A stretch of DNA of 64,000 nucleotides, taken from an uncultured Prevotellaceae bacterium (GTDB taxonomy: Bacteria > Bacteroidota > Bacteroidia > Bacteroidales > Muribaculaceae). How positions within the stretch are numbered: position 1 is the first letter of the stretch; each line of letters starts with the position of its first letter. Below the pieces are notes generated by a model, which worked only from the letters and a program-made list of their open reading frames with translations, made no database searches and was not told the DNA's origin. Positions 1 to 64,000 of this stretch are shown here, in pieces. The position numbers and the translations under genes are program-made. The stretch is from the NCBI GenBank assembly GCA_946186575.1, contig CAMHNO010000003.1:62001-126000 (forward strand), given 5' to 3'.

Positions 1-600
1 CCAATAGTTGCTCAACTTGCAACGAACCACATAATCACGTGGTTCAAGATCAATGTCACTGTTGTTAGTCACGACCACGCTGGCATCATCCATTGAATTG
101 ACATTCGCTGTGACACTGACCTTGCTTTTCATTTCATTGTAGACAAATTCTTCAAGCCAGTCATCGAGAGCAGTATCATAGAGGCGCTTCAAAAGCACCA
201 TATCGTCAAGGCCCTCCTTGTATTGACCTGTTCTTTTAGCTTTTTCAACCTTTGCGGCATCGAATTTCAAGAAGCCTTTGCTGCCAGTCACCTCAAATAT
301 TCCTCCATCATGGCGCGATAATGTGAGGTAAACATTGCCTATTGTCACCGCAAACTGATTGGGATCTTGTGTTTTCTCTACTATTATATCTCCATCAAGC
401 ATCGCAAACTTTGTTTCCACCGAATCAAGGCCAGGATAAACGGCCTTAATGCTGTCGACAGCATTGCTTCTGACATAGCCTGCCAACTTTGACGCAAAAT
501 CTTGCACCGAATCTTCGGCAGTCCTACCAGAGAAGAATCCACCACAACTCATGAGCATACACGATGATAATACAACTAATGATATCAACAACTTTTTCAT
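1..600 (-). CDS. Putative lipoprotein, 3' end outside window
   Basis: This reading frame is open from an ATG at 600 down to the window edge, giving 200 codons without a stop. The start MKKLLISLVVLSSCMLMSCGG is a typical lipoprotein signal: a Lys-Lys pair, a hydrophobic stretch and a lipobox ending in Cys around residue 19. The mature part is hydrophilic with alternating polar and aliphatic residues and I recognise no family. It is divergently oriented from the HAD gene at 768, and the 167 bp between them carry the HAD promoter. The C-terminus lies outside the window. Function unknown; likely anchored in a membrane facing the periplasm or the surface. Confidence 0.75.
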   Translation of the reverse strand, partial: MKKLLISLVVLSSCMLMSCGGFFSGRTAEDSVQDFASKLAGYVRSNAVDSIKAVYPGLDSVETKFAMLDGDIIVEKTQDPNQFAVTIGNVYLTLSRHDGGIFEVTGSKGFLKFDAAKVEKAKRTGQYKEGLDDMVLLKRLYDTALDDWLEEFVYNEMKSKVSVTANVNSMDDASVVVTNNSDIDLEPRDYVVRCKLSNYW

Positions 601-748
601 TGAAAAGAAATATTTATAATTATAACTATAACGAAAGCATGCTGGGTTGATTATTCACAGTTTTGATTGTGATTGACAATAACAAATTTAATAATCACAA
701 AAATACACATTATTATTTTATAATACTAAAAAATAGGCAGAAAAAGCG

Positions 749-756
749 TAATTTTG
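749..756 (+). promoter_or_regulatory. -7 promoter element of the HAD gene
   Basis: TAATTTTG matches the Bacteroidetes -7 consensus TAnnTTTG. It ends 11 nt before the ATG at 768, which rules out the upstream in-frame start at 663 as the translation start of this transcript. No clear -33 TTTG box is visible. Confidence 0.6.
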
Positions 757-767
757 CACAGCATTTA

Positions 768-1418
768 ATGAAACCGGAACTCTACATATTTGATTTCGAC
801 GGAACTCTGTGCAACACACGGCACATAATTCTCACCACCATGAAGGCTACCATGAGTGAGCTGGGCCTGCCTGTTGCAAGCGATGAGCAGTGTGCAGCCA
901 CAATTGGGTTGCCACTCAAGGACTGCTTTAAGCAAATCTATAAAGACATGGATGATGAGGAGGCACAACAGTGTGCCTTGGCCTACTGCCGCATCTTCGA
1001 CGTGAACAAACACCACCTAACCCCAACTCTGTTCCCAGGCATCTACAGCACACTCAACACATTGAAGCTGCACGGCGCCACCATGGCAGTAGCATCTTCA
1101 CGCTCACATGCTTCGCTTGTTGAGCTATTAAACATGCTCGGCGCAGGCAGGCTATTCTCGCTGGTGTTGGGGTGCGACAATGTTGAGCATCCCAAGCCTC
1201 ACCCCGAAGCTGTGCTGACTATCATGGAGATGCTTCAGTTCACCGCACAGCAAACACTCGTTGTAGGCGATATGCCTGTCGACATCGAAATGGGAAATCG
1301 TGCAGGCGCTTTGACTTGTGCCGTCACCTGGGGCAATGCCTCACGCGAGCAACTGCAACATTGCTCGCCCTCTCTCATCATCGACGAGAGTGCTCAGTTA
1401 TTGCACATCAGCACCTAA
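768..1418 (+). CDS. HAD-superfamily phosphatase (phosphoglycolate phosphatase-like)
   Basis: A 216-residue protein with the four HAD motifs: DFDGT at residues 9-13 (nucleophile D9, acid D11), a Ser pair at 110-111, Lys143 in HPKPHP, and GD at 167-168 with D172 in VGDMPVDIEMG. A cap domain of about 65 residues follows motif I, as in the phosphoglycolate phosphatase/Gph and pyrophosphatase PpaX group. It probably removes phosphate from a small metabolite; the substrate cannot be read from sequence. The start at 768 is chosen because a promoter lies at 749-756; the frame is open further upstream. The stop codon overlaps the stop of the convergent metal ATPase gene by three bases. Confidence 0.85.
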   Translation: MKPELYIFDFDGTLCNTRHIILTTMKATMSELGLPVASDEQCAATIGLPLKDCFKQIYKDMDDEEAQQCALAYCRIFDVNKHHLTPTLFPGIYSTLNTLKLHGATMAVASSRSHASLVELLNMLGAGRLFSLVLGCDNVEHPKPHPEAVLTIMEMLQFTAQQTLVVGDMPVDIEMGNRAGALTCAVTWGNASREQLQHCSPSLIIDESAQLLHIST

Positions 1419-3478
1419 GAGGCAGCGCGCAAAGCACGCATCGCATTCAGGACAGCAAGCACTGTAACGCCCACGTCGGCAAAAACTGCCATCCACATGG
1501 TGGCAACACCAAGTGCCGCAAGAATGAGAACAGCAACCTTCACACCAATGGCAAACCACACATTCTGACGTGCAATCGACAGGGTGCGACGTGCTATTTT
1601 AATGGCAAGGGCAATCTTTGAGGGACTATCGTCCATAATCACCACATCGGCTGCCTCGATAGCAGCGTCACTGCCTAAGCCGCCCATAGCAATGCCTACA
1701 TCGGCCCGTGCCAGTACTGGGGCATCGTTGATGCCGTCGCCCACAAAGGCAAGTGCCCTGCCGCATGAATTCTCAGCAATTAAATGCTCCACATGTTTCA
1801 CCTTATCGCCAGGCATCAGCTCTGCATAAGATTCGCTGAGCCCCAACTTCTGAGCCACATCTTTGCCCACTTCCTCGCGATCGCCAGTGAGCATCACAGT
1901 GCGCTCAACACCCAAAGCCTTGAGAGCAGCAATCGCACCGGCACTATCATCCTTTATCTTATCGTTAATAACAATGTGCCCAGCATAGTCACCATTAATT
2001 GCAACATGGATGATGGTTCCCACATGGTCACAATCACGCCACTTTGCTCCAACCGCATCCATCATGCGAGTGTTTCCCACCTCGACCAAGTCATCACCCA
2101 CTCGAGCACGCACACCTTGGCCTGCTATCTCTTCAACATCAGTCACCTGACAACCGTCGGTTGCTTCATCGGGAAAAGCATCACGCAAGGCAGCACCTAT
2201 TGGATGAGAGGAAAAGTGCTCGACATGGGCAGCAAGATGCAACAAGTGATGCTCGTCGCATGACTCGGGATGAATGGCAGTGACCGTGAACTGACCATGA
2301 GTCAACGTGCCAGTCTTGTCGAAGACTACAGTACACACTTGCGACAACACATCTACATAATTAGCCCCTTTAATCAAGACACCCTTGCGCGAGGCACCGC
2401 CTATTCCACCATAGAATGACAACGGCACACTAATGACAAGTGCACACGGGCACGACACTATCAGAAACATCAATGCCCTGTAGAGCCATGTGGCAAAGTT
2501 GCCAGCAAAATCACCACTGAGCAGTGGTGGAATAAATGCCACTGCTATTGCTGCAAAGACCACCACAGGAGTATAGACACGGGCGAAACGAGTGATAAAC
2601 GACTCGCTGCGCGACTTGTTACTTGCCGAATTCTCAACAAGGTTAATTATCTTAGAAACAGTGCTCTCGCCATAGCTCTTGGTCACGCGCACCTTAATCA
2701 GCCCACTCATATTGACACAGCCCGAAATCACCTCATCGTCGACAGTAGCATCACGAGGAATGCTCTCACCAGTGAGAGCAACCGTGTTGAGCGAGGTGCT
2801 GCCTTCAAGCACCACCCCATCGAGAGGTATCTTTTCTCCTGGCTTCACGATTATGGTCTCGCCCACCGCTACCTGATCGGGGGCAACTGCATCAACCCTG
2901 CCATCACGCTCCACACTCGCCACATCGGGGCGAATATCCATCAGGTGTGATATGCTATTTCGACTCTGCCCCTCGGCATAGCCTTCCATCATTTCACCAA
3001 CCTGGAAGAAGAGCATCACAAACACCGCTTCAGGAAACTGCGTTTCGGCACCTGGCAAAAAGCCTATGCACAAAGCACCTATAGTGGCTATCGACATCAA
3101 GAAATGTTCATTAAAGGCATCACCATGCAACAGCCCCTCGGCAGCCTCTTTGAGAGTGCTGTGACCTATAAGCAAGTAAGGCACAAGATAAACGAGCAAC
3201 AACTGCCAAACTGGCAAGTCAAGACTCTTCTCGATAAAAACTGCAATTGCCAGCAGCACGGCCGTAATTGCAATCAACACAAACTTTTTCTTTACACTAC
3301 CATGCTCATGGTGGTGATGATGCCCATGACAACTGCAATGACAATGCTCATGCTCGTGCTCACACTCATGTCCATGCTCATGCTCGTGTCCGTGATTATC
3401 ATGAAGTTCGTGATTATGATTATTATGGTTATGTTCATGACATGAACACCCGTTACTATGATTGTGATTGTGTGCCAT
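1415..3478 (-). CDS. P1B-type heavy-metal (Zn2+/Cd2+) transporting ATPase
   Basis: A 687-residue P-type ATPase exporting soft divalent metals from the cytosol. Visible motifs in order: a His/Cys-rich head at about 1-60, TM helices from about 65, TGES at 236-239, the metal-binding CPC at 343-345 in TM6, the phosphorylated DKTGT at 387-391, GDGIND at 580-585, and a DVG motif in the last helix around 668-670 that typifies the Zn/Cd/Pb subgroup (ZntA/CadA). The usual N-terminal ferredoxin-like HMA domain with CxxC is absent and replaced by the histidine tract. The frame is open up to 3517, but the promoter at 3504-3511 lies inside that extension, so the ATG at 3478 (MAHNHNHS) is preferred. Confidence 0.93.
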   Translation of the reverse strand: MAHNHNHSNGCSCHEHNHNNHNHELHDNHGHEHEHGHECEHEHEHCHCSCHGHHHHHEHGSVKKKFVLIAITAVLLAIAVFIEKSLDLPVWQLLLVYLVPYLLIGHSTLKEAAEGLLHGDAFNEHFLMSIATIGALCIGFLPGAETQFPEAVFVMLFFQVGEMMEGYAEGQSRNSISHLMDIRPDVASVERDGRVDAVAPDQVAVGETIIVKPGEKIPLDGVVLEGSTSLNTVALTGESIPRDATVDDEVISGCVNMSGLIKVRVTKSYGESTVSKIINLVENSASNKSRSESFITRFARVYTPVVVFAAIAVAFIPPLLSGDFAGNFATWLYRALMFLIVSCPCALVISVPLSFYGGIGGASRKGVLIKGANYVDVLSQVCTVVFDKTGTLTHGQFTVTAIHPESCDEHHLLHLAAHVEHFSSHPIGAALRDAFPDEATDGCQVTDVEEIAGQGVRARVGDDLVEVGNTRMMDAVGAKWRDCDHVGTIIHVAINGDYAGHIVINDKIKDDSAGAIAALKALGVERTVMLTGDREEVGKDVAQKLGLSESYAELMPGDKVKHVEHLIAENSCGRALAFVGDGINDAPVLARADVGIAMGGLGSDAAIEAADVVIMDDSPSKIALAIKIARRTLSIARQNVWFAIGVKVAVLILAALGVATMWMAVFADVGVTVLAVLNAMRALRAAS

Positions 3479-3503
3479 AATGGTTATTTTTAATAATTCA
3501 CCA

Positions 3504-3511
3504 CAAAGGTA
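3504..3511 (-). promoter_or_regulatory. -7 promoter element of the metal ATPase gene
   Basis: On the minus strand this reads TACCTTTG, a full match to TAnnTTTG. It leaves a leader of roughly 20 nt before the ATG at 3478 and sits next to the palindrome at 3524-3538. Confidence 0.6.
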
Positions 3512-3523
3512 CACCATCTTTCG

Positions 3524-3538
3524 TGCAACTAAGTTGCA
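3524..3538. promoter_or_regulatory. Perfect palindrome at the -33 region of the metal ATPase promoter (candidate operator)
   Basis: TGCAACTAAGTTGCA is a perfect 7-1-7 inverted repeat. Its centre is about 23 nt upstream of the -7 box, so a bound dimer would cover the -33 region. Position next to a metal exporter suggests a metal-responsive regulator, but the regulator family is not known from this window. Confidence 0.45.
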
Positions 3539-3557
3539 AATGTATATTACAGGAGCA

Positions 3558-5645
3558 TTATTTCTTCTTGCGGCGCGACTTCTTCGACTGTTGTTGCTTG
3601 CGCAATTGCTTTGCTATATCGCGGTGCTCATCGGCAAGGTCGTCAAGGCCAATCTTTTCATAGAGATGTGCCAGTGCCACATGAGGCTCTACCGCTGTGC
3701 GCGAGGCTCTGATAGCTCTCTTGTAGCCCTTGATTGCCGCTGCGGCATCCTTCTCGCTCTCATGTATCGAGGCCAGAGCCATTATTGCCTCGTAGCAATT
3801 CTTGTTCTTTTCAAGTATTTGTTCAAGAATGTCTACAGCCTTCGACATCTCCCCTATCGATTGCAGCAACTTAGACTTTCCAAGCATTGCAGGGACATAT
3901 CCAGGACTCAAGCGCAAGGCCTTGTTATAGTTGGCAAGTGCCGATTTTATTGCTATTTCGTCGAGACGTGGTGCCGAGTTACCATAGGGCACTTCATCTT
4001 CCTGAGCGAGTTCTCCAAGTCCCATCGACTGGTCACCCATTGCGGTATACTCACTTGCAAGGTCGAGAAGCATCTTGTTTTGTGAATCGATGACCTCTTC
4101 AAGGGTCTTTATCTTAGCATTAAGCTTAACGAACTTATTGAATTTTAGCTTGATGAGACGCTTTGCCACTGGAGAAGAGAGCACGCTGTGTATTTCCATC
4201 GCCTGTGTCATGCAGTCGACGCATCGCGAGAAATCATCATTGTCGAAAGCGATTGACGCCATGGCATATAGGCCATTGGCTTTCTCCACCAAGATGGCAT
4301 CGTTGATAGCTGCTTGGTTGTTGAATTGGCGACTGAAGTCGGCAATTGCAGTGTTGACAATTATGTCGCGTTGAGAAAGCGGTTTGAGGAGAGTGATACC
4401 CTCAAGAGAAGTGCATCGCGAGAGAGCAACATAAGTTTGTCCGCTCGAGAATGCTCCACCGGCAAAGTCGATGACGATATTGTTAAACGTGAGTCCCTGA
4501 CTCTTGTGGACAGTGAGCGCCCAGGCGGGCTTGATGGGATATTGCCTGAAAGTACCCACCACGTTCTCAATGACCTTCTTTTCCTTCTCGTCGTAGGAGT
4601 ATTGAACATTCTCCCAAACTTCCTGCTCCAGATTGTAACCCTCGCCATTTTCAAGTTGCACCTCTATCCCACTCTGATCCAGCCTAGAGACCTTTCCTAG
4701 CGTGCCATTGACCCATCGTCCTTCCTTATCGTTGCGGATGAAGATGACCTGCGCCCCTTGCTTGAGGATGAGTTCCTTGTTGGTTGGAAGGTCATTGTCG
4801 GGGAAGACATCGGTGACGATGCCAGTGAAGACATACTCGGGTGTGTCGAGGGCCTGCATGTGGTCGTCATTGATAGAATCGACAGTATCGCGCCTTGTTG
4901 CCAGCGTCATCACGAAACCACTATCGGGCTCCTCGTAATCGGGGTTGCAACGGCTGTTGAGCAACTGAATATCGTTGTAAGAAGCATGGCTGACCCTGAC
5001 CCGATCGAGCATAGAGATAAAGCTAGAGTCGGTTTGACGATAAATTTTGCGCAGCTCAATGGGAATGAGTCCGAGCTGGTTAAACACCTTAGCATTGAAA
5101 AAGAAAAATTGCTTATAGTAGCGTCGCAAGATATCGCGCATGTCACGTGTGATGACCGGCTCGAGCTGGAAGATGTCGCCTACGAAAAGAAGCTGCTTTC
5201 CTCCGAAAGGTTCACGCATGTTACCCGAATAGATGCGCAGCACTTTGTCGATAAAATCGATGATGTCGCATCGCACCATAGAAATCTCGTCGATGATAAT
5301 AAGTTGAAGCTTGCGAATGAGTTTCACTTTCTCGGCTGAATAGCGAAGAGTCTTGCGAATTCGCCTTGGAGAGAAATCGGGATCATCGGGCAGCAACGGC
5401 TTGAACGGAATCTTGAAGAAAGAGTGTAACGTCTGCCCTCCCACATTAACTGCAGCTATTCCCGTTGGAGCAAGGACCACGTGTTCCTTAGATGTATGGA
5501 CACAAATATACTTGAGAAATGTGCTTTTTCCCGTACCAGCCTTTCCAGTAAGGAAGACAGAGCGACGAGTGTTTCGAATCAAGTTCCAAGCGTTCTGGAA
5601 CTCGACATTGTCGAGGTCAATATTCTCAAGATTGATAGAGTTCAT
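3558..5645 (-). CDS. Pif1/RecD-like superfamily 1 helicase with C-terminal TPR repeats
   Basis: A 695-residue protein. Residues about 34-42 hold Walker A (GKAGTGKST) and about 117-123 hold Walker B with the DEIS signature (IIIDEISMV), both typical of Pif1-like helicases. The late motif HKSQG around residue 380 and the following YVALSRC segment are the conserved UvrD/RecD C-terminal motifs. From about 450 on the sequence becomes helical with TPR-like units such as ALANYNKALRLSPGYVPAML, then ends in a Lys/Arg-rich tail. The likely role is ATP-driven unwinding of DNA (G4 or R-loop structures for Pif1 relatives), with the TPR tail giving a partner-binding surface. A TAACTTTG promoter sits 20 nt upstream. 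Confidence 0.88.
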   Translation of the reverse strand: MNSINLENIDLDNVEFQNAWNLIRNTRRSVFLTGKAGTGKSTFLKYICVHTSKEHVVLAPTGIAAVNVGGQTLHSFFKIPFKPLLPDDPDFSPRRIRKTLRYSAEKVKLIRKLQLIIIDEISMVRCDIIDFIDKVLRIYSGNMREPFGGKQLLFVGDIFQLEPVITRDMRDILRRYYKQFFFFNAKVFNQLGLIPIELRKIYRQTDSSFISMLDRVRVSHASYNDIQLLNSRCNPDYEEPDSGFVMTLATRRDTVDSINDDHMQALDTPEYVFTGIVTDVFPDNDLPTNKELILKQGAQVIFIRNDKEGRWVNGTLGKVSRLDQSGIEVQLENGEGYNLEQEVWENVQYSYDEKEKKVIENVVGTFRQYPIKPAWALTVHKSQGLTFNNIVIDFAGGAFSSGQTYVALSRCTSLEGITLLKPLSQRDIIVNTAIADFSRQFNNQAAINDAILVEKANGLYAMASIAFDNDDFSRCVDCMTQAMEIHSVLSSPVAKRLIKLKFNKFVKLNAKIKTLEEVIDSQNKMLLDLASEYTAMGDQSMGLGELAQEDEVPYGNSAPRLDEIAIKSALANYNKALRLSPGYVPAMLGKSKLLQSIGEMSKAVDILEQILEKNKNCYEAIMALASIHESEKDAAAAIKGYKRAIRASRTAVEPHVALAHLYEKIGLDDLADEHRDIAKQLRKQQQSKKSRRKKK

Positions 5646-5664
5646 GCCATAAATAAAATGTGGT

Positions 5665-5672
5665 CAAAGTTA
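5665..5672 (-). promoter_or_regulatory. -7 promoter element of the Pif1-like helicase gene
   Basis: Minus strand reads TAACTTTG, 20 nt before the ATG at 5645, a full TAnnTTTG match. Confidence 0.6.
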
Positions 5673-5699
5673 GCCAAAAAGCTCAAGACCACAAAAACA

Positions 5700-5731
5700 T
5701 TAGGAGGCATTTTTTTAACAACGCCTCCTAA
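5700..5731 (-). terminator. Hairpin after the FadL-like gene
   Basis: TTAGGAGGC pairs perfectly with GCCTCCTAA across a 14-nt loop. It lies 35 nt past the stop of the gene ending at 5766. There is no strong T-tract after the stem, so it is a terminator-like hairpin rather than a textbook terminator. Confidence 0.45.
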
Positions 5732-5765
5732 TACCACTATTTCTTTGCGCTCAATGGCGCGAAAA

Positions 5766-7349
5766 TCAGAACTTGAACCCCAAAGTGAGAGCTATCTTGT
5801 TATTGTTGTCTTTCACTTCTTCGCCTTGCTCACCGGGGAAAGCATGATAATGGCTTGTGCGAGTTTGGTGAACATAGGCTGCATCGGCGTAGAATCTCTT
5901 GTAGCGGTAGCCAACGCCAGCTGTGAAGTACTGGTTGTTCTTGTCGTACTGATACATGTAGTTGCTCGAAACCACATCTACGTTTTCGTTGGCCACACCT
6001 TTCACCTTGTCTTTAACAGGCGATATCTGGTAGGAATAACCTGCCCTGATGCTGAGGTGAGAAGTGGGACGCAACTCACCACCCACGCGCAGGATGTGAG
6101 AGGGCTGTAGCTGATCCTTAATCTGGAGTTCGGTGTCGGTGTAGTTGTAACCACCCTTGTCGCCGCAGCGCATAGTGTTGGCACCCACATACTCATAGTC
6201 GAAACTAATCATGCCCTTGTTAGAAGGAATCACAGCAACACTACCGATGAACCGCCATGGAGTCTTGATAGTGTAGCGATACTCATCGTAATATCCTTCC
6301 TCACCCGTCTCGGTGCTGCCCTGATACATCTGAGAGTCGCCATCGGCTTGCAGGTCAAATCCACTCCTGACCTTGTAGAGGTCCTTAAGGTCAAAATAGG
6401 TGGGTGTGTGGAAGGCGGCACCAATGCGCAGCTGGTTAACTGGTTTAACAATCACACCCAACTTGAAATTATAGCCTGTGCCGCGGGTCTCCTGATAGGA
6501 CTGCAAGTCATAGCCCACATAGCCATTGGTAGTGCGACCATCGTCGAAACGATAGTCATAAATGTCGGCATTGTCAAGTTCCTCACTATAGTACTGGTAG
6601 CTGTCGAAACGCAAGTCGGTGATGCCGAAGTTCAAGCCCCAGTAGAACACGTTCTTGAAGTTACCACCCAGAGTGATGTTATACTCATCGGTGTGACCAC
6701 GCTCGTCGACGTAGAAGTTGGCAGTACCCGAGGTGTTAGGTCCAGCAAGTCCCGCCAGCGAGCCATCGCTGTAGGCATTGAGCAGATAAGATTGATAGGC
6801 GAGAATTCCCAGCCAGGGAGCATTGCTGTCATAGTAGATATTACCATCATAGCTGTCAACCGAGAGGTCATTCTCAATCCATCCACCAGCATTCAAGTTA
6901 TTAGCGATTTTGTTAGTGAGCGAATAGTTGGCACCAGTGCCATATCCACCTTGATAACGGCGGTTGAACGACTTGATGCGATTAAACGAAAATCCCCAGT
7001 TAAAATACTTGAAGAAGTCGCTATTGATCCTCATCGAACCAACGTAAGCCACATTGTTAAAGTAGAACTTTGTGTCGGTAAGTTTTTGATAATCGCCACT
7101 CTTTGTAGAGAGGAAGTTAAGATTCATAGTTGCCGAGATGTCGCTACTGCGGAAGATACCGATTCCACCAGGGTTAACATTCAATGCCGAAGCATCGCCA
7201 CCCAGAGCGCCAAAGGCACCTGCCATCGACATGTAACGCGACGAACCGCTTAACTCAGTTTCCGACAATTTAAGTACATCAAAGGTTGCTTGTGCGCTTG
7301 CCATGAGCGAAACGCCGCCCAAAAGCATAGCAATATATAATTTTTTCAT
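5766..7349 (-). CDS. FadL/OMPP1-type outer membrane transport protein
   Basis: A 527-residue protein with a Sec signal peptide (MKKLYIAMLLGGVSLMASAQ) and, right after it, the OMPP1/FadL signature: GSSRYMSMAGAFGALGGDAS followed by NPGGIG, the N-terminal hatch region of this family. The rest alternates polar and aromatic/aliphatic residues as expected for a 14-strand beta barrel and ends ALTLGFKF with a terminal aromatic, the usual outer membrane assembly signal. Family members pass hydrophobic compounds such as long-chain fatty acids or aromatics; the substrate here is unknown. It follows the Trp/Gly-rich gene at 60 nt distance in the same direction, so the two may share a transcript. Confidence 0.85.
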   Translation of the reverse strand: MKKLYIAMLLGGVSLMASAQATFDVLKLSETELSGSSRYMSMAGAFGALGGDASALNVNPGGIGIFRSSDISATMNLNFLSTKSGDYQKLTDTKFYFNNVAYVGSMRINSDFFKYFNWGFSFNRIKSFNRRYQGGYGTGANYSLTNKIANNLNAGGWIENDLSVDSYDGNIYYDSNAPWLGILAYQSYLLNAYSDGSLAGLAGPNTSGTANFYVDERGHTDEYNITLGGNFKNVFYWGLNFGITDLRFDSYQYYSEELDNADIYDYRFDDGRTTNGYVGYDLQSYQETRGTGYNFKLGVIVKPVNQLRIGAAFHTPTYFDLKDLYKVRSGFDLQADGDSQMYQGSTETGEEGYYDEYRYTIKTPWRFIGSVAVIPSNKGMISFDYEYVGANTMRCGDKGGYNYTDTELQIKDQLQPSHILRVGGELRPTSHLSIRAGYSYQISPVKDKVKGVANENVDVVSSNYMYQYDKNNQYFTAGVGYRYKRFYADAAYVHQTRTSHYHAFPGEQGEEVKDNNNKIALTLGFKF

Positions 7350-7409
7350 TTTAATCTATCAATAGGTTCTTAATAATAAATTGAATAAAACAATATTTCT
7401 CGTGATTTA

Positions 7410-8597
7410 TTATCGACGACCACCGTGGCCACCGCCGCCACCATGGCTACCACCGCCGCCACCATGGCTGCCACCCGAGAAGCCACCGCCACCGCCGTGG
7501 CTACCGCCTGAGTAACCACCACTGCTGCGACCACCTGAATAGCCACCGCTACTGCGACTACCGCCTGAGTAGCCACCACTGCTGCGGCTACCGCCTGAGT
7601 AGCCACCACCCGAGTAGCTACGTCCCGAAGGACGCGAAGGAGTTGCTCTCACGCCACTGCTTCCGTTGCTATAAGAACCACTCGAACGACGAGCGCCCAT
7701 GTTGCCGCCAGCCGAGCGATTGCCAGGCTGCATAGTCGAAGTGCGGCCACCGCTGTAACCACCTGTTCCAGCCGATGCACGACCAATGTTGCCGTGGCCA
7801 TATCCGGCCGAGCGGCCACTGTTCACGCCAGGAGCAGCTGCCACGCCATGCGATGGGCCTCCAGCATTGCTTCGACGGCCATTATTCACACCAGGACGAC
7901 GTCCGGTGTAACCGCTGTTATAACGTCCGTGATTTCTCCATCCATGGTCACCGTACCAGCCGTTATGCCAGCCGCCCCAGTGGTGAGGATGATGCCATCC
8001 CCAACTCCAGCCATAGTGCCAGGGGCGAGACCAGCCGTACCAGCTGTTCCAGCCGTACCAGCCGCCATACCAACCCCAGTCGTTCCAGTAGCTGTAGCGC
8101 CATGGGCTATACCAACTCCATCCCCAGCTGTACCAGGGATCATAATAGGCCGAACGCCATCCCCATCCCCACGACGAGGTCCACCCCAAATCGACACCTA
8201 CAATAAGGTTGACTTGTGGAGTGTTGTCGAAGTAATACTCAATCAGGTCAGGGTCATTAGAACGAATTACGATATCGGGGTTGTAGAATCTCTCTATGCG
8301 ACGAGTGTTGGCAAAGGTGTCATCATCAACGTAGAGCGTGTCGTTCTCATCATAATAACCACCATTGCGACGATTGTACTCATCCACGTCACGACCATTA
8401 ACCACACCATGCACAGGAGCAATGGTAACCACAGTGCCATTATCACGCACTGTAACAACCGACTGCTTCCTCACAGGAGCTGGCTTAGTGGGTTCAGAAC
8501 TCCCATCGTAGTAGATGTCGTCCTCATAATCTTGAGCCACTGCACATCCCATTCCCAGGAGCAAGGCACCAATTAAAGACAAAAATTTGTAGTTCAT
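7410..8597 (-). CDS. Secreted Trp/Tyr/Gly/His-rich protein with Gly-Ser repeat tail
   Basis: A 395-residue protein with a signal peptide (MNYKFLSLIGALLLGMGCAVAQ). Residues about 23-125 are acidic and of normal composition. About 140-240 is packed with Trp, Tyr, Gly and His (runs such as GWGW, YSWGWSWYS, WHHPHHWGGW). From about 240 to the end it is low complexity, with repeats of YSGGSRSSGG type, then SHGGGGG units and a terminal GGRR. No family is recognised with confidence; such proteins occur as unannotated secreted proteins in Bacteroidetes. Glycine/aromatic tracts suggest a surface, adhesive or phase-separating role, but that is inference. The DNA of the tail is repetitive and may be copy-number variable. 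Confidence 0.75.
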   Translation of the reverse strand: MNYKFLSLIGALLLGMGCAVAQDYEDDIYYDGSSEPTKPAPVRKQSVVTVRDNGTVVTIAPVHGVVNGRDVDEYNRRNGGYYDENDTLYVDDDTFANTRRIERFYNPDIVIRSNDPDLIEYYFDNTPQVNLIVGVDLGWTSSWGWGWRSAYYDPWYSWGWSWYSPWRYSYWNDWGWYGGWYGWNSWYGWSRPWHYGWSWGWHHPHHWGGWHNGWYGDHGWRNHGRYNSGYTGRRPGVNNGRRSNAGGPSHGVAAAPGVNSGRSAGYGHGNIGRASAGTGGYSGGRTSTMQPGNRSAGGNMGARRSSGSYSNGSSGVRATPSRPSGRSYSGGGYSGGSRSSGGYSGGSRSSGGYSGGRSSGGYSGGSHGGGGGFSGGSHGGGGGSHGGGGGHGGRR

Positions 8598-8899
8598 AGC
8601 GAAATATTTTTATGTTATAATTAATCAATATTATTAATTATTCATTAGACTGATAGCTAAAAAGAAAGTTTAATTAATAATTAATGTGCAAAATTACACA
8701 AAGTATTTGAAAAAGAGCTGCATCAATGCTCATAAAATCAACATTAATCCTCATTTTTCACCCTCTAAACAATCAAGTAGTGCAAATACTGCACCGAAGC
8801 CACGTCGTTTTAACGTTATTTAACTCATTTATTCGAATTTAAGAGTCAGCATCACGATAATAATTTTGTTACTTTGCAGTGTCTAAAAAAATCAGCACT
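8598..8899. other. Divergent intergenic region, 302 bp
   Basis: AT-rich spacer between the Trp/Gly-rich gene (minus) and the CvfB-like gene (plus). It holds the minus-strand promoter at 8689-8696 and, just before the plus-strand gene, a TTACTTTG sequence at 8869-8876 that differs from TAnnTTTG at one base and is its likely -7 box. I see no further gene or stable hairpin. Confidence 0.5.
8689..8696 (-). promoter_or_regulatory. -7 promoter element of the Trp/Gly-rich gene
   Basis: Minus strand reads TAATTTTG, a full TAnnTTTG match, about 90 nt upstream of the ATG at 8597. Confidence 0.45.
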
Positions 8900-9730
8900 A
8901 TGAAAATTGGCCAGTACAACAAGTTAATGATAAACCGCTTCGTTGATTTCGGAGCCTATCTAATCGATGAACAAGAGAATGAAGTGTTGCTACCCAAGCG
9001 TTATCTTAATGGAGAGGAAGAACTTGACGATTATTTAGAAGTTTTCGTCTACAACGACTCTGAAAATCGACCTGTGGCAACTACCGAGAGGCCTGTGGCA
9101 ACGGTTGGTGAGTTCTGTCTCATGCGTGTGAGAGCGGTCAACGCCATTGGGGCATTTCTCGACTGGGGATTAGTGGCTAAAGACTTGCTGGTGCCATTTG
9201 GCGAGCAGCGCGTAAAGATGCAGCCTGGCCGTAGCTACATTGTCTACATCTATCTCGACCCATCGAGCCATCGCATTGTTGCCAGTGCCAAGCTCGACAA
9301 ATTCTTAAGCAAAAAATCACCCAACTATTATCACCGCCAGAAGGTGGATGTACTCATTGTGCAGCAACAAGAGATAGGCTACCGCGTCATCGTCGACGGC
9401 CAGCACTGGGGCATGATTTACAACAATGAGATTTACCATCCAGTCAACATAGGTGAGCACCACATGGGCTTCATCAAGCAGGTGCGCGACGATGGCAAAG
9501 TCGACGTTACACTTTCCAAAATCGAGAAGATGCGCGTCGACGACGTAGCCGCAACAATCCTCACCCACCTAAAATCGCACGGCGGCAGCATGAAACTCAC
9601 CGACAAGTCGTCGCCCGACGACATCATGCGTGCCTTCAATTGCAGCAAAAAAGACTTCAAGAAAGCCTTAGGCTTGCTCTACAAGCAGCATAAGGTCGTC
9701 TTGGGCGAGATGACCACAGTTCTTGCTTAA
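8900..9730 (+). CDS. CvfB-like S1 domain RNA-binding protein
   Basis: A 276-residue protein built like the CvfB/YitL family: S1-like barrels in tandem (about 1-60 with VDFGAYLID, about 70-140 with NAIGAFLDWGL and LVPFGEQRVKM, about 145-215 with WGMIYNNEIYHPVNIGE), followed by a winged-helix region (about 220-276, DKSSPDDIMRAFNCSKKDFKKALGLLYK). Homologues bind RNA and affect expression of virulence and metabolic genes. An in-frame GTG at 8879 would add seven residues, but it lies at the probable transcription start next to the promoter-like TTACTTTG, so the ATG at 8900 is chosen. Confidence 0.85.
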   Translation: MKIGQYNKLMINRFVDFGAYLIDEQENEVLLPKRYLNGEEELDDYLEVFVYNDSENRPVATTERPVATVGEFCLMRVRAVNAIGAFLDWGLVAKDLLVPFGEQRVKMQPGRSYIVYIYLDPSSHRIVASAKLDKFLSKKSPNYYHRQKVDVLIVQQQEIGYRVIVDGQHWGMIYNNEIYHPVNIGEHHMGFIKQVRDDGKVDVTLSKIEKMRVDDVAATILTHLKSHGGSMKLTDKSSPDDIMRAFNCSKKDFKKALGLLYKQHKVVLGEMTTVLA

Positions 9731-9777
9731 GCCCCACTCCTGCAAGTATCCTCAACCCAAATCTCTAAACGCTAAAC

Positions 9778-9813
9778 TTAGGCCCTCATTGGACACGACC
9801 AATGAGGGCCTAA
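9778..9813. terminator. Perfect 15-bp hairpin after the CvfB-like gene
   Basis: TTAGGCCCTCATTGG pairs perfectly with CCAATGAGGGCCTAA around a 6-nt loop. It stands 48 nt past the stop codon at 9730. No T-tract follows, but the stem is very stable and symmetrical. Confidence 0.6.
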
Positions 9814-9902
9814 TCAGTAAGATTGGACAGAAAACTTCATAAAAATCATTGCATTTAACTTAATTTGTTTTTAATGGGCAATATTTTGGCACATTAAGCA
9901 TA

Positions 9903-9910
9903 TACCTTTG
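9903..9910 (+). promoter_or_regulatory. -7 promoter element of the small gene at 9967
   Basis: TACCTTTG, a full TAnnTTTG match, 56 nt before the preferred ATG. Confidence 0.55.
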
Positions 9911-9966
9911 CAGTGTAAAACATAAAAACAATGTCACCAATGGCATTAAAAATGGAGGATACAGCT

Positions 9967-10260
9967 ATGAGTAACAATTCAACAACATTATCAACCAGAG
10001 ATCAAATATTTGCCAGTCTCGAGGTAGCTGGAAAGATTGTGGCTACAGTAAAGAAGAGTAACTTCTCGACCATAAACGAAGTAGTAAAGCTCACATGCGC
10101 AATGGCAGGAGAATTTATGGGGCTCGCACGCCTCAACATTCGCAACATGAGCCAGGGCTGGACCATGACACTGTCGCTGGCCACAAGGCAAACTTCCAAA
10201 CCTCTCACTACAGCCAGTGCACCTATTTCAAGCTACAAGCAAGCATCACTATTCAGCTAA
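9967..10260 (+). CDS. Small protein of unknown function with a strong ribosome binding site
   Basis: A 97-residue protein starting MSNNSTTLSTRDQIF. Four in-frame ATGs lie between 9931 and 9967; the last is chosen because GGAGGA at 9954-9959 stands at ideal distance from it, which is uncommon in this genome. The first 60 residues look like two or three helices (IFASLEVAGKIVATVKK, INEVVKLTCAMAGEFMG), then a polar Ser/Thr tail without predicted structure. No membrane helix or signal peptide. I do not recognise the family. Own promoter at 9903-9910, no obvious operon partner. Confidence 0.55.
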   Translation: MSNNSTTLSTRDQIFASLEVAGKIVATVKKSNFSTINEVVKLTCAMAGEFMGLARLNIRNMSQGWTMTLSLATRQTSKPLTTASAPISSYKQASLFS

Positions 10261-10386
10261 AGACACACTACACACACCGACATTTATCTTTAAATCATAC
10301 CATGTTAAGCACTTAAAACTCGTTTTTTATTTGTTTGACTTCAGTAACTAATGAGAATCTTCCATGCGACATGGCGGATTCTCTTT

Positions 10387-10490
10387 CCTGTTTTCCGCGC
10401 AGTAGTTTTTTTTTAAAAAAAAGATGCTTGATTTTCAACAACATAGATGATATAATTTGCAAATTTGGGTGTCTCATTGCGGAAAACAGG
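10387..10490. repeat. 12-bp inverted repeat bracketing an AT-rich 80-bp core
   Basis: CCTGTTTTCCGC (10387-10398) and GCGGAAAACAGG (10479-10490) are exact reverse complements. The core contains a run of T followed by a run of A that can itself fold. It could be a decayed miniature element or a long hairpin RNA. Confidence 0.4.
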
Positions 10491-10592
10491 AAAAACTGCA
10501 AATCAAAAATTTTGTCTTGAAAAACTTTGACCTTTATTCTCAAAGCTTAATGCAACACATTTACTGTAACGATGACCCATTAATCAAAAAAC

Positions 10593-10638
10593 GCGCTGCG
10601 ACAATGCAATTAAAGAGCAGGTCGCAGCGCATTTTTTT
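10593..10638. terminator. Bidirectional intrinsic terminator
   Basis: GCGCTGCGAC (10593-10602) pairs with GTCGCAGCGC (10621-10630). A T7 tract follows on the plus strand and an A-run precedes the stem, giving a T-tract on the minus strand too. It ends the minus-strand gene that stops at 10657. Confidence 0.75.
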
Positions 10639-10656
10639 GATTATATTGTAATAGTG

Positions 10657-13410
10657 TCAATCGCCCATTAGGATGTTGTAGATTACGGTAACGTCAGCAC
10701 TTGTAATCACACCATCGCCATTCACGTCGCTCGTGGCAATATAGGTCTCGTCACCATTGAGCAAATAGTTGTAAAGGGCTGTGATGTCGGCGCTTGTGAC
10801 CTCACCATCGCAGTTCACATCGCCAATGATATGACCACTACCTTTCACTGATGTCACCACAACAGTAAAGTCGGGTATAGCGATTTCGGTTTGTGCATTG
10901 GCAGTTGTCATCACCACATTCTTCACAATGAACTGAGTGGTACCTGTGAATTCTTCAATAGCTTGCATGTCAATGTTCAAGACAGCACCACTATTGCCAC
11001 TAAAATCGGCAGGAGGGAAGCTCACAGCCACCACTCTAATAGTGCCATCACTCTTGGGATTGGCAATAATATAGTGATTGTCGCTCATGCGGGAAGTCAA
11101 TGTCATGCTGTAGTCACCATTTGCCGAGCGTGGAATCGACAACTCAAATGGCAATTCAATATCAAATTGCAGCGCAGCAATATTTGTAATCTCATTGTCC
11201 ATAATCACAGGCACAGCAATCGTTGACCCTGGCTCCATACTGAAGTCATCGATGTACAATGTATCAACTGGCACATAAGGTCCACTCGCATTTACCACTA
11301 CCGCAAAGTCATCGATAGTGATGTCACTGCCCTTGGTTTTGAGTACCACGTTCTTGACATTGATGACTGTGGAACCTGTAAATTCCCTTGAGGCATTCAC
11401 CTTAAGATACATGATATTGCCATCATCACCTGTAAATGGAGCGGATGGTGTGGCAGCCTCCACCACATGAATCATTGAACCCGATTGTTGTGTGGTGACA
11501 AAATGTCCTGATGCTCGCTCTCCCAGCCTTACTTGCGACGATAGAACAAGCTCTTGAGGAATTTCAAGGTCAAACTCTACAGCGTTAACCACAGCTGTCT
11601 CATTTGTAAGCACCACAGGCACCTGTTTAGAGCGACCGGGAGCAATTGAGAAGTCATTTATTGTGAGATTATCACTTGGCACGTACACACCATTGGCGGT
11701 AACATTAACATTGAAGTCATCAATAGCTGTCTCAACAGCATCGGCTGTTGTCAGCGCAACATTGCTCACACCTATCACTGCAGTACCCGAGAAATCGCGG
11801 CTTGCGGTGATGCTGATATACATTACAACACCTTCATTACCAGAGAAAGGTGTAGGTGGGAAACTGAACGCGGCAATTCCAAGCTGATTTCCGTTCAGAT
11901 TGGCAACTACCTGATGATTGCTGCTCTTGCGGTCGCTCAGTGTAACGCCTTGAGCTGTAGCTGTGAGGCCTTGAGGCATGGTGAGTGTTAGCTGGAATGC
12001 AGCAATTTCACTTGCCTCATTGTCCATTATCACAGGCACTTGAAGAGTTTGTCCTGGGGTTATTTCAAAGTCATTGATATAGAACAAGTTCTCAGGTTCA
12101 AAAATGCCATCGGCTGTTACTGTAACATCAAAGTTGTCAAGGGTTGTAATATCGGCATTAGGCTCAACAAGCTTTATGTTGCGCACATTAATGATAGCCT
12201 GACCTTCGAAATCACGACTTGCTGTGACTTCAATGTTCATTATTGCGCCATCAATGCCTGTAAACACCTTGCTTGAGTTATCGTTTACCTTAATGGTAAA
12301 GCCATTGTCAAAAGCTTCAACATCGAGTTCATGGCCGTTGCAACGCGCGGTAAGTTCCATTACCTCGCCACTTGTAGTTAGTCCCTCGGGCATCACAATA
12401 TCGAAGCTGAAACCACTGAATGCTGTGAGCTCGTTATCGAGCAATACTGGAACTGCCAACTTCTTGCCTGGCTTGATCGAGAAATCGTTGATACTTAGAC
12501 GGTCGGTGGGAGTGTAAACTCCATCGGCGGTCACCTGAACAGAGAAATCCTCGATGGGACAGTCGCGGGCATCGCTCGTTGACAGCATGATGTTTCGAAA
12601 CTCAATAGTGGCATTTCCTGTAAATGATTTACTTGCAACAAAATCGATGTACATTATGTCTCCTTCATCGCCAGTGAAATCGGCTGTTGGGAAGCCAAAG
12701 GCTACTACACTCCAGTGGTCTCCGTTCTTGTTGGCGACAACCTGATGTTCGGCACCCTTGCGGTCGCTCAATGTGAATGACGAGGCAGAGGTGCTGATGC
12801 CCTCGGGCAAATACATGTCGAACTGGAATCCAGCCACGGCACTCGCTTTGTTGTCCATCACAACAGGAACCCTCAACGTTTTTCCAGGTTGAATAGTGAA
12901 GTCGTTCATGTAGAACTCATTGCCAAGCACTACGAAACCTTGAGCGGTTACTGTTGTCGCAAAGTCGGGTTGAGCGTTCTCATGAGCATCACTGGTGGTG
13001 AGTGCTATATTCTTGACGTTGATAATTGCTTGACCTTCAAAATCGGCAGCCGCTGTCACGTCTATATAGGCCACTGCCCCACTGTTGCCAGTGAAATCGG
13101 TAGCAGGGAAACTGAATGACATCACCGTGAGATGATCGCCATTGACCTTTGTCATGAGCTGATGAGAGCTTGAAGCCCTTTCCCCTAACCTTATACCACC
13201 TTCGGCGTCCACACTGAGACCCTGTGGCATGTATAGGTCAAGCTGGAATGCCGCCAGCGCCTTATCGGGATTATCGAGAAGCAGTGGTACCGTCACAGTT
13301 GTGCCTGGCTCGATAGTAAAATCCTCGATTAGAAGGCTGGCAGCACTTGCCTTGGCTCCTGTCAAGGCAAGTACAATCAGCATTAATAAGTATTTAAATC
13401 TTGTGTTCAT
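10657..13410 (-). CDS. Secreted protein with six cohesin-like repeats and a C-terminal dockerin
   Basis: A 917-residue protein: signal peptide at 1-24, then six tandem repeats of about 140 residues starting near 27, 167, 307, 445, 584 and 719. Each repeat opens with xINDFSIxPG, continues VPVxMDNExxxxAxFQxDxxxPxGL, and closes with DFxGNxGxxxYIxxxASxxFxGxxxIxxxNVxLxT, the layout of cohesin-type beta sandwiches (calcium-dependent scaffold modules). Residues 862-917 form a type I dockerin with two calcium loops, DVNCDGEVTSADITALYNYL and DVNGDGVITSADVTVIYNIL. It is 15 bp downstream of another dockerin/cohesin-like gene in the same direction. A scaffold or surface assembly protein is likely; cohesin identity of the repeats is judged by pattern only. 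Terminator at 10593-10638. Confidence 0.75.
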   Translation of the reverse strand: MNTRFKYLLMLIVLALTGAKASAASLLIEDFTIEPGTTVTVPLLLDNPDKALAAFQLDLYMPQGLSVDAEGGIRLGERASSSHQLMTKVNGDHLTVMSFSFPATDFTGNSGAVAYIDVTAAADFEGQAIINVKNIALTTSDAHENAQPDFATTVTAQGFVVLGNEFYMNDFTIQPGKTLRVPVVMDNKASAVAGFQFDMYLPEGISTSASSFTLSDRKGAEHQVVANKNGDHWSVVAFGFPTADFTGDEGDIMYIDFVASKSFTGNATIEFRNIMLSTSDARDCPIEDFSVQVTADGVYTPTDRLSINDFSIKPGKKLAVPVLLDNELTAFSGFSFDIVMPEGLTTSGEVMELTARCNGHELDVEAFDNGFTIKVNDNSSKVFTGIDGAIMNIEVTASRDFEGQAIINVRNIKLVEPNADITTLDNFDVTVTADGIFEPENLFYINDFEITPGQTLQVPVIMDNEASEIAAFQLTLTMPQGLTATAQGVTLSDRKSSNHQVVANLNGNQLGIAAFSFPPTPFSGNEGVVMYISITASRDFSGTAVIGVSNVALTTADAVETAIDDFNVNVTANGVYVPSDNLTINDFSIAPGRSKQVPVVLTNETAVVNAVEFDLEIPQELVLSSQVRLGERASGHFVTTQQSGSMIHVVEAATPSAPFTGDDGNIMYLKVNASREFTGSTVINVKNVVLKTKGSDITIDDFAVVVNASGPYVPVDTLYIDDFSMEPGSTIAVPVIMDNEITNIAALQFDIELPFELSIPRSANGDYSMTLTSRMSDNHYIIANPKSDGTIRVVAVSFPPADFSGNSGAVLNIDMQAIEEFTGTTQFIVKNVVMTTANAQTEIAIPDFTVVVTSVKGSGHIIGDVNCDGEVTSADITALYNYLLNGDETYIATSDVNGDGVITSADVTVIYNILMGD

Positions 13411-13425
13411 CTCGTGCGAGCATTA

Positions 13426-15144
13426 TTATTTCACAAGAACTTTCTTGCCACCAATCATGTAAACACCAGCAGGCAGACCTTGAGTGGCTCTTGAAGCATC
13501 AACGCCCTGACGCATCATCACACCTTGCATGTTATACACGTTGACCTTGTTGCCATCCACACCAATTGTGTTGATCTCGGTAGCCACAGGCGACTTAACG
13601 ACAACATTGGGCAACACGCTCTCAACCTCATTGCTCTGGGTGAAGAAAATGTCGCTGATAATCAGGTCATCATTTGCATCAATAGCTGTCAATGGAGAAA
13701 CCTTCAATGTAATAATGGCATCGCTGCCACTTTCTATCTCCTTGCCGTCAAGCGAGAAGCCAAGCAGACGGATTGAACCGTCGGGGTTCACACCAGTCAA
13801 CAGGATGTGACCATTGGCACGACCAGTGAGGCTTGCGCCATCAAGGGTCAATCCATTTGGCAACTTCACATCCATCTGGAAGCCTGCATAGGTCAACTCA
13901 TTATTGAGCGCAATTGTGATTGTTCCTGTTGATGGATTGTAATTGTTTACAATAATCTCATCGTTGGTCAATGTCTTGGGCACTCTCAAGGCAGGAGCAT
14001 TAGAATTGCCCACTGCAATATTGGCAATGGCAATCAGGTCGGTGATATTGATTGAGCCATTGGCATTGACATCGGCGGCTTCTTCGACAAAAACTTCGGG
14101 AGTCACGCCCACGATGTAGTTGGCAACGCACATAACGTCGGTAACGTTAACCTTCTTGTCACCATTCACATCTCCTGGAATGACTGGTTCTTCAAATGGC
14201 AGAGTGCCACTGCTGAGGACAATCTTGGCATTGCCGCCCACAAATCCCATGCCATCGTTCTTGGCATCGGCAAGAGTGATATTACCTAAGGTAAATACGT
14301 CCTCGGCTGTAATAAATGCTCTTGCATCATCGTTAGTAACCACGTCGCAATAGCCATCGGCATTCTGAACCCAGTTGTAGAGTCCAAAGTTGTAGGTGAC
14401 ACCGGTCTGGTTGTCCTTGTAGCTGGTGAGCACCTGGTTGGGGTTAATCCACTCATTCTTCTCCTCGCCAGGAGTGAACTCAGGTACAAAACCATAGTCA
14501 AGGAAGTTGTATATTGTCACCTTATTATTATAATAGTATAGATACACAGGCATTGAAGCCACTTCGCCGGTGCTGTAGATGTGGTCGCTGTCGTCGAAGT
14601 CGCACACATCATAGCTCATGGTAGCATTGCTTGCCAGGAACTGGGTGTACATGCCGTTATCGTACATAGCACCCGCATTGACATAGGTTTGAGAATCGGG
14701 ATCATAATAGATAAGCGCTAAGTTCCAAGTGGTAGATATTGTGAAACCGCTGGTATTGACACGGCCCGATAGAGCTGTGTTGAGCGCTGTGTTCACATCG
14801 CTGTTAACAACAGACTGTGCCACCACATAGAGATAGCAAGTGTAGTTCTCGTACTGATAGGTGTAAACAGCTTGTGGCATGAACGAAATGGTGTTAGCAC
14901 TCCAGTTCACACTGAAAGTGAGGTCACTACCTTGAGCAAAGTAGTTAGACACCGTAACACGGCTGGAGCCTCCGCTATAAGCCATGCTCACACGGTTAGA
15001 GCCAACGGTGCCACCAGTGTAGATGTCTCGGTCGATCTCGATATTGATACTCGCAAGTTTGTCGGCAGTGAATGCCGTAGCCGCTTGCGACACATTTGTC
15101 GAGAGCAGCGCAAGTAATAAAATTGTTAAAAGATGTTTTTTCAT
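13426..15144 (-). CDS. Secreted protein with internal dockerin, cohesin-like domain and sorting-type tail
   Basis: A 572-residue protein. Signal peptide at 1-21. Residues about 22-310 are a beta-rich, Tyr/Asn-rich region of unknown family. A dockerin lies at about 323-379 (DVNGDKKVNVTDVMCVANYI and DVNANGSINITDLIAIANIA), followed by one cohesin-like sandwich at about 398-515 (ITIALNNELTYAGFQMDVKLPNGL) and a C-terminal segment at 523-572 (VNVYNMQGVMMRQG ... GLPAGVYMIGGKKVLVK) that resembles type IX secretion C-terminal sorting domains. Probably exported and surface attached. It heads the two-gene unit with the six-repeat protein; having both partner module types in neighbouring genes suggests they bind each other or a common partner. 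Confidence 0.72.
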   Translation of the reverse strand: MKKHLLTILLLALLSTNVSQAATAFTADKLASINIEIDRDIYTGGTVGSNRVSMAYSGGSSRVTVSNYFAQGSDLTFSVNWSANTISFMPQAVYTYQYENYTCYLYVVAQSVVNSDVNTALNTALSGRVNTSGFTISTTWNLALIYYDPDSQTYVNAGAMYDNGMYTQFLASNATMSYDVCDFDDSDHIYSTGEVASMPVYLYYYNNKVTIYNFLDYGFVPEFTPGEEKNEWINPNQVLTSYKDNQTGVTYNFGLYNWVQNADGYCDVVTNDDARAFITAEDVFTLGNITLADAKNDGMGFVGGNAKIVLSSGTLPFEEPVIPGDVNGDKKVNVTDVMCVANYIVGVTPEVFVEEAADVNANGSINITDLIAIANIAVGNSNAPALRVPKTLTNDEIIVNNYNPSTGTITIALNNELTYAGFQMDVKLPNGLTLDGASLTGRANGHILLTGVNPDGSIRLLGFSLDGKEIESGSDAIITLKVSPLTAIDANDDLIISDIFFTQSNEVESVLPNVVVKSPVATEINTIGVDGNKVNVYNMQGVMMRQGVDASRATQGLPAGVYMIGGKKVLVK

Positions 15145-15170
15145 TGGTCTGGATTAATTTTTAGTATAAG

Positions 15171-17150
15171 TTATTTAAAAAGTTTCTTTGTAGCTGTGCG
15201 AGTGCCATCATCAAGGGTTGTAACCACAATGTTAACACCGCTAAATGGAGTGCAACTCTCAACACCCATCAAGTTATAATATTTCACATCAACAATCTTG
15301 CCCATGCTCACCGCTGTGTTGATAGCAGTGGGTACATCATAGAGACGCAAAGGATAAACAAGATAGTCGGTCGAGAGGTCATCAGTAACAGGATTACTTT
15401 GACTGCCATCTTTCAAAAGTGGTGCACTACTTGTTGCAGGTGCAACTTTTCTCAAAATAGCGTCAAATTCATAAACATATCCATCCTGAGGATTGCCATC
15501 AGGATAGTAGTCCCAGTTAACCTTGATGCCGCCTGTGAGATTATCGATATTGCCATCGCTCATTGTATAGAAATTGCCGTCGGCAGCATTATAACATGCC
15601 CAAGTGATGTAGGCATACTCCTGAACCTTTGGAGCCACGAAGAAGAAATGGCTATCAGGCGCATAATAAGCCTCATTGAAGCTTGGCATAATGTAGAGGT
15701 TGGGCTCATATGTGCTCTCATCCCCAGCCACTGGATTAGAGGTTACTGCAATTGTGGGGTTAATCTTGTCAACGAGCTTTCCTATAATGCTCTTGCCCTT
15801 TATAATCTTGCCCACGTAGTTATCGGCATTGGCAACACCAGTGAGCATCACCCAGTTGCTCTGGTCATATCCAGCAGCGGGATGGACCTTAGTCTCATAC
15901 ATATCTTTTGCTTCAATTCTTCCCATAAAATCAATCTGCTCATCACCAAGCACAGATGGATTTTTATATTTGCCTAAATCCTTAGCAAAAAGCACTTTGC
16001 CTAAAGAGATAGGATAATTATTGCTTGACGGCCCATAACGTCTTCCATTGACATAGCTCCATCCTCCGTCATCATTATTTTGTGCCAAGTCGGTTGTAAT
16101 ACTAAAGTAACTATAACCATCACCTCGGTCATAAAAATTCACAATTGCACTATAATGAACTCCATCGGTAGTTACCATACGTTGGCCTTGAGTAGGGTCC
16201 CAATAATTGATGTTATAGTCGTTTACCTGTCCAAAAATATGAACTCTTGTGACACCTTCTTCAAAATCAACATTCCAGGGCGTTAATTGCTCAGCAGAAG
16301 ATGCTTGTGACACTCTAAGAGACACAGGTTTTTTGTTGTCGTCTAAATCTACTTCTAATTTATATTTTCCTGGAGCAATTTTGAAAGTGTTTTGAGTAAT
16401 ATAATCTGCAAATTGAATACCCTCAGCCGGCACATTATCAACAACCTTTACCCCTACGAGGTCGTCATAAACCTGATATTCCTCGCCTACTGTGCCATCG
16501 TTGACGATGTCGACCAACTCGGTTTTATATGGAGTCATTTCTGACCTTTCGAAATATTCAACTACACCTACATAGCCACTAGAACGTTCAGTTCTGATAA
16601 AATGTCCCCATGGAGTCATTGTAAAAGAATCATTCTCCATATCATATGTAACAGTAACATAACCTGTTGAAAGACCATATGCAGGTCTTGTTCCATCAAA
16701 TGCATCGAGGTAAGGGTTACTAGTGTTAGTATTCGGCATGGCTGGAGAAACAAAACCAAAGAACCATTTTGTAGAAGTGTAATGTCTTCTATTAAAGTCA
16801 ACAAATACACTTTTTTGCATATTACAATAGAAATGTTCTCTCCATTTAAAGGTTGCGATTGTATTAGTCTCATCCCAAGAGGTCATGCTTGGAATTGATA
16901 CAATTGTAATAGGACCTGTTGTTGCATCATAAGGATATGCAGTCTGGTAAAAATTTGCAAAAGAAAACGTATTAGCTGTTGCATCCCATGTCACAGTCAC
17001 TTTCCATGAGCTAACGACTTCACCGCCACGATAATTATTCATTATATAGTCTCTGGTAAACGACTCTGGCTGTGCTTTTGCAGTATTATTAGTGGCAAGA
17101 GTTGTGAACATTGCGACAAATAATACTGATAGAGTAAGAATTTTTCTCAT
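15171..17150 (-). CDS. Large secreted protein with C-terminal sorting-like tail
   Basis: A 659-residue protein starting MRKILTLSVLFVAMFTTLAT, a clear signal peptide; six upstream codons to 17168 are open but unlikely. The mature part starts QPESFTRDYIMNNYRGGEVV, matching the start of the next gene (QPESFNCNFHQEDFRGEEVV), and contains YFERSEMT around 205 as does its neighbour. A middle region (about 280-600) is beta-rich and unlike anything I recognise. The last 40 residues (YYNLMGVESCTPFSGVNIVV and following) look like a Bacteroidetes C-terminal sorting tail. Function unknown; surface or secreted. It lies 26 bp upstream of the dockerin gene at 15144 and may share its transcript. Confidence 0.68.
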   Translation of the reverse strand: MRKILTLSVLFVAMFTTLATNNTAKAQPESFTRDYIMNNYRGGEVVSSWKVTVTWDATANTFSFANFYQTAYPYDATTGPITIVSIPSMTSWDETNTIATFKWREHFYCNMQKSVFVDFNRRHYTSTKWFFGFVSPAMPNTNTSNPYLDAFDGTRPAYGLSTGYVTVTYDMENDSFTMTPWGHFIRTERSSGYVGVVEYFERSEMTPYKTELVDIVNDGTVGEEYQVYDDLVGVKVVDNVPAEGIQFADYITQNTFKIAPGKYKLEVDLDDNKKPVSLRVSQASSAEQLTPWNVDFEEGVTRVHIFGQVNDYNINYWDPTQGQRMVTTDGVHYSAIVNFYDRGDGYSYFSITTDLAQNNDDGGWSYVNGRRYGPSSNNYPISLGKVLFAKDLGKYKNPSVLGDEQIDFMGRIEAKDMYETKVHPAAGYDQSNWVMLTGVANADNYVGKIIKGKSIIGKLVDKINPTIAVTSNPVAGDESTYEPNLYIMPSFNEAYYAPDSHFFFVAPKVQEYAYITWACYNAADGNFYTMSDGNIDNLTGGIKVNWDYYPDGNPQDGYVYEFDAILRKVAPATSSAPLLKDGSQSNPVTDDLSTDYLVYPLRLYDVPTAINTAVSMGKIVDVKYYNLMGVESCTPFSGVNIVVTTLDDGTRTATKKLFK

Positions 17151-17229
17151 AATAGTATAAATATTCAAATATCTAAATATAATATTTGAGTTCTGAAAGT
17201 TTTTGTTTATATTTATTCGCTTTATTCAG

Positions 17230-17284
17230 CAAGAAAAGGGTGTAACAAAATACATCAAGTAGTGCATTCTGAGACACCCTTCTA
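17230..17284 (-). terminator. Terminator-like hairpin after the 271-residue secreted protein gene
   Basis: AAGGGTGT at 17236-17243 pairs with ACACCCTT at 17274-17281. Read on the minus strand the stem is followed by TTTTCTT, so it would end transcription of the gene stopping at 17299. Confidence 0.5.
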
Positions 17285-17298
17285 TTGCTATTATAAAA

Positions 17299-18114
17299 TT
17301 ATCTCATCAGTTGCTTAGTAACAGTTTTCTGTCCATTGTCAAGCTCCTTAACAACGATGTTCACTCCATCGAAAGGAGTTGCCGATTCAACGCCGAGGGT
17401 GTTGTAATAACGAGTGTTCACCACTTGAGCGTCGTTGTCTATGTCATTGATGGCAGTGTTGGTACGTGTCATTTCTGACCTCTCGAAATATTCAATAACA
17501 ATAGATGCGCTCATATTGTTCCAGTTGTTGTTGCCTACAACGCATCCCCATGGATCGGTGATTTCGATAGTGCCAGCAGCAACATCGATGGTGCCGTGGC
17601 AATCCTGTCCACCATAATAGGCAAAATAGCAGCCAGGATCAACATTGTTGTAAACTGGGTCATAAATCCTCACGGGACTAGTGACATGCTGGAAACGAGC
17701 CACAACAGCAGCCTTGTAGGTGCGGAAAGAAGCATAAGAGAAGGGAAGGTTGGCAAAAACATCGCTCTGTCCCATAGAGCAAGCACGCCAAGTGAAGTTT
17801 GCCTTGCTGTCGCTTACCCAAGTCAAAGTGGTTGGACTAGAAGTTTCGGTAGCATAGGATGGGAACACAAGACTAACAACCTGATCATTTACCAAGTCAT
17901 TGGCATAAAAGTTATTGAAAGTCAACACACCTGTCGACTTGTTCCAGACTACATTGAGATCGTTGGTCCTTACAACTTCTTCACCTCGGAAGTCTTCCTG
18001 GTGGAAGTTACAATTGAACGACTCGGGCTGTGCGCTAGCAGTGAAACCCGCAGACTTGCCCCCTGCAACAAGCAAAAGAGCCATTAAACCAGTGAGAGTA
18101 AAAATTCTTTTCAT
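17299..18114 (-). CDS. Secreted protein, shorter paralogue of the gene at 15171-17150
   Basis: A 271-residue protein with signal peptide (MKRIFTLTGLMALLLVAGGKS). It shares with its neighbour the opening QPESF, the RGEEVV segment, the YFERSEMT motif (about 208-215) and the tail RYYNTLGVESATPFDGVNIV followed by KELDNGQKTVTKQLM. Only the neighbour's long middle region is missing. This suggests duplication followed by insertion or loss of the middle domain. Role unknown. A TATATTTG promoter lies about 130 nt upstream, and a terminator separates it from the next gene, so it is probably transcribed alone. Confidence 0.68.
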   Translation of the reverse strand: MKRIFTLTGLMALLLVAGGKSAGFTASAQPESFNCNFHQEDFRGEEVVRTNDLNVVWNKSTGVLTFNNFYANDLVNDQVVSLVFPSYATETSSPTTLTWVSDSKANFTWRACSMGQSDVFANLPFSYASFRTYKAAVVARFQHVTSPVRIYDPVYNNVDPGCYFAYYGGQDCHGTIDVAAGTIEITDPWGCVVGNNNWNNMSASIVIEYFERSEMTRTNTAINDIDNDAQVVNTRYYNTLGVESATPFDGVNIVVKELDNGQKTVTKQLMR

Positions 18115-18242
18115 ACGTAATGTTTTTAATGTTATTAATAGTTATTAAAGTTTTAAGTTTACTTTGGGTGATAAATACCAGAATCAAGACAAAAGCGATG
18201 AATCCTTTTTTAATATCCTTTTATCATCCTTGAAAAATCACG

Positions 18243-18250
18243 CAAATATA
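18243..18250 (-). promoter_or_regulatory. -7 promoter element of the 271-residue secreted protein gene
   Basis: Minus strand reads TATATTTG, a full TAnnTTTG match about 130 nt upstream of the ATG at 18114. Confidence 0.4.
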
Positions 18251-18385
18251 TAACATTTTATAATAATAGGCAAGAATTTAGGCCAATATTTTGACAATTC
18301 GCAATTTATTGAAAACAAAATCGACAAAAATGTACATTAAATGACATAAAATATTCTTTTTTATTGCAGTTTCATCGTTTTGTAG

Positions 18386-18393
18386 TAACTTTG
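18386..18393 (+). promoter_or_regulatory. -7 promoter element of trpS
   Basis: TAACTTTG, a full TAnnTTTG match followed by CA, 35 nt before the ATG at 18429. Confidence 0.65.
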
Positions 18394-18428
18394 CAGTAAA
18401 TTAGAAAAAACGTTGACAAGAAAATATT

Positions 18429-19517
18429 ATGAAGAAAGTAATTTTGACAGGCGATCGCCCAACAGGTAAGCTCCACTTGGGGCACTATGTGGGTTCACTT
18501 CGCCGCCGTGTTGAACTGCAAAATGCAGGTGATTATGAGAAAATGTTTGTCTTTATGGCCGATGTTCAGGCGTTGACCGACAATGCCGACAATCCCGAGA
18601 AGATTCGCCAGAATATCATAGAAGTGGCTCTCGACTATCTCTCGGCTGGACTTGACCCTGAGAAATGCATTATTTTCATCCAGAGTCATATACCCGAACT
18701 GGCCGAACTCACAACCTACTTGATGAACCTCATCACCGTGAGCCGAGTGGAACGCAATCCAACAGTGAAGACCGAGATCAAGATGCGCAACTTCGAGGCA
18801 AACATTCCACTGGGATTCTTTTGCTACCCAGTGAGCCAGGCTGCCGACATCACACTGTTCAAGGCCGACATTGTGCCAGCTGGCGAGGATCAGAAGCCCA
18901 TGATTGAGATTACTCGTGAGCTGGTGCGCCGCTTCAACGGCACCTATGGCGAGGTGCTCATCGAGCCCGACATCATGCTCCCCGAGAACGAAACAGCTCG
19001 GCGCCTGCCAGGCACTGATGGAAAGGAGAAGATGAGCAAGAGCCTGGGCAACTGCATTTACCTCAGCGACGATGCCGACACCGTGTGGCAGAAGGTGCGC
19101 TCCATGTTCACCGACCCCAACCACCTCAACGTGAGCGATCCAGGAACAGTGGAGGGCAACGCTGTGTTCACCTATCTTGATGCTTTCTCTAACGACGAGG
19201 ATTTCGCAAAATATCTGCCCGACTACCAGAACCTTGACGAAATGAAAGACCACTATCGCCGTGGTGGATTGGGCGACATGAAGTGCAAGAAGCTCTTAAA
19301 CAGCATCCTAAACGAGATGCTCGAGCCCATCAGGCAGCGCCGCCACGAGCTGGAACAGGACATCCCCGAGATTTACAACATCTTGCGTCGAGGCACCGAG
19401 CGAGCACGTGAAACAGCTGTCAAAACAATGGACGAGGTACGCAACGCAATGAAAATCAACTACTTTGATGACAAGGAGCTCATTCAGCAACAATCGGATT
19501 ATTTCAAATCGAAATAA
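18429..19517 (+). CDS. trpS: Tryptophanyl-tRNA synthetase
   Basis: A 362-residue class I aminoacyl-tRNA synthetase charging tRNA-Trp in the cytosol. The HIGH-type motif is KLHLGHYVG at 14-22 in the TrpS context [13 protein letters not shown], and KMSKS is at 201-205 followed by [22 protein letters not shown] at about 151-169 is the conserved TrpS segment before the adenylate site. Length is normal for the bacterial family. It has its own promoter at 18386-18393 and a terminator right after the stop, so it is a single-gene unit. Confidence 0.96.
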
Positions 19518-19538
19518 AAACCAACCATAATAAAACAG

Positions 19539-19577
19539 TAAGAGGGTGTTCAAGTTGAAACTCCCTCTTAATTTTTT
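19539..19577. terminator. Terminator between trpS and the convergent DUF3109 gene
   Basis: TAAGAGGG pairs with CCCTCTTA, followed by ATTTTTTATTT on the plus strand. It ends trpS and overlaps the stop of the convergent gene, which may use the same stem. Confidence 0.65.
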
Positions 19578-20163
19578 ATTTAAGATATTGCTTAATGTAA
19601 AGTTCGCAGTTAGCCACGAGTTCATCATACCATGCCTGCCCAAATCGTCTTATCAATGGCTCTTTCAGAAACTGATAGACTCTGATTTTCTTGCTTCGCC
19701 CAAGCACCTCGGCACTCTTGCAGATTTTCCAACGATGGTAGTTAACAGCCACATTGCCATTAGACAACGTCTTGAGGCGCAATGGATAAAGAGCACACGA
19801 GATGGGTTTGAACTGCTCTATTCTGCCCTCACGATAGGCCTTCTCTATGGCGCAAATGCACTTGCCGCCTGGAGCATAGCACGAAAACACACAATTGCTG
19901 CCGTCCAGAATTTGAGTCACAAGCTCACCCTCTGGATCATGATAAGAGATACCATTCTCTTCAATTTCCTGTTGCGCCCGTGGCAGCAGGTCGTCCCATA
20001 TTTCGGGCAAAATTTTCTTTATTTCCTCTTCTTCCTGGGCAGTGAGTGGCGCACCAGCATCGCCGTCGATGCAGCACTGCCCCAGGCAAGTGTCGATGTC
20101 GCAGCAAAAGAATCGCTCCACAACATCGAGCGTGACAAGAGTGTTATCGTTAATCAAGAACAT
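19576..20163 (-). CDS. DUF3109 family protein (Cys-rich, probable metal-cluster protein)
   Basis: A 195-residue protein with the Cys pattern of the DUF3109/YkgJ-like group: FFCCDIDTCLGQCCIDGDAG near residue 18-37, then SNCVFSCYAPGGKCICAIEKA and FKPISCALYPLRL. Family members are cytosolic and thought to bind zinc or an Fe-S centre; the biochemical role is not established. It starts 3 bp after the stop of cdaA, so it is surely the last gene of the folP-cdaA unit. Confidence 0.85.
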   Translation of the reverse strand: MFLINDNTLVTLDVVERFFCCDIDTCLGQCCIDGDAGAPLTAQEEEEIKKILPEIWDDLLPRAQQEIEENGISYHDPEGELVTQILDGSNCVFSCYAPGGKCICAIEKAYREGRIEQFKPISCALYPLRLKTLSNGNVAVNYHRWKICKSAEVLGRSKKIRVYQFLKEPLIRRFGQAWYDELVANCELYIKQYLK

Positions 20164-20166
20164 CGC

Positions 20167-20931
20167 TTATTCTATTAGTTTTGACAGTGCATGCTCAAGG
20201 TCGGTGCTCGAGAGCTTAAGATGCATCTCGCCACGATGGGCATAAGATATATTTCCAGTTTCCTCACTCACCACCACAGCAATGGCATCAGTAGCCTGCG
20301 AGATGCCAAGGGCCGATCGGTGACGCAGTCCTAAATACTTGGGCAGATTGGTGTCGTGCGACACTGGCAGGATGCAGCCTGCAGCTTTGATCTTGCCGTC
20401 GTCAACAATCACAGCGCCGTCGTGCAGCGGACTATTCTTGAAGAAAATGTTCTCTAGAAGGCGGTTGTTAACCTCGGCATTGATGATGTCGCCCGAGTGC
20501 TCATAGTCTTCGAGCGACAGATTCTGCTTGATAACAATCAATGCGCCTGTTTTTGACTTCGAGAGGCTCATGCAAGCATATACAATGGGCATAATCCACT
20601 TTTTGTGCTGCCCTTGCGACTGGCCGCTGTGCCACAACCTGGATATTGACTTCCACCCTCGTTTTGAGCCAAGCTCGGTGAGAAAGCGCTTAATCTGATC
20701 CTGAAAGATGATAATCAAGATGAAAATGCCACTCTCGATGATGCGGTCCATTATGGTGCCAAGCAGCTTCATGTCGAGAATCTTGTCGACAATCACCCAC
20801 GCCACGATAAAAGCAAAGACTCCCACAAAAATGTTGAGCGCCCCACTCTCCTTCATAGTGCGGTAAATGTAGTAGAGCAGTGCTCCCACCAGCAAGATGT
20901 CGATAATGTCTTTTATTCCGAATGAAATCAT
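20167..20931 (-). CDS. cdaA: Diadenylate cyclase CdaA (c-di-AMP synthase)
   Basis: A 254-residue membrane enzyme making cyclic di-AMP from two ATP. Three N-terminal TM helices (about 12-26, 32-50, 62-78) precede the DAC domain, whose signature residues DGA (171-173, in SPLHDGAVIV) and RHR (203-205, in GLRHRSALG) are intact. The open frame extends upstream to 21069 into folP, but MISFGIKDIID at 20931 is the family's normal start. It lies 70 bp after folP and 3 bp before the DUF3109 gene. c-di-AMP usually controls potassium and osmolyte transport or wall stress; no target is obvious in the window. Confidence 0.95.
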   Translation of the reverse strand: MISFGIKDIIDILLVGALLYYIYRTMKESGALNIFVGVFAFIVAWVIVDKILDMKLLGTIMDRIIESGIFILIIIFQDQIKRFLTELGSKRGWKSISRLWHSGQSQGQHKKWIMPIVYACMSLSKSKTGALIVIKQNLSLEDYEHSGDIINAEVNNRLLENIFFKNSPLHDGAVIVDDGKIKAAGCILPVSHDTNLPKYLGLRHRSALGISQATDAIAVVVSEETGNISYAHRGEMHLKLSSTDLEHALSKLIE

Positions 20932-21001
20932 ATATAGTTGTAAGTTTCTAAGTTCTTGTAGTGTCAGATCATGCTCTGACCATTGCGAGTTATTGTTTTT
21001 T

Positions 21002-21865
21002 CTATAAGTTAGTTTGCTGCATTGTAAGGGAGACCAGAGTGCGAGCCTCGACTGCGGCCTTAACATCATGAACCCTGATTAGGTGAGCCCCCTTCATCAT
21101 TGCAATGGTGTTGACCACTGTGGTGCCACCCAGGGCATCTTGAGCGCTGCAGTTGAGAGCCTGTTGTATCATTGACTTGCGCGACACTCCCACAAGCAGC
21201 GGCACATGCAAGCTATGAAACGCTTCAAGGCATGCGAGCAGGCGGTAGTTTTGCTCCATCGTCTTGCTGAAGCCAAAACCTGGGTCGGCTATCACGTCGT
21301 TAACGCCCAACTGGTGCAGGTCATCAATCTTGCGGGCAAGTGCTTCGAGCACCACTGCCGCCACATCGTCGTCGTATTGCGTGAACTGCTGCATGGTTGC
21401 GGGATTGCCTCGCATATGCATCACCACATAGGGCACTTGCAGACTGGCCACCACCTGGTGCATATCAGGGTCTAAATCGCCACCTGAGATGTCGTTTATG
21501 ATATCCACTCCCAAATCCTGCACACATCGCCTGGCTACACTGGCACGGAAGGTGTCGACCGAGAGTATCATGTCGTCGCCGGCCACCTCACGCGCAGCCT
21601 TCACTGCAATTTCCAGCCTTCTCATTTCCTCGTCGCTGTCCACAACTTGCGCTCCTGGCCTTGTAGAACATGCACCTATGTCGATTATGTCGGCGCCCTG
21701 CCCCACCATTTCACTCACCCTCGCCACCACAGCATCGCGGTCGATTGCGCGGCTATTGCTGTAAAACGAGTCGGGCGTGGCATTGAGCACGGCCATCACC
21801 AGCGGCTGGTCAATCTGGACCAATCGTCCATGCAGGTTCAAACTATATTTCTTAAATGCGGTCAT
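21002..21865 (-). CDS. folP: Dihydropteroate synthase
   Basis: A 287-residue enzyme joining p-aminobenzoate to the pterin pyrophosphate in folate synthesis. Family signatures visible: MAVLNATPDSFY (about 24-35; the motif is usually GILNVTPDSF), GADIIDIGACSTRPGA (about 56-71), DVDIINDISGG and DPGFGFSKTMEQNYRLL. The Thr-Arg-Pro-Gly motif uses Cys-Ser-Thr-Arg-Pro-Gly, the common Bacteroidetes form is GGYSTRPGA or similar. Starts 3 bp after the NSS transporter gene's upstream boundary and leads into cdaA. Confidence 0.95.
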   Translation of the reverse strand: MTAFKKYSLNLHGRLVQIDQPLVMAVLNATPDSFYSNSRAIDRDAVVARVSEMVGQGADIIDIGACSTRPGAQVVDSDEEMRRLEIAVKAAREVAGDDMILSVDTFRASVARRCVQDLGVDIINDISGGDLDPDMHQVVASLQVPYVVMHMRGNPATMQQFTQYDDDVAAVVLEALARKIDDLHQLGVNDVIADPGFGFSKTMEQNYRLLACLEAFHSLHVPLLVGVSRKSMIQQALNCSAQDALGGTTVVNTIAMMKGAHLIRVHDVKAAVEARTLVSLTMQQTNL

Positions 21866-21868
21866 AGG

Positions 21869-23212
21869 TTAAATAATTCCCACGTAATAAAGGAAAATCA
21901 AGATAATAGCCACGGGAGCAATGTAGCGCAACGAGAAGATGATGTAGGGCTGCACAAAGCGCGAGCGATGGGCTCCGCCGTTGGTGAGCTGGTTGTGGAT
22001 AATATCTTTGTTCAGGAACCATCCCACATAGATTGCAGTCACAAGGCCGCCCAACAGCATGAAGAAGTTGGGTCCAACAAAGTCGAGGAAGTCGAAGATG
22101 TTCCTATCAAGCAGTTTCACATCACTCAAGGTACTGAACGACAACGCACTGAGCACGGCTACAATAGTCATTAGAACTGCTGTGATGATGATGGCCTTGA
22201 TGCGAGAAATATTGTACTCATCAATCATGAAAGTGATGGGAATCTCGCTCAATGAGATTGTCGATGTTATAGACGCAAAAAACAGCAGCACAAAGAACAG
22301 CACTGCCCAGATTGTGCCACCAGGCAACTGCTGGAAGATTGTGGGCAAAATCTCAAATATCAGCTTTGGCCCGGCATTAGGCTCAAGTCCAAAGGAGAAT
22401 ACTGCCGGAAAGATTACAATGCCGGCCAAAATAGCGACAAGCGAGTCGAGCATTGAAATGGTGACTGCGTCCTTCATGAGATTGCTGTCGTCCTTAAAAT
22501 AAGACGAATAGGTGATAAGGCACGTCACGCCCAACGAGAGCGACATGAAAGCCTGGCCCATGGCATCGACCACGCCCTTCCAGCCCAAGTCGTCGAAGTC
22601 TACCTCAAACAAAAACTCCAATCCATCGTCAGAGTCAGGCAGCATCAGCGAGTTGACGCAGAACACAATGAGCAGCACAAAGAGCACCGGCATCATCACG
22701 TTTGAAATGCGTTCCACACCTTTTTCAATGCCCCTGTTCAAAACAAGGAAATTCAGCACCAAAAACAGCAGAGTCCACATCACGCAGCGCTGAGGCGTGC
22801 CCACAAAAGTAGTGAAAATTTCGCTATATTGCTCAGGTGTGTGGTTCAGCAGCGTGCCACTGACCGACGACCACAGGTACTCTATCACCCAGCCACACAC
22901 CACGCTGTAGTAACCGCATATTAGCAAAGCCCCCAACACTCCCACGTAGGCAAAGAACTTGAACGGCGAGCCAGGTGAGAGTTGCTCAATGGCTCCCTTC
23001 ATACTTTTGTGAGTGGAGCGGCCTATCACAAACTCCGACATCATGATGGGCACTCCCAGCAGCAGCACACACAGCAAGTACACAAGGATATAAGCACCGC
23101 CACCATTCTCTCCAGCCTGATAAGGGAAGCGCCAAATGTTGCCCAATCCCACTGCGCTACCCACAGTAGCAGCAATGGCGCCGAGGCGAGTAGCAAATCC
23201 TGTTCGTTTCAT
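21869..23212 (-). CDS. Neurotransmitter:sodium symporter family transporter
   Basis: A 447-residue inner membrane protein with about 12 hydrophobic segments. TM1 has the family signature GLGNIWRFPYQAGENGGGAY with the unwound substrate and Na+ site, and TM8 holds the polar SLSEIPITF region. Bacterial relatives (LeuT, TnaT, MhsT) import amino acids with sodium. The substrate is unknown. It sits between tatC (79 bp upstream) and folP (3 bp downstream), so it is likely cotranscribed with folP. Confidence 0.9.
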   Translation of the reverse strand: MKRTGFATRLGAIAATVGSAVGLGNIWRFPYQAGENGGGAYILVYLLCVLLLGVPIMMSEFVIGRSTHKSMKGAIEQLSPGSPFKFFAYVGVLGALLICGYYSVVCGWVIEYLWSSVSGTLLNHTPEQYSEIFTTFVGTPQRCVMWTLLFLVLNFLVLNRGIEKGVERISNVMMPVLFVLLIVFCVNSLMLPDSDDGLEFLFEVDFDDLGWKGVVDAMGQAFMSLSLGVTCLITYSSYFKDDSNLMKDAVTISMLDSLVAILAGIVIFPAVFSFGLEPNAGPKLIFEILPTIFQQLPGGTIWAVLFFVLLFFASITSTISLSEIPITFMIDEYNISRIKAIIITAVLMTIVAVLSALSFSTLSDVKLLDRNIFDFLDFVGPNFFMLLGGLVTAIYVGWFLNKDIIHNQLTNGGAHRSRFVQPYIIFSLRYIAPVAIILIFLYYVGII

Positions 23213-23291
23213 ATCAATAGTTTTAATTTTATCTATAGTTACAATAATTACTATATATCCAACTTTAAGCTTTTTAGCAATTGATAGTGAA

Positions 23292-24089
23292 TCATTTCTT
23301 CACCACACACGCACTAAGTTCATAGATAAGATAGATGGGCAGAAACACGATGGTCAGCGTGAAGGGGTCACCAGTGGGAGTGATGAAGGCTGCCAGCACA
23401 AGCAGTGCCACAATAGCATGGCGGCGATACTTCTTGAAGAAACCGCGACGCAACACACCCATGTTGCCCAGCAGCCATGCCAGCAACGGCAGCTCAAAGA
23501 TTATGCCCATGATGAAGATGAGCATCAAGAAGGTGTCCATGTAGCTGTCGAGCGAGATTTGGTTTGGCACCATGTCGCTCACGTGATAGTCGGCAAGAAA
23601 ACGAAGTGTCACCGGAAACACCACAAAATAGCCCACGGCCACACCCAGAAAAAACATTAGGTTGCCAAAGGCAAACGCACGCTTGATGCCGCGTTTCTCG
23701 TTGTCGTAGAGTGCCGGTGCAACAAAGGTCCACAGCAGGTAGATAACAACTGGGAACGAGAACACCAGGGCGAGCCAAAACGATGTGCTCATGTGAATAA
23801 AGAACTGAGAGGCCAGCTGAATGTTGATCAGCTCCACATGGAAGCCTTGGGTCGAGAACTGCGGCAACCCAGGAATGCCAGCCGTGAGTTGCTCAAAGAG
23901 GCGGTAAAGCACAAAGTCGCCGTGGCAAGGAGCAAGAATAACATTGTCGAAGATGGTGGGCATGAGGGCAAAAAACACAATGGCCATAGCCACAACCACC
24001 ACGGCAATCTTTATCAGCACCCCTCGCAGCACGTCGAGGTGGTCCCAGAACGACATCTCCTGCAACTGTCCCTTGCTCTCCTGGCTCAT
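23292..24089 (-). CDS. tatC: Sec-independent translocase subunit TatC
   Basis: A 265-residue inner membrane protein, the receptor for twin-arginine signal peptides. MSFWDHLDVLRGVLIKI (about 12-28) is the TatC N-terminal signature (FxxHLxELRxR), followed by six hydrophobic segments and the conserved loop FWLALVFSFPVVIYLLW and EKRGIKRAFAFG. It lies 12 bp after tatA. TatB is not visible, in line with minimal TatAC systems. Confidence 0.95.
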   Translation of the reverse strand: MSQESKGQLQEMSFWDHLDVLRGVLIKIAVVVVAMAIVFFALMPTIFDNVILAPCHGDFVLYRLFEQLTAGIPGLPQFSTQGFHVELINIQLASQFFIHMSTSFWLALVFSFPVVIYLLWTFVAPALYDNEKRGIKRAFAFGNLMFFLGVAVGYFVVFPVTLRFLADYHVSDMVPNQISLDSYMDTFLMLIFIMGIIFELPLLAWLLGNMGVLRRGFFKKYRRHAIVALLVLAAFITPTGDPFTLTIVFLPIYLIYELSACVVKK

Positions 24090-24101
24090 CTTGAGACTCG
24101 C

Positions 24102-24344
24102 TTACTCTTTTTCTTTTTTCTCCTCGTCCTTTGCCGGCTTCTTGTCGTCGCCATCTTTGAGCGGCTTCTCTATCTCACTTTTCACATCCTCGAGGCCTTC
24201 CTTGTAGCTGCGAATGCCTTTTCCTATTCCCTTCATCAGCTCAGGAATCTTTCTGCCTCCAAAGAGGAGCAAGATGATAACAACAATTATTATCAACTCG
24301 GTGGTGCCCAAGTTGCCAAAAAGCAATAATATTGAATTCAACAT
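24102..24344 (-). CDS. tatA: Twin-arginine translocase subunit TatA
   Basis: An 80-residue protein: a single N-terminal helix (about 3-29, ending LLLFGGRKIPELMKGIGKG), the hinge Gly-Gly-Arg-Lys-Ile-Pro, an amphipathic helix and an acidic/Lys-rich tail (KKPAKDEEKKEKE). The frame is open to 24404, but MLNSILLLFG at 24344 is the normal TatA start and lies 30 nt downstream of the promoter box at 24374-24381. It forms the pore-forming component with TatC. Confidence 0.94.
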   Translation of the reverse strand: MLNSILLLFGNLGTTELIIIVVIILLLFGGRKIPELMKGIGKGIRSYKEGLEDVKSEIEKPLKDGDDKKPAKDEEKKEKE

Positions 24345-24373
24345 GATTGTAATGATTATTTGGTTATAACTTG

Positions 24374-24381
24374 CAAATTTA
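24374..24381 (-). promoter_or_regulatory. -7 promoter element of the tatAC unit
   Basis: Minus strand reads TAAATTTG, a full TAnnTTTG match, 30 nt before the tatA ATG. Confidence 0.55.
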
Positions 24382-24464
24382 AGCAGAAATTTTGAAAATC
24401 GCACAACAAATGTCGATAAAACATTATTTATACCTTTTAAGTTTGTCGAAATAGAAAAATTGAG

Positions 24465-24472
24465 TACTTTTG
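24465..24472 (+). promoter_or_regulatory. -7 promoter element of fabD
   Basis: TACTTTTG, a full TAnnTTTG match followed by C, about 56 nt before the fabD ATG. Confidence 0.6.
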
Positions 24473-24528
24473 CGGCGATTTTAGAGATGTGATTAAAATA
24501 AAACTTATCATTAAAAATATTTTATTGT

Positions 24529-25407
24529 ATGAAAGCATTTGTTTTTCCTGGACAGGGCGCACAGTTTGTGGGTATGGGCAAAGACCTGTACGAGAGCAAC
24601 GCCGAGGCCCGCGAAATGTTTGAGAAAGCCAACGAAGTGCTCGGTTTCCGCATCACCGACCTGATGTTCAATGGCACCGAGGACGACTTGAAACAGACTA
24701 AAGTTACTCAACCCGCTGTGTTCTTGCACAGTGTGATACTTGCCAAAACTCTTGGCGACGACTTTAAGCCCGACATGGTGGCTGGTCACTCATTAGGTGA
24801 GTTCTCGGCTCTGGTGGCTGCAGGAGTACTGCCCTTTGAGCAGGGGCTGAAGCTCGTTGAGACACGTGCGCTCGCCATGCAGAAGGCATGTGAGGCAACA
24901 CCATCGACCATGGCGGCCATCATTGGCATGGACGATGCAAAGGTTGAGGAAATATGCGCTTCGATCGACGGCGTGTGCGTTCCCGCCAACTACAACAGCC
25001 CAGGTCAAGTAGTGATCAGCGGCTCATTCGAAGCTATCGAGGAGGCTTGCGCCAAGTTCAAGGAGGCTGGTGCACGCCGCGCTCTGCCACTGAAGGTGGG
25101 CGGTGCCTTCCACTCGCCCCTTATGGAGCCAGCACGCGAGGAGCTTGCAAAGGCCATTCACGAGGCCAACTTCAGCGAGCCCATCTGCCCCATCTATCAG
25201 GATGTTGACGCTAAGCCTCACACTAATCCCGAGGAGATTAAGGAGAACCTCATCAAGCAATTGACAGCTCCGGTGCGCTGGAGCCACATCGTGGCCAACA
25301 TGGCAGCCGACGGCATGACCGAGGCCGTAGAGCTTGGCCCCGGCAAGGTGCTGCAAGGCCTCATTGGCCGCACCTGCAAGGAAGTGGCAGTGAGCGGAAT
25401 GCAGTAA
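24529..25407 (+). CDS. fabD: Malonyl-CoA:ACP transacylase
   Basis: A 292-residue enzyme loading malonate on acyl carrier protein for fatty acid synthesis. The active-site Ser is S88 in GHSLG (86-90), the catalytic His is H195 in GGAFHSPLM, and FPGQGAQ at 6-12 forms the oxyanion region. Normal family length. It is monocistronic: its own promoter upstream and a strong terminator at 25462-25498; no other fab gene is nearby. Confidence 0.96.
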   Translation: MKAFVFPGQGAQFVGMGKDLYESNAEAREMFEKANEVLGFRITDLMFNGTEDDLKQTKVTQPAVFLHSVILAKTLGDDFKPDMVAGHSLGEFSALVAAGVLPFEQGLKLVETRALAMQKACEATPSTMAAIIGMDDAKVEEICASIDGVCVPANYNSPGQVVISGSFEAIEEACAKFKEAGARRALPLKVGGAFHSPLMEPAREELAKAIHEANFSEPICPIYQDVDAKPHTNPEEIKENLIKQLTAPVRWSHIVANMAADGMTEAVELGPGKVLQGLIGRTCKEVAVSGMQ

Positions 25408-25461
25408 TCAACGCATAATTCATAATGCACAATTAGGCTCCGCCTGAAAGAATTCACTATT

Positions 25462-25498
25462 AAAGGCATTGCCCTGTAATAACTCGGGCAATGCCTTT
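25462..25498 (+). terminator. fabD terminator
   Basis: AAAGGCATTGCCC pairs perfectly over 13 bp with GGGCAATGCCTTT across an 11-nt loop, followed by AT. Confidence 0.7.
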
Positions 25499-25745
25499 AT
25501 TGTGTGTGTGCCCTAAATGGGCCTGTTTTAGAGCACACGCATCACACGGAAAAGACAATGAGGCTTTCATGCTAACAGTTTTTTTGTTAATAACATATTT
25601 TCCACTTAACTGGACTAATTATATGCTTGATTGCACATTTCTCAAACATTTTTTATTATACATGACAAAAATCACAACAATTTTGCAAACGGCCCAATTA
25701 TGCAAAATTGCGATGCATAAATTTGCACATTCGAATAATTACTAC

Positions 25746-25753
25746 TAATTTTG
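25746..25753 (+). promoter_or_regulatory. -7 promoter element of the cation antiporter gene
   Basis: TAATTTTG, a full TAnnTTTG match, about 41 nt before the ATG at 25795. Confidence 0.5.
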
Positions 25754-25794
25754 AAGCCAATTACAGGTTTTAAACTTCATTTTTATAGTAACTA

Positions 25795-26769
25795 ATGGAT
25801 TATCTATTTCTTTTCTTGGGACTGGCACTGCTGCTGGTGGGTGCCAATTATCTGGTTGATGCCTCGGTGGCAATTGCCCAGCGTGCAAAGATTTCAAATT
25901 TCATCATTGGACTCACAATTGTGGGCATCGGCACCTCGGCGCCTGAGCTTTTTGTGTCGATACAGAGCGCACTCACAGGTCATGGCGACATCGCCATGGG
26001 TAACGTGCTTGGCTCCAACATTGCCAATGTATTCCTTATACTGGGCGTGACGGCAATCATCCTGCCGTTTGAGATAAACAGAGAGCAAACCAGGCGCGAC
26101 ATCCCGATAGGAATTATTGTTGCACTGCTTGTATTCTTGCTTGCTAACGATGCCCTGATTCCCGGCATCGACGAGAACAACCTCTCGCGCGTGGATGGCG
26201 CAATGCTGCTGGTGTTCTTCATCGTCTACATGGCAGTGGTAATCCTCAAGAAAGGAGAGAAGCCCAAGGAAGCACTCGCCGAGGCCGATGAGGAAGCCAC
26301 CTCAAGTCTCACGGGCAAGAACGTTTGGCTGCTGTGGGGCATCGCAGCGGTGTCGCTGGCAGCTCTGCTATGGGGCGGTAACATGTTTCTCGACGCAGCA
26401 AAGAGTCTGGCCAAGACATGGGGCATGAGCGAGGCGGTAATCTCAATCACCATAGTGGCTGTGGGCACATCGCTACCCGAACTCATTACAGCCATTATAG
26501 CTGCAGTGAAGAAGAATCCGCAGCTGGCGCTTGGCAATGTGATTGGCTCCAACGTGTTCAACCTGCTCATGATACTGGGTGTGGCATCGTGCATCGACCC
26601 TTTCCAGCTCGAAAGCATCAACATCGTGGACTATGCCATGGCCATCCTTGCCGCTGTGCTCACCTGGATTGTAGTGTTCACCTTTGGCAAGCGCAAGTTC
26701 GATCGCATCGAGGGCTTCATTTTCTTAGCTATATACATTGCTTACACCGTCTACTTGCTCATGCGATAA
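25795..26769 (+). CDS. Ca2+/Na+ antiporter (CaCA family, YrbG-like)
   Basis: A 324-residue inner membrane protein with about ten hydrophobic segments and the two inverted alpha repeats of the CaCA family: GIGTSAPELFVSIQSALTG and DIAMGNVLGSNIANVFLILG in the first half (about 42-85), AVGTSLPELITAIIAAVKKN and LALGNVIGSNVFNLLMILG in the second (about 222-265). The ion-coordinating Glu of each GTSxPE motif is present. It exchanges calcium (or another cation) for sodium or protons. Monocistronic by its own promoter. Confidence 0.93.
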   Translation: MDYLFLFLGLALLLVGANYLVDASVAIAQRAKISNFIIGLTIVGIGTSAPELFVSIQSALTGHGDIAMGNVLGSNIANVFLILGVTAIILPFEINREQTRRDIPIGIIVALLVFLLANDALIPGIDENNLSRVDGAMLLVFFIVYMAVVILKKGEKPKEALAEADEEATSSLTGKNVWLLWGIAAVSLAALLWGGNMFLDAAKSLAKTWGMSEAVISITIVAVGTSLPELITAIIAAVKKNPQLALGNVIGSNVFNLLMILGVASCIDPFQLESINIVDYAMAILAAVLTWIVVFTFGKRKFDRIEGFIFLAIYIAYTVYLLMR

Positions 26770-26833
26770 AACAAGAGTGTCTTGCTTTCACACAAGGTTC
26801 CATCTGCTTTAATCATTAAAAATATTCTGCTTC

Positions 26834-28456
26834 ATGCATAGATTTTTGACATTTCTCATCATTACCCTGAGTCTTAGCACAACGCAAGTTTACGGACAAG
26901 ATGTGAACACGTTGCTCATTGAGTTTGAGCAAGTGAGTCAATCACAACAAGTAGACATTGCCAACAAGATAATGAGTGTCTACAGCAAGACCGAAATAAC
27001 CGATAAACCCTACAAGTTTGCAGCAAGCACACCATCCGACTCTCTCAAGAAGCACGTGTGGTACTGGAGCACTGAATATTACTATGCCGCTCAAGACTTT
27101 CCTCGCACCATCGAAATGGGCAAGAAAGCATTGCAGTTGTGGCGAGGCGGAGAGATGGAAGCCGATTGCCTAAACTTGCTGGCAATGGCTTGCTTCCGCC
27201 AGTCGCAGTTTAAAGATGCAATAGCCTATGCCCGGCAGTGCTATGCGCTCGATGAGCGCAGCGGCGACCCCGACGTGATGAGCTCGTCGCTCAACACCCT
27301 TGCCGGCATCTACTTGGGTGCCAATCAGCCTCGTGAAGCAGAAAAATACATTCTCAAGGCCATTGACCTTGCCAAGAAGGTAGACAACCCGGCACGCATG
27401 TCGGTGCTGCAAGGCAAGGCTTCGGAAGTCTACCACGCTCTTGCCGACGACCAAAAGGCCCTCGAGCACATCAACAAGGCTTGCGCTATAGAGAAACAGC
27501 TGGGACGCGACGACATGCTCATGGTGCGCAATGCCCAAAAGGCATCGGTGCTCATTGGATTAGAAAAATATAAAGAGGCCGAAGCGCTGTTGAAACAGGT
27601 GATTCCCTTCATGCGCAAGGTTGACGACAAGTTGTCGCTGGGCATCGCCTGCAACAAGATGGGAAAAGCACTGCTGGCACAGAAGCGCGAAAAGGAGGCC
27701 ATACCCTACTACCGCGAGGCTGCTCAAATTTTTGTCGCCAGTGGAGACATCGCCAACGAAATGCACTCGCGGCGCGGACTCTACGAAGCCCTGTGGCACA
27801 GCAACCCCGACAGTGCCAAGCTTGAGCTCGACCGCTTTGACCTGCTCAAGGACTCACTCTACAGCAACGCTAATGCCGAGACACTGGCTCGCTACAATGC
27901 CGAGTTTGGCATCGACGAGTTGCAACATGAGAATGAGCACCGCAAGCAACTAACCATATATATAGTAATAGGTGCAATAGCTTTAGCAATATTGATGGCA
28001 CTGGTGGTATGGTGGTTCATGCGCCGCCGCATGCGTGTGCGCGAAGAAGCCCTGCAAGCTACCATCAATGCCCTTCGCAGCGAAAAGGCCGAGAACACTC
28101 CTGCCGCATCAACTGAGCTCAATGAGCAGGATCATCAGTTGCTCCAGCAAGTGGTGGCAAGTGTGATGAAAGCTGTGGAGAATGGCAATGTCAGCATTGA
28201 GGCTATTGCCACCGACGTGTGCCTGTCGCGAAGCCAGCTCAACCGCCGCATCAAGGCCATCACAGGAGTGACCACACAGCAATATGTTAATCGCATTAGA
28301 CTTGAGCAAGCACGCGAGCTACTCATGGAACACCCCGAGTTGCAGGTGAGCGAGGTTGCCTACAAGTGCGGTTTCGACGACGTGGCAAGCTTTTCACGAG
28401 CCTTCCGCCGCACCTTTGGAAAATCGCCATCACAGCACCGCAATGGTGACAAATAG
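26834..28456 (+). CDS. Membrane-bound TPR sensor with C-terminal AraC-type DNA-binding domain
   Basis: A 540-residue protein: signal peptide (about 1-20, ending TTQVYG), a periplasmic TPR array (about 60-340, units such as MEADCLNLLAMACFRQSQFKDA), one TM helix at about 373-393 (IYIVIGAIALAILMALVVWW) with a basic MRRRMRVRE stop-transfer, and an AraC HTH domain at about 440-537 (SRSQLNRRIKAITG, VSEVAYKCGFDDVASFSRAF). This is the Bacteroidetes type of one-piece transmembrane regulator, sensing in the periplasm and binding DNA in the cytosol. The ligand is unknown. The likely target is the next unit, whose first gene encodes a related HTH. Confidence 0.87.
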   Translation: MHRFLTFLIITLSLSTTQVYGQDVNTLLIEFEQVSQSQQVDIANKIMSVYSKTEITDKPYKFAASTPSDSLKKHVWYWSTEYYYAAQDFPRTIEMGKKALQLWRGGEMEADCLNLLAMACFRQSQFKDAIAYARQCYALDERSGDPDVMSSSLNTLAGIYLGANQPREAEKYILKAIDLAKKVDNPARMSVLQGKASEVYHALADDQKALEHINKACAIEKQLGRDDMLMVRNAQKASVLIGLEKYKEAEALLKQVIPFMRKVDDKLSLGIACNKMGKALLAQKREKEAIPYYREAAQIFVASGDIANEMHSRRGLYEALWHSNPDSAKLELDRFDLLKDSLYSNANAETLARYNAEFGIDELQHENEHRKQLTIYIVIGAIALAILMALVVWWFMRRRMRVREEALQATINALRSEKAENTPAASTELNEQDHQLLQQVVASVMKAVENGNVSIEAIATDVCLSRSQLNRRIKAITGVTTQQYVNRIRLEQARELLMEHPELQVSEVAYKCGFDDVASFSRAFRRTFGKSPSQHRNGDK

Positions 28457-28568
28457 TTGGCATAATAGTGCATTTGCATCATTTTGCCAACACGATGCAC
28501 CATTTTGCATAGTAAAATAGACGATAGATTACGAACTTTGCAATATCATTAACCACACCGATATTGCA

Positions 28569-28925
28569 ATGTTCACAAGCGAAAGCTACAACACATTCAT
28601 TTCTCAATTCAGCAAGGTAGTGACCAAGCACATGGCACAAGGACACGTGTCGCTCGTGAGCATTGCCCAGGAGTTTCACATCACTCGTGGCCAGCTCAAC
28701 CGTCGGGTCAAAGCTCACTTAGGCATCACTGCCCAGCAATTGGCACAAAACATCAGGATTGACCACGCCAAGCGTCTGTTGGTGAACAATCGCGAGTTGC
28801 CAATTGCCGATGTGGCATTTCAGTGCGGTTTCGACGATGCAACCAGCTTCACTCGCGCCTTCCACCGAGCCACCGGTTACTCACCATCACTTTATAGAAA
28901 TAACCCAAAAAAACATCATCTATGA
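28569..28925 (+). CDS. Stand-alone AraC-type DNA-binding domain protein
   Basis: A 118-residue protein consisting only of the AraC HTH domain, alignable along nearly its whole length with the C-terminus of the preceding gene: TRGQLNRRVKAHLGITAQQL versus SRSQLNRRIKAITGVTTQQY, and VAFQCGFDDATSFTRAFHRA versus VAYKCGFDDVASFSRAFRRT. It lacks any sensor or dimerisation part. Its TGA overlaps the ATG of the secreted protein gene by four bases (ATGA), a sign of translational coupling. Probable local regulator derived from a duplicate of the upstream sensor's output domain. Confidence 0.8.
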   Translation: MFTSESYNTFISQFSKVVTKHMAQGHVSLVSIAQEFHITRGQLNRRVKAHLGITAQQLAQNIRIDHAKRLLVNNRELPIADVAFQCGFDDATSFTRAFHRATGYSPSLYRNNPKKHHL

Positions 28926-30874
28926 AAAAAATTTTTGCCACATTATTATTATCTCTCATTGCATATAGCGTTCAAGCCTCCACCTACTACGGATTCAAGA
29001 TTGGTGGTGTGGCAGTTAACAGTGACAACTATACTAATGTGAAAGGCTCTAACATCAAAGCTAACGACACCACCCTGCCCTACAAGGTGTCGTATGACCC
29101 CTCTACCAAGACCGTGACACTTAACAATGTAAAAATTGAACGCACAGGCAGTGACAACCGTTGCATCTACAATGAAGAATGCGATGGGCTGAAAGTCTTT
29201 TTCAGCACCGCCAACAGTTACCTGAGTTCCACAACATGCGCTCCTATCCGCCTTAATGCTAACACCACTTTCACTTGTGAAGCGCTTGTGCAGGTGAGTG
29301 TGCATGGCACCGATGGCGACGCTAATGCTCTTTATGCCAGCAATGGCGCTACCGTAACATTCGACCATGCCACATTTTTCATGTACGTCAGAGGAAATTC
29401 TAATCCGGCAGTAAGTTGCAGTAGCACCACCGACGAAAAACTTGTGATTCACCATTCTCGCTTCTATGCTCAAAGTGCTAATGGCAGTGCCCTATCGCGC
29501 TTCTCAAGTGTGAGATGCGAAGGCTCGGCGGTGATACTAAATACCAATAGCGAAACAGCCTATGCTATGAGCCAAGTAACAGCCTTCTCTTGCTCCACTT
29601 ACCCAATGATGACAATCGGTTACAACCATTCTATTACCAATTTTCTGACATATACCTGTTTTGGAGCAGCATCATTCAGCAGCAGTGTGAAGACATTTGT
29701 AAACTTAGGTAATGACGTTTTGCCAGGCAAGGACATCATCATTTCACAGCGTATTCCTATCGATGAGTCAAACTTCCTCGATGCCGCCTTCCGCTCTTGG
29801 CTGACCGAGAAATATGGCTCCTACCTCGAAACTTACGAAATTTTTCAGATTCGTACTATCAATGTTGAAACATCGGGCAATACAGTCTTGAAGAACGTGC
29901 AGGACTGGACAGGTATTCATAATTTGGCATGTCTCAGGCGGCTTTGGATCCAGGGCGGAAAGACAATAATTCTACGATTATATTCTAACAAGGAGTTTTA
30001 TCACTTGAAGTGCTACGACAATCCGCTGGGCCTTTCGTGGGTAGGTCTGGCATCTTCTTTTAACCCAGTGCCAAGTGGCAATGAAGGCGTAATAGAAGGG
30101 TTTAACGCTACTGCTGGCGAGCACAATTATCTCCCTATCCGCTCTCAACTCGCCCAGATGAAGAGCAATGATTTTGACTTCGTTGTAAAGAATGGCGACC
30201 AGACCTTTTCGCTCAACGCACTACAGGACTATTGGCCCATCGATTACTTCCACTTCCCCGATGACGCTTTCCGCACCTACCTTTATAGCACTGCCGCAGG
30301 CCTCGACGCTGTGGTTTATGATAGCGAGAATGCCAACATCCTCGGCTTTGACCTGAAAAACATGAAAATCGCCGACCTCACAGGAATTGAGGGCTTCACT
30401 AACCTCACTCACCTTTATGTCTACCAAAATAAACTATCAACAATTAACCTCTCGCAGAACTCCAAATTAGTTTTGCTTTATTGCTACTGGAACAAGATAA
30501 AGAGCGAGGGTTGGGACCAGTTTATTGCCAGCGCACCCACATTTCCTAACCGCCTCGATGTGTATTGCTACTACCCAAGTAGTGCCGAGCAAAACGACCC
30601 TCCCACCTATGAGCAAGTGGCTCAAGCTAAAGCCAAGAACATCCACTTCTATCAACGCTTAAGCTACAACTGGGAAGAGATGAGCGACACCCCACCTGCG
30701 GTCCCTGGCGATGTGAATGGCGACGGCAAGGTGACATCGGTCGACATCACAGCACTCTACAACTACCTGCTCAACAGTGACGACAGTGCCATTGTCAATG
30801 GCGACCAAGACGGTGATGGGCACATCAGCAGCGTCGACATTACCGCTGTCTACAACTTATTGCTTGGAAATTAA
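28922..30874 (+). CDS. Secreted protein with LRR-like segment and C-terminal dockerin
   Basis: A 650-residue protein with signal peptide (MKKIFATLLLSLIAYSVQAS). The first 280 residues are a beta-rich region with Ser/Thr-rich turns, possibly a beta helix (YNEECDGLKVFFSTANSYL and similar). About 290-540 contains leucine-rich-repeat-like stretches such as LTGIEGFTNLTHLYVYQNKL and LSQNSKLVLLYCYWNKI. A type I dockerin fills 596-650 (DVNGDGKVTSVDITALYNYL, DQDGDGHISSVDITAVYNLL), very like the dockerin of the gene at 10657-13410. Translation is coupled to the AraC-domain gene through ATGA. Likely surface exposed; binding partner may be a cohesin-like domain encoded elsewhere. Confidence 0.75.
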   Translation: MKKIFATLLLSLIAYSVQASTYYGFKIGGVAVNSDNYTNVKGSNIKANDTTLPYKVSYDPSTKTVTLNNVKIERTGSDNRCIYNEECDGLKVFFSTANSYLSSTTCAPIRLNANTTFTCEALVQVSVHGTDGDANALYASNGATVTFDHATFFMYVRGNSNPAVSCSSTTDEKLVIHHSRFYAQSANGSALSRFSSVRCEGSAVILNTNSETAYAMSQVTAFSCSTYPMMTIGYNHSITNFLTYTCFGAASFSSSVKTFVNLGNDVLPGKDIIISQRIPIDESNFLDAAFRSWLTEKYGSYLETYEIFQIRTINVETSGNTVLKNVQDWTGIHNLACLRRLWIQGGKTIILRLYSNKEFYHLKCYDNPLGLSWVGLASSFNPVPSGNEGVIEGFNATAGEHNYLPIRSQLAQMKSNDFDFVVKNGDQTFSLNALQDYWPIDYFHFPDDAFRTYLYSTAAGLDAVVYDSENANILGFDLKNMKIADLTGIEGFTNLTHLYVYQNKLSTINLSQNSKLVLLYCYWNKIKSEGWDQFIASAPTFPNRLDVYCYYPSSAEQNDPPTYEQVAQAKAKNIHFYQRLSYNWEEMSDTPPAVPGDVNGDGKVTSVDITALYNYLLNSDDSAIVNGDQDGDGHISSVDITAVYNLLLGN

Positions 30875-30922
30875 AATTTTTTATTCAATTATTAATAACA
30901 TAACAACCAAAACCTCCTATTT

Positions 30923-31462
30923 ATGAAAAAATTATTTCTAATGATTGCAGCAGTGGCCGCGCTCACAGCTTGCAGTGGTAATGGTAACACAGGCAGCAAT
31001 GCAGGTAGTGGAGAACAAAACAGTGCGAGTGGCACCGAGAAAACTACTGCAAACGCTGGTGTTATAGCCGAGAACGACTACTTCAAGATTACAAAAATCC
31101 CGAATGGATGGGAGAAAGACGCTAAGCTTGAGAGTGAGCGCAGAATCGACATTAAGCTCATGCCTGACACCGACCTTGGCGAATGGCAATATGTTGAAGT
31201 GGAGCATGAAGACTTCCAGGATGTGAAAGAATGGCTCGACCAAGTGCTGGTGGGCAGCGAGACTACCCGCAAACTTGCCGATGACGTGACCATTGGCGAC
31301 AAAACCTACAAGCAAGTGCAATGGATTAACAGTGCCGACGTCAACTGCGCTCTCATTGGCAAGACTCCAAAGGGTGTTATCCAAATCAAGCTCACCGAGA
31401 AACTCACACTCGACAACCCCGACGTGAAAGCCATCATCGAAGGCATCGAGTACAAGAATTAA
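30923..31462 (+). CDS. Putative lipoprotein, first of a tandem pair
   Basis: A 179-residue protein with lipoprotein signal MKKLFLMIAAVAALTACSGN (Cys17). A Gly/Asn/Ser linker (NGNTGSNAGSGEQNS) leads to a small alpha/beta domain of about 130 residues with no family I recognise. The first 99 bases are about 96% identical to those of the next gene (31499) whereas the mature domains show little similarity. Starts 48 bp after the dockerin gene; may be cotranscribed. Confidence 0.78.
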   Translation: MKKLFLMIAAVAALTACSGNGNTGSNAGSGEQNSASGTEKTTANAGVIAENDYFKITKIPNGWEKDAKLESERRIDIKLMPDTDLGEWQYVEVEHEDFQDVKEWLDQVLVGSETTRKLADDVTIGDKTYKQVQWINSADVNCALIGKTPKGVIQIKLTEKLTLDNPDVKAIIEGIEYKN

Positions 31463-31498
31463 TCAATGTTTTATTGAACAATCATAATCCTTTATTTT

Positions 31499-32038
31499 AT
31501 GAAAAAATTATTTCTAATGATTGCAGCAGTGGCCGCGCTCACAGCTTGCAATGGTAATGGAAACACAGGCAGCAATGCTGGTAGTGGAGAACAAAATGGC
31601 GAAGCAGCAACCGAACAGACTGCCGACAAAGCAGCTGGAATGCAAGAAGGCTCGAAGGGTCCTGGCGCTCTTGAGGCCACCAACTTCACCATCGATGTTC
31701 CCGAAGGTTGGGAAGTGACCAAGAAAACCGACGAGGAACTATGCGTGAAGCCACCCGAAGGCAAAGTATTCAGCTTCCAATACTCCGATCAGGCCAACCA
31801 TGAGCAAGAGAAGCAAATGATGATGGACCTCAAGGGCATGAAAGACCTGGGCGAGAAGCAGTTTGGCAACAACACCTACCACCTCTACATGTGGGAGCAA
31901 GAGTTTGAAGGCACATTCAAGGCTCTGCTCAAGATTGGCGACGGACAATCGGGTTCGCTCGAGGTTACTTGCAGCGGCCTCGAAGATGCCGATAGCGAAG
32001 TCGTGGGTCAAATCCTGGGCAACGTGAAGATTAAATAA
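31499..32038 (+). CDS. Putative lipoprotein, second of a tandem pair
   Basis: A 179-residue lipoprotein (Cys17 in LTACNGNGN), same length as its neighbour. The mature domain contains NFTIDVPEGWEVTKKTDEEL, a segment reminiscent of small periplasmic beta proteins whose 'PEGW' turn also occurs in the neighbour as IPNGWEKD, so the two are probably distant homologues. No known family assigned. Followed by a terminator shared with the convergent T9SS gene. Confidence 0.78.
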   Translation: MKKLFLMIAAVAALTACNGNGNTGSNAGSGEQNGEAATEQTADKAAGMQEGSKGPGALEATNFTIDVPEGWEVTKKTDEELCVKPPEGKVFSFQYSDQANHEQEKQMMMDLKGMKDLGEKQFGNNTYHLYMWEQEFEGTFKALLKIGDGQSGSLEVTCSGLEDADSEVVGQILGNVKIK

Positions 32039-32065
32039 CGCTCTTTTCTAAATCAACAAGACATT

Positions 32066-32097
32066 TTAGGGTGTGTCATAATTATGGCACACCCTAA
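32066..32097. terminator. Terminator between the lipoprotein pair and the convergent T9SS gene
   Basis: TTAGGGTGTG pairs with CACACCCTAA, with an inner CAT/ATG pairing and a 4-nt loop. It lies 28 nt past the stop at 32038 and 22 nt past the convergent stop at 32119, fitting both. Confidence 0.65.
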
Positions 32098-32118
32098 TAT
32101 CATTAATGATTCAAGCTA

Positions 32119-33390
32119 TTACCGCCCTGAATAGATGATGCCGAAGCCCACAAAGTGGTCGTAACGCTCGCCGAAGGGACGGTCGTAGACTTTGACGAGG
32201 TACTCGTTGCACGTCTCATACTTGTCGCCTTCAATCATTGAGGTACGCCCCACTCCACTGCCGTTAGGCACCCACAAAAACTGATAGTTATAGGCTCCCT
32301 GCTTGAGAAGGATGTCGCAGTTGTAGGTTCCATTATTAGGGTCATAGCGCATCACGCATTGCTCTGGCGGCATGCCCAGGGTGAACTCGCCTTGCACAAA
32401 GATGTTGCCACCCTCGAGCTTTTGGCCAGTAAAAAGAGCGAAATGCGTGACGATGTAGTCGCTCTCCACGTTAGAGTCATAAGCCCCCGAAGTCCTGACA
32501 GTGAATCGCCCATACTGAGTCTTGTCATAAAGGTATTGAGCATCAACGCGGGGTTCGGCAGTGTAGAGCGTGGCGTGATAGTATGGCTCGAAATACTGGA
32601 TTTTCTCCACACCAGGGTTGAGCGAGTTAACGTTCACCATGTCGATGCGCCGGTATTCATTGCCAGCCGGGAAAATCAAGTCGTGGTTGTGCTCAAAGGT
32701 CACCTTGTTGCCCATCACCATCATGGGTTTTGTCACCACCACTTCGTTGTCGGGACGCGAGTTTTGCGTCACTATAGCAGTGAGTTCGTTATATGGGTCG
32801 CTGATGCGCCCTCCATCGCGTGTGGTGACCACAAAGTTCACTTGCTGGTTATGTGCATTATAATCCACGTCGGTGTTGGTACTCACCTCGGCATACACAC
32901 CCATCGTGTTCTCGCACACCGAGAAGCGCGTTTGAGCCAATACCCGGTCGGGGTCGTCCTGAGGGTAAATAGTTAGCAGATAGTTGCCGCTCTTGGTGAT
33001 GATGAAATTATCGTTGGGAATGGTGAAGTTATAGTTGAAATAGTGCACAAAAGTTGCCTCACTGGGTTTGTAATCCTCGATGTCGGCCTGGTTAAAACCG
33101 TCGATGTACTCGCTCTCTACCAGTTGCGAAGGCTGCCAGTTGGCATCGCAATGCGTCACACTGTATCTGAAATATTGAATGTCAAGATCGAGATAATCGA
33201 AGTTCACATTAAGCACATCATCGCTGCCCAGCACATAGATGGGCGGGAAATACATGTTGCTCATGGGAGCAATCTTGAGCGACTTGAGATTCTGGTCGAA
33301 GATGTGAACCTGAGTGTCCACTCGTTGAGCACTTGCAGCTATTGCCACAGCACACATTATAATCAATAAATATAACTTCTTCATTGCCAT
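32119..33390 (-). CDS. DUF5103 / type IX secretion plug-domain protein
   Basis: A 423-residue protein with signal peptide (MAMKKLYLLIIMCAVAIAAS). The mature sequence has the DUF5103 features: HIFDQNLKSLKI near the start, then YPPIYVLG-like MYFPPIYVLGSDD, FDYLDLDIQYFRYSVTHCDA and DGFNQADIEDYKPSEATFVH, then a C-terminal beta domain with PYNGTYNC-like turns. DUF5103 is the plug protein family that occludes the SprA/T9SS outer membrane channel. The ORF opens at 33468, but the promoter box at 33409-33416 is inside that extension, so 33390 (or the Met at 33384) is the real start. Its presence fits the C-terminal sorting-like tails seen at 13-18 kb. Confidence 0.85.
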   Translation of the reverse strand: MAMKKLYLLIIMCAVAIAASAQRVDTQVHIFDQNLKSLKIAPMSNMYFPPIYVLGSDDVLNVNFDYLDLDIQYFRYSVTHCDANWQPSQLVESEYIDGFNQADIEDYKPSEATFVHYFNYNFTIPNDNFIITKSGNYLLTIYPQDDPDRVLAQTRFSVCENTMGVYAEVSTNTDVDYNAHNQQVNFVVTTRDGGRISDPYNELTAIVTQNSRPDNEVVVTKPMMVMGNKVTFEHNHDLIFPAGNEYRRIDMVNVNSLNPGVEKIQYFEPYYHATLYTAEPRVDAQYLYDKTQYGRFTVRTSGAYDSNVESDYIVTHFALFTGQKLEGGNIFVQGEFTLGMPPEQCVMRYDPNNGTYNCDILLKQGAYNYQFLWVPNGSGVGRTSMIEGDKYETCNEYLVKVYDRPFGERYDHFVGFGIIYSGR

Positions 33391-33408
33391 TTTTGTTTCA
33401 ACTTTTGA

Positions 33409-33416
33409 CAAAGATA
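33409..33416 (-). promoter_or_regulatory. -7 promoter element of the DUF5103 gene
   Basis: Minus strand reads TATCTTTG, a full TAnnTTTG match, 19 nt before the ATG at 33390. Confidence 0.6.
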
Positions 33417-33527
33417 CAACATTTTGGTTTAAATGCAATGTTCTTTTCTTTATTCGGCTGTATAGCACCTAATTACAAGTGTATTCTTTGTCGCTCTCAT
33501 GCGCTTTGGACAATAATCCGACAATTT

Positions 33528-34118
33528 TTATTGTTTTTTGGTAATTTCAGCGTTGTCTAATTTTATCGCACCGAGAGAGAGTAATGGCTTCTCATAGGAG
33601 GACAGTGGCGAGAGTGCGTATGGCAATACGCTCTGGAATGGGAAACCCGCCATAATGCCTTTGAGGTAGTATATGTCTCCCTCGACAAATTTTGCCGCAT
33701 CTTCACGAGATTGTGGAACCGCGACTTGCAGCTCAAGCCCGAGTTCAATCTCTGTGGCGTCTTTCTTATACATAAAACCAACAATATAGCGGTTGCCATC
33801 TTTAACGACACCTTTGCAAGAGAACGGCAGTTCCTCGATTAGTGGCATGTGCTTGCCCTTGAACTGCATCGCATATTTCTTGAGATCTTTCGCTATGTCT
33901 TCACGGATGATCTCATTTTCTATGTCACCTGGATGGAGCCCAAAGATAGAGTCTGCCACATGAGCGAAGATTGAGTTCACCACTTCGGGTGCTTTTTCCT
34001 CATCATAAACATTTGCCACGGCAACGCTGTCACTCGTGCCGTTTACACCATTTTGTCCTGTTGGTTGGCATGAGCATAAGAGTGCTGCCAGCGATACGAT
34101 TGCTAATACCTTTTTCAT
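33528..34118 (-). CDS. Putative lipoprotein of the bracketed cassette
   Basis: A 196-residue lipoprotein (MKKVLAIVSLAALLCSCQPT, Cys17) with a hydrophilic alpha/beta mature part ending in KKQ. I do not recognise the family. It lies 22 bp after the XRE regulator in the same direction, so both form one unit. The stop codon is within 3 bp of a 17-nt direct repeat (33509-33525), which would be the left end of the cassette. Confidence 0.7.
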   Translation of the reverse strand: MKKVLAIVSLAALLCSCQPTGQNGVNGTSDSVAVANVYDEEKAPEVVNSIFAHVADSIFGLHPGDIENEIIREDIAKDLKKYAMQFKGKHMPLIEELPFSCKGVVKDGNRYIVGFMYKKDATEIELGLELQVAVPQSREDAAKFVEGDIYYLKGIMAGFPFQSVLPYALSPLSSYEKPLLSLGAIKLDNAEITKKQ

Positions 34119-34140
34119 AATTGTCTTGTTTTATTAGTTA

Positions 34141-34461
34141 TTACTGATTTTGGAGTTGCTTGATTTTTTCTTGGAGGTTGCGAATGGTCTCCTGCTGCAT
34201 GGAGATCACGTCGATGAGGTTGTTGAGTCGTTGCTCCTGTGCCTCGTTGTTGGCGAGCATGCTGCCGTTGCCCCTCAATAACCAATTGGCATCAATTTCG
34301 GGGAACTCGTCGGCGACTGCCAAAATAGTTTCAAGACTGACTTTTCTTTGGTCGTTGAGCTGACGCCAAAGAGTGATTTGTTGTATCCCAATCCTTTTTG
34401 CAAATGCTGCGTCCTTGAGGCCGCTGTAGGCGATAACTGCCTTTAATCTTTCCTGTATCAT
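34141..34461 (-). CDS. Small XRE-type HTH regulator with coiled-coil tail
   Basis: A 106-residue protein. Residues about 1-55 form an XRE-like helix-turn-helix (DAAFAKRIGIQQITLWRQLN as turn and recognition helix), then DANWLLRGNGSML, a segment common in phage-type repressors of Bacteroidetes, and finally a heptad-rich coil (about 75-106, LIDVISMQQETIRNLQEKIK) for dimerisation. It probably represses its own unit. Two AAACGTTT palindromes lie just upstream at 34467-34474 and 34621-34630. Confidence 0.8.
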   Translation of the reverse strand: MIQERLKAVIAYSGLKDAAFAKRIGIQQITLWRQLNDQRKVSLETILAVADEFPEIDANWLLRGNGSMLANNEAQEQRLNNLIDVISMQQETIRNLQEKIKQLQNQ

Positions 34462-34466
34462 ACCGC

Positions 34467-34474
34467 AAACGTTT
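34467..34474. promoter_or_regulatory. AAACGTTT palindrome near the regulator start (candidate operator)
   Basis: Perfect 8-bp palindrome six bases upstream of the regulator's start codon (minus strand), preceded by GC. A longer version, AAAACGTTTT, occurs at 34621-34630 and a related CAAACGGT at 34554-34561. Spacing and proximity suggest binding sites of the XRE protein. Confidence 0.35.
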
Positions 34475-34620
34475 TATACCCCTAAATATGGGCTCAATTA
34501 TTAAAAAACCGTAATTCTGTGCAAATAATTACCATTTGGTGTTGTTTATTTGACAAACGGTATTAAATTTTCACTATCTATCAATTACAAAACAAAGATA
34601 TAACAAATTTTTGAGACTGC

Positions 34621-34630
34621 AAAACGTTTT
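34621..34630. promoter_or_regulatory. AAAACGTTTT palindrome (second candidate operator)
   Basis: Perfect 10-bp palindrome about 150 bp from the first one, overlapping the stop of the small frame at 34629-34763. Confidence 0.3.
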
Positions 34631-34763
34631 AATTCAATTTTTTAATAAAAAACAAACCGACTATGAGCAAAATTAAGAAAACGCCTACTGAGGCAAAAAG
34701 AGAACTGGAAGAGTGGCCCTTGAGTGCTTTCGCTGGGAGAATTGTTAATGATAGTGTTGCCAT
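34629..34763 (-). pseudogene. Probable 5' stub of a tyrosine recombinase gene fused to a short membrane segment
   Basis: A 44-residue frame starting MATLSLTILPAKALKG. This opening resembles the N-terminal arm-binding start of Bacteroidetes tyrosine integrases (MATxKLTILPAKVLKGG). After residue 16 the similarity ends and a hydrophobic helix (about 21-40, LFASVGVFLILLIVGLFFIKK) follows. It may be an integrase gene truncated by deletion, or a genuine small membrane protein. The frame is open upstream to 34871 but that part crosses the direct repeats and is unlikely to be translated. Confidence 0.4.
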
Positions 34764-34983
34764 AATGTATGTTTTTTTCGACAATAATTCGGAAACAAAA
34801 ATGCGTTTTCGACAATAATCCGACAATAATTTAGCCTCAAATTTGTGGCTGAAAGTTATATTTACATACATTCTAAACCTCTAAAAGTTCGCTAATTAGG
34901 CGATTTTCAGGTAATTTTTGCCCAATCTACTCTATTAGTTACACATTTTTGGTTTAAAATGCCGAATTTTTACTGATAATAAT

Positions 34984-34991
34984 TATATTTG
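34984..34991 (+). promoter_or_regulatory. -7 promoter element of the methionine sulfoxide reductase gene
   Basis: TATATTTG, a full TAnnTTTG match followed by CA, 12 nt before the ATG at 35004. It excludes the in-frame TTG at 34989 as a start. Confidence 0.6.
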
Positions 34992-35003
34992 CAAAAAAAT
35001 ATC

Positions 35004-35468
35004 ATGACAAAGCAAGAAAAATATGAGCAACTGATGCCTCAACTCATGGGGCTAATCGACGGCGAGACTAATGCCGTGAGCGTGATGGCCAATGTGACGG
35101 CTATGCTGCATGACACCTTTGGCTGGTGGTGGACTGGATTTTACACCGTCAGTGGCGACCAATTGGAATTAGGCCCATTCCAAGGGCCAGTGGCGTGCTA
35201 CCGCATCAAGCGCGGCCGTGGAGTGTGTGGCACAGCATGGGAGCGCAACGAGACAGTGATAGTGCCCGATGTGGAGCAATTTCCCGGACACATAGCCTGC
35301 AGCAGCCTCTCGCGCAGCGAGATAGTGGTGCCAGTGCATGACAACGACGGCAATGTGGTCGCTGTGCTCGACATCGACAGCAAAGACCTCGCCACCTTCG
35401 ACGAAACAGACAAAAAGTATCTCGAAGAACTCGTGAAAGCCCTATCCAAAACCGTAGTCTGGAGCTAA
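35004..35468 (+). CDS. GAF-domain free methionine-(R)-sulfoxide reductase
   Basis: A 154-residue single GAF domain protein of the fRMsr (YebR/MsrC) type, which reduces free Met-R-sulfoxide in the cytosol. The three catalytic/resolving cysteines are in place: C65 (GPVACYRI), C75 (GRGVCGTAW) and C99 (GHIACSSLSRSE), and the C-terminal VAVLDIDSKDLATFDETDKKYLEEL is the family's conserved end. Length is normal. Promoter directly upstream; stands alone before the repeat region. Confidence 0.93.
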   Translation: MTKQEKYEQLMPQLMGLIDGETNAVSVMANVTAMLHDTFGWWWTGFYTVSGDQLELGPFQGPVACYRIKRGRGVCGTAWERNETVIVPDVEQFPGHIACSSLSRSEIVVPVHDNDGNVVAVLDIDSKDLATFDETDKKYLEELVKALSKTVVWS

Positions 35469-35556
35469 CATTAAACCCGATTCGGCCATTAGGATTTATG
35501 TTAGAACAGAATTTATTTTTAGCTATTAGTGTCCGGCAAAAGTTTTAGAATCTTAA

Positions 35557-35595
35557 GCCCGCAGGGCGCCCCAATTGTTTTATCGGATAATAATA
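35557..35595. repeat. Direct repeat block A, copy 1
   Basis: Starts with the mini-hairpin GCCCgcaGGGC and runs through ATTGTTTTATCGGATAATAA. The same block recurs at 36208-36247 with two extra C residues. Confidence 0.6.
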
Positions 35596-35596
35596 T

Positions 35597-35709
35597 TTTT
35601 AGACAGGAGTAACAGGAGTCCAACACTTTTGTTTCTCTTGTACATCATGTCTATGATTCTTTGACACTCCCGTTGGAGTGGAAATTAAAGAGCCTGCGGC
35701 TCTAAAATT
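35597..35709. repeat. Direct repeat block B, copy 1
   Basis: About 113 nt nearly identical to 36023-36145. Inside are two mini-hairpins: CACTCC-cgtt-GGAGTG (35665-35680) and AGAGCC-tgc-GGCTCT (35689-35703). Confidence 0.65.
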
Positions 35710-35716
35710 CTTAGTT

Positions 35717-36022
35717 TAACGTGAGTTCGACGAATTTCTTCCCTGAAAAATGCGATTTAGCGAGACAAAGTTTTAGCTCGCTAAAAAACCTTGCGAGCGT
35801 GAGCATTTTATCTAAAGCCATTGCGTTAGCAGCTCCCCCTCTAAGTTAGAGGGGGCAGGGGGGGAGTGTGCCAGCCTTTGATGATAATCACACTCCTGAG
35901 GGTCGCACTCCCTCTCCTCCGCCCTAAAGGGCACCTCCTCTCAGGCAGAGGAGGAGTACAGCTCCTCTATCTTAGAGGAGCAGCCTGATACACAGATGTT
36001 TATTTTCGTCGAACTCACGTTA
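35717..36022. mobile_element. 306-bp MITE-like element with 18-bp terminal inverted repeats
   Basis: TAACGTGAGTTCGACGAA at 35717-35734 and TTCGTCGAACTCACGTTA at 36005-36022 are exact reverse complements. The interior has no gene but several hairpins, e.g. TTTAGCGAG/CTCGCTAAA near 35754-35785, CCCCCTCTAA/TTAGAGGGGG near 35835-35856 and AGCTCCTCTA/TAGAGGAGC near 35959-35981. The ends abut the duplicated block B on both sides, which fits an insertion into a B repeat array. No transposase is present. Confidence 0.5.
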
Positions 36023-36145
36023 TTTTAGACAGGAGGTACAAGAATTACAGGAGACCAACACTCTTGTTTCTCTTGTACATCATGTCTGTGATTTTTTTGC
36101 CACTCCCGTTGGAGTGGAAATTAAAGAGCCTGCGGCTCTAAAATT
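36023..36145. repeat. Direct repeat block B, copy 2
   Basis: Second copy of the block at 35597-35709, with a short internal expansion (ACAAGAATTACAGGAG versus AACAGGAG) and the same two mini-hairpins at 36101-36116 and 36125-36139. Confidence 0.65.
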
Positions 36146-36162
36146 TTTTATTTTAAAATTTT

Positions 36163-36247
36163 AGCGCGAAGCGCTTACACAATTTTAGTGCGCAGCACTT
36201 TAATTTCGCCCGCAGGGCGCCCCCCATTGTTTTATCGGATAATAATA
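36163..36247. repeat. Mini-hairpin array and block A, copy 2
   Basis: Three 5-bp stems with 3-nt loops follow each other in AT-rich spacers: AGCGC-gaa-GCGCT (36163-36175), AGTGC-gca-GCACT (36187-36199) and CGCCC-gca-GGGCG (36207-36219). The last belongs to block A (36208-36247). Confidence 0.6.
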
Positions 36248-36249
36248 GC

Positions 36250-36275
36250 AAAAACATGTTATAAAACATGTTTTT
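36250..36275. terminator. Perfect palindromic hairpin AAAACATGTT/AACATGTTTT
   Basis: An 11-bp stem with a 4-nt loop followed by C on the plus strand; the stem itself ends in T5. It closes the repeat array and could act as a bidirectional terminator. Confidence 0.45.
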
Positions 36276-36385
36276 CTTGGTCATTCCAGGATAAATAACT
36301 AATTTTGCACCCACAAACAAGCAAATAGTGATTAAAAAACGAGTAACCCCATTACTCTTATAGTATTAATTAAAATGAAATGAGT

Positions 36386-36508
36386 ATGAAAAATGAAACA
36401 ACAAAGAGGGGCGCCAATCGAGTAAACCAACTTCCACCCCACGCCTATCACCCCAACATCTCACTGCGACTGTCAAAACGCACTGGCTACATCGCCCGCC
36501 CCGAGTAA
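36386..36508 (+). CDS. Possible 40-residue small protein
   Basis: Frame MKNETTKRGANRVNQLPPHA and on to the stop at 36508, basic and Pro/His/Arg-rich. A TAATTTTG box at 36299-36306 could drive it. No family known, no ribosome site seen, and the surroundings are non-coding, so it is only a candidate. Confidence 0.25.
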   Translation: MKNETTKRGANRVNQLPPHAYHPNISLRLSKRTGYIARPE

Positions 36509-36567
36509 CCACCCAATGTTTTTCTTGTTCCGAAACAGCCGTTTCCGAAACAGCGATTTCCGAACTA

Positions 36568-36702
36568 TTAACAGTTTAGATTGGCTGCCCCTTCAGCAAT
36601 AAGTGTATCACCACCAAGTTTTATCTCAATGAGACCATATCTTCCGTTTCTCAGATGCATAACAGTGTCACATTCTTGAAGCGAAAGAATTTTTTTGCAC
36701 AT
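36568..36702 (-). pseudogene. C-terminal fragment of a DUF4143-type AAA ATPase gene
   Basis: A 44-codon minus-strand frame whose core ECDTVMHLRNGRYGLIEIKL continues GGDTLIAEGAANL. This is the nuclease-like C-terminal motif of the Bacteroidetes ATP-binding proteins with DUF4143 (typical text: CDAVIHLRDGRYGLVEIKLGG). The full proteins have about 400 residues; the P-loop and the rest are absent here and the last part is also cut. The first nine residues (MCKKILSLQ) do not fit the family and may come from the flanking repeats. Confidence 0.6.
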
Positions 36703-36811
36703 TTTGGTCATTTGGCATGTTTTCGCTTAGCTATTTAGCTTGTTTTCGTTTGGTTATTTGGCAAAATTTTGTTTGGTGATTTGGGGCAAGTTTATTCGGT
36801 CATTTGAGACC
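36702..36811. repeat. Degenerate tandem repeat, about 23 nt x 4-5
   Basis: Units resembling TTTTCGTTTGGTTATTTGGC start at about 36702, 36720, 36743, 36767 and 36791, with decreasing similarity. They lie directly upstream (minus strand) of the ATPase fragment. Too irregular and without spacers for a CRISPR array. Confidence 0.5.
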
Positions 36812-36934
36812 TCCAGATTATAGTCTGATGCTTGAACCATCTATTACACAAAAAAATTATGCGTAAACATTTTTCTTTCACTACAAGTTCTTTTAGATTT
36901 ATATGACTGATTAAATCTATCTTGCAATTAAGCA

Positions 36935-36968
36935 AATGCGCCACTCTCGATGTTGAGGGTGACGCATT
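36935..36968 (-). terminator. Terminator-like hairpin after the nfnB gene
   Basis: AATGCG-c-CAC-t-CTC pairs with GAG-g-GTG-a-CGCATT. It lies 23 nt past the minus-strand stop at 36991. Confidence 0.5.
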
Positions 36969-36990
36969 GGTTTAATGTTGTGTTCTGGAT

Positions 36991-38448
36991 TTACTCGCCA
37001 AGGAGTTGCTTTGCCATGTTTTGGGCGGCGCGGCGGCCGTCGCCCATGGCGAGGATTACAGTGGCACCGCCACGCACGATGTCGCCACCGGCGTAGAGGT
37101 CGCCAATGTTACTTTGCATAGTCTCCTCGTTTACAACAATTGTGTTGCGACGGCTCACGTCAAGACCCTCGATGGAGCGTGGCACGAGCTGGTTGGGCGA
37201 TACACCCACAGCCACGATAACGATGTCGACAGGAATCTCCTCGATGGCTCCCTCAACGGGCACTGGCTTGCGGCGTCCGCTGGCATCGGGCTCGCCTAGC
37301 TCCATGCGCTGCACGCGCATAGCTTTAACATGTCCTTTCTCGTCGCCAATGTACTCGATGGGGTTGTGCAGAGTCATGAACTCCACACCCTCTTCCTTGG
37401 CATGGCCAACCTCCTCGCGGCGGGCAGGCATCTCCTCCTCGCTGCGGCGATAAACCAATATCACTCGCTTGGCGCCCATGCGCAGTGCGGTGCGGGTAGA
37501 GTCCATAGCAGTGTTGCCACCACCTATCACGGCGATAGTGTCGCCATGCATCACTGGGGTGTCGCCACCACGGCCGGCACTCATCAGGTTGATGCGGGTG
37601 AGGTACTCGTTGCTCGACATAACGCCAATCAGGTTCTCACCTGGAATATCCATAAAGCGGGGGAAGCCGGCGCCAGAACCAACGAAGACGCCCTTGAAGC
37701 CTTGCTCGTGCAAGTCGTCGTAGGTAATGGTCTTGCCCACGAGCACGTCTTTCTCAAACTTCACACCCATCTTGCGCAAGCCCTCGATTTCGTAATCTAC
37801 GATGCTGTTGGGCAAGCGGAACTCGGGGATGCCATACTTGAGCACGCCACCAATCTCGTGAAGTGCCTCAAACACGGTTACGTCAAAGCCCTGCTTTGCC
37901 ATGTCGCCGGCAAACGAAAGTCCCGAAGGACCACTACCGATAACGGCAACCTTGATGCCGTTGGCCTCCTTCATTGGAGGAACTTCCTGCTCAGTGTTGT
38001 TACGCTGCCAGTCGGCTGCAAAGCGCTCCAAGTAACCAATAGCCACAGCGGGCTGGTTCATCTTGAGGCGGATGCACTTGCTCTCGCACTGCTTCTCCTG
38101 AGGGCAAACACGACCACACACTGCAGGCAGTGAGCTGGTTTCCTTGAGAGTAGCGGCAGCCTGTGCGAACTCACCACGCTCGATGTTCTTGATAAACTTG
38201 GGGATATTGATGCCCACAGGGCAACCAGTTACGCACTGTGGATTGGGGCAGTCGAGGCAACGTGTGGCCTCGAGCACAGCCTGCTCGGCGTTGATGCCCT
38301 GGTTAACCTCCTCGTTACAGGTAATGCGGTAGGCAGGATCGAGCTGAGGCATCTCAACGCGTGCTATGTTGTTTCTCTCTTTTGCGGTCTTAGACTTGCG
38401 CAACTCTTCGCGCCAAGCCTCGTTGCGAGATTCGTTATAGTTTTCCAT
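36991..38448 (-). CDS. NfnB-like / glutamate synthase small-subunit-type NADPH oxidoreductase
   Basis: A 485-residue flavoprotein of the GltD-like family. Near the N-terminus are two Cys clusters for 4Fe-4S centres (CLDCPNPQCVTGCPVG and CGRVCPQEKQCESKC), then an FAD fold (GSGPSGLSFAGDMAKQG, about residue 172) and an NAD(P) fold (GGGNTAMDSTRTALRMGA, about 312). As the upstream gene is the matching FAD/2Fe-2S subunit, the pair is best read as NfnAB, which couples NADH and NADPH pools to ferredoxin by electron bifurcation. A plain glutamate synthase beta subunit is the alternative, but no gltB-type large subunit is near. Confidence 0.85.
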   Translation of the reverse strand: MENYNESRNEAWREELRKSKTAKERNNIARVEMPQLDPAYRITCNEEVNQGINAEQAVLEATRCLDCPNPQCVTGCPVGINIPKFIKNIERGEFAQAAATLKETSSLPAVCGRVCPQEKQCESKCIRLKMNQPAVAIGYLERFAADWQRNNTEQEVPPMKEANGIKVAVIGSGPSGLSFAGDMAKQGFDVTVFEALHEIGGVLKYGIPEFRLPNSIVDYEIEGLRKMGVKFEKDVLVGKTITYDDLHEQGFKGVFVGSGAGFPRFMDIPGENLIGVMSSNEYLTRINLMSAGRGGDTPVMHGDTIAVIGGGNTAMDSTRTALRMGAKRVILVYRRSEEEMPARREEVGHAKEEGVEFMTLHNPIEYIGDEKGHVKAMRVQRMELGEPDASGRRKPVPVEGAIEEIPVDIVIVAVGVSPNQLVPRSIEGLDVSRRNTIVVNEETMQSNIGDLYAGGDIVRGGATVILAMGDGRRAAQNMAKQLLGE

Positions 38449-38529
38449 TTTTCTTGATTTTTGTCAGACAATTACTAACAATTAAACAACAATTTCATTA
38501 GATGACGACTTGATTTCTTGTCAGCTATT

Positions 38530-39306
38530 TTACATTTTCAAGCGCATTAACAACTCGTCGAAGTCAATCTCATGAGCGTCGAACTCTGGACCCTCAACAC
38601 ACACGAAGCGAGTCTTTCCACCCACGCTCACTCGGCAAGCGCCGCACATGCCAGTGCCATCGACCATGATAGCGTTGAGCGATGCCTCGGTAGGAACCTC
38701 ATATTTCTTGGTCAATAACGAAACGAATTTCATCATGATAGCAGGACCAATGGTTACCACCTTGTCAACCTTCTCGCGCTTGATGACCTCCTCGACGCCA
38801 GCAGTAACAAGGCCCTTGGTGCCGTAGCTGCCATCGTCGGTCATGATAATCACATCGTCGCTCGAGGCTCGAACCTCGTCTTCAAGGATAATCAAGTCCT
38901 TAGTGCGGCCTGCCAACACGCTAACCACGCGGTTGCCAGCGGCCTTCATAGCCTTGATAATGGGCAGCAATGGAGCCACGCCCACACCGCCACCGCAGCA
39001 TAGCACGGTTCCATAGTTCTCGATGCGAGTGGCCTGCCCCAGAGGACCAACCACGTCGGTAAGGCAATCGCCTGGCTCAAGAGCGCAGATTTTGCGAGTT
39101 GAGTCGCCCACGGCCTGAATAACCAGCGTGATGGTGCCAGCTGCAGGGTCGCTGTCGGCAATAGTCAAAGGAATTCTCTCACCCTTCTCGCCACAGCGCA
39201 CAATCACAAAGTGACCAGCACGGCGAGCTTTTGCAATAAGAGGAGCCTCAACAACGAGTTTTGTTACATTCTCGCTGAAACGCTCTTTGCTTACAATCTT
39301 GTTCAT
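38530..39306 (-). CDS. NfnA-like FAD/NAD-binding, 2Fe-2S reductase subunit
   Basis: A 258-residue protein like PyrK/sulfide dehydrogenase beta. It has the FAD-binding barrel (GHFVIVRCGEKGERIPLTI), the NAD domain (LCCGGGVGVAPLLPIIKAMK) and a C-terminal 2Fe-2S binding segment with three Cys and an Asp (DGTGMCGACRVSV and VCVEGP). It is followed 81 bp later by the GltD-like subunit; this gene order is that of nfnAB. Promoter at 39354-39361. Confidence 0.87.
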   Translation of the reverse strand: MNKIVSKERFSENVTKLVVEAPLIAKARRAGHFVIVRCGEKGERIPLTIADSDPAAGTITLVIQAVGDSTRKICALEPGDCLTDVVGPLGQATRIENYGTVLCCGGGVGVAPLLPIIKAMKAAGNRVVSVLAGRTKDLIILEDEVRASSDDVIIMTDDGSYGTKGLVTAGVEEVIKREKVDKVVTIGPAIMMKFVSLLTKKYEVPTEASLNAIMVDGTGMCGACRVSVGGKTRFVCVEGPEFDAHEIDFDELLMRLKM

Positions 39307-39353
39307 TTTAAGAATTTATAGTTAATCGTGAATTAGTTTTTATTTTGAACCTG

Positions 39354-39361
39354 CAAAGGTA
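39354..39361 (-). promoter_or_regulatory. -7 promoter element of the nfnAB-like unit
   Basis: Minus strand reads TACCTTTG, a full TAnnTTTG match, about 48 nt before the ATG at 39306. Confidence 0.55.
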
Positions 39362-39416
39362 AATAGAATTTCTGAATTTGACTCCTTAATTATAATAAAG
39401 TTTTCAACAAATGTAT

Positions 39417-41636
39417 TTATCGAGTGGTGCGCTGCACGTCCTTTACTCCCTTGAGGTTCTTGATTTTCTTTATCAACGCATCAAGGCTGCTAATACTATT
39501 GATGCCGATAACGAGGTAGCCCTCGAAGATGCCGCCATTGCTGTTGATCGACACGTTGCGCAGCATGATGTCGCCTTCCTTGTTGATGAGTGAGGTGATA
39601 TTGGAAACGATACCAATGTCGTCGTTGCCCACCACCTTTAGTGTAGCGGCAAACTGCTTGCCAATCTTTCCACTCCATTGCGAGCGTATGATGCGGTAAG
39701 GGTATTTTTCCTGCAGATGCTTGAGGTTGCCACAGTCGCGGCGGTGCACTTTGATGGCACCATCACTGGAGATGAAGCCCACAATTGCATCACCATAGAT
39801 GGGATTGCAGCACCGCGAGAGGCGGTAGTTGATGCCCTTCACGTTGTTGCCAATGACAAGAATGTCGTCGGTGGCACTGTCGTCGGCCTCATTTTTGTGT
39901 TGCAACACAAAGTTCTGGGCAGTCTCGTGCTGCTTACCAGTATCTTGTTGTTTTGCCAGGAAATCGAGATATTCCTCGACCAGGTCGGTCATCTCAATTT
40001 TCTCATCCTGGATTGCTACGTAGAAATCGGTCGTGGTTTTAAAACCTTTCTTGGCGATAAAGCGGCTCATAGTGGCCTCGTCAATGTCGATCTTGCGGTT
40101 CTTGAAACGGCGCTGCACAAGTTCTCGACCCATGTCGGCGCGCTTGGTCTGAGCCTCATTAATGGCTTGACGAATCTTGTTTCGGGCTCGAGATGTAACA
40201 ACAATGTTGAGCCAGTCGAGACGAGGCACCTGAGAAGAAGAGGTAAGAATCTCGACGGTGTCGCCACTGCGCAGCTTGTAGTTGATTTTCTGGTTCTTGC
40301 CGTCGACCTTGCCACCAATGCAGCAGCAGCCCACCTTGGAGTGAATGCGAAAAGCAAAGTCAAGGATTGTAGCTCCCTTGGGCAGCTGAAACACATCGCC
40401 ACGAGGTGTGAAAACAAAGACCTCCTCGTCGTAGAGGTTCATGTGCATGCTCCTGATAAGGTCCATACGGTCTTTACTTCCCTCTTCGAGCACCTCGCGA
40501 ACGTTGTTCATCCAGCGGTCGATGCCACCTCCTTCGGCCTTCACACCTTTGTAGCGCCAGTGAGCTGCAAGTCCTCGCTCGGCCACCTCATCCATGCGCT
40601 GAGTGCGTATCTGCACCTCGACCCACTTGTCGCCTTTGCCCTTGAAGGTGCCATGCAGTGACTCGTAGCCGTTGCTCTTGGGCATAGTTATCCAGTCGCG
40701 CAGACGGGTAGGGTTGGCCTGATAAATGTCGCCCACCAGCGAATAGGCATACCAGCAGTCGCGTTTCTCATGCTGTAGTGGAGTTTCAATTATTATCCTG
40801 ATAGCAAAGAGGTCGTAGATGTCGTTCATGTCGACATGCTTTGTCTTTATCTTGTTCCAAATCGAGTTTATCGACTTTGTGCGTCCCTTCACATGACACT
40901 TGATGTGTTCCTTCTCAAGCACTTGCTTGATGGGTGCGGTGAACTCTTTGATATACTCTTCGCGCTTAGCCTTAGTCTCGTTGAGGTGAGACGCTATTTT
41001 GTTGTACACGTCGCGCTGCAGGTACTTGAGCGACAGGTCTTCGAGTTCGGTCTTAACCTGATATAGCCCTAACTTATGGGCAAGAGGAGCATAGAGGTAA
41101 CGCGACTCGAGCGAGATGTCATGCACAAATTTCTCATCTTTGTGATTATTGATTTCTCGCATCAGGCCCAAGCGGTCCAAAATCATGATAAGAACCACGC
41201 GTATGTCCTGGGCAAAGACAACTATGAGTTTGCGAAAGTTTTCATCCTCAACTGCCGCTTGTTTCTTATAGAGCTGCGACACCTTGATCAAGCCATGAAC
41301 AAGCCCTGCCACATCGCTGCCAAACCACTGGGTAAGCTGCTGCTCGCTCAGATGCCCATTGCGGCACAAATTGTAGAGCAGAACGGCAATGGTCATGCTA
41401 CGGTCGGGAGCTATATAGTCATGAATGAGCAATGCTGTGTGCATGGTCCTAATCACCGGATTGATGCCATACTTGTCGCGCTTATAGGCCCCACTATCTA
41501 CCCCACTTGCTATAATTGAGTGCAGAAGGCGCACATCGTTCACCGTAGTGGTTTGTCTCATGTTGTGCCACAACTTTAGCACAAGTTTGAGCAATGTGTC
41601 ACGCTCATTGGGTTGAAAATATCTTGCTTGGTTCAT
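39417..41636 (-). CDS. RelA/SpoT-family (p)ppGpp synthetase with degenerate hydrolase domain
   Basis: A 739-residue stringent-response protein. Order: an HD-type hydrolase-like region (about 40-200), the RelA/SpoT synthetase (about 230-400; VKGRTKSINSIWNKI, MPKSNGYESLHGTFKGKG, VEVQIRTQRMDEVAERGLAAHW), a TGS domain (about 400-460; VFVFTPRGDVFQLPKGATIL), and a C-terminal ACT domain (about 665-737). In the hydrolase region the usual LLHDVVEDT is replaced by LLYNLCRNG, losing the HD pair and the ED acids, so hydrolase activity is probably absent. The TTG at 41645 opens the frame but the ATG at 41636 is taken. It likely acts as a RelA-type synthetase. Confidence 0.92.
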   Translation of the reverse strand: MNQARYFQPNERDTLLKLVLKLWHNMRQTTTVNDVRLLHSIIASGVDSGAYKRDKYGINPVIRTMHTALLIHDYIAPDRSMTIAVLLYNLCRNGHLSEQQLTQWFGSDVAGLVHGLIKVSQLYKKQAAVEDENFRKLIVVFAQDIRVVLIMILDRLGLMREINNHKDEKFVHDISLESRYLYAPLAHKLGLYQVKTELEDLSLKYLQRDVYNKIASHLNETKAKREEYIKEFTAPIKQVLEKEHIKCHVKGRTKSINSIWNKIKTKHVDMNDIYDLFAIRIIIETPLQHEKRDCWYAYSLVGDIYQANPTRLRDWITMPKSNGYESLHGTFKGKGDKWVEVQIRTQRMDEVAERGLAAHWRYKGVKAEGGGIDRWMNNVREVLEEGSKDRMDLIRSMHMNLYDEEVFVFTPRGDVFQLPKGATILDFAFRIHSKVGCCCIGGKVDGKNQKINYKLRSGDTVEILTSSSQVPRLDWLNIVVTSRARNKIRQAINEAQTKRADMGRELVQRRFKNRKIDIDEATMSRFIAKKGFKTTTDFYVAIQDEKIEMTDLVEEYLDFLAKQQDTGKQHETAQNFVLQHKNEADDSATDDILVIGNNVKGINYRLSRCCNPIYGDAIVGFISSDGAIKVHRRDCGNLKHLQEKYPYRIIRSQWSGKIGKQFAATLKVVGNDDIGIVSNITSLINKEGDIMLRNVSINSNGGIFEGYLVIGINSISSLDALIKKIKNLKGVKDVQRTTR

Positions 41637-41666
41637 TTTTTTCAATCTTTTGGATTAAAAAACATT

Positions 41667-41674
41667 CAAAATTA
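41667..41674 (-). promoter_or_regulatory. -7 promoter element of the RelA-type gene
   Basis: Minus strand reads TAATTTTG, a full TAnnTTTG match, about 31 nt before the ATG at 41636. A divergent TAACTTTA (one mismatch) at 41687-41694 could serve the plus-strand DUF4301 gene. Confidence 0.5.
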
Positions 41675-41742
41675 ATTTTTTATTTGTAACTTTACAAATT
41701 AATTCCAAAGAATTAGCAATTAATCACAAAAATATAGACCTT

Positions 41743-43263
41743 ATGTTTAACGAGCAAGACCAGCAATTGATTGAGAGTAAAGGCCTCACGACCTCAAGAG
41801 TTGAAGAACAGGTAAAGCGTTTTGAACAAGGATTTCCCACACTGCGCATCCACTCGGTAGCCACTGTGGGCAATGGCATCATGCGACTGAGCGACAAAGA
41901 CATTAATCACTATATCAAGATATGGCGACAGGCGCAGCAACAAGGGGTTACAATCGAGAAATTTGTGCCAGCCTCTGGAGCAGCAAGTCGCATGTTCAAG
42001 AACATGTTTGCCTTCACCACATCAGGACGGACAGCCCCTGAGACCGACTTTGAGAAGCAATACTTCGACAACATTGGCCACTTTGCATTTTATCCTGCAC
42101 TCAACAAAGCCTGTGAGCGCCTTTACAAGGCACCTATTCCCAAGCTCATCGAAAATGGAAAATATGTAGAGATAGTAAAGGCCATGCTCGAGGCTGGCGG
42201 ACTCAACTATGGATTCCTGCCCAAGGCCTTGCTCAAGTTTCACAAGGCAACAGGTGGCGGCGTGCACACCTCGCTCGAGGAGCATCTTGAAGAGGGGGCT
42301 CAATATGCTGCCGGTCTCAACCGCAAGGTGAACATTCACTTTACGGTTTCGCCTGAGCACCGCAAAGAATTTGACAAAGTTCTCAAGAGCAAAGTCCCCA
42401 TGATGGAAATGGTGTGGGGCGTAAAATATAACGTCACGATGAGTGAACAGAAACCCTCGACCGACACCATCGCCGTGAATCTTGACAACACCCCCTATCG
42501 TGACCAGGAAGGGAACCTCGTGTTCCGTCCTGCGGGACACGGAACACTCATCGAGAATCTGAACGAGTGCGATGCCGACGTGGTTTTCGTCAAGAACATC
42601 GACAATGTGGTGCCATTGCGATTACGCAACACCACAGTGCGGTTCAAGAAAGCCATTGGAGGTTATCTAATCGACGTTCAAAGAGCTATCACAAAACACT
42701 TGAGCACTCTTGATGGTGACGCTACAATGAGCCAGTTGAAGAACATCCTCAAGTTTGTAGAGAACCGCCTGTGCACACACAGCGACGCCACCGCACAGAT
42801 GAATGAAGAGCAGCTTACCAAGTACCTTCGCACCAAGCTCAATCGCCCCATCAGGGTGTGTGGCATGGTGCGCAACGAGGGCGAGCCTGGCGGAGGCCCC
42901 TATCTTGCCTATAACAACGACGGAAGCTACTCGCCACAAATTCTTGAAGCCGCTCAAATCGATGAGAACAATCCTGCAGCGGTTGAGCTGATGAAGAGCG
43001 GCACCCACTTCAACCCCGTCGACCTGGTGTGCTACATCAAGGACTACAAGGGCAAGAAGTTCAACCTGAAGCAGTTTGTTGACCCCAACACTGGCCTAAT
43101 TTCGATGAAATCGACTGGAGGTGTGGAGATTAAGGCACTTGAGCTTCCCGGTTTATGGAATGGCTCAATGAGCGACTGGAGCACGGTGTTCATTGAAGTT
43201 CCCATCGAGACCTTCAACCCCGTGAAGACCGTTAACGACCTGCTCAGACCTCAACATCAGTAA
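41743..43263 (+). CDS. DUF4301 family protein
   Basis: A 506-residue cytosolic protein of the Bacteroidetes DUF4301 family. Characteristic are FVPASGAASRMFKNMFAF near residue 75, the PAGHGTLIENLNECDADVVF segment around 265 with a nucleotidyltransferase-like look, and VRNEGEPGGGPYLA around 373. The pattern of a Gly-Ala-Ser-Arg loop plus PAGHG suggests a sugar-nucleotide transferase-like fold, but activity is unknown. Divergent from the RelA-type gene. It has no operon partner visible; the thioredoxin gene follows at 66 bp. Confidence 0.85.
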   Translation: MFNEQDQQLIESKGLTTSRVEEQVKRFEQGFPTLRIHSVATVGNGIMRLSDKDINHYIKIWRQAQQQGVTIEKFVPASGAASRMFKNMFAFTTSGRTAPETDFEKQYFDNIGHFAFYPALNKACERLYKAPIPKLIENGKYVEIVKAMLEAGGLNYGFLPKALLKFHKATGGGVHTSLEEHLEEGAQYAAGLNRKVNIHFTVSPEHRKEFDKVLKSKVPMMEMVWGVKYNVTMSEQKPSTDTIAVNLDNTPYRDQEGNLVFRPAGHGTLIENLNECDADVVFVKNIDNVVPLRLRNTTVRFKKAIGGYLIDVQRAITKHLSTLDGDATMSQLKNILKFVENRLCTHSDATAQMNEEQLTKYLRTKLNRPIRVCGMVRNEGEPGGGPYLAYNNDGSYSPQILEAAQIDENNPAAVELMKSGTHFNPVDLVCYIKDYKGKKFNLKQFVDPNTGLISMKSTGGVEIKALELPGLWNGSMSDWSTVFIEVPIETFNPVKTVNDLLRPQHQ

Positions 43264-43329
43264 CATTAAACCCTTGCAGAGAATTTCAATCTAAAAATTA
43301 TATTCACTCATTAAAAATAAAATTAATTC

Positions 43330-43737
43330 ATGAAGAAAGCATTATTGATCATTGTTGCTATGCTTGCCATGTGCACCGTTGCAAGCGCACAATCTACAGC
43401 GAAAGTAAAAGTCATTAACCAACAGGAAATGATGTCTCTGTTTGACATGAATTCGGGATTGGCCTTAAAGCCTATGGTTATTGATTTCAATGCCACTTGG
43501 TGCGGGCCTTGTCGCAAGTTAGCTCCTGTTCTTGAGGAACTTGCAGCCGAATATGAAGGACGTGTTGATTTCTATAGCATTGATGTCGACCAGAACAAGG
43601 AACTTGCCAAGGCGCTTGAGATACAGAGCATACCCTACGTGTTGTTCTTCTCTCCCAGCAAAGAAGACCCTGAAGAGATGATTGGGTTTGACACAAAGGA
43701 AGAAGTAGTTCTCAATATTGAGAAAATATTACAATAA
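43330..43737 (+). CDS. Exported thioredoxin-like protein
   Basis: A 135-residue thioredoxin fold protein with a signal peptide (MKKALLIIVAMLAMCTVASA). The active-site motif is WCGPCRK with Cys at about 57 and 60, and the cis-Pro loop is SIPYVLFF. It likely works in the periplasm on disulfides of exported proteins. The next gene begins 7 bp after the stop, so both share a transcript. Confidence 0.9.
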   Translation: MKKALLIIVAMLAMCTVASAQSTAKVKVINQQEMMSLFDMNSGLALKPMVIDFNATWCGPCRKLAPVLEELAAEYEGRVDFYSIDVDQNKELAKALEIQSIPYVLFFSPSKEDPEEMIGFDTKEEVVLNIEKILQ

Positions 43738-43744
43738 TAACGTT

Positions 43745-44269
43745 ATGAAAAGATTCTTTGCAGCAATATTGCTTATAGCAATGGTAGCGTCGGTGACATT
43801 CACAGTCGACGCTAAACGTAGAACCAACCGCAAGAAAGCGCAAACCGAGAGCACAGCTGGCTTAACTGCGCTTGAACGCAAAGTAGTGGGCAAGCACATG
43901 CTCAGCTTGCAGTGGATCTCGTGGGAGAGTTTTGGAACTGTTGAAATCAAGAAAGAGGCCGATGGCACTTTCTCATGCCGAGGCGAGCAGATGGCACGCA
44001 AGTGCAAGGGTGGTACCGAACAGGGCAATATCGACAACGATGACTATGTGAAGCTCGACGGCACTATCACTATTGTCGACGACACTCACCTTGTGTTCAA
44101 CGGCGAAATCCGCACCAAGGTCTACCACATCAACCACGGCGAGGAAGTGCTACGACAAGGGACATTCAACTTTGTCGCCACCCAAAACCGCAAGTTCTGG
44201 CGCATGCAGGAGATGAAAAATCCTGTAGATGAATGCATCGACTATGTTGACATCTACTTCAAGCGCTAA
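43745..44269 (+). CDS. Small exported protein of unknown function
   Basis: A 174-residue protein with signal peptide (MKRFFAAILLIAMVASVTFT), a basic Arg/Lys stretch (AKRRTNRKKAQ) and a beta-rich domain with paired strands such as LQWISWESFGTVEIKKEADG and GTITIVDDTHLVFNGEI, reminiscent of lipocalin-like folds. Family not recognised. It starts 7 bp after the thioredoxin stop; an earlier open start at 43718 overlaps that gene and is less likely. A terminator follows. Confidence 0.75.
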   Translation: MKRFFAAILLIAMVASVTFTVDAKRRTNRKKAQTESTAGLTALERKVVGKHMLSLQWISWESFGTVEIKKEADGTFSCRGEQMARKCKGGTEQGNIDNDDYVKLDGTITIVDDTHLVFNGEIRTKVYHINHGEEVLRQGTFNFVATQNRKFWRMQEMKNPVDECIDYVDIYFKR

Positions 44270-44291
44270 CTTTCGATTCTTGCGCTAAAAA

Positions 44292-44328
44292 AATGGCACC
44301 ACCGCTTTAAATAACGGATGGTGCCATT
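44292..44328. terminator. Bidirectional terminator before rarA
   Basis: AATGGCACCA-CCG pairs with CGG-a-TGGTGCCATT; A7 precedes and TTATTTTG follows, so it can end both the plus-strand gene (stop 44269) and rarA on the minus strand (stop 44335). Confidence 0.7.
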
Positions 44329-44334
44329 ATTTTG

Positions 44335-45615
44335 TTACTCATCACTACCCCATCGGCTGTCTTGCCGGTCTTTGAGCTTGGCCTCGGCAGGGGTGTGAGG
44401 CTGAGGATTCCATATCTTGGTGCCCTTGATTTCCTTGGGCAGGTAGTCTTGCTTGACAAAGTGGCCTGGAAAATCGTGTGCATACTTGTAGTCGGCACCA
44501 TAACCCAACTCCTTCATCAGCTTGGTGGGGGCATTGCGCAAATGAAGCGGCACTGGCAGATTGCCAGTTTGGTTCACCAGCGATAAAGCACCATCAATAG
44601 CCAGGTAGGCGCTATTGCTCTTGGGAGAGGTTGCAAGATAAATCGCGCACTCGCTAAGCGGTATGCGTCCCTCGGGCCAACCTATCTTGTTGATGATATC
44701 AAAGGTGGCATTTGCCAGCAGCAGCGCGTTGGGATTGGCAAGGCCAATGTCCTCGGCGGCACTGATGCACATACGCCGGGCAATGAACTTGGGGTCTTCA
44801 CCACCTGCTATCAAGCGGGCCAGCCAGTACACAGCTGCGTCGGGGTCACTGCCGCGTATCGACTTGATAAAAGCCGATATTATGTCATAGTGCATCTCAC
44901 CGTTCTTGTCGAAGGCAAGCGGATTCTGCTGCAGCCTATCGGTTACAATCTTGTCGTTTATCACAAAAGGCTCATGGGCATTGAGCGACTGATAAATCAG
45001 GTCAAGAATGTTTAGCAGCTTGCGCGCATCGCCTCCGCTGTAGCGCAACAGAGCCTCGGTTTCTTCAACCTTTACCTCGCGGTCATTGAAAATCTTGTCG
45101 GTTTTGATGGCACGATCAAGGAGCTCGAGCAAGTCGTCCGCTCCGAGTGGATTAAGGACATAGACCTGGGCACGCGAGAGCAACGGACGTATCACCTCGA
45201 ACGAAGGGTTCTCGGTGGTGGCTCCAATCAGCGTCACAGTGCCATTCTCCACCGCTCCCAGCAGCGAGTCTTGCTGCGACTTGTTGAAGCGGTGAATCTC
45301 GTCGATGAAAAGCACAGGTCTTCCCTTGGTGAAGATGCTGCTGGCGTCGGCACGGCAGCGATCCAGCACTTCGCGCACCTCCTTTACACCACTTGTCACG
45401 GCACTCAGCGTGTAGAAGGGCACTTGAGTTTGCTCGGCAATAATGCGTGCCAGCGTGGTTTTTCCCACTCCAGGAGGTCCCCACAGGATAAACGATGAGA
45501 TGTTGCCACTCTCAATCATGCGCCTTATCACAGCTCCCTCACCCACCAGGTGTTTCTGCCCTATGTAATCGTCGAGCGATTTAGGCCGCATTCGCTCAGC
45601 TAACGGTTCGTACAT
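44335..45615 (-). CDS. rarA: Replication-associated recombination protein A (AAA ATPase)
   Basis: A 426-residue RarA/MgsA/WRNIP1-family clamp-loader-like ATPase acting at stalled forks. Start MYEPLAERMRPKSLDDYIGQ is the family signature; Walker A is WGPPGVGKTTLA (about 45-56), Walker B LFIDEIHRFNKSQQD (about 107-121), sensor-1 TLIGATTENPSF. The C-terminal part (DALYWLARMI-like AAVYWLARLIAGGEDPKFIARR, MKELGYGADYKYAHDFPGHF) matches. The frame opens at 45651, but the start at 45615 fits the family. Promoter at 45677-45684. Confidence 0.95.
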   Translation of the reverse strand: MYEPLAERMRPKSLDDYIGQKHLVGEGAVIRRMIESGNISSFILWGPPGVGKTTLARIIAEQTQVPFYTLSAVTSGVKEVREVLDRCRADASSIFTKGRPVLFIDEIHRFNKSQQDSLLGAVENGTVTLIGATTENPSFEVIRPLLSRAQVYVLNPLGADDLLELLDRAIKTDKIFNDREVKVEETEALLRYSGGDARKLLNILDLIYQSLNAHEPFVINDKIVTDRLQQNPLAFDKNGEMHYDIISAFIKSIRGSDPDAAVYWLARLIAGGEDPKFIARRMCISAAEDIGLANPNALLLANATFDIINKIGWPEGRIPLSECAIYLATSPKSNSAYLAIDGALSLVNQTGNLPVPLHLRNAPTKLMKELGYGADYKYAHDFPGHFVKQDYLPKEIKGTKIWNPQPHTPAEAKLKDRQDSRWGSDE

Positions 45616-45676
45616 AACTTTTGATTGATTTTTCTTTATTTGAAAAGGCAAAAATAATGCATTTACTCGAGCCTTG

Positions 45677-45684
45677 CAAAGCTA
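45677..45684 (-). promoter_or_regulatory. -7 promoter element of rarA
   Basis: Minus strand reads TAGCTTTG, a full TAnnTTTG match, 62 nt before the ATG at 45615. Confidence 0.5.
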
Positions 45685-45743
45685 ATGTTGATAATAATAC
45701 ACTTTTTATAATAGTATAACACCTGTTTTTGAGAAAAAAGGAG

Positions 45744-45751
45744 TAAATTTG
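45744..45751 (+). promoter_or_regulatory. -7 promoter element of cdsA
   Basis: TAAATTTG, a full TAnnTTTG match followed by CA, 41 nt before the ATG at 45793. Confidence 0.6.
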
Positions 45752-45792
45752 CAGGCGGAAATAATGGTAAGACCAAAAAATATCAACACACA

Positions 45793-46644
45793 ATGAACAT
45801 TGCAAAAAGAGCGCTCTTTGGAGCTATATATGTAGCACTAATTGTGGCTTCATTGCTGCTGTGGAATAGCAGTAAAATCTTGTTTTTAATATTATTCTCA
45901 TGTTTTGTGGTGCTGGGCATGCTTGAGGCTTCAAGGCTGTTTAACCACGATGGCAAACATTTGCCTAAGACCATTACTGTAATCGACGCCGCTGGCGGAG
46001 TGGCCATGTTCCTGTCTCTCTTCATCTATCACGAGGTGCCCACATCTCATCCACTGTTTCTTACGCTGGTGCCCATATATCTGCTTTTGAGGCTAACATT
46101 CCAGCTCTATCAACCCACACGTGATGCCATAGCCGACGTGCGACAATCGCTCAGCTCAATGCTCTATGTAGCTTTGCCATTATCTCTAATCAACTCGCTC
46201 GCAGCCAATTTCTCGCCACAAGTGGTATTGTGCATGTTCATCTTTCTGTGGCTCTACGACACAGGAGCATTCCTTGTGGGGTGTGCTATAGGCAAGCATC
46301 GCCTCTTTGAGCGCATCAGTCCCAAAAAGTCATGGGAGGGTGTTGTGGGTGGCACCGTGGCAGTGGTAGCTGCAGCCATAGCTATAGCGCGTGTTGATTT
46401 CATTGGGAACGCTCTAAACCCCAACAATGTCGGGATTGATTCTTGGATTGCCATGGGACTCGTAGTAGTGGTAGCTGGCACTCTGGGCGACCTCTTTGAG
46501 TCGCTGCTCAAGCGCACCGCAGGCGTGAAAGACTCGGGCAACCTGATTCCTGGTCATGGCGGCATTCTCGACCGCATCGACAGTCTGCTCTTTGCAGCTC
46601 CAGCTGTGATGGTGCTTCTCGAGGTGGTGGCTTCAATACAATAA
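45793..46644 (+). CDS. cdsA: Phosphatidate cytidylyltransferase
   Basis: A 283-residue inner membrane enzyme making CDP-diacylglycerol from CTP and phosphatidate for phospholipid synthesis. About eight hydrophobic segments; the C-terminal signature S-LLKR-x3-KDSGN-LIPGHGGILDRID (about 236-262, in pieces SLLKRTAGVKDSGN and LIPGHGGILDRID) is complete. KKSWEGVVGG around 178 is the second conserved block. Own promoter at 45744-45751. Confidence 0.95.
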   Translation: MNIAKRALFGAIYVALIVASLLLWNSSKILFLILFSCFVVLGMLEASRLFNHDGKHLPKTITVIDAAGGVAMFLSLFIYHEVPTSHPLFLTLVPIYLLLRLTFQLYQPTRDAIADVRQSLSSMLYVALPLSLINSLAANFSPQVVLCMFIFLWLYDTGAFLVGCAIGKHRLFERISPKKSWEGVVGGTVAVVAAAIAIARVDFIGNALNPNNVGIDSWIAMGLVVVVAGTLGDLFESLLKRTAGVKDSGNLIPGHGGILDRIDSLLFAAPAVMVLLEVVASIQ

Positions 46645-46778
46645 ACCCTCTTATTTTCAGTTATATAATAAAGAAAATAAAGGAGGTTCTAAAAGAATTA
46701 AAGCGTGTTTCACACACGTTATAATTATCTAACTTTCTATTTTGAACTACCCTTAAAGAGGATAAATATAGAAACATA

Positions 46779-48272
46779 ATGAAAACAAGACAAATTCTCA
46801 TAGTCCTGTTACTGATCATGGCAGTGTTGCCGTCGTGCTCTAAAAAGAACGATGGTAAAGACAAAAACGATCGCACCTCGTCGCTGCCAACGATTGAAGT
46901 TAAGCACGAATTCCCCGACACGCTCGTGGTGGGCACCATCTACAGCCCAGCAAGCTTTTTCACTCTCAAAGGCGACACACTGGGCTATGACTATGAGCGA
47001 ATTTGCAGATTTGCCCGAGAAAACAAGATGAAAGTGAAATTTCATGTTGCCAGCAGCATGAAAGAGCTTGTCAGTTTTGTTGAGAACAACAAGGTTCATG
47101 TTGCAGCCTACGAAATTCCGCTCACCACTGAGTATAAGCAGCATGTGATTCACTGCGGCGCACCAAACGTCACCTATCAAGTTCTCGTGCAACCAGTTTC
47201 TAAAGACACTATCACCAATGTGATTCAACTTATTGGCAAGGACATTTATGTCATACACGGGTCAAGCTATGAGGCGCGATTGCGCAACCTCGACAGTGAG
47301 ATTGGCGGCGGCATCAAGATTCATGCCATCGACAACGACTCGCTGTTGAGCGAAGATCTAATCAACATGGTGGCAACTCACCGCCTCCCGCTCACGATTG
47401 CCGACAGCGACATCGCACAAATCAATAAAACCTATACCGACAGCATCAACATCAGCCTCAAGGTAGGCTTCCCGCAGCGTGCTTCATGGGCCGTGGGAAA
47501 AGACTGGAAATGGCTTGCCGACACTATCAATGCGTGGTCGAGCAATAACAACACTATTGCCAGCGCACGTGAAATCAGGCAGCGATATTTCGAGATGAAT
47601 AAGCATCACCTCGACTCGATGCGATTGATTAGCGACTCGGTTTCTTCTATCATTGAGCTGGCTAAGAACAAGGATGGTAAGGTTGACTATTCCAAGGTTT
47701 ACAGGCGTGGCAACGGCGACATCTCGGCCTATGACCAGTTGTTCAAAAAATATGCTGCAACTGCCGGCTTGGAGTGGACAGTGCTTGCTGCAGTGGCCTA
47801 TGTGGAATCGAATTTCAACCCGCAGGCCGTTTCGTGGGCTGGTGCACGTGGGCTGATGCAAATTATGCCTAAAACCGCAGCCGGCTACGGCTTCAGCGAG
47901 GAGGATCTTGCCGACCCAGAGAAGAGCGTCTATATTGCAAGTCTCATTCTCTCAAAGAGCGACAAGTTCTTGCAAAGTTACATCTCAAGCCCAGCCGAGA
48001 GGTTAAGATTCAGCTTGGGAGCATATAATGCAGGCATGGGACATGTGACCGATGCCATGAAGCTGGCACAGAAGTATGGCCGCAAGCCACAGGTGTGGTA
48101 TTCAAACGTGGAAGAGGCCGTCCTGTGGAAAATGCGACCAGAGTTCTACAACGACCCAGTGTGCAGCTATGGCTACTGCCGAGGCACCGAGACCGTCAAC
48201 TATGTGCGACAAGTGGAGAATGCTTATCGCGTCTTCCGCCAGTATGCTGCCAAACATCAAGGCAAGAAGTAA
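46779..48272 (+). CDS. MltF-like membrane-bound lytic transglycosylase
   Basis: A 497-residue lipoprotein (MKTRQILIVLLLIMAVLPSCSKK, Cys20). The first part (about 40-275) is a solute-binding type 3 domain (LVVGTIYSPASFFTLKGDTL, VSFVENNKVHVAAYEIPLT). The second (about 325-490) is an SLT transglycosylase domain: catalytic Glu in AVAYVESNFNPQAVSW, then GARGLMQIMPKTAAGYG and SLGAYNAGMGHV. This matches MltF, which cleaves the glycan strand of murein. Likely anchored in the outer or inner membrane facing the periplasm. 134 bp after cdsA; no promoter box recognised. Confidence 0.9.
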   Translation: MKTRQILIVLLLIMAVLPSCSKKNDGKDKNDRTSSLPTIEVKHEFPDTLVVGTIYSPASFFTLKGDTLGYDYERICRFARENKMKVKFHVASSMKELVSFVENNKVHVAAYEIPLTTEYKQHVIHCGAPNVTYQVLVQPVSKDTITNVIQLIGKDIYVIHGSSYEARLRNLDSEIGGGIKIHAIDNDSLLSEDLINMVATHRLPLTIADSDIAQINKTYTDSINISLKVGFPQRASWAVGKDWKWLADTINAWSSNNNTIASAREIRQRYFEMNKHHLDSMRLISDSVSSIIELAKNKDGKVDYSKVYRRGNGDISAYDQLFKKYAATAGLEWTVLAAVAYVESNFNPQAVSWAGARGLMQIMPKTAAGYGFSEEDLADPEKSVYIASLILSKSDKFLQSYISSPAERLRFSLGAYNAGMGHVTDAMKLAQKYGRKPQVWYSNVEEAVLWKMRPEFYNDPVCSYGYCRGTETVNYVRQVENAYRVFRQYAAKHQGKK

Positions 48273-48311
48273 ACGTCAAATCATTAACTCAACAACTCTT
48301 AACTCAAATTT

Positions 48312-49028
48312 ATGTCAACACCTCACATCAACGCCGCACCAGGTGCTTTTGCCAAGACGGTGCTTATGCCAGGCGACCCACTGCGCGCCAAGTTTATAAG
48401 CGACAATTTCCTGACCGATGCCAAGCTCGTCACCTCGGTGAGAAATGTGCTCGGATTCACAGGCATCTATAATGGCCACGAAGTGTCGGTAATGGCAAGC
48501 GGCATGGGCATGCCCAGCATTGGCATCTACAGCTATGAGCTGTTTCAGTTTTATGATGTGGAGAACATCATCCGCATTGGTTCGGCTGGCAGTTACAACA
48601 AGAATCTGAAAGTGCAAGACCTTGTTCTTGCAAGTAGTTCATACAGCGACTCGTCATACGCCCTTGTGCACAATGGCACGACAAGTCACGAACTGTTTCC
48701 AAGCCCTCACATCAATAAGGTGATAGAAGTCAAAGCCCGCGAGTTGGGTATTAAATGCACACCATGCAAAGTGCACTCAAGCGATGTCTTCTACGGCGGC
48801 CCTAACTCCGAGCCCTGGCAGCAAGTGAGGGAACGCACTGGCGTGGACTGCGTAGAGATGGAGAGCTTCGCACTCTTCCAGAATGCACAGGTCATGGGCA
48901 AAGGTGCAGCATGCATCCTCACCATCAGCGACTCGCTCGTAGAGTTCACTGCCATCAGCGCCGAGGAACGACAGAACTCGTTCCACACCATGATGAAGCT
49001 ATCGCTCGAGGCGGCTATCGCTCTCTAA
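48312..49028 (+). CDS. deoD: Purine-nucleoside phosphorylase DeoD-type
   Basis: A 238-residue hexameric-type phosphorylase of purine (deoxy)nucleosides. MPGDPLRAKFISDNFL (about 18-33) binds phosphate, ASGMGMPSIGIYSYEL follows, VDCVEMESFALF (about 178-189) holds the ribose-binding Glu, and SDSL is the active-site Asp motif. Normal length. Its 3' end overlaps the convergent gene ending at 48999 by 30 bp. Confidence 0.95.
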   Translation: MSTPHINAAPGAFAKTVLMPGDPLRAKFISDNFLTDAKLVTSVRNVLGFTGIYNGHEVSVMASGMGMPSIGIYSYELFQFYDVENIIRIGSAGSYNKNLKVQDLVLASSSYSDSSYALVHNGTTSHELFPSPHINKVIEVKARELGIKCTPCKVHSSDVFYGGPNSEPWQQVRERTGVDCVEMESFALFQNAQVMGKGAACILTISDSLVEFTAISAEERQNSFHTMMKLSLEAAIAL

Positions 49029-50561
49029 CGATTCTTCTTTAATGGTTCTCAACCCTTTCAGTTCGGGCAAGGCATACAAGCACACATTATAAACATCGCC
49101 AGGGGGCAATAAGAGTACATATCCCAACCTCTCAATTTGTTCCCTGTGATTCGAGTCTTTCCTCTTGACATAAACAAAATGTGGCTTTGTTTTTGCTATC
49201 TGCCTGTATTGCTCTTGCGCCATTGTCTTTGCTCCATATTGTTTTGACCAATACTTGCAACCCGGCAGGCCATCAGTCTCATCTGCAACATTTATCACAT
49301 TGTTACAGTTTAAAAAAACGATGCGAGGTTTTTTCACTTTTTTCACCAATTGCACATGCTTGTAATACTCTGCTATTATGAGTTTGTAGTCGTTGTCTTT
49401 ACTAAAATCCACCAGCTTAAAATTGATTAGGTTTGTCACATGACTGCCATGTGTGTAGCCAGTGACAAAGCATAGCATCACCAAAACGAGCGACTTTGCT
49501 AACGCACTCTTTAAGTAACGTGAGCAGCATCTGGCAAGAGCAATAAACCCAAACACCATAAACACCATGCAACTATAGTAATAATAAACCCACTCTGCAT
49601 TCTGAACAGTCACAAGCAGGAACCAGTAGAATCCCGCCAATGGCATCCAAGCATATTTCTTCATAAAAAACAACCCGGATCCTGTGCTTAACGTCATTGT
49701 GATAATCAAGCCACAGAGAAAGCCGCCGCTAAAAATCCATCCTATCACATTCAGCCGTGGGCGGTGCGAAGAAATCTTTGAGGTTAGAATAAAATATTCT
49801 TTAACGAAATCATCTAAATTACCACTTATAGCGAAATAAACAACAAATGGCAAACAAACCAGCAAGAGGCCAACACACATCCTCCACACCAGACTCCATT
49901 TCTTGATTGAGCGTGAACGGTGAGCAACAACGCAGAGCATTATTGCAAAGAAGGAAATCATCAGCGCGACAGTAAACTTTATCAACAATGTGGCTCCCAT
50001 TGCAACTCCAATCATCCAAGCTCCTTGCTTGAGGTGATGTACTAAGCTCGACGATGAATCTAATTCACAATTTGTTACCCGCAAGACGGCCCACAATGCC
50101 ATTGCAATATAAGGTTGACAGAAGTCCTCTGCCCTTGTTTCGTAGTGAATAAAAGTGTTGAAATAAACAAATATCATGAAAATCGCCACTCCCCATGCCA
50201 GCCATCGAGAGTCGAGAAACAATCGGGCAATGCGATAAACAAACCACACGACCACAACATAATTGATGCATGTGAGCACCCACACGCCCACAAAGTTGTA
50301 ATTGCTCATCAAGTAGCCAATTCCGTAGATGAGCCATAGCAATGGCCCCTTGGAATCGCTGAAGTCAACGTAGGGTGTCATACCATTCATCCACGCCTTG
50401 CCTGCAGTGAAAAACCATGATGAGTCAATCCTGCCCCATAACTCATAAAGTGGTGAATCAACCGACAAAAACAGCATCAGCACAGTCACAACAATGATGG
50501 TGAGCATCATCATCAGTGACTTGTGAATAGCAGAAAGCGATTGATTCTTATTTAACATCAT
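48999..50561 (-). CDS. Multi-spanning membrane protein, probable GT-C type glycosyltransferase
   Basis: A 520-residue protein with about ten hydrophobic segments. The first large loop has YELWGRIDSSWFFTAGKAWM and TPYVDFSDSKGPLLWLIYGI, with the Asp-Ser-Lys-Gly-Pro pattern of GT-C (PMT/ArnT-like) enzymes that move a sugar from a lipid-phosphate carrier in the periplasm. A soluble C-terminal domain follows (about 410-520). Donor and acceptor unknown. It is the last gene of the tgt-lptG/F unit, 18 bp after the permease gene, so a cell-surface glycan or LPS role is plausible. Its 3' end overlaps deoD by 30 bp. Confidence 0.7.
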   Translation of the reverse strand: MMLNKNQSLSAIHKSLMMMLTIIVVTVLMLFLSVDSPLYELWGRIDSSWFFTAGKAWMNGMTPYVDFSDSKGPLLWLIYGIGYLMSNYNFVGVWVLTCINYVVVVWFVYRIARLFLDSRWLAWGVAIFMIFVYFNTFIHYETRAEDFCQPYIAMALWAVLRVTNCELDSSSSLVHHLKQGAWMIGVAMGATLLIKFTVALMISFFAIMLCVVAHRSRSIKKWSLVWRMCVGLLLVCLPFVVYFAISGNLDDFVKEYFILTSKISSHRPRLNVIGWIFSGGFLCGLIITMTLSTGSGLFFMKKYAWMPLAGFYWFLLVTVQNAEWVYYYYSCMVFMVFGFIALARCCSRYLKSALAKSLVLVMLCFVTGYTHGSHVTNLINFKLVDFSKDNDYKLIIAEYYKHVQLVKKVKKPRIVFLNCNNVINVADETDGLPGCKYWSKQYGAKTMAQEQYRQIAKTKPHFVYVKRKDSNHREQIERLGYVLLLPPGDVYNVCLYALPELKGLRTIKEESLESDSRLER

Positions 50562-50579
50562 TATTAGAACCTGCGGGCA

Positions 50580-51908
50580 TCATTGTGATGCTCGACGATA
50601 AAGGAAAATAGCAATAATGGTGTAAACGATATTAGGAATCCACATTGCCAGGCGCGGCGAGGTGTAGCCGCTGATGGCAAAAGTCTGTGTGACTGTCATG
50701 AACAGTATATACGAAAAACTGAGCGTCAGGCCTATGCCGATGTTAATTCCCATGCCTCCACGCACCTTGCGCGACGAGAGCGACAGACCTATCACAGTCA
50801 AGATAAAGGCAGCTGCTGTCATCGCATAGCGCTTCTCATACTCAAGCTCAAACTGCTGCAGGTTGGCAACACCACGAGCCTTCTGCTTGTTGATATAATT
50901 GCTAAGCTGCGGCGAGGTGAGCATCTCCTGATCGTTCTTGGCAATGAGGAAGTCGCGTGGCTCAATGTTTAGTGTTGTGTCGAGCCGTCGCCCCTTGGTG
51001 TAGGTCTCTTTCAGGCTATTAAAATTTCTGATACCATATTCATTGAGCTGCCAGCGACCCAATGAGTCGTAGCGCACATCTTGAGCTGTGATGCGCGACA
51101 CCAGTTTGTTCCCTTTGAATTCCTCCATCGTAAAGCGGTAACCGCGCTTGGTGGTATTGTCATAGCGCGACAAGTAGGCCATCACACCAGGCCGCACTTG
51201 CAGCTGAATATTGTCGCCATAGTCCACACGCTTGTTCTTCACCCACCGGTTGGTATATTCTATTCGCTTCACGTTAGCTGGCGGAATCACATAGAGTGCC
51301 AGCACCAGCGTCAGTGCTGCAATTATTGTCGCACTCACCAAGTAAGGCACCATCAAGCGTTTGAAGCTGATGCCACTCGAGAGCATGGCGATAATCTCGC
51401 TGTGGTCGGCAAGTTTTGATGTGAAGAAAATCACCGAGATGAACACAAACAGAGGTGCGAACTGGTTGCCAAAGTAGGGCAAGAAGTTGAGGAAATACTT
51501 GAACACTGTCTCCTTCAGGGGAGCGGTGAGCATAGCATCGAGTTTCTCGTTGATGTCAAACATTACAACGATTGCCAGCAGCAGCAAGATGGCAAAAAAG
51601 AATGTTCCCAGGAATTTCTTGATGATGTAAAGGTCGAACTGCTTTATCCATGGTTTCTTCACTTTTCCTTCCTCGGGTAACTTCTTTTTCTGGGCAGGAG
51701 CGCTCACAGGTGTCGAATCCTGGGCCGGGGCCTCGTTTAGCTCAGGCTGTTCCTGAAGATTCTGGGCCTTTATCTTAGGTATTTCGAGTTGGGTGAAATC
51801 ATAGTCGGAGCGCACAGCCTGCGTGCTCTCCCCCATGAGTTGCCACTGCTTGTCACTATTTTGCAGCAGCGAGTCACTGCCCTTCTTGAACCTCCTGGTA
51901 ATTCCCAT
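50580..51908 (-). CDS. LptF/LptG family permease for lipopolysaccharide transport
   Basis: A 442-residue inner membrane protein of the YjgP/YjgQ family, which with LptB2C extracts LPS. The canonical start of the family, FDLYIIKKFLGTFFFAILLL, begins only at about residue 91. It is preceded by an unusual 85-90 residue soluble extension rich in Glu, Gln, Pro, and Lys (e.g. EQPELNEAPAQDSTPVSAPA). TM segments at about 95-117, 135-160, 375-435. No Met exists close to the canonical start, so the extension seems real. Starts 3 bp after tgt. Confidence 0.88.
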   Translation of the reverse strand: MGITRRFKKGSDSLLQNSDKQWQLMGESTQAVRSDYDFTQLEIPKIKAQNLQEQPELNEAPAQDSTPVSAPAQKKKLPEEGKVKKPWIKQFDLYIIKKFLGTFFFAILLLLAIVVMFDINEKLDAMLTAPLKETVFKYFLNFLPYFGNQFAPLFVFISVIFFTSKLADHSEIIAMLSSGISFKRLMVPYLVSATIIAALTLVLALYVIPPANVKRIEYTNRWVKNKRVDYGDNIQLQVRPGVMAYLSRYDNTTKRGYRFTMEEFKGNKLVSRITAQDVRYDSLGRWQLNEYGIRNFNSLKETYTKGRRLDTTLNIEPRDFLIAKNDQEMLTSPQLSNYINKQKARGVANLQQFELEYEKRYAMTAAAFILTVIGLSLSSRKVRGGMGINIGIGLTLSFSYILFMTVTQTFAISGYTSPRLAMWIPNIVYTIIAIFLYRRASQ

Positions 51909-51911
51909 TTC

Positions 51912-53042
51912 TCACAGTCGCCGTGTCACACGTTCCACCATCTCAGTTTTCCACTTCTTGAAGTCGCCTGCAACAATATGGTTACGGGCCTCGGTCACGA
52001 GCCACAGATAGAAGGCCAGATTGTGGATGCTGGCAATCTGCATGGCAAGCAGTTCTTGGGCTATGAACAGGTGCCGCACGTATGCTTTGCTGTAGATGCG
52101 GTCCACAGCCGAGGCTCCATCTTCTTGCAGCGGTGAGAAATCGTCGGCCCACTTCTTGTTGCGCATGTTCATAATGCCATGCTGTGTGAAGAGCATGCCG
52201 TTGCGGCCGTTGCGGGTGGGCATCACGCAGTCCATCATGTCCACGCCTCGGTCAATGGCCTCGAGTATGTTGGCAGGAGTGCCCACACCCATTAGGTAGC
52301 GCGGCCGGTCCTCTGGTAGAATCTCGTTGACAACCTCAATCATGTCGTACATCACCTCCACTGGCTCGCCCACGGCCAGGCCGCCTATGGCATTGCCCTC
52401 GGCTCCCAGGTCGGCCACATGCTTGGCAGCGTCGCGGCGCAAGTCCTCGTAGGTGCAGCCTTGCACAATGGGGAAAAAGGCCTGGCTGTGACCGTAACGT
52501 GGCGAGGTTGCGTTAAAGTGCTTCCAGCCGCGCTCGAGCCATCGCTGCGTCAGGCGCAGCGACTTCTCGCTGTAGCCATAGTCGCTTGTGCCTGGGGGAC
52601 ACTCGTCGAGCGCCATCATAATGTCGCTGCCAATGCTGCGCTGCACGTCCACCACCTTCTCTGGAGTGAACAAGTGTTTCGAGCCATCGATATGGCTGCG
52701 AAACGTCACACCTTCCTCGCGCAGCTTGCGGTTCTCGCTGAGCGAGAACACCTGAAAGCCGCCGCTGTCGGTCAAGATTGGCCCATCCCAACTGTTGAAC
52801 TTATGCAGACCACCGGCACGTTCAATTATATCCATACCAGGTCTCAAATACAGATGATATGTGTTGCCCAAGATTATCTGAGCCTTGATGTCGTGCTTGA
52901 GCTCACTCATGTGCACAGCCTTAACGCTACCCACCGTGCCCACTGGCATGAATATGGGTGTCATCACCTGGCCATGGCTTGTGCTTATCACGCCTGCACG
53001 GGCCTTGGAGTCGCCATTTGTAGCTGCTACCTTGAAGTCCAT
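51912..53042 (-). CDS. tgt: Queuine tRNA-ribosyltransferase
   Basis: A 376-residue enzyme exchanging guanine 34 for a queuosine precursor in tRNAs with GUN anticodons. Signatures: GVISTSHGQVMTPIFMPVGT at the N-terminus, LTDSGGFQVFSL (about 90-101, catalytic Asp), IVQGCTYEDLR, and GLAVGEP with the catalytic Asp in MDCVMPTRNGRNG. The zinc site near the C-terminus is degenerate or hard to see: CxCxxC-type residues that usually follow this position are replaced (MNMRNKKWADDF), so zinc binding may be altered. Promoter at 53065-53072. Confidence 0.92.
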   Translation of the reverse strand: MDFKVAATNGDSKARAGVISTSHGQVMTPIFMPVGTVGSVKAVHMSELKHDIKAQIILGNTYHLYLRPGMDIIERAGGLHKFNSWDGPILTDSGGFQVFSLSENRKLREEGVTFRSHIDGSKHLFTPEKVVDVQRSIGSDIMMALDECPPGTSDYGYSEKSLRLTQRWLERGWKHFNATSPRYGHSQAFFPIVQGCTYEDLRRDAAKHVADLGAEGNAIGGLAVGEPVEVMYDMIEVVNEILPEDRPRYLMGVGTPANILEAIDRGVDMMDCVMPTRNGRNGMLFTQHGIMNMRNKKWADDFSPLQEDGASAVDRIYSKAYVRHLFIAQELLAMQIASIHNLAFYLWLVTEARNHIVAGDFKKWKTEMVERVTRRL

Positions 53043-53064
53043 AATCCTAATAATTTTTAGTTCG

Positions 53065-53072
53065 CAAAATTA
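53065..53072 (-). promoter_or_regulatory. -7 promoter element of the tgt-lpt-GT unit
   Basis: Minus strand reads TAATTTTG, a full TAnnTTTG match, 23 nt before the ATG at 53042. Confidence 0.6.
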
Positions 53073-53264
53073 CAACTTCTGCGACTAACGGCAAAATTAC
53101 GGCAAATTATTTAACAAATTATGAGGGTTGAGGGGCAGCGGGACGGCAGATAAGCGAGAAAAACTTTGCGGTAGCAGAGCAATCTCAGTCCGTTGCGATC
53201 AAAATAAAAAAATAAAACCAAGTTTTTATTTTGTATTTCTCTCGAGTTTGAGCCAATTTTTATG

Positions 53265-53272
53265 TAACTTTG
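53265..53272 (+). promoter_or_regulatory. -7 promoter element of lpxB
   Basis: TAACTTTG, a full TAnnTTTG match followed by CA, 29 nt before the ATG at 53302. Confidence 0.65.
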
Positions 53273-53301
53273 CATTTTTGAAAAAAGCATATCATTGAGC
53301 A

Positions 53302-54447
53302 ATGAAATACTTTATCATAGCAGGCGAGGCATCGGGCGACATTCATGGCAGCGCACTTATCGAGGCGCTGAAAGAGCATGACGGGGATGCCGAAGTAGAA
53401 TTCCTGGGCGGCGACATGATGGCTCGCAGTGCTGGACATGAACCACTGATACACTACCGTGACATGGCGTTCATGGGCTTTATCGAGGTGATAAAGCACC
53501 TGGGCAGCATCATGAGTTTCATGAAGCAAGCCAAGCAATCAATCAAGCTCAAGCGCCCCGATGCTCTAATCCTTATCGACTACCCTTCGTTCAACCTGAA
53601 GATGGCAAAGTGGGCCAAAGATCAAGGCCTGCCTGTGTTCTACTTCATCTCGCCAAAGGTGTGGGCATGGAAAGAGTGGCGAGTGAGAGACATAAAGCGC
53701 TACGTGGACCGCATGTTCTCGATCCTACCTTTCGAATCCGAATTCTACCGCCGCCACCACTACGAGGTGGAATATGTGGGCAACCCCACGGTTAAGGAGA
53801 TTGGCACTGCATTGCAGCACATGCGCAGCGACAACGACTTCCGCGCTGCCTGCGACCTGCACCCTACCAAGCCCATAATCGCCTTGCTGCCAGGATCCCG
53901 CCTCAAGGAGATACGCGACAACCTGCCCACCATGGTGGCAGCCGCGAGCCTGCATCACAGTTGTCAACCCGTGATTGCTGGAGCGCCCAGCATCGGCGAT
54001 GAGGCCTACGCTCATGCAATAGAAGGCAAGAGAATACCAGTACTGCGTGAGGTCACATTTGAGTTGGTGCATCACTCCAGGGTCGCACTCGTGACTTCGG
54101 GCACCGCCACATTAGAGACTGCCCTGCTGGGCACGCCACAAGTGGCTTGTTACCGCATGAACGGCAGCAAACTGGTGTACTGGTTCTACAGCAAGCTCAT
54201 CAAGGGCAAGTATGTGACGCTGCCCAACCTGATTGCCGACTCGCCCATTATCCCTGAACTGCTGTTGCACCACTGCAGTGTGGAGAGCGTTGACGACCAC
54301 TTGACCCAGCTGCTGGGCGAGGGCAAAGAGCGCAATGCCATGCTCAAGGGATATGAGCAAGTGGCACAAATCCTAACCAACAAAGATTGCGCCCAAACCA
54401 CTGCAAGTAGAATAATTAATCAACTAACAGATGAACGACAGGCATAA
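53302..54447 (+). CDS. lpxB: Lipid-A-disaccharide synthase
   Basis: A 381-residue peripheral membrane glycosyltransferase (GT19) joining UDP-diacylglucosamine and lipid X in lipid A synthesis. Visible: IAGEASGDIHGSALIEAL at the N-terminus, FMGFIEVIKHL, LIDYPSFNLKMAKWAK, FYFISPKVWAWKEWRV (about 113-128), ALLPGSRLKEI (about 193) and SGTATLETALLGTPQVACYR (about 271-290). Normal length. The stop overlaps the next gene's start by 17 bp, indicating coupling. Confidence 0.95.
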   Translation: MKYFIIAGEASGDIHGSALIEALKEHDGDAEVEFLGGDMMARSAGHEPLIHYRDMAFMGFIEVIKHLGSIMSFMKQAKQSIKLKRPDALILIDYPSFNLKMAKWAKDQGLPVFYFISPKVWAWKEWRVRDIKRYVDRMFSILPFESEFYRRHHYEVEYVGNPTVKEIGTALQHMRSDNDFRAACDLHPTKPIIALLPGSRLKEIRDNLPTMVAAASLHHSCQPVIAGAPSIGDEAYAHAIEGKRIPVLREVTFELVHHSRVALVTSGTATLETALLGTPQVACYRMNGSKLVYWFYSKLIKGKYVTLPNLIADSPIIPELLLHHCSVESVDDHLTQLLGEGKERNAMLKGYEQVAQILTNKDCAQTTASRIINQLTDERQA

Positions 54448-55543
54448 CATAATAAGAGAATTTCTTGAACGGGAGATTGTGCCACGCTACGACGCTTTTG
54501 ATGCCGCTCACAGGCGTGAACATGTGCACCATGTGATGCACGAGAGCCAGCAGCTTGCACAGCACTACCCCACCACCAATCGCGACATGCTGCTCGTGGC
54601 AGCCGCCTATCACGACCTGGGCCTGGAGGTGAGCCGCAAGGTGCACCATATAGAGAGCGCACGCATCATTCGTGCCGACGAGCGCTTGCTGCAATGGTTC
54701 ACGCCACAAGAGATTGAGACTATTGCTCAAGCTGCCGAGGATCACCGCGCATCGAGCGACCATGAGCCACGCAGCATCTATGGCCGGCTTATTGCCGAGG
54801 CCGACCGCCAAATCGACACCGACACCATAGTGCGACGCACAATTCAGTTCTCGTTCAAGCACTATCCTGGACTTGACCGCGAGGGAAACTATGAGCGCTT
54901 TGTCGAGCACATGAAAGAGAAATATGCCGAAGGAGGCTACCTGAAGCTATGGATTCCTGAGAGCGACAACGCACGCCGCCTCGCCGAGTTCAGGTCGATG
55001 CTTATAGACCCCGTAACTACACGAGAGAAATTTGACGAAATATATGACAAACTAATCAAGCAAAACAATAATATGATGACTTCCATTTTAAAACCAGGCA
55101 TCCCTGTGGCGCTGTGCAGCGACCATGCCGGCTATGCCACCAAGCAGGCAGTTATCAACTACCTGAAAGAGAACAACATTCAGTATAAAGACTACGGTAC
55201 CTATAGCGAGGAAAGCTGCGACTACCCCGACTTTGCTCACCCCTGCGCTCTGGCAGTGGAGAGTGGTGAGTGCTATCCAGGCATTGCCATGTGTGGCAGC
55301 GGCGAGGGCATTAACATCACACTCAACAAGCACCAGGGCATACGCTCGGCTTTGTGCTGGAACACAGAGGTGGCTCGCCTGGCCCGCCAACACAACGATG
55401 CTAATGTGCTTGCCATGCCAGGCCGCTTTGTGAGCAACGATGAAGCTCTTGAGATGGTAAAGACGTTCCTCAGCACTCCATTCGAGGGCGGCCGACACCA
55501 GCGCCGCATCGATAAGATTCCGGTTAGGAGTAGCTATGAATGA
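54431..55543 (+). CDS. Fusion of an HD-domain phosphohydrolase with RpiB-type ribose-5-phosphate isomerase
   Basis: A 370-residue continuous frame. Residues about 1-205 are an HD domain (HRREHVHHVMHESQQLA with H27-H31, YHDLG with H61-D62, EDHRASSDHEPRSIYGRLI). Residues about 222-362 are RpiB/LacAB: CSDHAGYATKQA (SDHAG), MCGSGEGINITLNK (C288 matches the RpiB catalytic Cys), HNDANVLAMPGRFV. A Met pair at 215-216 (55073) could also start a separate RpiB but lies in the same frame with no stop between. It overlaps lpxB by 17 bp. Fusion of a phosphohydrolase to this isomerase suggests channelling of a phosphosugar or nucleotide-derived pentose; the function is inferred only. Confidence 0.82.
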   Translation: MNDRHNIIREFLEREIVPRYDAFDAAHRREHVHHVMHESQQLAQHYPTTNRDMLLVAAAYHDLGLEVSRKVHHIESARIIRADERLLQWFTPQEIETIAQAAEDHRASSDHEPRSIYGRLIAEADRQIDTDTIVRRTIQFSFKHYPGLDREGNYERFVEHMKEKYAEGGYLKLWIPESDNARRLAEFRSMLIDPVTTREKFDEIYDKLIKQNNNMMTSILKPGIPVALCSDHAGYATKQAVINYLKENNIQYKDYGTYSEESCDYPDFAHPCALAVESGECYPGIAMCGSGEGINITLNKHQGIRSALCWNTEVARLARQHNDANVLAMPGRFVSNDEALEMVKTFLSTPFEGGRHQRRIDKIPVRSSYE

Positions 55544-55637
55544 CGATGAACAACTATGAATGACGATGAACAACTATGAATGACTATGAATGACTATGAA
55601 TGGCTATGAATAGCTATGAATGGCTATGAATGGCTAT
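55534..55637. repeat. 10-nt tandem repeat (about 10 copies) spanning the end of the HD-RpiB gene
   Basis: Ten decamers of CTATGAATGA type (variants CGATGAACAA, CTATGAATGG, CTATGAATAG) followed by CTAT. The first unit contains the last codons and stop TGA of the fusion gene. A 10-nt unit is not a multiple of three and is prone to slippage. Confidence 0.85.
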
Positions 55638-55663
55638 TTTAGTGAGAATTAGGTGTGCATTAA

Positions 55664-56539
55664 TCAAATGCTGCCGATGATGATAAGAGTCATGCCTGCG
55701 ATGAGGATAATCTGGTCGATTACCTTTAGTCGCAGGTTCTTTTCTTTCAGAACTATTGCACCATAAAAAAATGCCACCAGCGAACTGCCACGACGAATCA
55801 TCGATGCTATCGACACGAGCGACTCGGGATAAGACAGACTGTAGAAATAGGTCATGTCGGCAACAATGATTAGGATGGAAATGACAATGATGTTGCGTGT
55901 CCAGCGAAAGCGGTCAGGGCTGCGCTTACTCTTGTGGGCAAATGCCAGCACAATAATCATAATAATGGTTTGATACAGCGGATACCATGCCTCAATTGCC
56001 AGCGGGGTGTAGCCGTGGCTCAGCAGCCACTTGTCGTAGAGGCCGCTTATTGCCCACAGCACAACCGAGACAATGCCAAGCATGATGAGAGTGCTCAAGC
56101 CTTTCTCAACCCGCTCGCGACGACCAATAAAACCAACCCACAGCAGCGACACAAAGCCTAAGATGATACCTGCCCACTGCACTGAATTTGGGCTCTCGCC
56201 ATAGATGGCGATAGCTCCCAGCAGCACCAAGATGGGTCGCGTGGCATTGATTGAACCGCTGATGCTCAATGGCAAGTACTTGATGGAAATAAATCCCATC
56301 AGCCAAGATGCCGTAACTATTAACGATTTAAAAAAAATGAGGAAATGGCCCTTAAACGAGAGAACACAATGCTCATGGCCAACAAGCGACATCACAGTGA
56401 GTGGCGATACCAGCAGTGCGCACAGCGACACGTTCAAGAACAATACAACGTAAACGTTGTTGCGTTCTAGCGAAAGTTTCTTGAAAACATCAAAGAAACC
56501 TAAGCTAATCGATGATATCACAGCCAGCAAAATCCACAT
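55664..56539 (-). CDS. EamA/DMT-family transporter
   Basis: A 291-residue inner membrane protein with ten hydrophobic segments in two EamA halves (GSINATRPILVLLGAIAIYG in the first, SIASMIRRGSSLVAFFYGAI in the second). Drug/metabolite exporters of this family vary in substrate; none can be named. The frame opens at 56689, but the promoter box at 56560-56567 sits inside it and MWILLAVISSISLG at 56539 is the family start. Confidence 0.87.
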   Translation of the reverse strand: MWILLAVISSISLGFFDVFKKLSLERNNVYVVLFLNVSLCALLVSPLTVMSLVGHEHCVLSFKGHFLIFFKSLIVTASWLMGFISIKYLPLSISGSINATRPILVLLGAIAIYGESPNSVQWAGIILGFVSLLWVGFIGRRERVEKGLSTLIMLGIVSVVLWAISGLYDKWLLSHGYTPLAIEAWYPLYQTIIMIIVLAFAHKSKRSPDRFRWTRNIIVISILIIVADMTYFYSLSYPESLVSIASMIRRGSSLVAFFYGAIVLKEKNLRLKVIDQIILIAGMTLIIIGSI

Positions 56540-56559
56540 GATGCCATTTTTTGAGGGTG

Positions 56560-56567
56560 CAAAGGTA
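56560..56567 (-). promoter_or_regulatory. -7 promoter element of the EamA transporter gene
   Basis: Minus strand reads TACCTTTG, a full TAnnTTTG match followed by CA, 21 nt before the ATG at 56539. Confidence 0.65.
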
Positions 56568-56612
56568 CAAAAAAATTTGAACATGCACAACACTCCCTCA
56601 AAGGCCATTATT

Positions 56613-56717
56613 TTAATTAAGTAGGAAGTAGAAGTTTTAAGTTTTAAGTAGGAAGTAGGAAGTAGAAAGTAGGAAGTGGTACTTAACACTTAACACTTAA
56701 AACTTACTACTAATTAA
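56613..56717. repeat. Low-complexity 105-bp imperfect inverted repeat
   Basis: Units AAGTAGGA/AGTAGAAGT and AAGTTTTAAG on the left are mirrored by ACTTAACACTTAACACTTAA and CTTACTACTAATTAA on the right, so the whole can form a long hairpin. It stands between the EamA and PQQ genes, both on the minus strand, and could limit read-through. Confidence 0.55.
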
Positions 56718-56731
56718 GCCTTTTAATGTCT

Positions 56732-58318
56732 TTACTCAACGTGGAAACGATAGATGTTTCCGTCGCGAGCACCCACAACGAGCGTGTTATTGATCACCAC
56801 TGGCGACGACTCGAAATTGCTCGACATTACCTGGTCAAAGAGCATATCGCCAGTCTTGCCATTGAACATGTAGAGATGGCCGTTAGAGTTACCTATCACA
56901 ATGAACAACTCTTTCTTCTCGTTATAGAACCCAACAGGCGATGACCAGGCAAAGAAGTCTAAAGGCTTGCGATAAAGCACCTGCCCGGTCTTCTTGTCGA
57001 ATGCCAAGAATTCAGAAGTTTTTTTGCCATCAAGCTGATTGAAAGAAGCAAAAATCATGTCCTTGCAATTTCCATCACCCAACAATGGCGTGCAGTATAG
57101 GCCACCATCGAAGTGTGCGTTACGAATATTGACCTTCTCGCTGGGGCATGACCACTCCCACACCTTTGAACCATTCAAACCATTAAGCTTGACAAAATGA
57201 GTGCGCTTGTCGGGGCCGCTCTGCAAGTCCACCTCACAACCACAATAGAGATAAGGTATGCCATTCTCCACCTCTACAACGATTGAGCCATCAATATCAT
57301 CGTGATTGTCGTAATGCCACACAGGCTTCATGTTATTAAGATTGATGCACAACACATCGCCATGGTTATCGCCAATGAAACCGTAGTTCTTGTAGATGGC
57401 AATGCTCGACTCTATTCCGGCGCCATGGTCGCCCTTAATCACATAACGCAATGCACTGTGCATTTTAAGCTTGCCGTTGCCCAGTCGCTCATATTTATAG
57501 ACTGTGCCGTTCTCTCCGCACCAGAACATGAACTGACCTGCGATAATCGGCGATGAGTCATAAGTGTTCCAGTTGCGTTTAGCCTTTGGGTCGCGGCCCC
57601 ACATGTACACCTGCTTGTGACTGTCCAGATCAATGGCAAGGTGTCCGATAGGCTCATGGTCAGGATAACCCTGACCCACATAGAGGCTGCCATTCATCGC
57701 CGGATCGAGGCCCATCGAGCCCTTGAGAGGGTTCATCACATCGATGGGCTGACGGCTGAACTGACCAGTTGCATAGTCGATGAAATAAACTTTTCCACAC
57801 AGCGAGCCAACCATGATTTCCTCGTTGTTCAAGTGCTGGGTAACACCCGGCGAGGTCTTACGATAGTGAGCCAACTGCTCATTGGTCCACTTGGCATAGA
57901 CCGGTTGTCCCGACCAGCCAGTGCCACCACCCCACTTGCCTCGAGCATCGGTCTTAGTGGCCCAGTCTTGAACTATACGGCTGGGTGTGCCTTTCACCTT
58001 GCCGCTGTACTTGCGAGCGTCGCGGCGATGCCCACCACGAAAAGTGAGGATGCCGGGCACGCTGTCATAGGGGTCGAGCAAGCTGGTGAGTTGTCCGCTG
58101 GTGGCTGAATCGAGCAGCTCAACCTCATATTCCACATCGGCTGCCGACTCAAACACAGTGTCGGGGAGCATTATCTGTGCCTCTTTAGCTTGTTTAATAC
58201 TATCTGAGTCGACCGAGCTTTTGCCAGTGGTCAGCCCCTTGCATGAAATGAACGAAATAGACAGCACCATTATCACTGCCACGCATGCTATGCTGCAGTA
58301 TTGCTTTTTTAATAACAT
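56732..58318 (-). CDS. PQQ-like beta-propeller lipoprotein
   Basis: A 528-residue protein. MLLKKQYCSIACVAVIMVLS and then SFISCKG give a lipoprotein signal with Cys at about 26. The rest is a beta propeller with repeated blades of about 40-60 residues, each with GxVYxxD-type strands (GKVYFIDYATGQFSR, GTVYKYERLGNGKL, GNIYRFHVE at the end) like BamB or PQQ dehydrogenase propellers. Enzymatic residues of dehydrogenases are not obvious. Role unknown, perhaps a surface or periplasmic scaffold. The frame opens at 58378 before the promoter; start at 58318 fits. Confidence 0.8.
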   Translation of the reverse strand: MLLKKQYCSIACVAVIMVLSISFISCKGLTTGKSSVDSDSIKQAKEAQIMLPDTVFESAADVEYEVELLDSATSGQLTSLLDPYDSVPGILTFRGGHRRDARKYSGKVKGTPSRIVQDWATKTDARGKWGGGTGWSGQPVYAKWTNEQLAHYRKTSPGVTQHLNNEEIMVGSLCGKVYFIDYATGQFSRQPIDVMNPLKGSMGLDPAMNGSLYVGQGYPDHEPIGHLAIDLDSHKQVYMWGRDPKAKRNWNTYDSSPIIAGQFMFWCGENGTVYKYERLGNGKLKMHSALRYVIKGDHGAGIESSIAIYKNYGFIGDNHGDVLCINLNNMKPVWHYDNHDDIDGSIVVEVENGIPYLYCGCEVDLQSGPDKRTHFVKLNGLNGSKVWEWSCPSEKVNIRNAHFDGGLYCTPLLGDGNCKDMIFASFNQLDGKKTSEFLAFDKKTGQVLYRKPLDFFAWSSPVGFYNEKKELFIVIGNSNGHLYMFNGKTGDMLFDQVMSSNFESSPVVINNTLVVGARDGNIYRFHVE

Positions 58319-58344
58319 ATTGATGAGTTTTGTAATAATCGCCA

Positions 58345-58352
58345 CAAAGTTA
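58345..58352 (-). promoter_or_regulatory. -7 promoter element of the propeller lipoprotein gene
   Basis: Minus strand reads TAACTTTG, a full TAnnTTTG match, 27 nt before the ATG at 58318. Confidence 0.6.
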
Positions 58353-58546
58353 TAAGTAAATTCGCAAATAACGAGCAATTTCGCTCAAAAAAAAACAGAC
58401 TCATCTAATGTTTCAAAAAAAATTACTATCTTTACACGACATTACTTTTCGCGCTTCTTAGTTAAGCACTGTACTTTATGCATATAACGTTTTAAGTCGT
58501 CAAATAATTAAGTAACAATCAACTATTAATCAAATCTCTATCAATT

Positions 58547-59125
58547 ATGTATCAACTCATTAACCTTCCTTTCAAAGAGAGTCAACTGGAGCCAGCAATT
58601 AGTGCCGAGACCATTGCTTTGCATCACGGTAAACATCTGGCAACCTATGTAAACAACCTAAACAACCTGCTGCCTGGCAGCGACTTTGAGAACATGACAC
58701 TCGAGGAGATTGTTGCCAAGGCATCGGGCGCAATCTTCAACAATGCAGGACAAATTCTGAACCACAACCTCTACTTCGAGCAGTTGCAGGCTCCCAGCAC
58801 TGGCAACATGCCTGAGGGCAGGATCGCCGAGGCAATCAACGAGCAGTTTGGCTCATTTGCTGAGTTCAAAGAAAAATTCACTGCCGCTGCAGTATCGCTG
58901 TTCGGTTCGGGATGGGCGTGGCTTGCAAGCGACAACGATGGCAAGCTGCACATCACTCAAGAAGCTAATGCCGGCAACCCTGTGACCAAGGGACTTAAAC
59001 CATTGTTGACCATCGACGTGTGGGAGCACGCTTATTATGTTGATTACCGTAACCGCCGTCCTGCCTACGTCGACGCAATATGGCAGTTGCTCAACTGGCA
59101 GGTAATAGACACTCGTTACAAGTAA
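58547..59125 (+). CDS. sodB: Superoxide dismutase, Fe-type or cambialistic
   Basis: A 192-residue cytosolic Fe/Mn superoxide dismutase. Metal ligands by alignment: H26 (LHHGKHLATYV), H73 (NHNLYFEQL), D157 and H161 (DVWEHAYYVDYRN). Gln69 (NNAGQI), the outer-sphere residue that marks Fe-SOD, is present, and GSGWAWL (120-126) is conserved, so Fe or Fe/Mn use is likely, as in other Bacteroidales. A TATCTTTA about 110 nt upstream (one mismatch) may be its promoter. No operon partner. Confidence 0.95.
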   Translation: MYQLINLPFKESQLEPAISAETIALHHGKHLATYVNNLNNLLPGSDFENMTLEEIVAKASGAIFNNAGQILNHNLYFEQLQAPSTGNMPEGRIAEAINEQFGSFAEFKEKFTAAAVSLFGSGWAWLASDNDGKLHITQEANAGNPVTKGLKPLLTIDVWEHAYYVDYRNRRPAYVDAIWQLLNWQVIDTRYK

Positions 59126-59205
59126 AACAGTTCAAATGTGACTTTTTCAGTAAAAAGTATAAAATTCTCAGCAATTGATATAATCTTCAGTATCATTTAA
59201 TCTTG

Positions 59206-59213
59206 TAATTTTG
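59206..59213 (+). promoter_or_regulatory. -7 promoter element of the CMD-cupin gene
   Basis: TAATTTTG followed by CA, a full TAnnTTTG match, 27 nt before the ATG at 59241. Confidence 0.6.
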
Positions 59214-59240
59214 CATCAAAATGATTAAATACTTCAACTC

Positions 59241-60329
59241 ATGAAAAAGATTATTATCATTGCAGCTCTGACTGTTTTAACACTTTCGACTATGGCACAG
59301 AACAACAATGCTTTAACACCTAAGCAACAAGCACTTGTGGCTATTGCCGCTTGCGAAGCCTCAGGCAACATCGATGGCTTAAAAACCGCACTAAACGACG
59401 GACTCGACCATGAGCTCACTGTGAGCCAGGCCAAGGAAGTTCTCTCGCAACTCTATGCCTACACAGGCTTTCCCCGTTCACTGAATGCCCTTGGAGCTCT
59501 GCAGCAAGTAATAAAAGAGCGTCAAGATGCTGGACTGAAAACCGTGGAAGGCAATGATGCCGACCCGCTGCCAGCAGACTACAACGCGCTCAAGCAGGGC
59601 ACTGAGGTGCAAACCAAACTCACTGGCAAGCCATTCAACTACACATTTGCACCACAAACCGACTATTACTTAAAAGCTCACCTCTTTGGCGACATCTTTG
59701 CTCGCAACAATCTCTCACATGCCGAGCGAGAAATCGTTACCGTTTCGGCTATCTCGGCTTTGCCAGGATGCGAGCCACAACTGCTGGCGCACATCGCTGG
59801 AGCCCTCAACATGGGAGTCACCAGCGAGCAGTTAAGGGCAATCCCAGCCATTCTTGAAGTAAAAGCTGGTGCCGAGCAGGCATGGCGCATGCGCAAGATG
59901 CTTGCCCAATTCTATGGTGAGCCATTCAACGAGGGCAAGCCAGTAGACTTCAACGTCTGGCCCAAGGGTGAGCTTAATAGTGCCTATGCGAAATATTTCA
60001 TAGGCAACAGTTACCTCGCCGACATGGGTGGAGGCCTGGTAAATGTCACCTTCGAGCCTGGCTGCCGCAACAACTGGCACATCCATCACAAGGCCGTTCA
60101 GATGCTTATATGCGTTGCTGGTCGAGGCTGGTATCAAGAATGGGGAAAAGAACCCGTTGAGATGGTTCCCGGCACAGTCATTGCCATTCCCATCGAAGTC
60201 AAGCACTGGCATGGCGCAGCACGCGACTCGTGGTTCCAACATCTTACCTACATGACCAATGTTCAAGATGGGTCATCCAACGAGTGGCTCGAACCTGTGA
60301 CCGACGACATCTACAACAAGCTCAAATAG
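59241..60329 (+). CDS. Exported carboxymuconolactone decarboxylase-cupin protein
   Basis: A 362-residue protein with a signal peptide (MKKIIIIAALTVLTLSTMAQ). Two CMD-type helical halves follow: about 22-105 (VSQAKEVLSQLYAYTGFPRS) and about 135-220 (ARNNLSHAEREIVTVSAISA, GCEPQLLAHIAGALNMG), the latter replacing the AhpD CxxC pair. A cupin at about 255-345 (VTFEPGCRNNWHIHH, VIAIPIEVKHWHGA) has the metal-binding His set. CMD-cupin fusions occur in Bacteroidetes; activity is not established, a role in small aromatic or peroxide chemistry is possible. Confidence 0.85.
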   Translation: MKKIIIIAALTVLTLSTMAQNNNALTPKQQALVAIAACEASGNIDGLKTALNDGLDHELTVSQAKEVLSQLYAYTGFPRSLNALGALQQVIKERQDAGLKTVEGNDADPLPADYNALKQGTEVQTKLTGKPFNYTFAPQTDYYLKAHLFGDIFARNNLSHAEREIVTVSAISALPGCEPQLLAHIAGALNMGVTSEQLRAIPAILEVKAGAEQAWRMRKMLAQFYGEPFNEGKPVDFNVWPKGELNSAYAKYFIGNSYLADMGGGLVNVTFEPGCRNNWHIHHKAVQMLICVAGRGWYQEWGKEPVEMVPGTVIAIPIEVKHWHGAARDSWFQHLTYMTNVQDGSSNEWLEPVTDDIYNKLK

Positions 60330-60359
60330 TATCACAATCGTTCTACTTTCCATAACTTA

Positions 60360-60397
60360 ATAGGCTCAATCAAGCAACTACCCTTGATTGAGCCTAT
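60360..60397. terminator. Terminator between the CMD-cupin gene and the convergent winged-helix gene
   Basis: ATAGGCTCAATCAAG pairs perfectly over 15 bp with CTTGATTGAGCCTAT across an 8-nt loop. It is 30 nt past the plus-strand stop at 60329 and 23 nt past the minus-strand stop at 60421. Confidence 0.65.
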
Positions 60398-60420
60398 CGT
60401 TAAAAACAAGTGACCATGTG

Positions 60421-60708
60421 TTACTTTACCTCTAAGTAACCACGCAATGCGTTGACATACTCCTCAAACGCCTGCTTACCGCTCTCGGTCACACTGCAGG
60501 TGGTGAGGGGCTTCTTGCCCATAAATTTCTTCTCGACGGTGATGTAACCAGCCTTCACAAGTTTTTCGAGCTGCACACTCAGATTGCCTGCTGAGGCTTG
60601 CGTCTGCTCCTTGATATAGACGAAACTCGCCTCTTCACAATTCATCAAGATTGACATTATTGCAAGGCGCAACTGCGAGTGCAACAGCGGGTTAAGTTCC
60701 TTTAGCAT
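60421..60708 (-). CDS. Small winged-helix transcriptional regulator
   Basis: A 95-residue protein starting MLKELNPLLHSQLRLAIMSI; it fits the short MarR/ArsR-like 'winged helix DNA-binding' regulators of Bacteroidetes (IKEQTQASAGNLSVQLEKLV as recognition helix, GYITVEKKFMGKKPLTTCSV as wing, TESGKQAFEEYVN). The longer frame to 60897 lies inside the upstream gene. It overlaps the membrane protein gene's 3' end by 7 bp (60702-60708), so the two are translationally coupled. It may repress its own unit. Confidence 0.85.
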   Translation of the reverse strand: MLKELNPLLHSQLRLAIMSILMNCEEASFVYIKEQTQASAGNLSVQLEKLVKAGYITVEKKFMGKKPLTTCSVTESGKQAFEEYVNALRGYLEVK

Positions 60709-61337
60709 TGCTTCTTGGCTTTGGCGTTCAAAATATGTCCTGGAATAATCATCGTTACAACGAAGCACAGTACGAAGAGGGGGATTACCCATTCTACGGC
60801 AAGTGGCACCTTTGCAAATACACAGCACATTACGAAGATTCCTGCAAACAAAGTAAATCCTCCGCCAATTTTCATCGACTTCTCTTGAATGATGCAACCT
60901 TGCATGTTGGCACTAAAACCAGACAGTATAAAAGCAAGAATTAACATAACTATCCATGTGTTTTTTCCAAAGAAGTTAAACCCAATTGACAATAATGTAC
61001 CAAAGGCAAAAGCACATCCATTAGTCAGCCACAAGTTGCTCGTTAAACGGTCCACATAGGTTTTCGGTTCTTTCTCGATGCGACCTTTGTCTTTGCGCAA
61101 TTCTACAAGCATTCCTATTCCTCCCACTATCCAGATGAGGAACCAAAGCCAGTTGCACGCAGGATTGCCTCCAGTTAAAAATAACGACACGCCCACAAGC
61201 AGGCCAACGATAGCACTTACATACCCCCACCACAGCAGCAGGTTGCCCTGACCAATATGCATCTGACGCTTTGTCTTGTTAATCATACTGGTAATCAACT
61301 CAAGACTCTCTTGAGTGTTTAATTTCTTGTCTTCCAT
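60702..61337 (-). CDS. Small multi-spanning membrane protein coupled to the winged-helix regulator
   Basis: A 211-residue inner membrane protein with about six hydrophobic segments arranged in pairs (e.g. LLLWWGYVSAIVGLLVGVSL, WLWFLIWIVGGIGMLVEL, IVMLILAFILSGFSANMQG, LFAGIFVMCCVFAKVPLAVE). Family unknown; such proteins often accompany short winged-helix regulators in Bacteroidetes as a sensor or transporter-like partner. Promoter at 61410-61417. Confidence 0.8.
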   Translation of the reverse strand: MEDKKLNTQESLELITSMINKTKRQMHIGQGNLLLWWGYVSAIVGLLVGVSLFLTGGNPACNWLWFLIWIVGGIGMLVELRKDKGRIEKEPKTYVDRLTSNLWLTNGCAFAFGTLLSIGFNFFGKNTWIVMLILAFILSGFSANMQGCIIQEKSMKIGGGFTLFAGIFVMCCVFAKVPLAVEWVIPLFVLCFVVTMIIPGHILNAKAKKQC

Positions 61338-61409
61338 ATTTTCCTTACATAACTTTAAATGGTGAATAAAAAGATTGACTATATTTTCCTTAGATTTATA
61401 AATCTATTG

Positions 61410-61417
61410 CAAATATA
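61410..61417 (-). promoter_or_regulatory. -7 promoter element of the membrane protein/regulator unit
   Basis: Minus strand reads TATATTTG, a full TAnnTTTG match followed by CA, about 73 nt before the ATG at 61337. Confidence 0.5.
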
Positions 61418-61495
61418 AAGTAGTTTATTTTATAAACCAAACAAAACAGCAACTTTTTTTCAAAAAAAAGCAAAAAACTGCCGTTTTTAATAGCA

Positions 61496-61528
61496 AAAGC
61501 TCCGGCAAACTCCTGTTGCCGAAGCTTT
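61496..61528 (-). terminator. Terminator after tRNA-Arg
   Basis: AAAGCT-c-CGGCAA pairs with TTGCCG-a-AGCTTT. Read on the minus strand it follows the tRNA 3' end by 17 nt and is followed by TGCTATTAAAAAC. Confidence 0.6.
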
Positions 61529-61545
61529 ACAACACATTATCGTCG

Positions 61546-61617
61546 TGAACCCATGGGGAGTCGAACCCCAATCGAAGGAACCGGAATCCTTTATTCTATC
61601 CATTGAACTATGGGTCC
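61546..61617 (-). tRNA. tRNA-Arg (anticodon CCG)
   Basis: A 72-nt cloverleaf on the minus strand. Acceptor arms GGACCCA and TGGGTTC pair with one G-U; discriminator base A. Anticodon stem AAGGA/TCCTT encloses the loop TTCCGGT with anticodon CCG, reading CGG. The T arm GGGG-TTCGACT-CCCC is typical. CCA is not encoded. Confidence 0.93.
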
Positions 61618-61695
61618 TGAGCAACCGCTGGAAAACAGATTTTACTATGTTTCCTTTTTAATGCGATTTGCGCTGCAAAAGTAGTGAATTATTTG

Positions 61696-61703
61696 TATCT
61701 TTG
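61696..61703 (+). promoter_or_regulatory. -7 promoter element of ung
   Basis: TATCTTTG, a full TAnnTTTG match followed by CA, 38 nt before the ATG at 61742. Confidence 0.6.
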
Positions 61704-61741
61704 CAAAAATCATTGACTCATTTTGCGCAATCTATAGTATT

Positions 61742-62404
61742 ATGACCGTAAGAATCGAAGAGAGTTGGCGACAAGAACTCGCCGACGAGTGGGACAAGGA
61801 CTACTTTGTAAATCTCACAAACTTTGTGCGGCAAGAGTACCGCAACAGGCAAGTGTTCCCTCCTGGGAGGCAAATCTTTGCCGCATTCGACGCCACACCA
61901 TTCAACGATGTGAAGGTGGTGATTTTAGGACAAGACCCATACCACGACGTGGGCCAGGCCAACGGGCTTTGTTTCTCTGTGAACGACGGTGTACCCTTCC
62001 CACCATCGCTTATGAACATCTTTAAGGAAGTGCATGACGATACTGGTGCTCCAATCCCAACCAGCGGCGATCTCACCCGATGGGCAAAGCAAGGAGTACT
62101 GCTTCTTAACGCCACTCTCACAGTTCAAGCACACCAAGCTGGCTCACACCAAAACAGAGGCTGGGAACAGTTCACCGACGAGGTGATTGCTCACCTTGCC
62201 AAGCATCGCGAGAACATAGTGTTCATCTTGTGGGGAAGCTATGCTCAGCGCAAGGGCGCTTTCATTGATCGCACACGTCACCTGGTACTAACTTCGCCTC
62301 ACCCCTCGCCACTTAGTGCCTATCGCGGATTCTTTGGCAATCACCATTTCTCACTGGCCAACGACTACCTGCAGCGCCATGGGCAGTCACCTATCAAATG
62401 GTAG
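61742..62404 (+). CDS. ung: Uracil-DNA glycosylase, family 1
   Basis: A 220-residue repair enzyme cutting uracil from DNA. The catalytic D65 is in GQDPYHDVGQANGLCFSV, LLNATLTVQAHQAGSH (about 121-136) holds the uracil-binding Asn, and the catalytic H187 is in HPSPLSAYRGF. Family length and all motifs intact. Monocistronic with a terminator after the stop. Confidence 0.96.
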   Translation: MTVRIEESWRQELADEWDKDYFVNLTNFVRQEYRNRQVFPPGRQIFAAFDATPFNDVKVVILGQDPYHDVGQANGLCFSVNDGVPFPPSLMNIFKEVHDDTGAPIPTSGDLTRWAKQGVLLLNATLTVQAHQAGSHQNRGWEQFTDEVIAHLAKHRENIVFILWGSYAQRKGAFIDRTRHLVLTSPHPSPLSAYRGFFGNHHFSLANDYLQRHGQSPIKW

Positions 62405-62430
62405 CTAATAGAAAAAATGCAACATCTTTT

Positions 62431-62467
62431 TCACCCTTTTTAATCATTGTTTTGCCAAAAAGGGTGA
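62431..62467 (+). terminator. ung terminator-like hairpin
   Basis: TCACCCTTTTT pairs perfectly over 11 bp with AAAAAGGGTGA across a 15-nt loop, 26 nt after the ung stop. Confidence 0.55.
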
Positions 62468-62485
62468 TAACTGAAAAGTTTTGCG

Positions 62486-62493
62486 TAACTTTG
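62486..62493 (+). promoter_or_regulatory. -7 promoter element of typA
   Basis: TAACTTTG followed by CA, a full TAnnTTTG match, 55 nt before the ATG at 62549. Confidence 0.6.
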
Positions 62494-62548
62494 CAATTTG
62501 AAAAGATAATCACACTCATTTTATATATAAGGTAATTAAAGAATACTC

Positions 62549-64000
62549 ATGCAGAAGATTAGAAACGTCGCTATCATTGCTCATGTTGACCATGGCAAGA
62601 CCACACTTGTTGACAAGATGCTCGCCGCTGGCAACCTCTTTAGAGACAACCAGGTGGTTGGTACTCAAATTCTTGACAGCAATGACCTGGAGCGTGAACG
62701 CGGCATCACAATCCTTTCGAAAAACGTATCAATAAACTATAAAGACTACAAAATCAACATCATCGACACTCCAGGACATAGCGACTTCGGCGGTGAGGTG
62801 GAGCGTGTGCTAAACATGGCCGACGGATGTCTGCTGCTCGTTGATGCTTTTGAGGGCCCTATGCCTCAAACTCGCTTCGTTTTGCAAAAAGCCATTCAAA
62901 TAGGCCTCAAGCCAATTGTAGTAATCAACAAGGTTGACAAGCCAAATTGTCGCCCCGATGAAGTTCAGGAGGCAGTTTTCGACTTGATGTTCAACCTTGA
63001 CGCCACCGAGGACCAGCTCGACTTCCCCACCATCTTCGGCAGTGCCAAGAATGGATGGATGAGCGACGACTGGCGCAATCCTACCGACAACATCACAGCC
63101 GTGCTCGACGCTATCATTGAGCACATTCCAGCTCCACAGGTGGTGGAAGGCGACCCACAGATGCTCATCACATCGCTCGACTATAACACCTATGTGGGAC
63201 GAATTGCCGTGGGGCGCGTACATCGTGGCGAGCTCAAGGATGGCATGGACGTGGGACTGTGCAAGAAAGATGGCACTGTTGCCAAGCAGCGCATCAAGGA
63301 GTTGCGAGTGTTTGAGGGCATGGGCCAAAAGCATGTCGACAAAGTGCAGTGCGGCGACATCTGTGCCATCATAGGCCTCGATGGTTTTGAAATTGGCGAC
63401 ACCGTCACTTGCCTCGACAATCCCGAGCCACTGCCACGCATTGCCATCGACGAGCCAACGATGTCGATGCTCTTCACTATCAACGACTCACCTTTCTTTG
63501 GCAGAGAAGGAAAGTTTGTCACCTCGCGTCACATCCACGACCGCCTCATGCATGAGCTCGATAAGAATCTGGCTTTGAGAGTAGAGAAAAGCGACAACGA
63601 CGACTCCTGGATTGTGTTTGGGCGCGGCGTGCTGCATTTGAGCGTGCTAATCGAGGAAATGCGGCGCGAAGGCTACGAGCTGCAAGTGGGACAGCCACAG
63701 GTTATCATCAAGGAGATTGATGGCGTTAAGTGTGAGCCCATCGAGACACTCACCATCAACGTTCCCGAGCAGTATTCAAGCAAGATTATCGACATGGTAA
63801 CTCGGCGCAAAGGAGAAATGACATCGATGGAGACTCAGAACGACCGCATACACATGGAGTTTAAGATTCCATCACGAGGCATCATTGGACTGCGAACCAA
63901 TGTGCTCACCGCAAGTGCGGGCGAAGCCATCATGGCTCACCGATTCTCGTGCTACGAGCCCTGGAAAGGCGACATCGTGCGACGCATCAACGGCTCCATT
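62549..64000 (+). CDS. typA: Translational GTPase TypA/BipA, 3' end outside window
   Basis: 484 codons are visible without a stop; the full family has about 600 residues. G1 is [14 protein letters not shown] (about 11-24), G3 [16 protein letters not shown]4 [13 protein letters not shown]. After the EF-Tu-like domain 2 ([15 protein letters not shown]) come the TypA-specific parts [20 protein letters not shown] and the EF-G-like domains ([16 protein letters not shown], [35 protein letters not shown]). It binds ribosomes and GTP and helps stress or ribosome assembly. The C-terminal TypA domain lies beyond the window. Confidence 0.96.

Follow-up and report, generated by a model that had tools for sequence, protein, structure and literature searches.

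The window, by which we mean the whole 64,000-nucleotide stretch that was analysed, carries two adjacent genes on the minus strand, P1 and P2, which are preceded by two further genes on the same strand, with a third dockerin gene some distance away. The features are as follows.

10583..10632, minus strand: terminator-like element, a GC-rich inverted repeat and then a run of T, about 25 nt past the P1 stop (ends approximate, placed by eye)
10657..13410, minus strand: P1, 917 aa, N-terminal signal peptide (by eye), six cohesins by predicted fold and a dockerin
12919..13338, minus strand: P1 cohesin repeat 1, aa 25-164
12502..12918, minus strand: P1 cohesin repeat 2, aa 165-303, the copy whose structure was predicted
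12088..12501, minus strand: P1 cohesin repeat 3, aa 304-441
11671..12087, minus strand: P1 cohesin repeat 4, aa 442-580
11263..11670, minus strand: P1 cohesin repeat 5, aa 581-716
10840..11262, minus strand: P1 cohesin repeat 6, aa 717-857, the copy matched by PF00963 in the genome search
10669..10824, minus strand: P1 type I dockerin, aa 863-914 (Dockerin_1, E 1.9e-12)
13426..15144, minus strand: P2, 572 aa, dockerin, cohesin and T9SS-like tail, a proposed surface anchor
14023..14178, minus strand: P2 dockerin, aa 323-374 (Dockerin_1, E 2.4e-11), with recognition residues unlike the common class
13567..13956, minus strand: P2 cohesin, aa ~397-526
13429..13566, minus strand: P2 C-terminal T9SS type A-like sorting tail, aa 527-572
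15171..17168, minus strand: P4, a conserved partner gene lacking any domain match, upstream of P2 by 26 bp
17299..18114, minus strand: P5, a conserved partner gene with no domain over the cut-off
28922..30874, plus strand: P3, dockerin protein with weak LRR similarity and a C-terminal dockerin at aa 595-648 (E 2.9e-11)

The original prediction of a 917-residue product with six repeats of about 140 residues was borne out by measurement: P1 contains six tandem repeats of 136-141 aa, starting at aa 25, 165, 304, 442, 581 and 717, with 32-52% pairwise identity and 20 invariant columns. A DNA-level tandem repeat search returned no repeat unit for these cohesins, because the copies are too diverged. 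The type I dockerin proposed for the P1 C-terminus was likewise recovered, and it belongs to the common class of the genome, with Tyr occupying loop position 17 of each half. The recomputed distance between P1 and P2 was again 15 bp, and the third dockerin protein announced at 28922 does have PF00404 at its C-terminus. These dockerin segments have both calcium loops (P1, P2 and P3, E 1.9e-12 to 2.9e-11). P2 also has the predicted composition of a dockerin, one cohesin and a sorting-like tail, as judged from a profile match, a predicted structure and similarity of the tail to TIGR04183. Its cohesin matched the P1 repeat profile at E 2.3e-9 in a search among the dockerin proteins.

Identification of the repeats as cohesins came from the predicted fold. 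The model of P1 repeat 2 had a pLDDT of 96.4; Foldseek placed cohesin entries in rows 1-46 of 50 (a few titles omit the word), and VIA gave cohesin entries in 49 of 50 rows. The modelled copy thus has the predicted cohesin jelly-roll on which the original prediction depended, and by this predicted fold the P1 repeats are cohesins, at 10-18% sequence identity to the cohesins matched. For P2, the blocks of the cohesin model had pLDDT values of 73-94 and Foldseek rows 1-30 were all cohesin entries; the model of the whole dockerin-cohesin-tail segment had a mean pLDDT of 66.9, with the dockerin (<50) and most tail blocks (47-65) unusable. Sequence comparison was far less sensitive. When a profile of 68 repeat domains was searched against PDB sequences the three best matches were cohesins, but with E values of 0.047-0.18, and the P1 sequence itself matched PDB entries through its dockerin only. 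The profile check therefore divided: PF00404 recognized the dockerins, but hmmscan (E <= 1) listed no PF00963 match for P1 or P2, and a six-frame whole-genome search gave a single borderline one, on P1, at 24.3 bits against a cut-off of 24.1.

Against the TIGR04183 cut-off of 23 bits, the P2 tail scored 23.6 when only the last 72 aa were searched, 22.5 in the genome-wide search and 17.6 when the full-length protein was used. Two further proteins, D33 and D32, are encoded as a tandem pair elsewhere in the genome, each with one cohesin and a T9SS-like tail; the tail of D33 reached 26.0 bits in the genome search and 22.4 by hmmscan, and that of D32 was weak, at 17.7 bits in the genome search and not listed by hmmscan. 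The T9SS translocon component SprA is present (TIGR04189, 2730 bits). In all, nine cohesins were found in four proteins of the genome, P1 (six), P2, D32 and D33, and each of the four also contains a dockerin in the same chain.

The pair had been put forward as a minimal dockerin-cohesin assembly, and this description had to be abandoned. The genome (G000) has 81 PF00404 matches, three of them in the window, in 79 ORFs, and its dockerin-bearing proteins include glycoside hydrolases (GH13, GH53, GHL10) encoded elsewhere. Both calcium loops could be read by pattern in 75 of the 79 dockerin ORFs; in 57 of the 75, no more than 12 aa follow the second dockerin half. Because Asp at loop position 12 and Asp or Asn at position 5 are built into the pattern, we claim no invariance from these reads; in alignments of 72 of the genome's own dockerin proteins, the loop Asp residues were invariant or nearly so. 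By a crude test, all 70 untruncated dockerin ORFs have a hydrophobic N-terminal stretch. Pfam families were scanned for 76 of the 79 ORFs (D15, D46 and D68 were left out), giving C10 on six, CotH on six, CBM26 on five, FGE on four, GH13, S8 and M6 on three each, and GH53 and GHL10 on one each, with LRR_5 on six and also on D32 and D33. GH13, CBM26 and a dockerin occur together in single ORFs at L040:3250-5391 and L047:874-3807. D15 has an in-frame stop inside its dockerin.

A surface complex is our best inference from these data. We put at roughly three in four the probability that cohesin proteins, of which some have T9SS-like tails, collect dockerin-bearing proteins on the cell surface. P1 and P2 would then supply cohesins to a surface assembly based on cohesin-dockerin pairing, in a rumen Bacteroidales from the Muribaculaceae group. 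P1 would be exported to serve as a hexavalent scaffold, able to plug into another cohesin through its own dockerin, and P2, D33 and D32, with their single cohesin and T9SS-like tail, would keep the complex attached to the outer membrane. The cargo would comprise about 75 exported dockerin proteins, among them amylases with starch-binding modules, GH53, peptidases of families C10, S8 and M6, and CotH, FGE-like and LRR proteins. Such an arrangement supposes that cohesins and dockerins bind and choose partners, that they do so at the surface, and that tail-less cargo can cross the outer membrane. The cargo dockerins may pair mainly with the P1 repeats, or instead with the single cohesins carried by P2, D32 and D33.

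A stronger version, which we regard as possible but doubtful, is that cohesin-dockerin pairing acts as a sorting signal in trans. Tail-less dockerin proteins would bind a tailed cohesin protein in the periplasm, be carried through the T9SS and be fixed at the surface together with it. If so, a few tailed anchors (P2, D33, D32) would serve to export or retain about 75 proteins without tails, and the dockerin repertoire of a genome would co-evolve as a whole with the anchor cohesin.

The more general reading of a surface assembly was examined in relatives. The gene order P4-P2-P1 is kept in 9/9 of them. P1 orthologues have six repeats in eight and four repeats in one (L127), and orthologues of P2 occur in all nine, each also matching the P1 repeat profile. 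P4 is present in 9/9 (54-88% identity) and P5 in 8/9 (69-83% identity), the ninth locus (L124) stopping at a contig end. These nine relatives overlap the surveyed genomes (L119 is probably G010, L121 probably G044 and L123 probably G041), and those that are named are of ruminant origin. Within the genus (49 genomes), six-repeat loci are found, among the matches listed, only in G000, G010, G011, G041 and G044, and P1 is thus confined to part of it.

Dockerins and cohesin matches were both found in 49/49 genomes of the same genus, with a single weak cohesin match (E 6e-4 to 2e-5) in each of G013, G037 and G047. In the same family outside the genus, among the matches listed, dockerins were found in 41 of 50 cohesin-positive and 36 of 171 cohesin-negative genomes, an odds ratio of 17 that is not corrected for descent. 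In other families only G051, of 32 genomes, has many of both modules, again among the matches listed. Dockerin counts in relatives are lower bounds, as 69 or 25 candidates were scored per genome, depending on the survey. The family survey ruled out a strict rule that cohesins occur only where dockerins are many.

These distributions bear on a first alternative, in which the repeats are cohesin-fold adhesion modules for non-dockerin ligands and the dockerins use another, unrecognised partner. Single non-cellulosomal cohesins may bind in this way, and the Foldseek neighbours include such cohesins from Clostridium perfringens and Archaeoglobus. The nine cohesin-positive family genomes with no dockerin among the matches listed indicate that cohesins also occur alone, and the 36 cohesin-negative genomes with dockerins include G081 (85% complete), which has 25 or more dockerins but, among the matches listed, no cohesin. 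The P1 repeats, moreover, have no face-specific conservation: surface-exposed positions on the sheet presumed to bind dockerins (strands 8-3-6-5) were no more conserved than those on the back sheet (0.476 v 0.476; 18 v 16 positions, p = 0.90, with faces assigned by pattern and without coordinates), a result that speaks against docking or is at best neutral. However, both modules are present throughout the genus, two families (that of the genus, and that of G051) have genomes rich in both, and each of the four cohesin proteins of G000, like 34 of 43 cohesin ORFs at the relatives' loci (nine have none), has a dockerin in its own chain. On balance we consider adhesion to other ligands improbable.

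Further evidence for a surface assembly came from the recognition residues of the dockerins. Of the 75 pattern-read dockerins of the genome, 70 carry Tyr in each half at position 17 of the loop, the P2 and D32 dockerins being among the five exceptions. For relatives, 60 dockerins were sampled from the best-scoring PF00404 matches and 51 were read by pattern: 16/16 from four clade mates have Tyr17 in both halves, and 35/35 from eight other genomes have Ile or Val at this position. Eight of the nine that the pattern did not read have, by eye, Leu-Ile-Asn/Asp. Orthologous GH13-dockerins divide by clade in the same way, 5/5 against 21/21; these come from 28 GH13 relatives (L209-L236), of which 23 had dockerin halves read by pattern, three (L211, L213 and L218) were read by eye and two (L228 and L236) are without a dockerin. 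Homologues of the anchors show a clade-wise switch of recognition residues as well. Exchange between the two kinds of C-terminus also favours the assembly: a GH13 paralogue in G033 has a T9SS-like tail instead of a dockerin, and in G051 dockerins end PAD, C10 and C25-C-terminal-domain proteins (26 of 30 loci kept; L241, L242, L249 and L256 dropped). The best-known PAD and C25 proteins have T9SS tails.

Uniformity within one genome could alternatively reflect recent duplication or gene conversion, and on that basis the dockerins might be calcium-stabilised end caps that do no docking. The dockerins of the genome are indeed very similar, and some cargo genes adjoin, as do nine dockerin ORFs on contig C20 (10 to 36 kb). 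Yet the residues that differ from clade to clade lie where dockerins contact cohesin in known complexes, while the loop Asp residues hardly vary; orthologous amylases that are 47-79% identical switch these residues in the same manner; and a GH13 paralogue in G033 has a sorting-like tail in place of the dockerin (22.3 bits, cut-off 23). End caps are therefore a quite unlikely explanation. A classical cellulose-degrading cellulosome acquired from Firmicutes, which the joint presence of cohesin and dockerin modules and the ruminant origin of the named relatives might suggest, is very unlikely indeed and was rejected on the missing cellulases and CBM3, as no GH9, GH48 or CBM3 was found among the Pfam families of 76/79 dockerin ORFs (P1 included), the domains known among the cargo point towards starch, galactan and protein, and the modelled repeat is so distant from the cohesins it matched.

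A cohesin-dockerin surface assembly would nevertheless resemble the cellulosomes of Clostridia and Ruminococcus (type I and III cohesins) in its tandem cohesins with a C-terminal dockerin, its cohesin fold, its dozens of exported dockerin proteins and its separate single-cohesin proteins. A multi-cohesin scaffold and many dockerin proteins, both features of a cellulosome, are present (six cohesins in P1, 79 dockerin ORFs); we have not filed the system as one because the typical cellulases and CBM3 were not found on the dockerin ORFs. It differs also in its Bacteroidales host, in cohesins to which PF00963 is nearly blind, and in the T9SS-like tails of its single-cohesin proteins, where classical anchors have SLH or sortase signals. 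Furthermore, the P1 dockerin belongs to the cargo class, whereas classical scaffoldins have a dockerin that differs from those of their cargo. This counts against the proposed assembly, as do the confinement of P1 to part of the genus and the low tail scores of full-length P2 and of D32. Dockerin-bearing GH13 amylases with CBM26 starch-binding modules recall the amylosome of Ruminococcus bromii (as partly described in the available text of PMC9763041), but here there are many non-starch cargoes, including peptidases, and the phylum, anchoring and module sequences are different. As in T9SS type A cargo, P2, D33 and, weakly, D32 end in sorting-domain-like tails in a genome with SprA; here, by contrast, the tail follows a dockerin-cohesin pair, and related enzymes have a dockerin where another has a tail. 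How an outer-membrane bacterium assembles a cohesin-dockerin complex is the question that this raises.

Cohesin matches in Bacteroidetes are not new as such, since the accessible portions of PMC6071333 count one cohesin and five dockerins in one Bacteroidetes bin and two cohesins with no dockerin in another, and those of PMC9863278 suggest rumen Prevotella spp. such as UBA3846 as possible cellulosome makers. As far as their accessible text goes, these are domain counts, with no scaffold, anchor or module matching described, and one paper, in the part available, calls the co-presence of both modules in Bacteroidetes surprising and unexplored. Searches of the open-licence literature turned up no account of a system of scaffold and anchors in Bacteroidota, in line with a statement in the available part of PMC12997984. 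The closest comparison is with the dockerin-rich Muribaculaceae of the rumen, to which we infer that G000 belongs. In the text available, MAGs of Sodaliphilus and C941 have 63-107 dockerins per genome (PMC10872696, whose main text has zero occurrences of cohesins), and C941 combines dockerins with GH13 and is described as lacking cohesins and so probably non-amylosomal (PMC9863278). Dockerins are similarly numerous here, but cohesins were found as well. Our findings suggest why the standard cohesin profile misses them and name residues and pairs for testing, and P1 with its anchors provides a concrete candidate for the missing cohesin half of these dockerin-rich bacteria.

The locus had been predicted to encode a scaffold of six cohesin-like repeats ending in a dockerin, next to a second protein carrying both module types, with a third dockerin protein further along. 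The genes concerned, with their neighbors, are as follows:

10657-13410, minus strand: P1, the 917 aa six-cohesin scaffold
13426-15144, minus strand: P2, the 572 aa proposed anchor
15171-17168, minus strand: P4, conserved partner gene
17299-18114, minus strand: P5, conserved partner gene
26834-28456, plus strand: AraC-like regulator ORF (translation read by eye)
28569-28925, plus strand: second AraC-like regulator ORF (translation read by eye)
28922-30874, plus strand: P3, dockerin protein
30923-31462, plus strand: lipoprotein-like ORF, 179 aa
31499-32038, plus strand: adjoining lipoprotein-like ORF, 179 aa

The six repeats of P1 were borne out (136-141 residues each, mutual identity 32-52%), and its C-terminal dockerin has both calcium loops. 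P2 starts its reading frame on the same strand, separated from P1 by 15 bp on the upstream side, and combines a dockerin with a single diverged repeat copy and a C-terminal sorting domain (tail) resembling T9SS type A; P3 has its dockerin at the C-terminus. Directly before P3 lie the two AraC-like ORFs; the second runs 4 bp into the start of P3, an arrangement that resembles translational coupling. The lipoprotein-like pair is nearly identical in leader and first 33 residues, then diverges.

P1 was found at 64-72% identity in nine MAG loci (record titles Muribaculaceae, Bacteroidales or Prevotellaceae), three of these MAGs being apparently identical with G010, G041 and G044 of our surveyed set. 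Hosts are named for four (red deer, goat and two water buffalo), one title gives none, and four are RUG genomes, which we take to be from cattle rumen. The order P4-P2-P1 was kept in 9/9 relatives and P5 in 8/9, the ninth locus being cut by a contig end. Scaffold valency differs among relatives, as the P1 orthologue of MAG RUG12310 (L127, 8001-9896) has four cohesins, not six.

A genome-wide dockerin count, proposed with the original prediction, gave 81 matches to the type I profile PF00404 in 79 ORFs of this genome (G000; 2.7 Mb, 95% complete). Its nine cohesins lie in four proteins: P1 (six), P2, and the single-cohesin proteins D33 and D32, which are adjacent on contig C10, share the dockerin-cohesin-tail order of P2 and have BspA-type LRRs in their first halves (Pfam). 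Both dockerin halves were readable by pattern in 75/79 ORFs, the second half lying ≤12 residues from the protein end in 57 of these 75, and alignments of 72 of the 79 proteins showed little or no variation at the loop Asp residues. A Pfam scan of 76/79 ORFs returned peptidases (C10 6, S8 3, M6 3), CotH (6), LRR_5 (6, plus D32 and D33), FGE-like domains (4) and carbohydrate modules (CBM26 5, alpha-amylase 3, GH53 1, GHL10 1); many of the 76 had no Pfam family, and GH9, GH48 and CBM3 were absent from these lists. The known domains of the cargo point towards starch, galactan and protein rather than cellulose.

Among the matches listed, dockerins and cohesin matches occurred together in 49/49 same-genus genomes searched (G000 included); G013, G037 and G047 had one weak cohesin match each. 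In 32 genomes of other families, again among matches listed, 15 had dockerin matches (only one or two in 14 of them) and two, G051 and G069, had cohesin matches. The family survey covered 247 genomes, with both modules in all 26 of the same genus; in the 221 others, dockerins were found in 41/50 cohesin-positive against 36/171 cohesin-negative genomes (among matches listed; Fisher p = 5e-15, shared descent ignored). Against strict co-occurrence stand nine family genomes with cohesins and no dockerin match among those listed, and G081 (same family, genus g34, 85% complete), in which at least 25 dockerins were counted and nothing matched the cohesin profile; its cohesin is either absent from the assembly or too divergent.

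In known type I complexes the cohesin contacts each dockerin half around loop positions 10-11 and 17-18. Tyr occupies position 17 of both halves in 70/75 G000 dockerins, including those of P1 and D33, and the P2 and D32 dockerins depart from this class. Tyr/Tyr was also seen in 16/16 dockerins sampled from four clade mates, and Ile or Val in 35/35 read from eight other genomes. The GH13-CBM26-dockerin amylase D55, with relatives in 18/18 genomes, follows the same division: the residue is Tyr in all five clade relatives (72-79% identical) and Ile, Val or Leu in 21/21 dockerin-bearing relatives that are more distant (47-53%). The D33 homologue is of the Tyr class in G041 and not in G015 or G005. 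Such a clade-wise switch would be expected of a repertoire that tracks a single partner; one dockerin type spread within each clade by duplication or conversion would look the same.

Relatives extend the range of architectures. In 20 loci from 13 of them, 43 cohesin ORFs were identified, 34 of which also code for a dockerin in the same chain. Many anchors (600-1500 aa) are ordered dockerin-cohesin-tail, some with a further cohesin in front; in six loci an anchor is accompanied by a neighboring cohesin-dockerin protein of 211-220 aa, and some other cohesin proteins have two cohesins. Anchor-internal dockerins, before or between cohesins, form their own sequence class (e.g. VTVTDVVVTAQYV), unlike the other dockerins read from the same genome, at 13429-15144 of the window and in L128, L129, L130, L131, L143, L144 and L145; this class may serve anchor-to-anchor linking. 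In G051, which belongs to a different Bacteroidales family, there are 38 dockerin matches and three adjoining large genes (L141, G051:C25:203000-222900, 839-19738), whose products are a dockerin protein of 2484 aa, a T9SS-tailed protein of 2466 aa with eight cohesins, and one of 1239 aa with five. Pfam recognizes a Por_Secre_tail in the eight-cohesin protein (36.1 bits against a cut-off of 27) and, at E≤1e-6, no cohesin. By their recognition residues the G051 dockerins are a third class, and the cargo there includes peptidase, PAD and Omp28 domains. A motif L-[ST]-x-R, with an H slightly further on (alignment model columns 50-58), is common to many cohesins of this Bacteroidales set, G051 included, and might serve as a signature in searches for others.

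Among PAD and C25 proteins, the best-known are cargo of the T9SS. In G051 a dockerin forms the end of a PAD of the Porphyromonas type, of a C10 peptidase and of proteins carrying the C25 C-terminal domain. Of two adjacent amylase paralogues in G033, one has a dockerin at its end and the other a tail scoring 22.3 bits (T9SS type A model, cut-off 23); a G005 paralogue ends in a tail that this model does not recognize. G000 has SprA (2730 bits) and 13 places resembling a T9SS tail at E≤0.1, six above cut-off, D33 included, the P2 and D32 tails falling below it in the genome search. On these few examples, dockerin and tail look like two routes to the same place. Most likely, T9SS would export and fix the tailed cohesin proteins, these would hold the dockerin proteins through predicted binding, and P1 would multiply the docking sites. 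The boldest interpretation compatible with the data is that dockerin cargo would be exported together with the anchor to which it is bound. A face-conservation test on the P1 repeats gave no support to the dockerin-binding mechanism.

In the portions cited here, PMC12997984 reports dockerin and cohesin together in 78 human-gut Bacteroidetes MAGs, describes this as a surprise that calls for study, and states that cellulosomes outside Firmicutes are undescribed; PMC9863278 reports that Muribaculaceae C941 have dockerins and GH13 but lack cohesins, and suggests that rumen Prevotella may make cellulosomes. Passages of PMC10872696 give 63-107 dockerins for Sodaliphilus, those of PMC9177762 have Firmicutes as the only phylum with cohesins found, and a listing in PMC6071333 includes one or two cohesins in each of two Bacteroidetes bins. 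From reported dockerin counts and named relatives, we infer that G000 is a member of the Sodaliphilus/C941 group. The system is real, conserved and large, and has probably escaped notice so far because its cohesins lie at the edge of detection. By the cargo families of the 76/79 ORFs scanned, the cellulosome label does not fit; in its manner of working the system appears to be like a cohesin-dockerin surface assembly.
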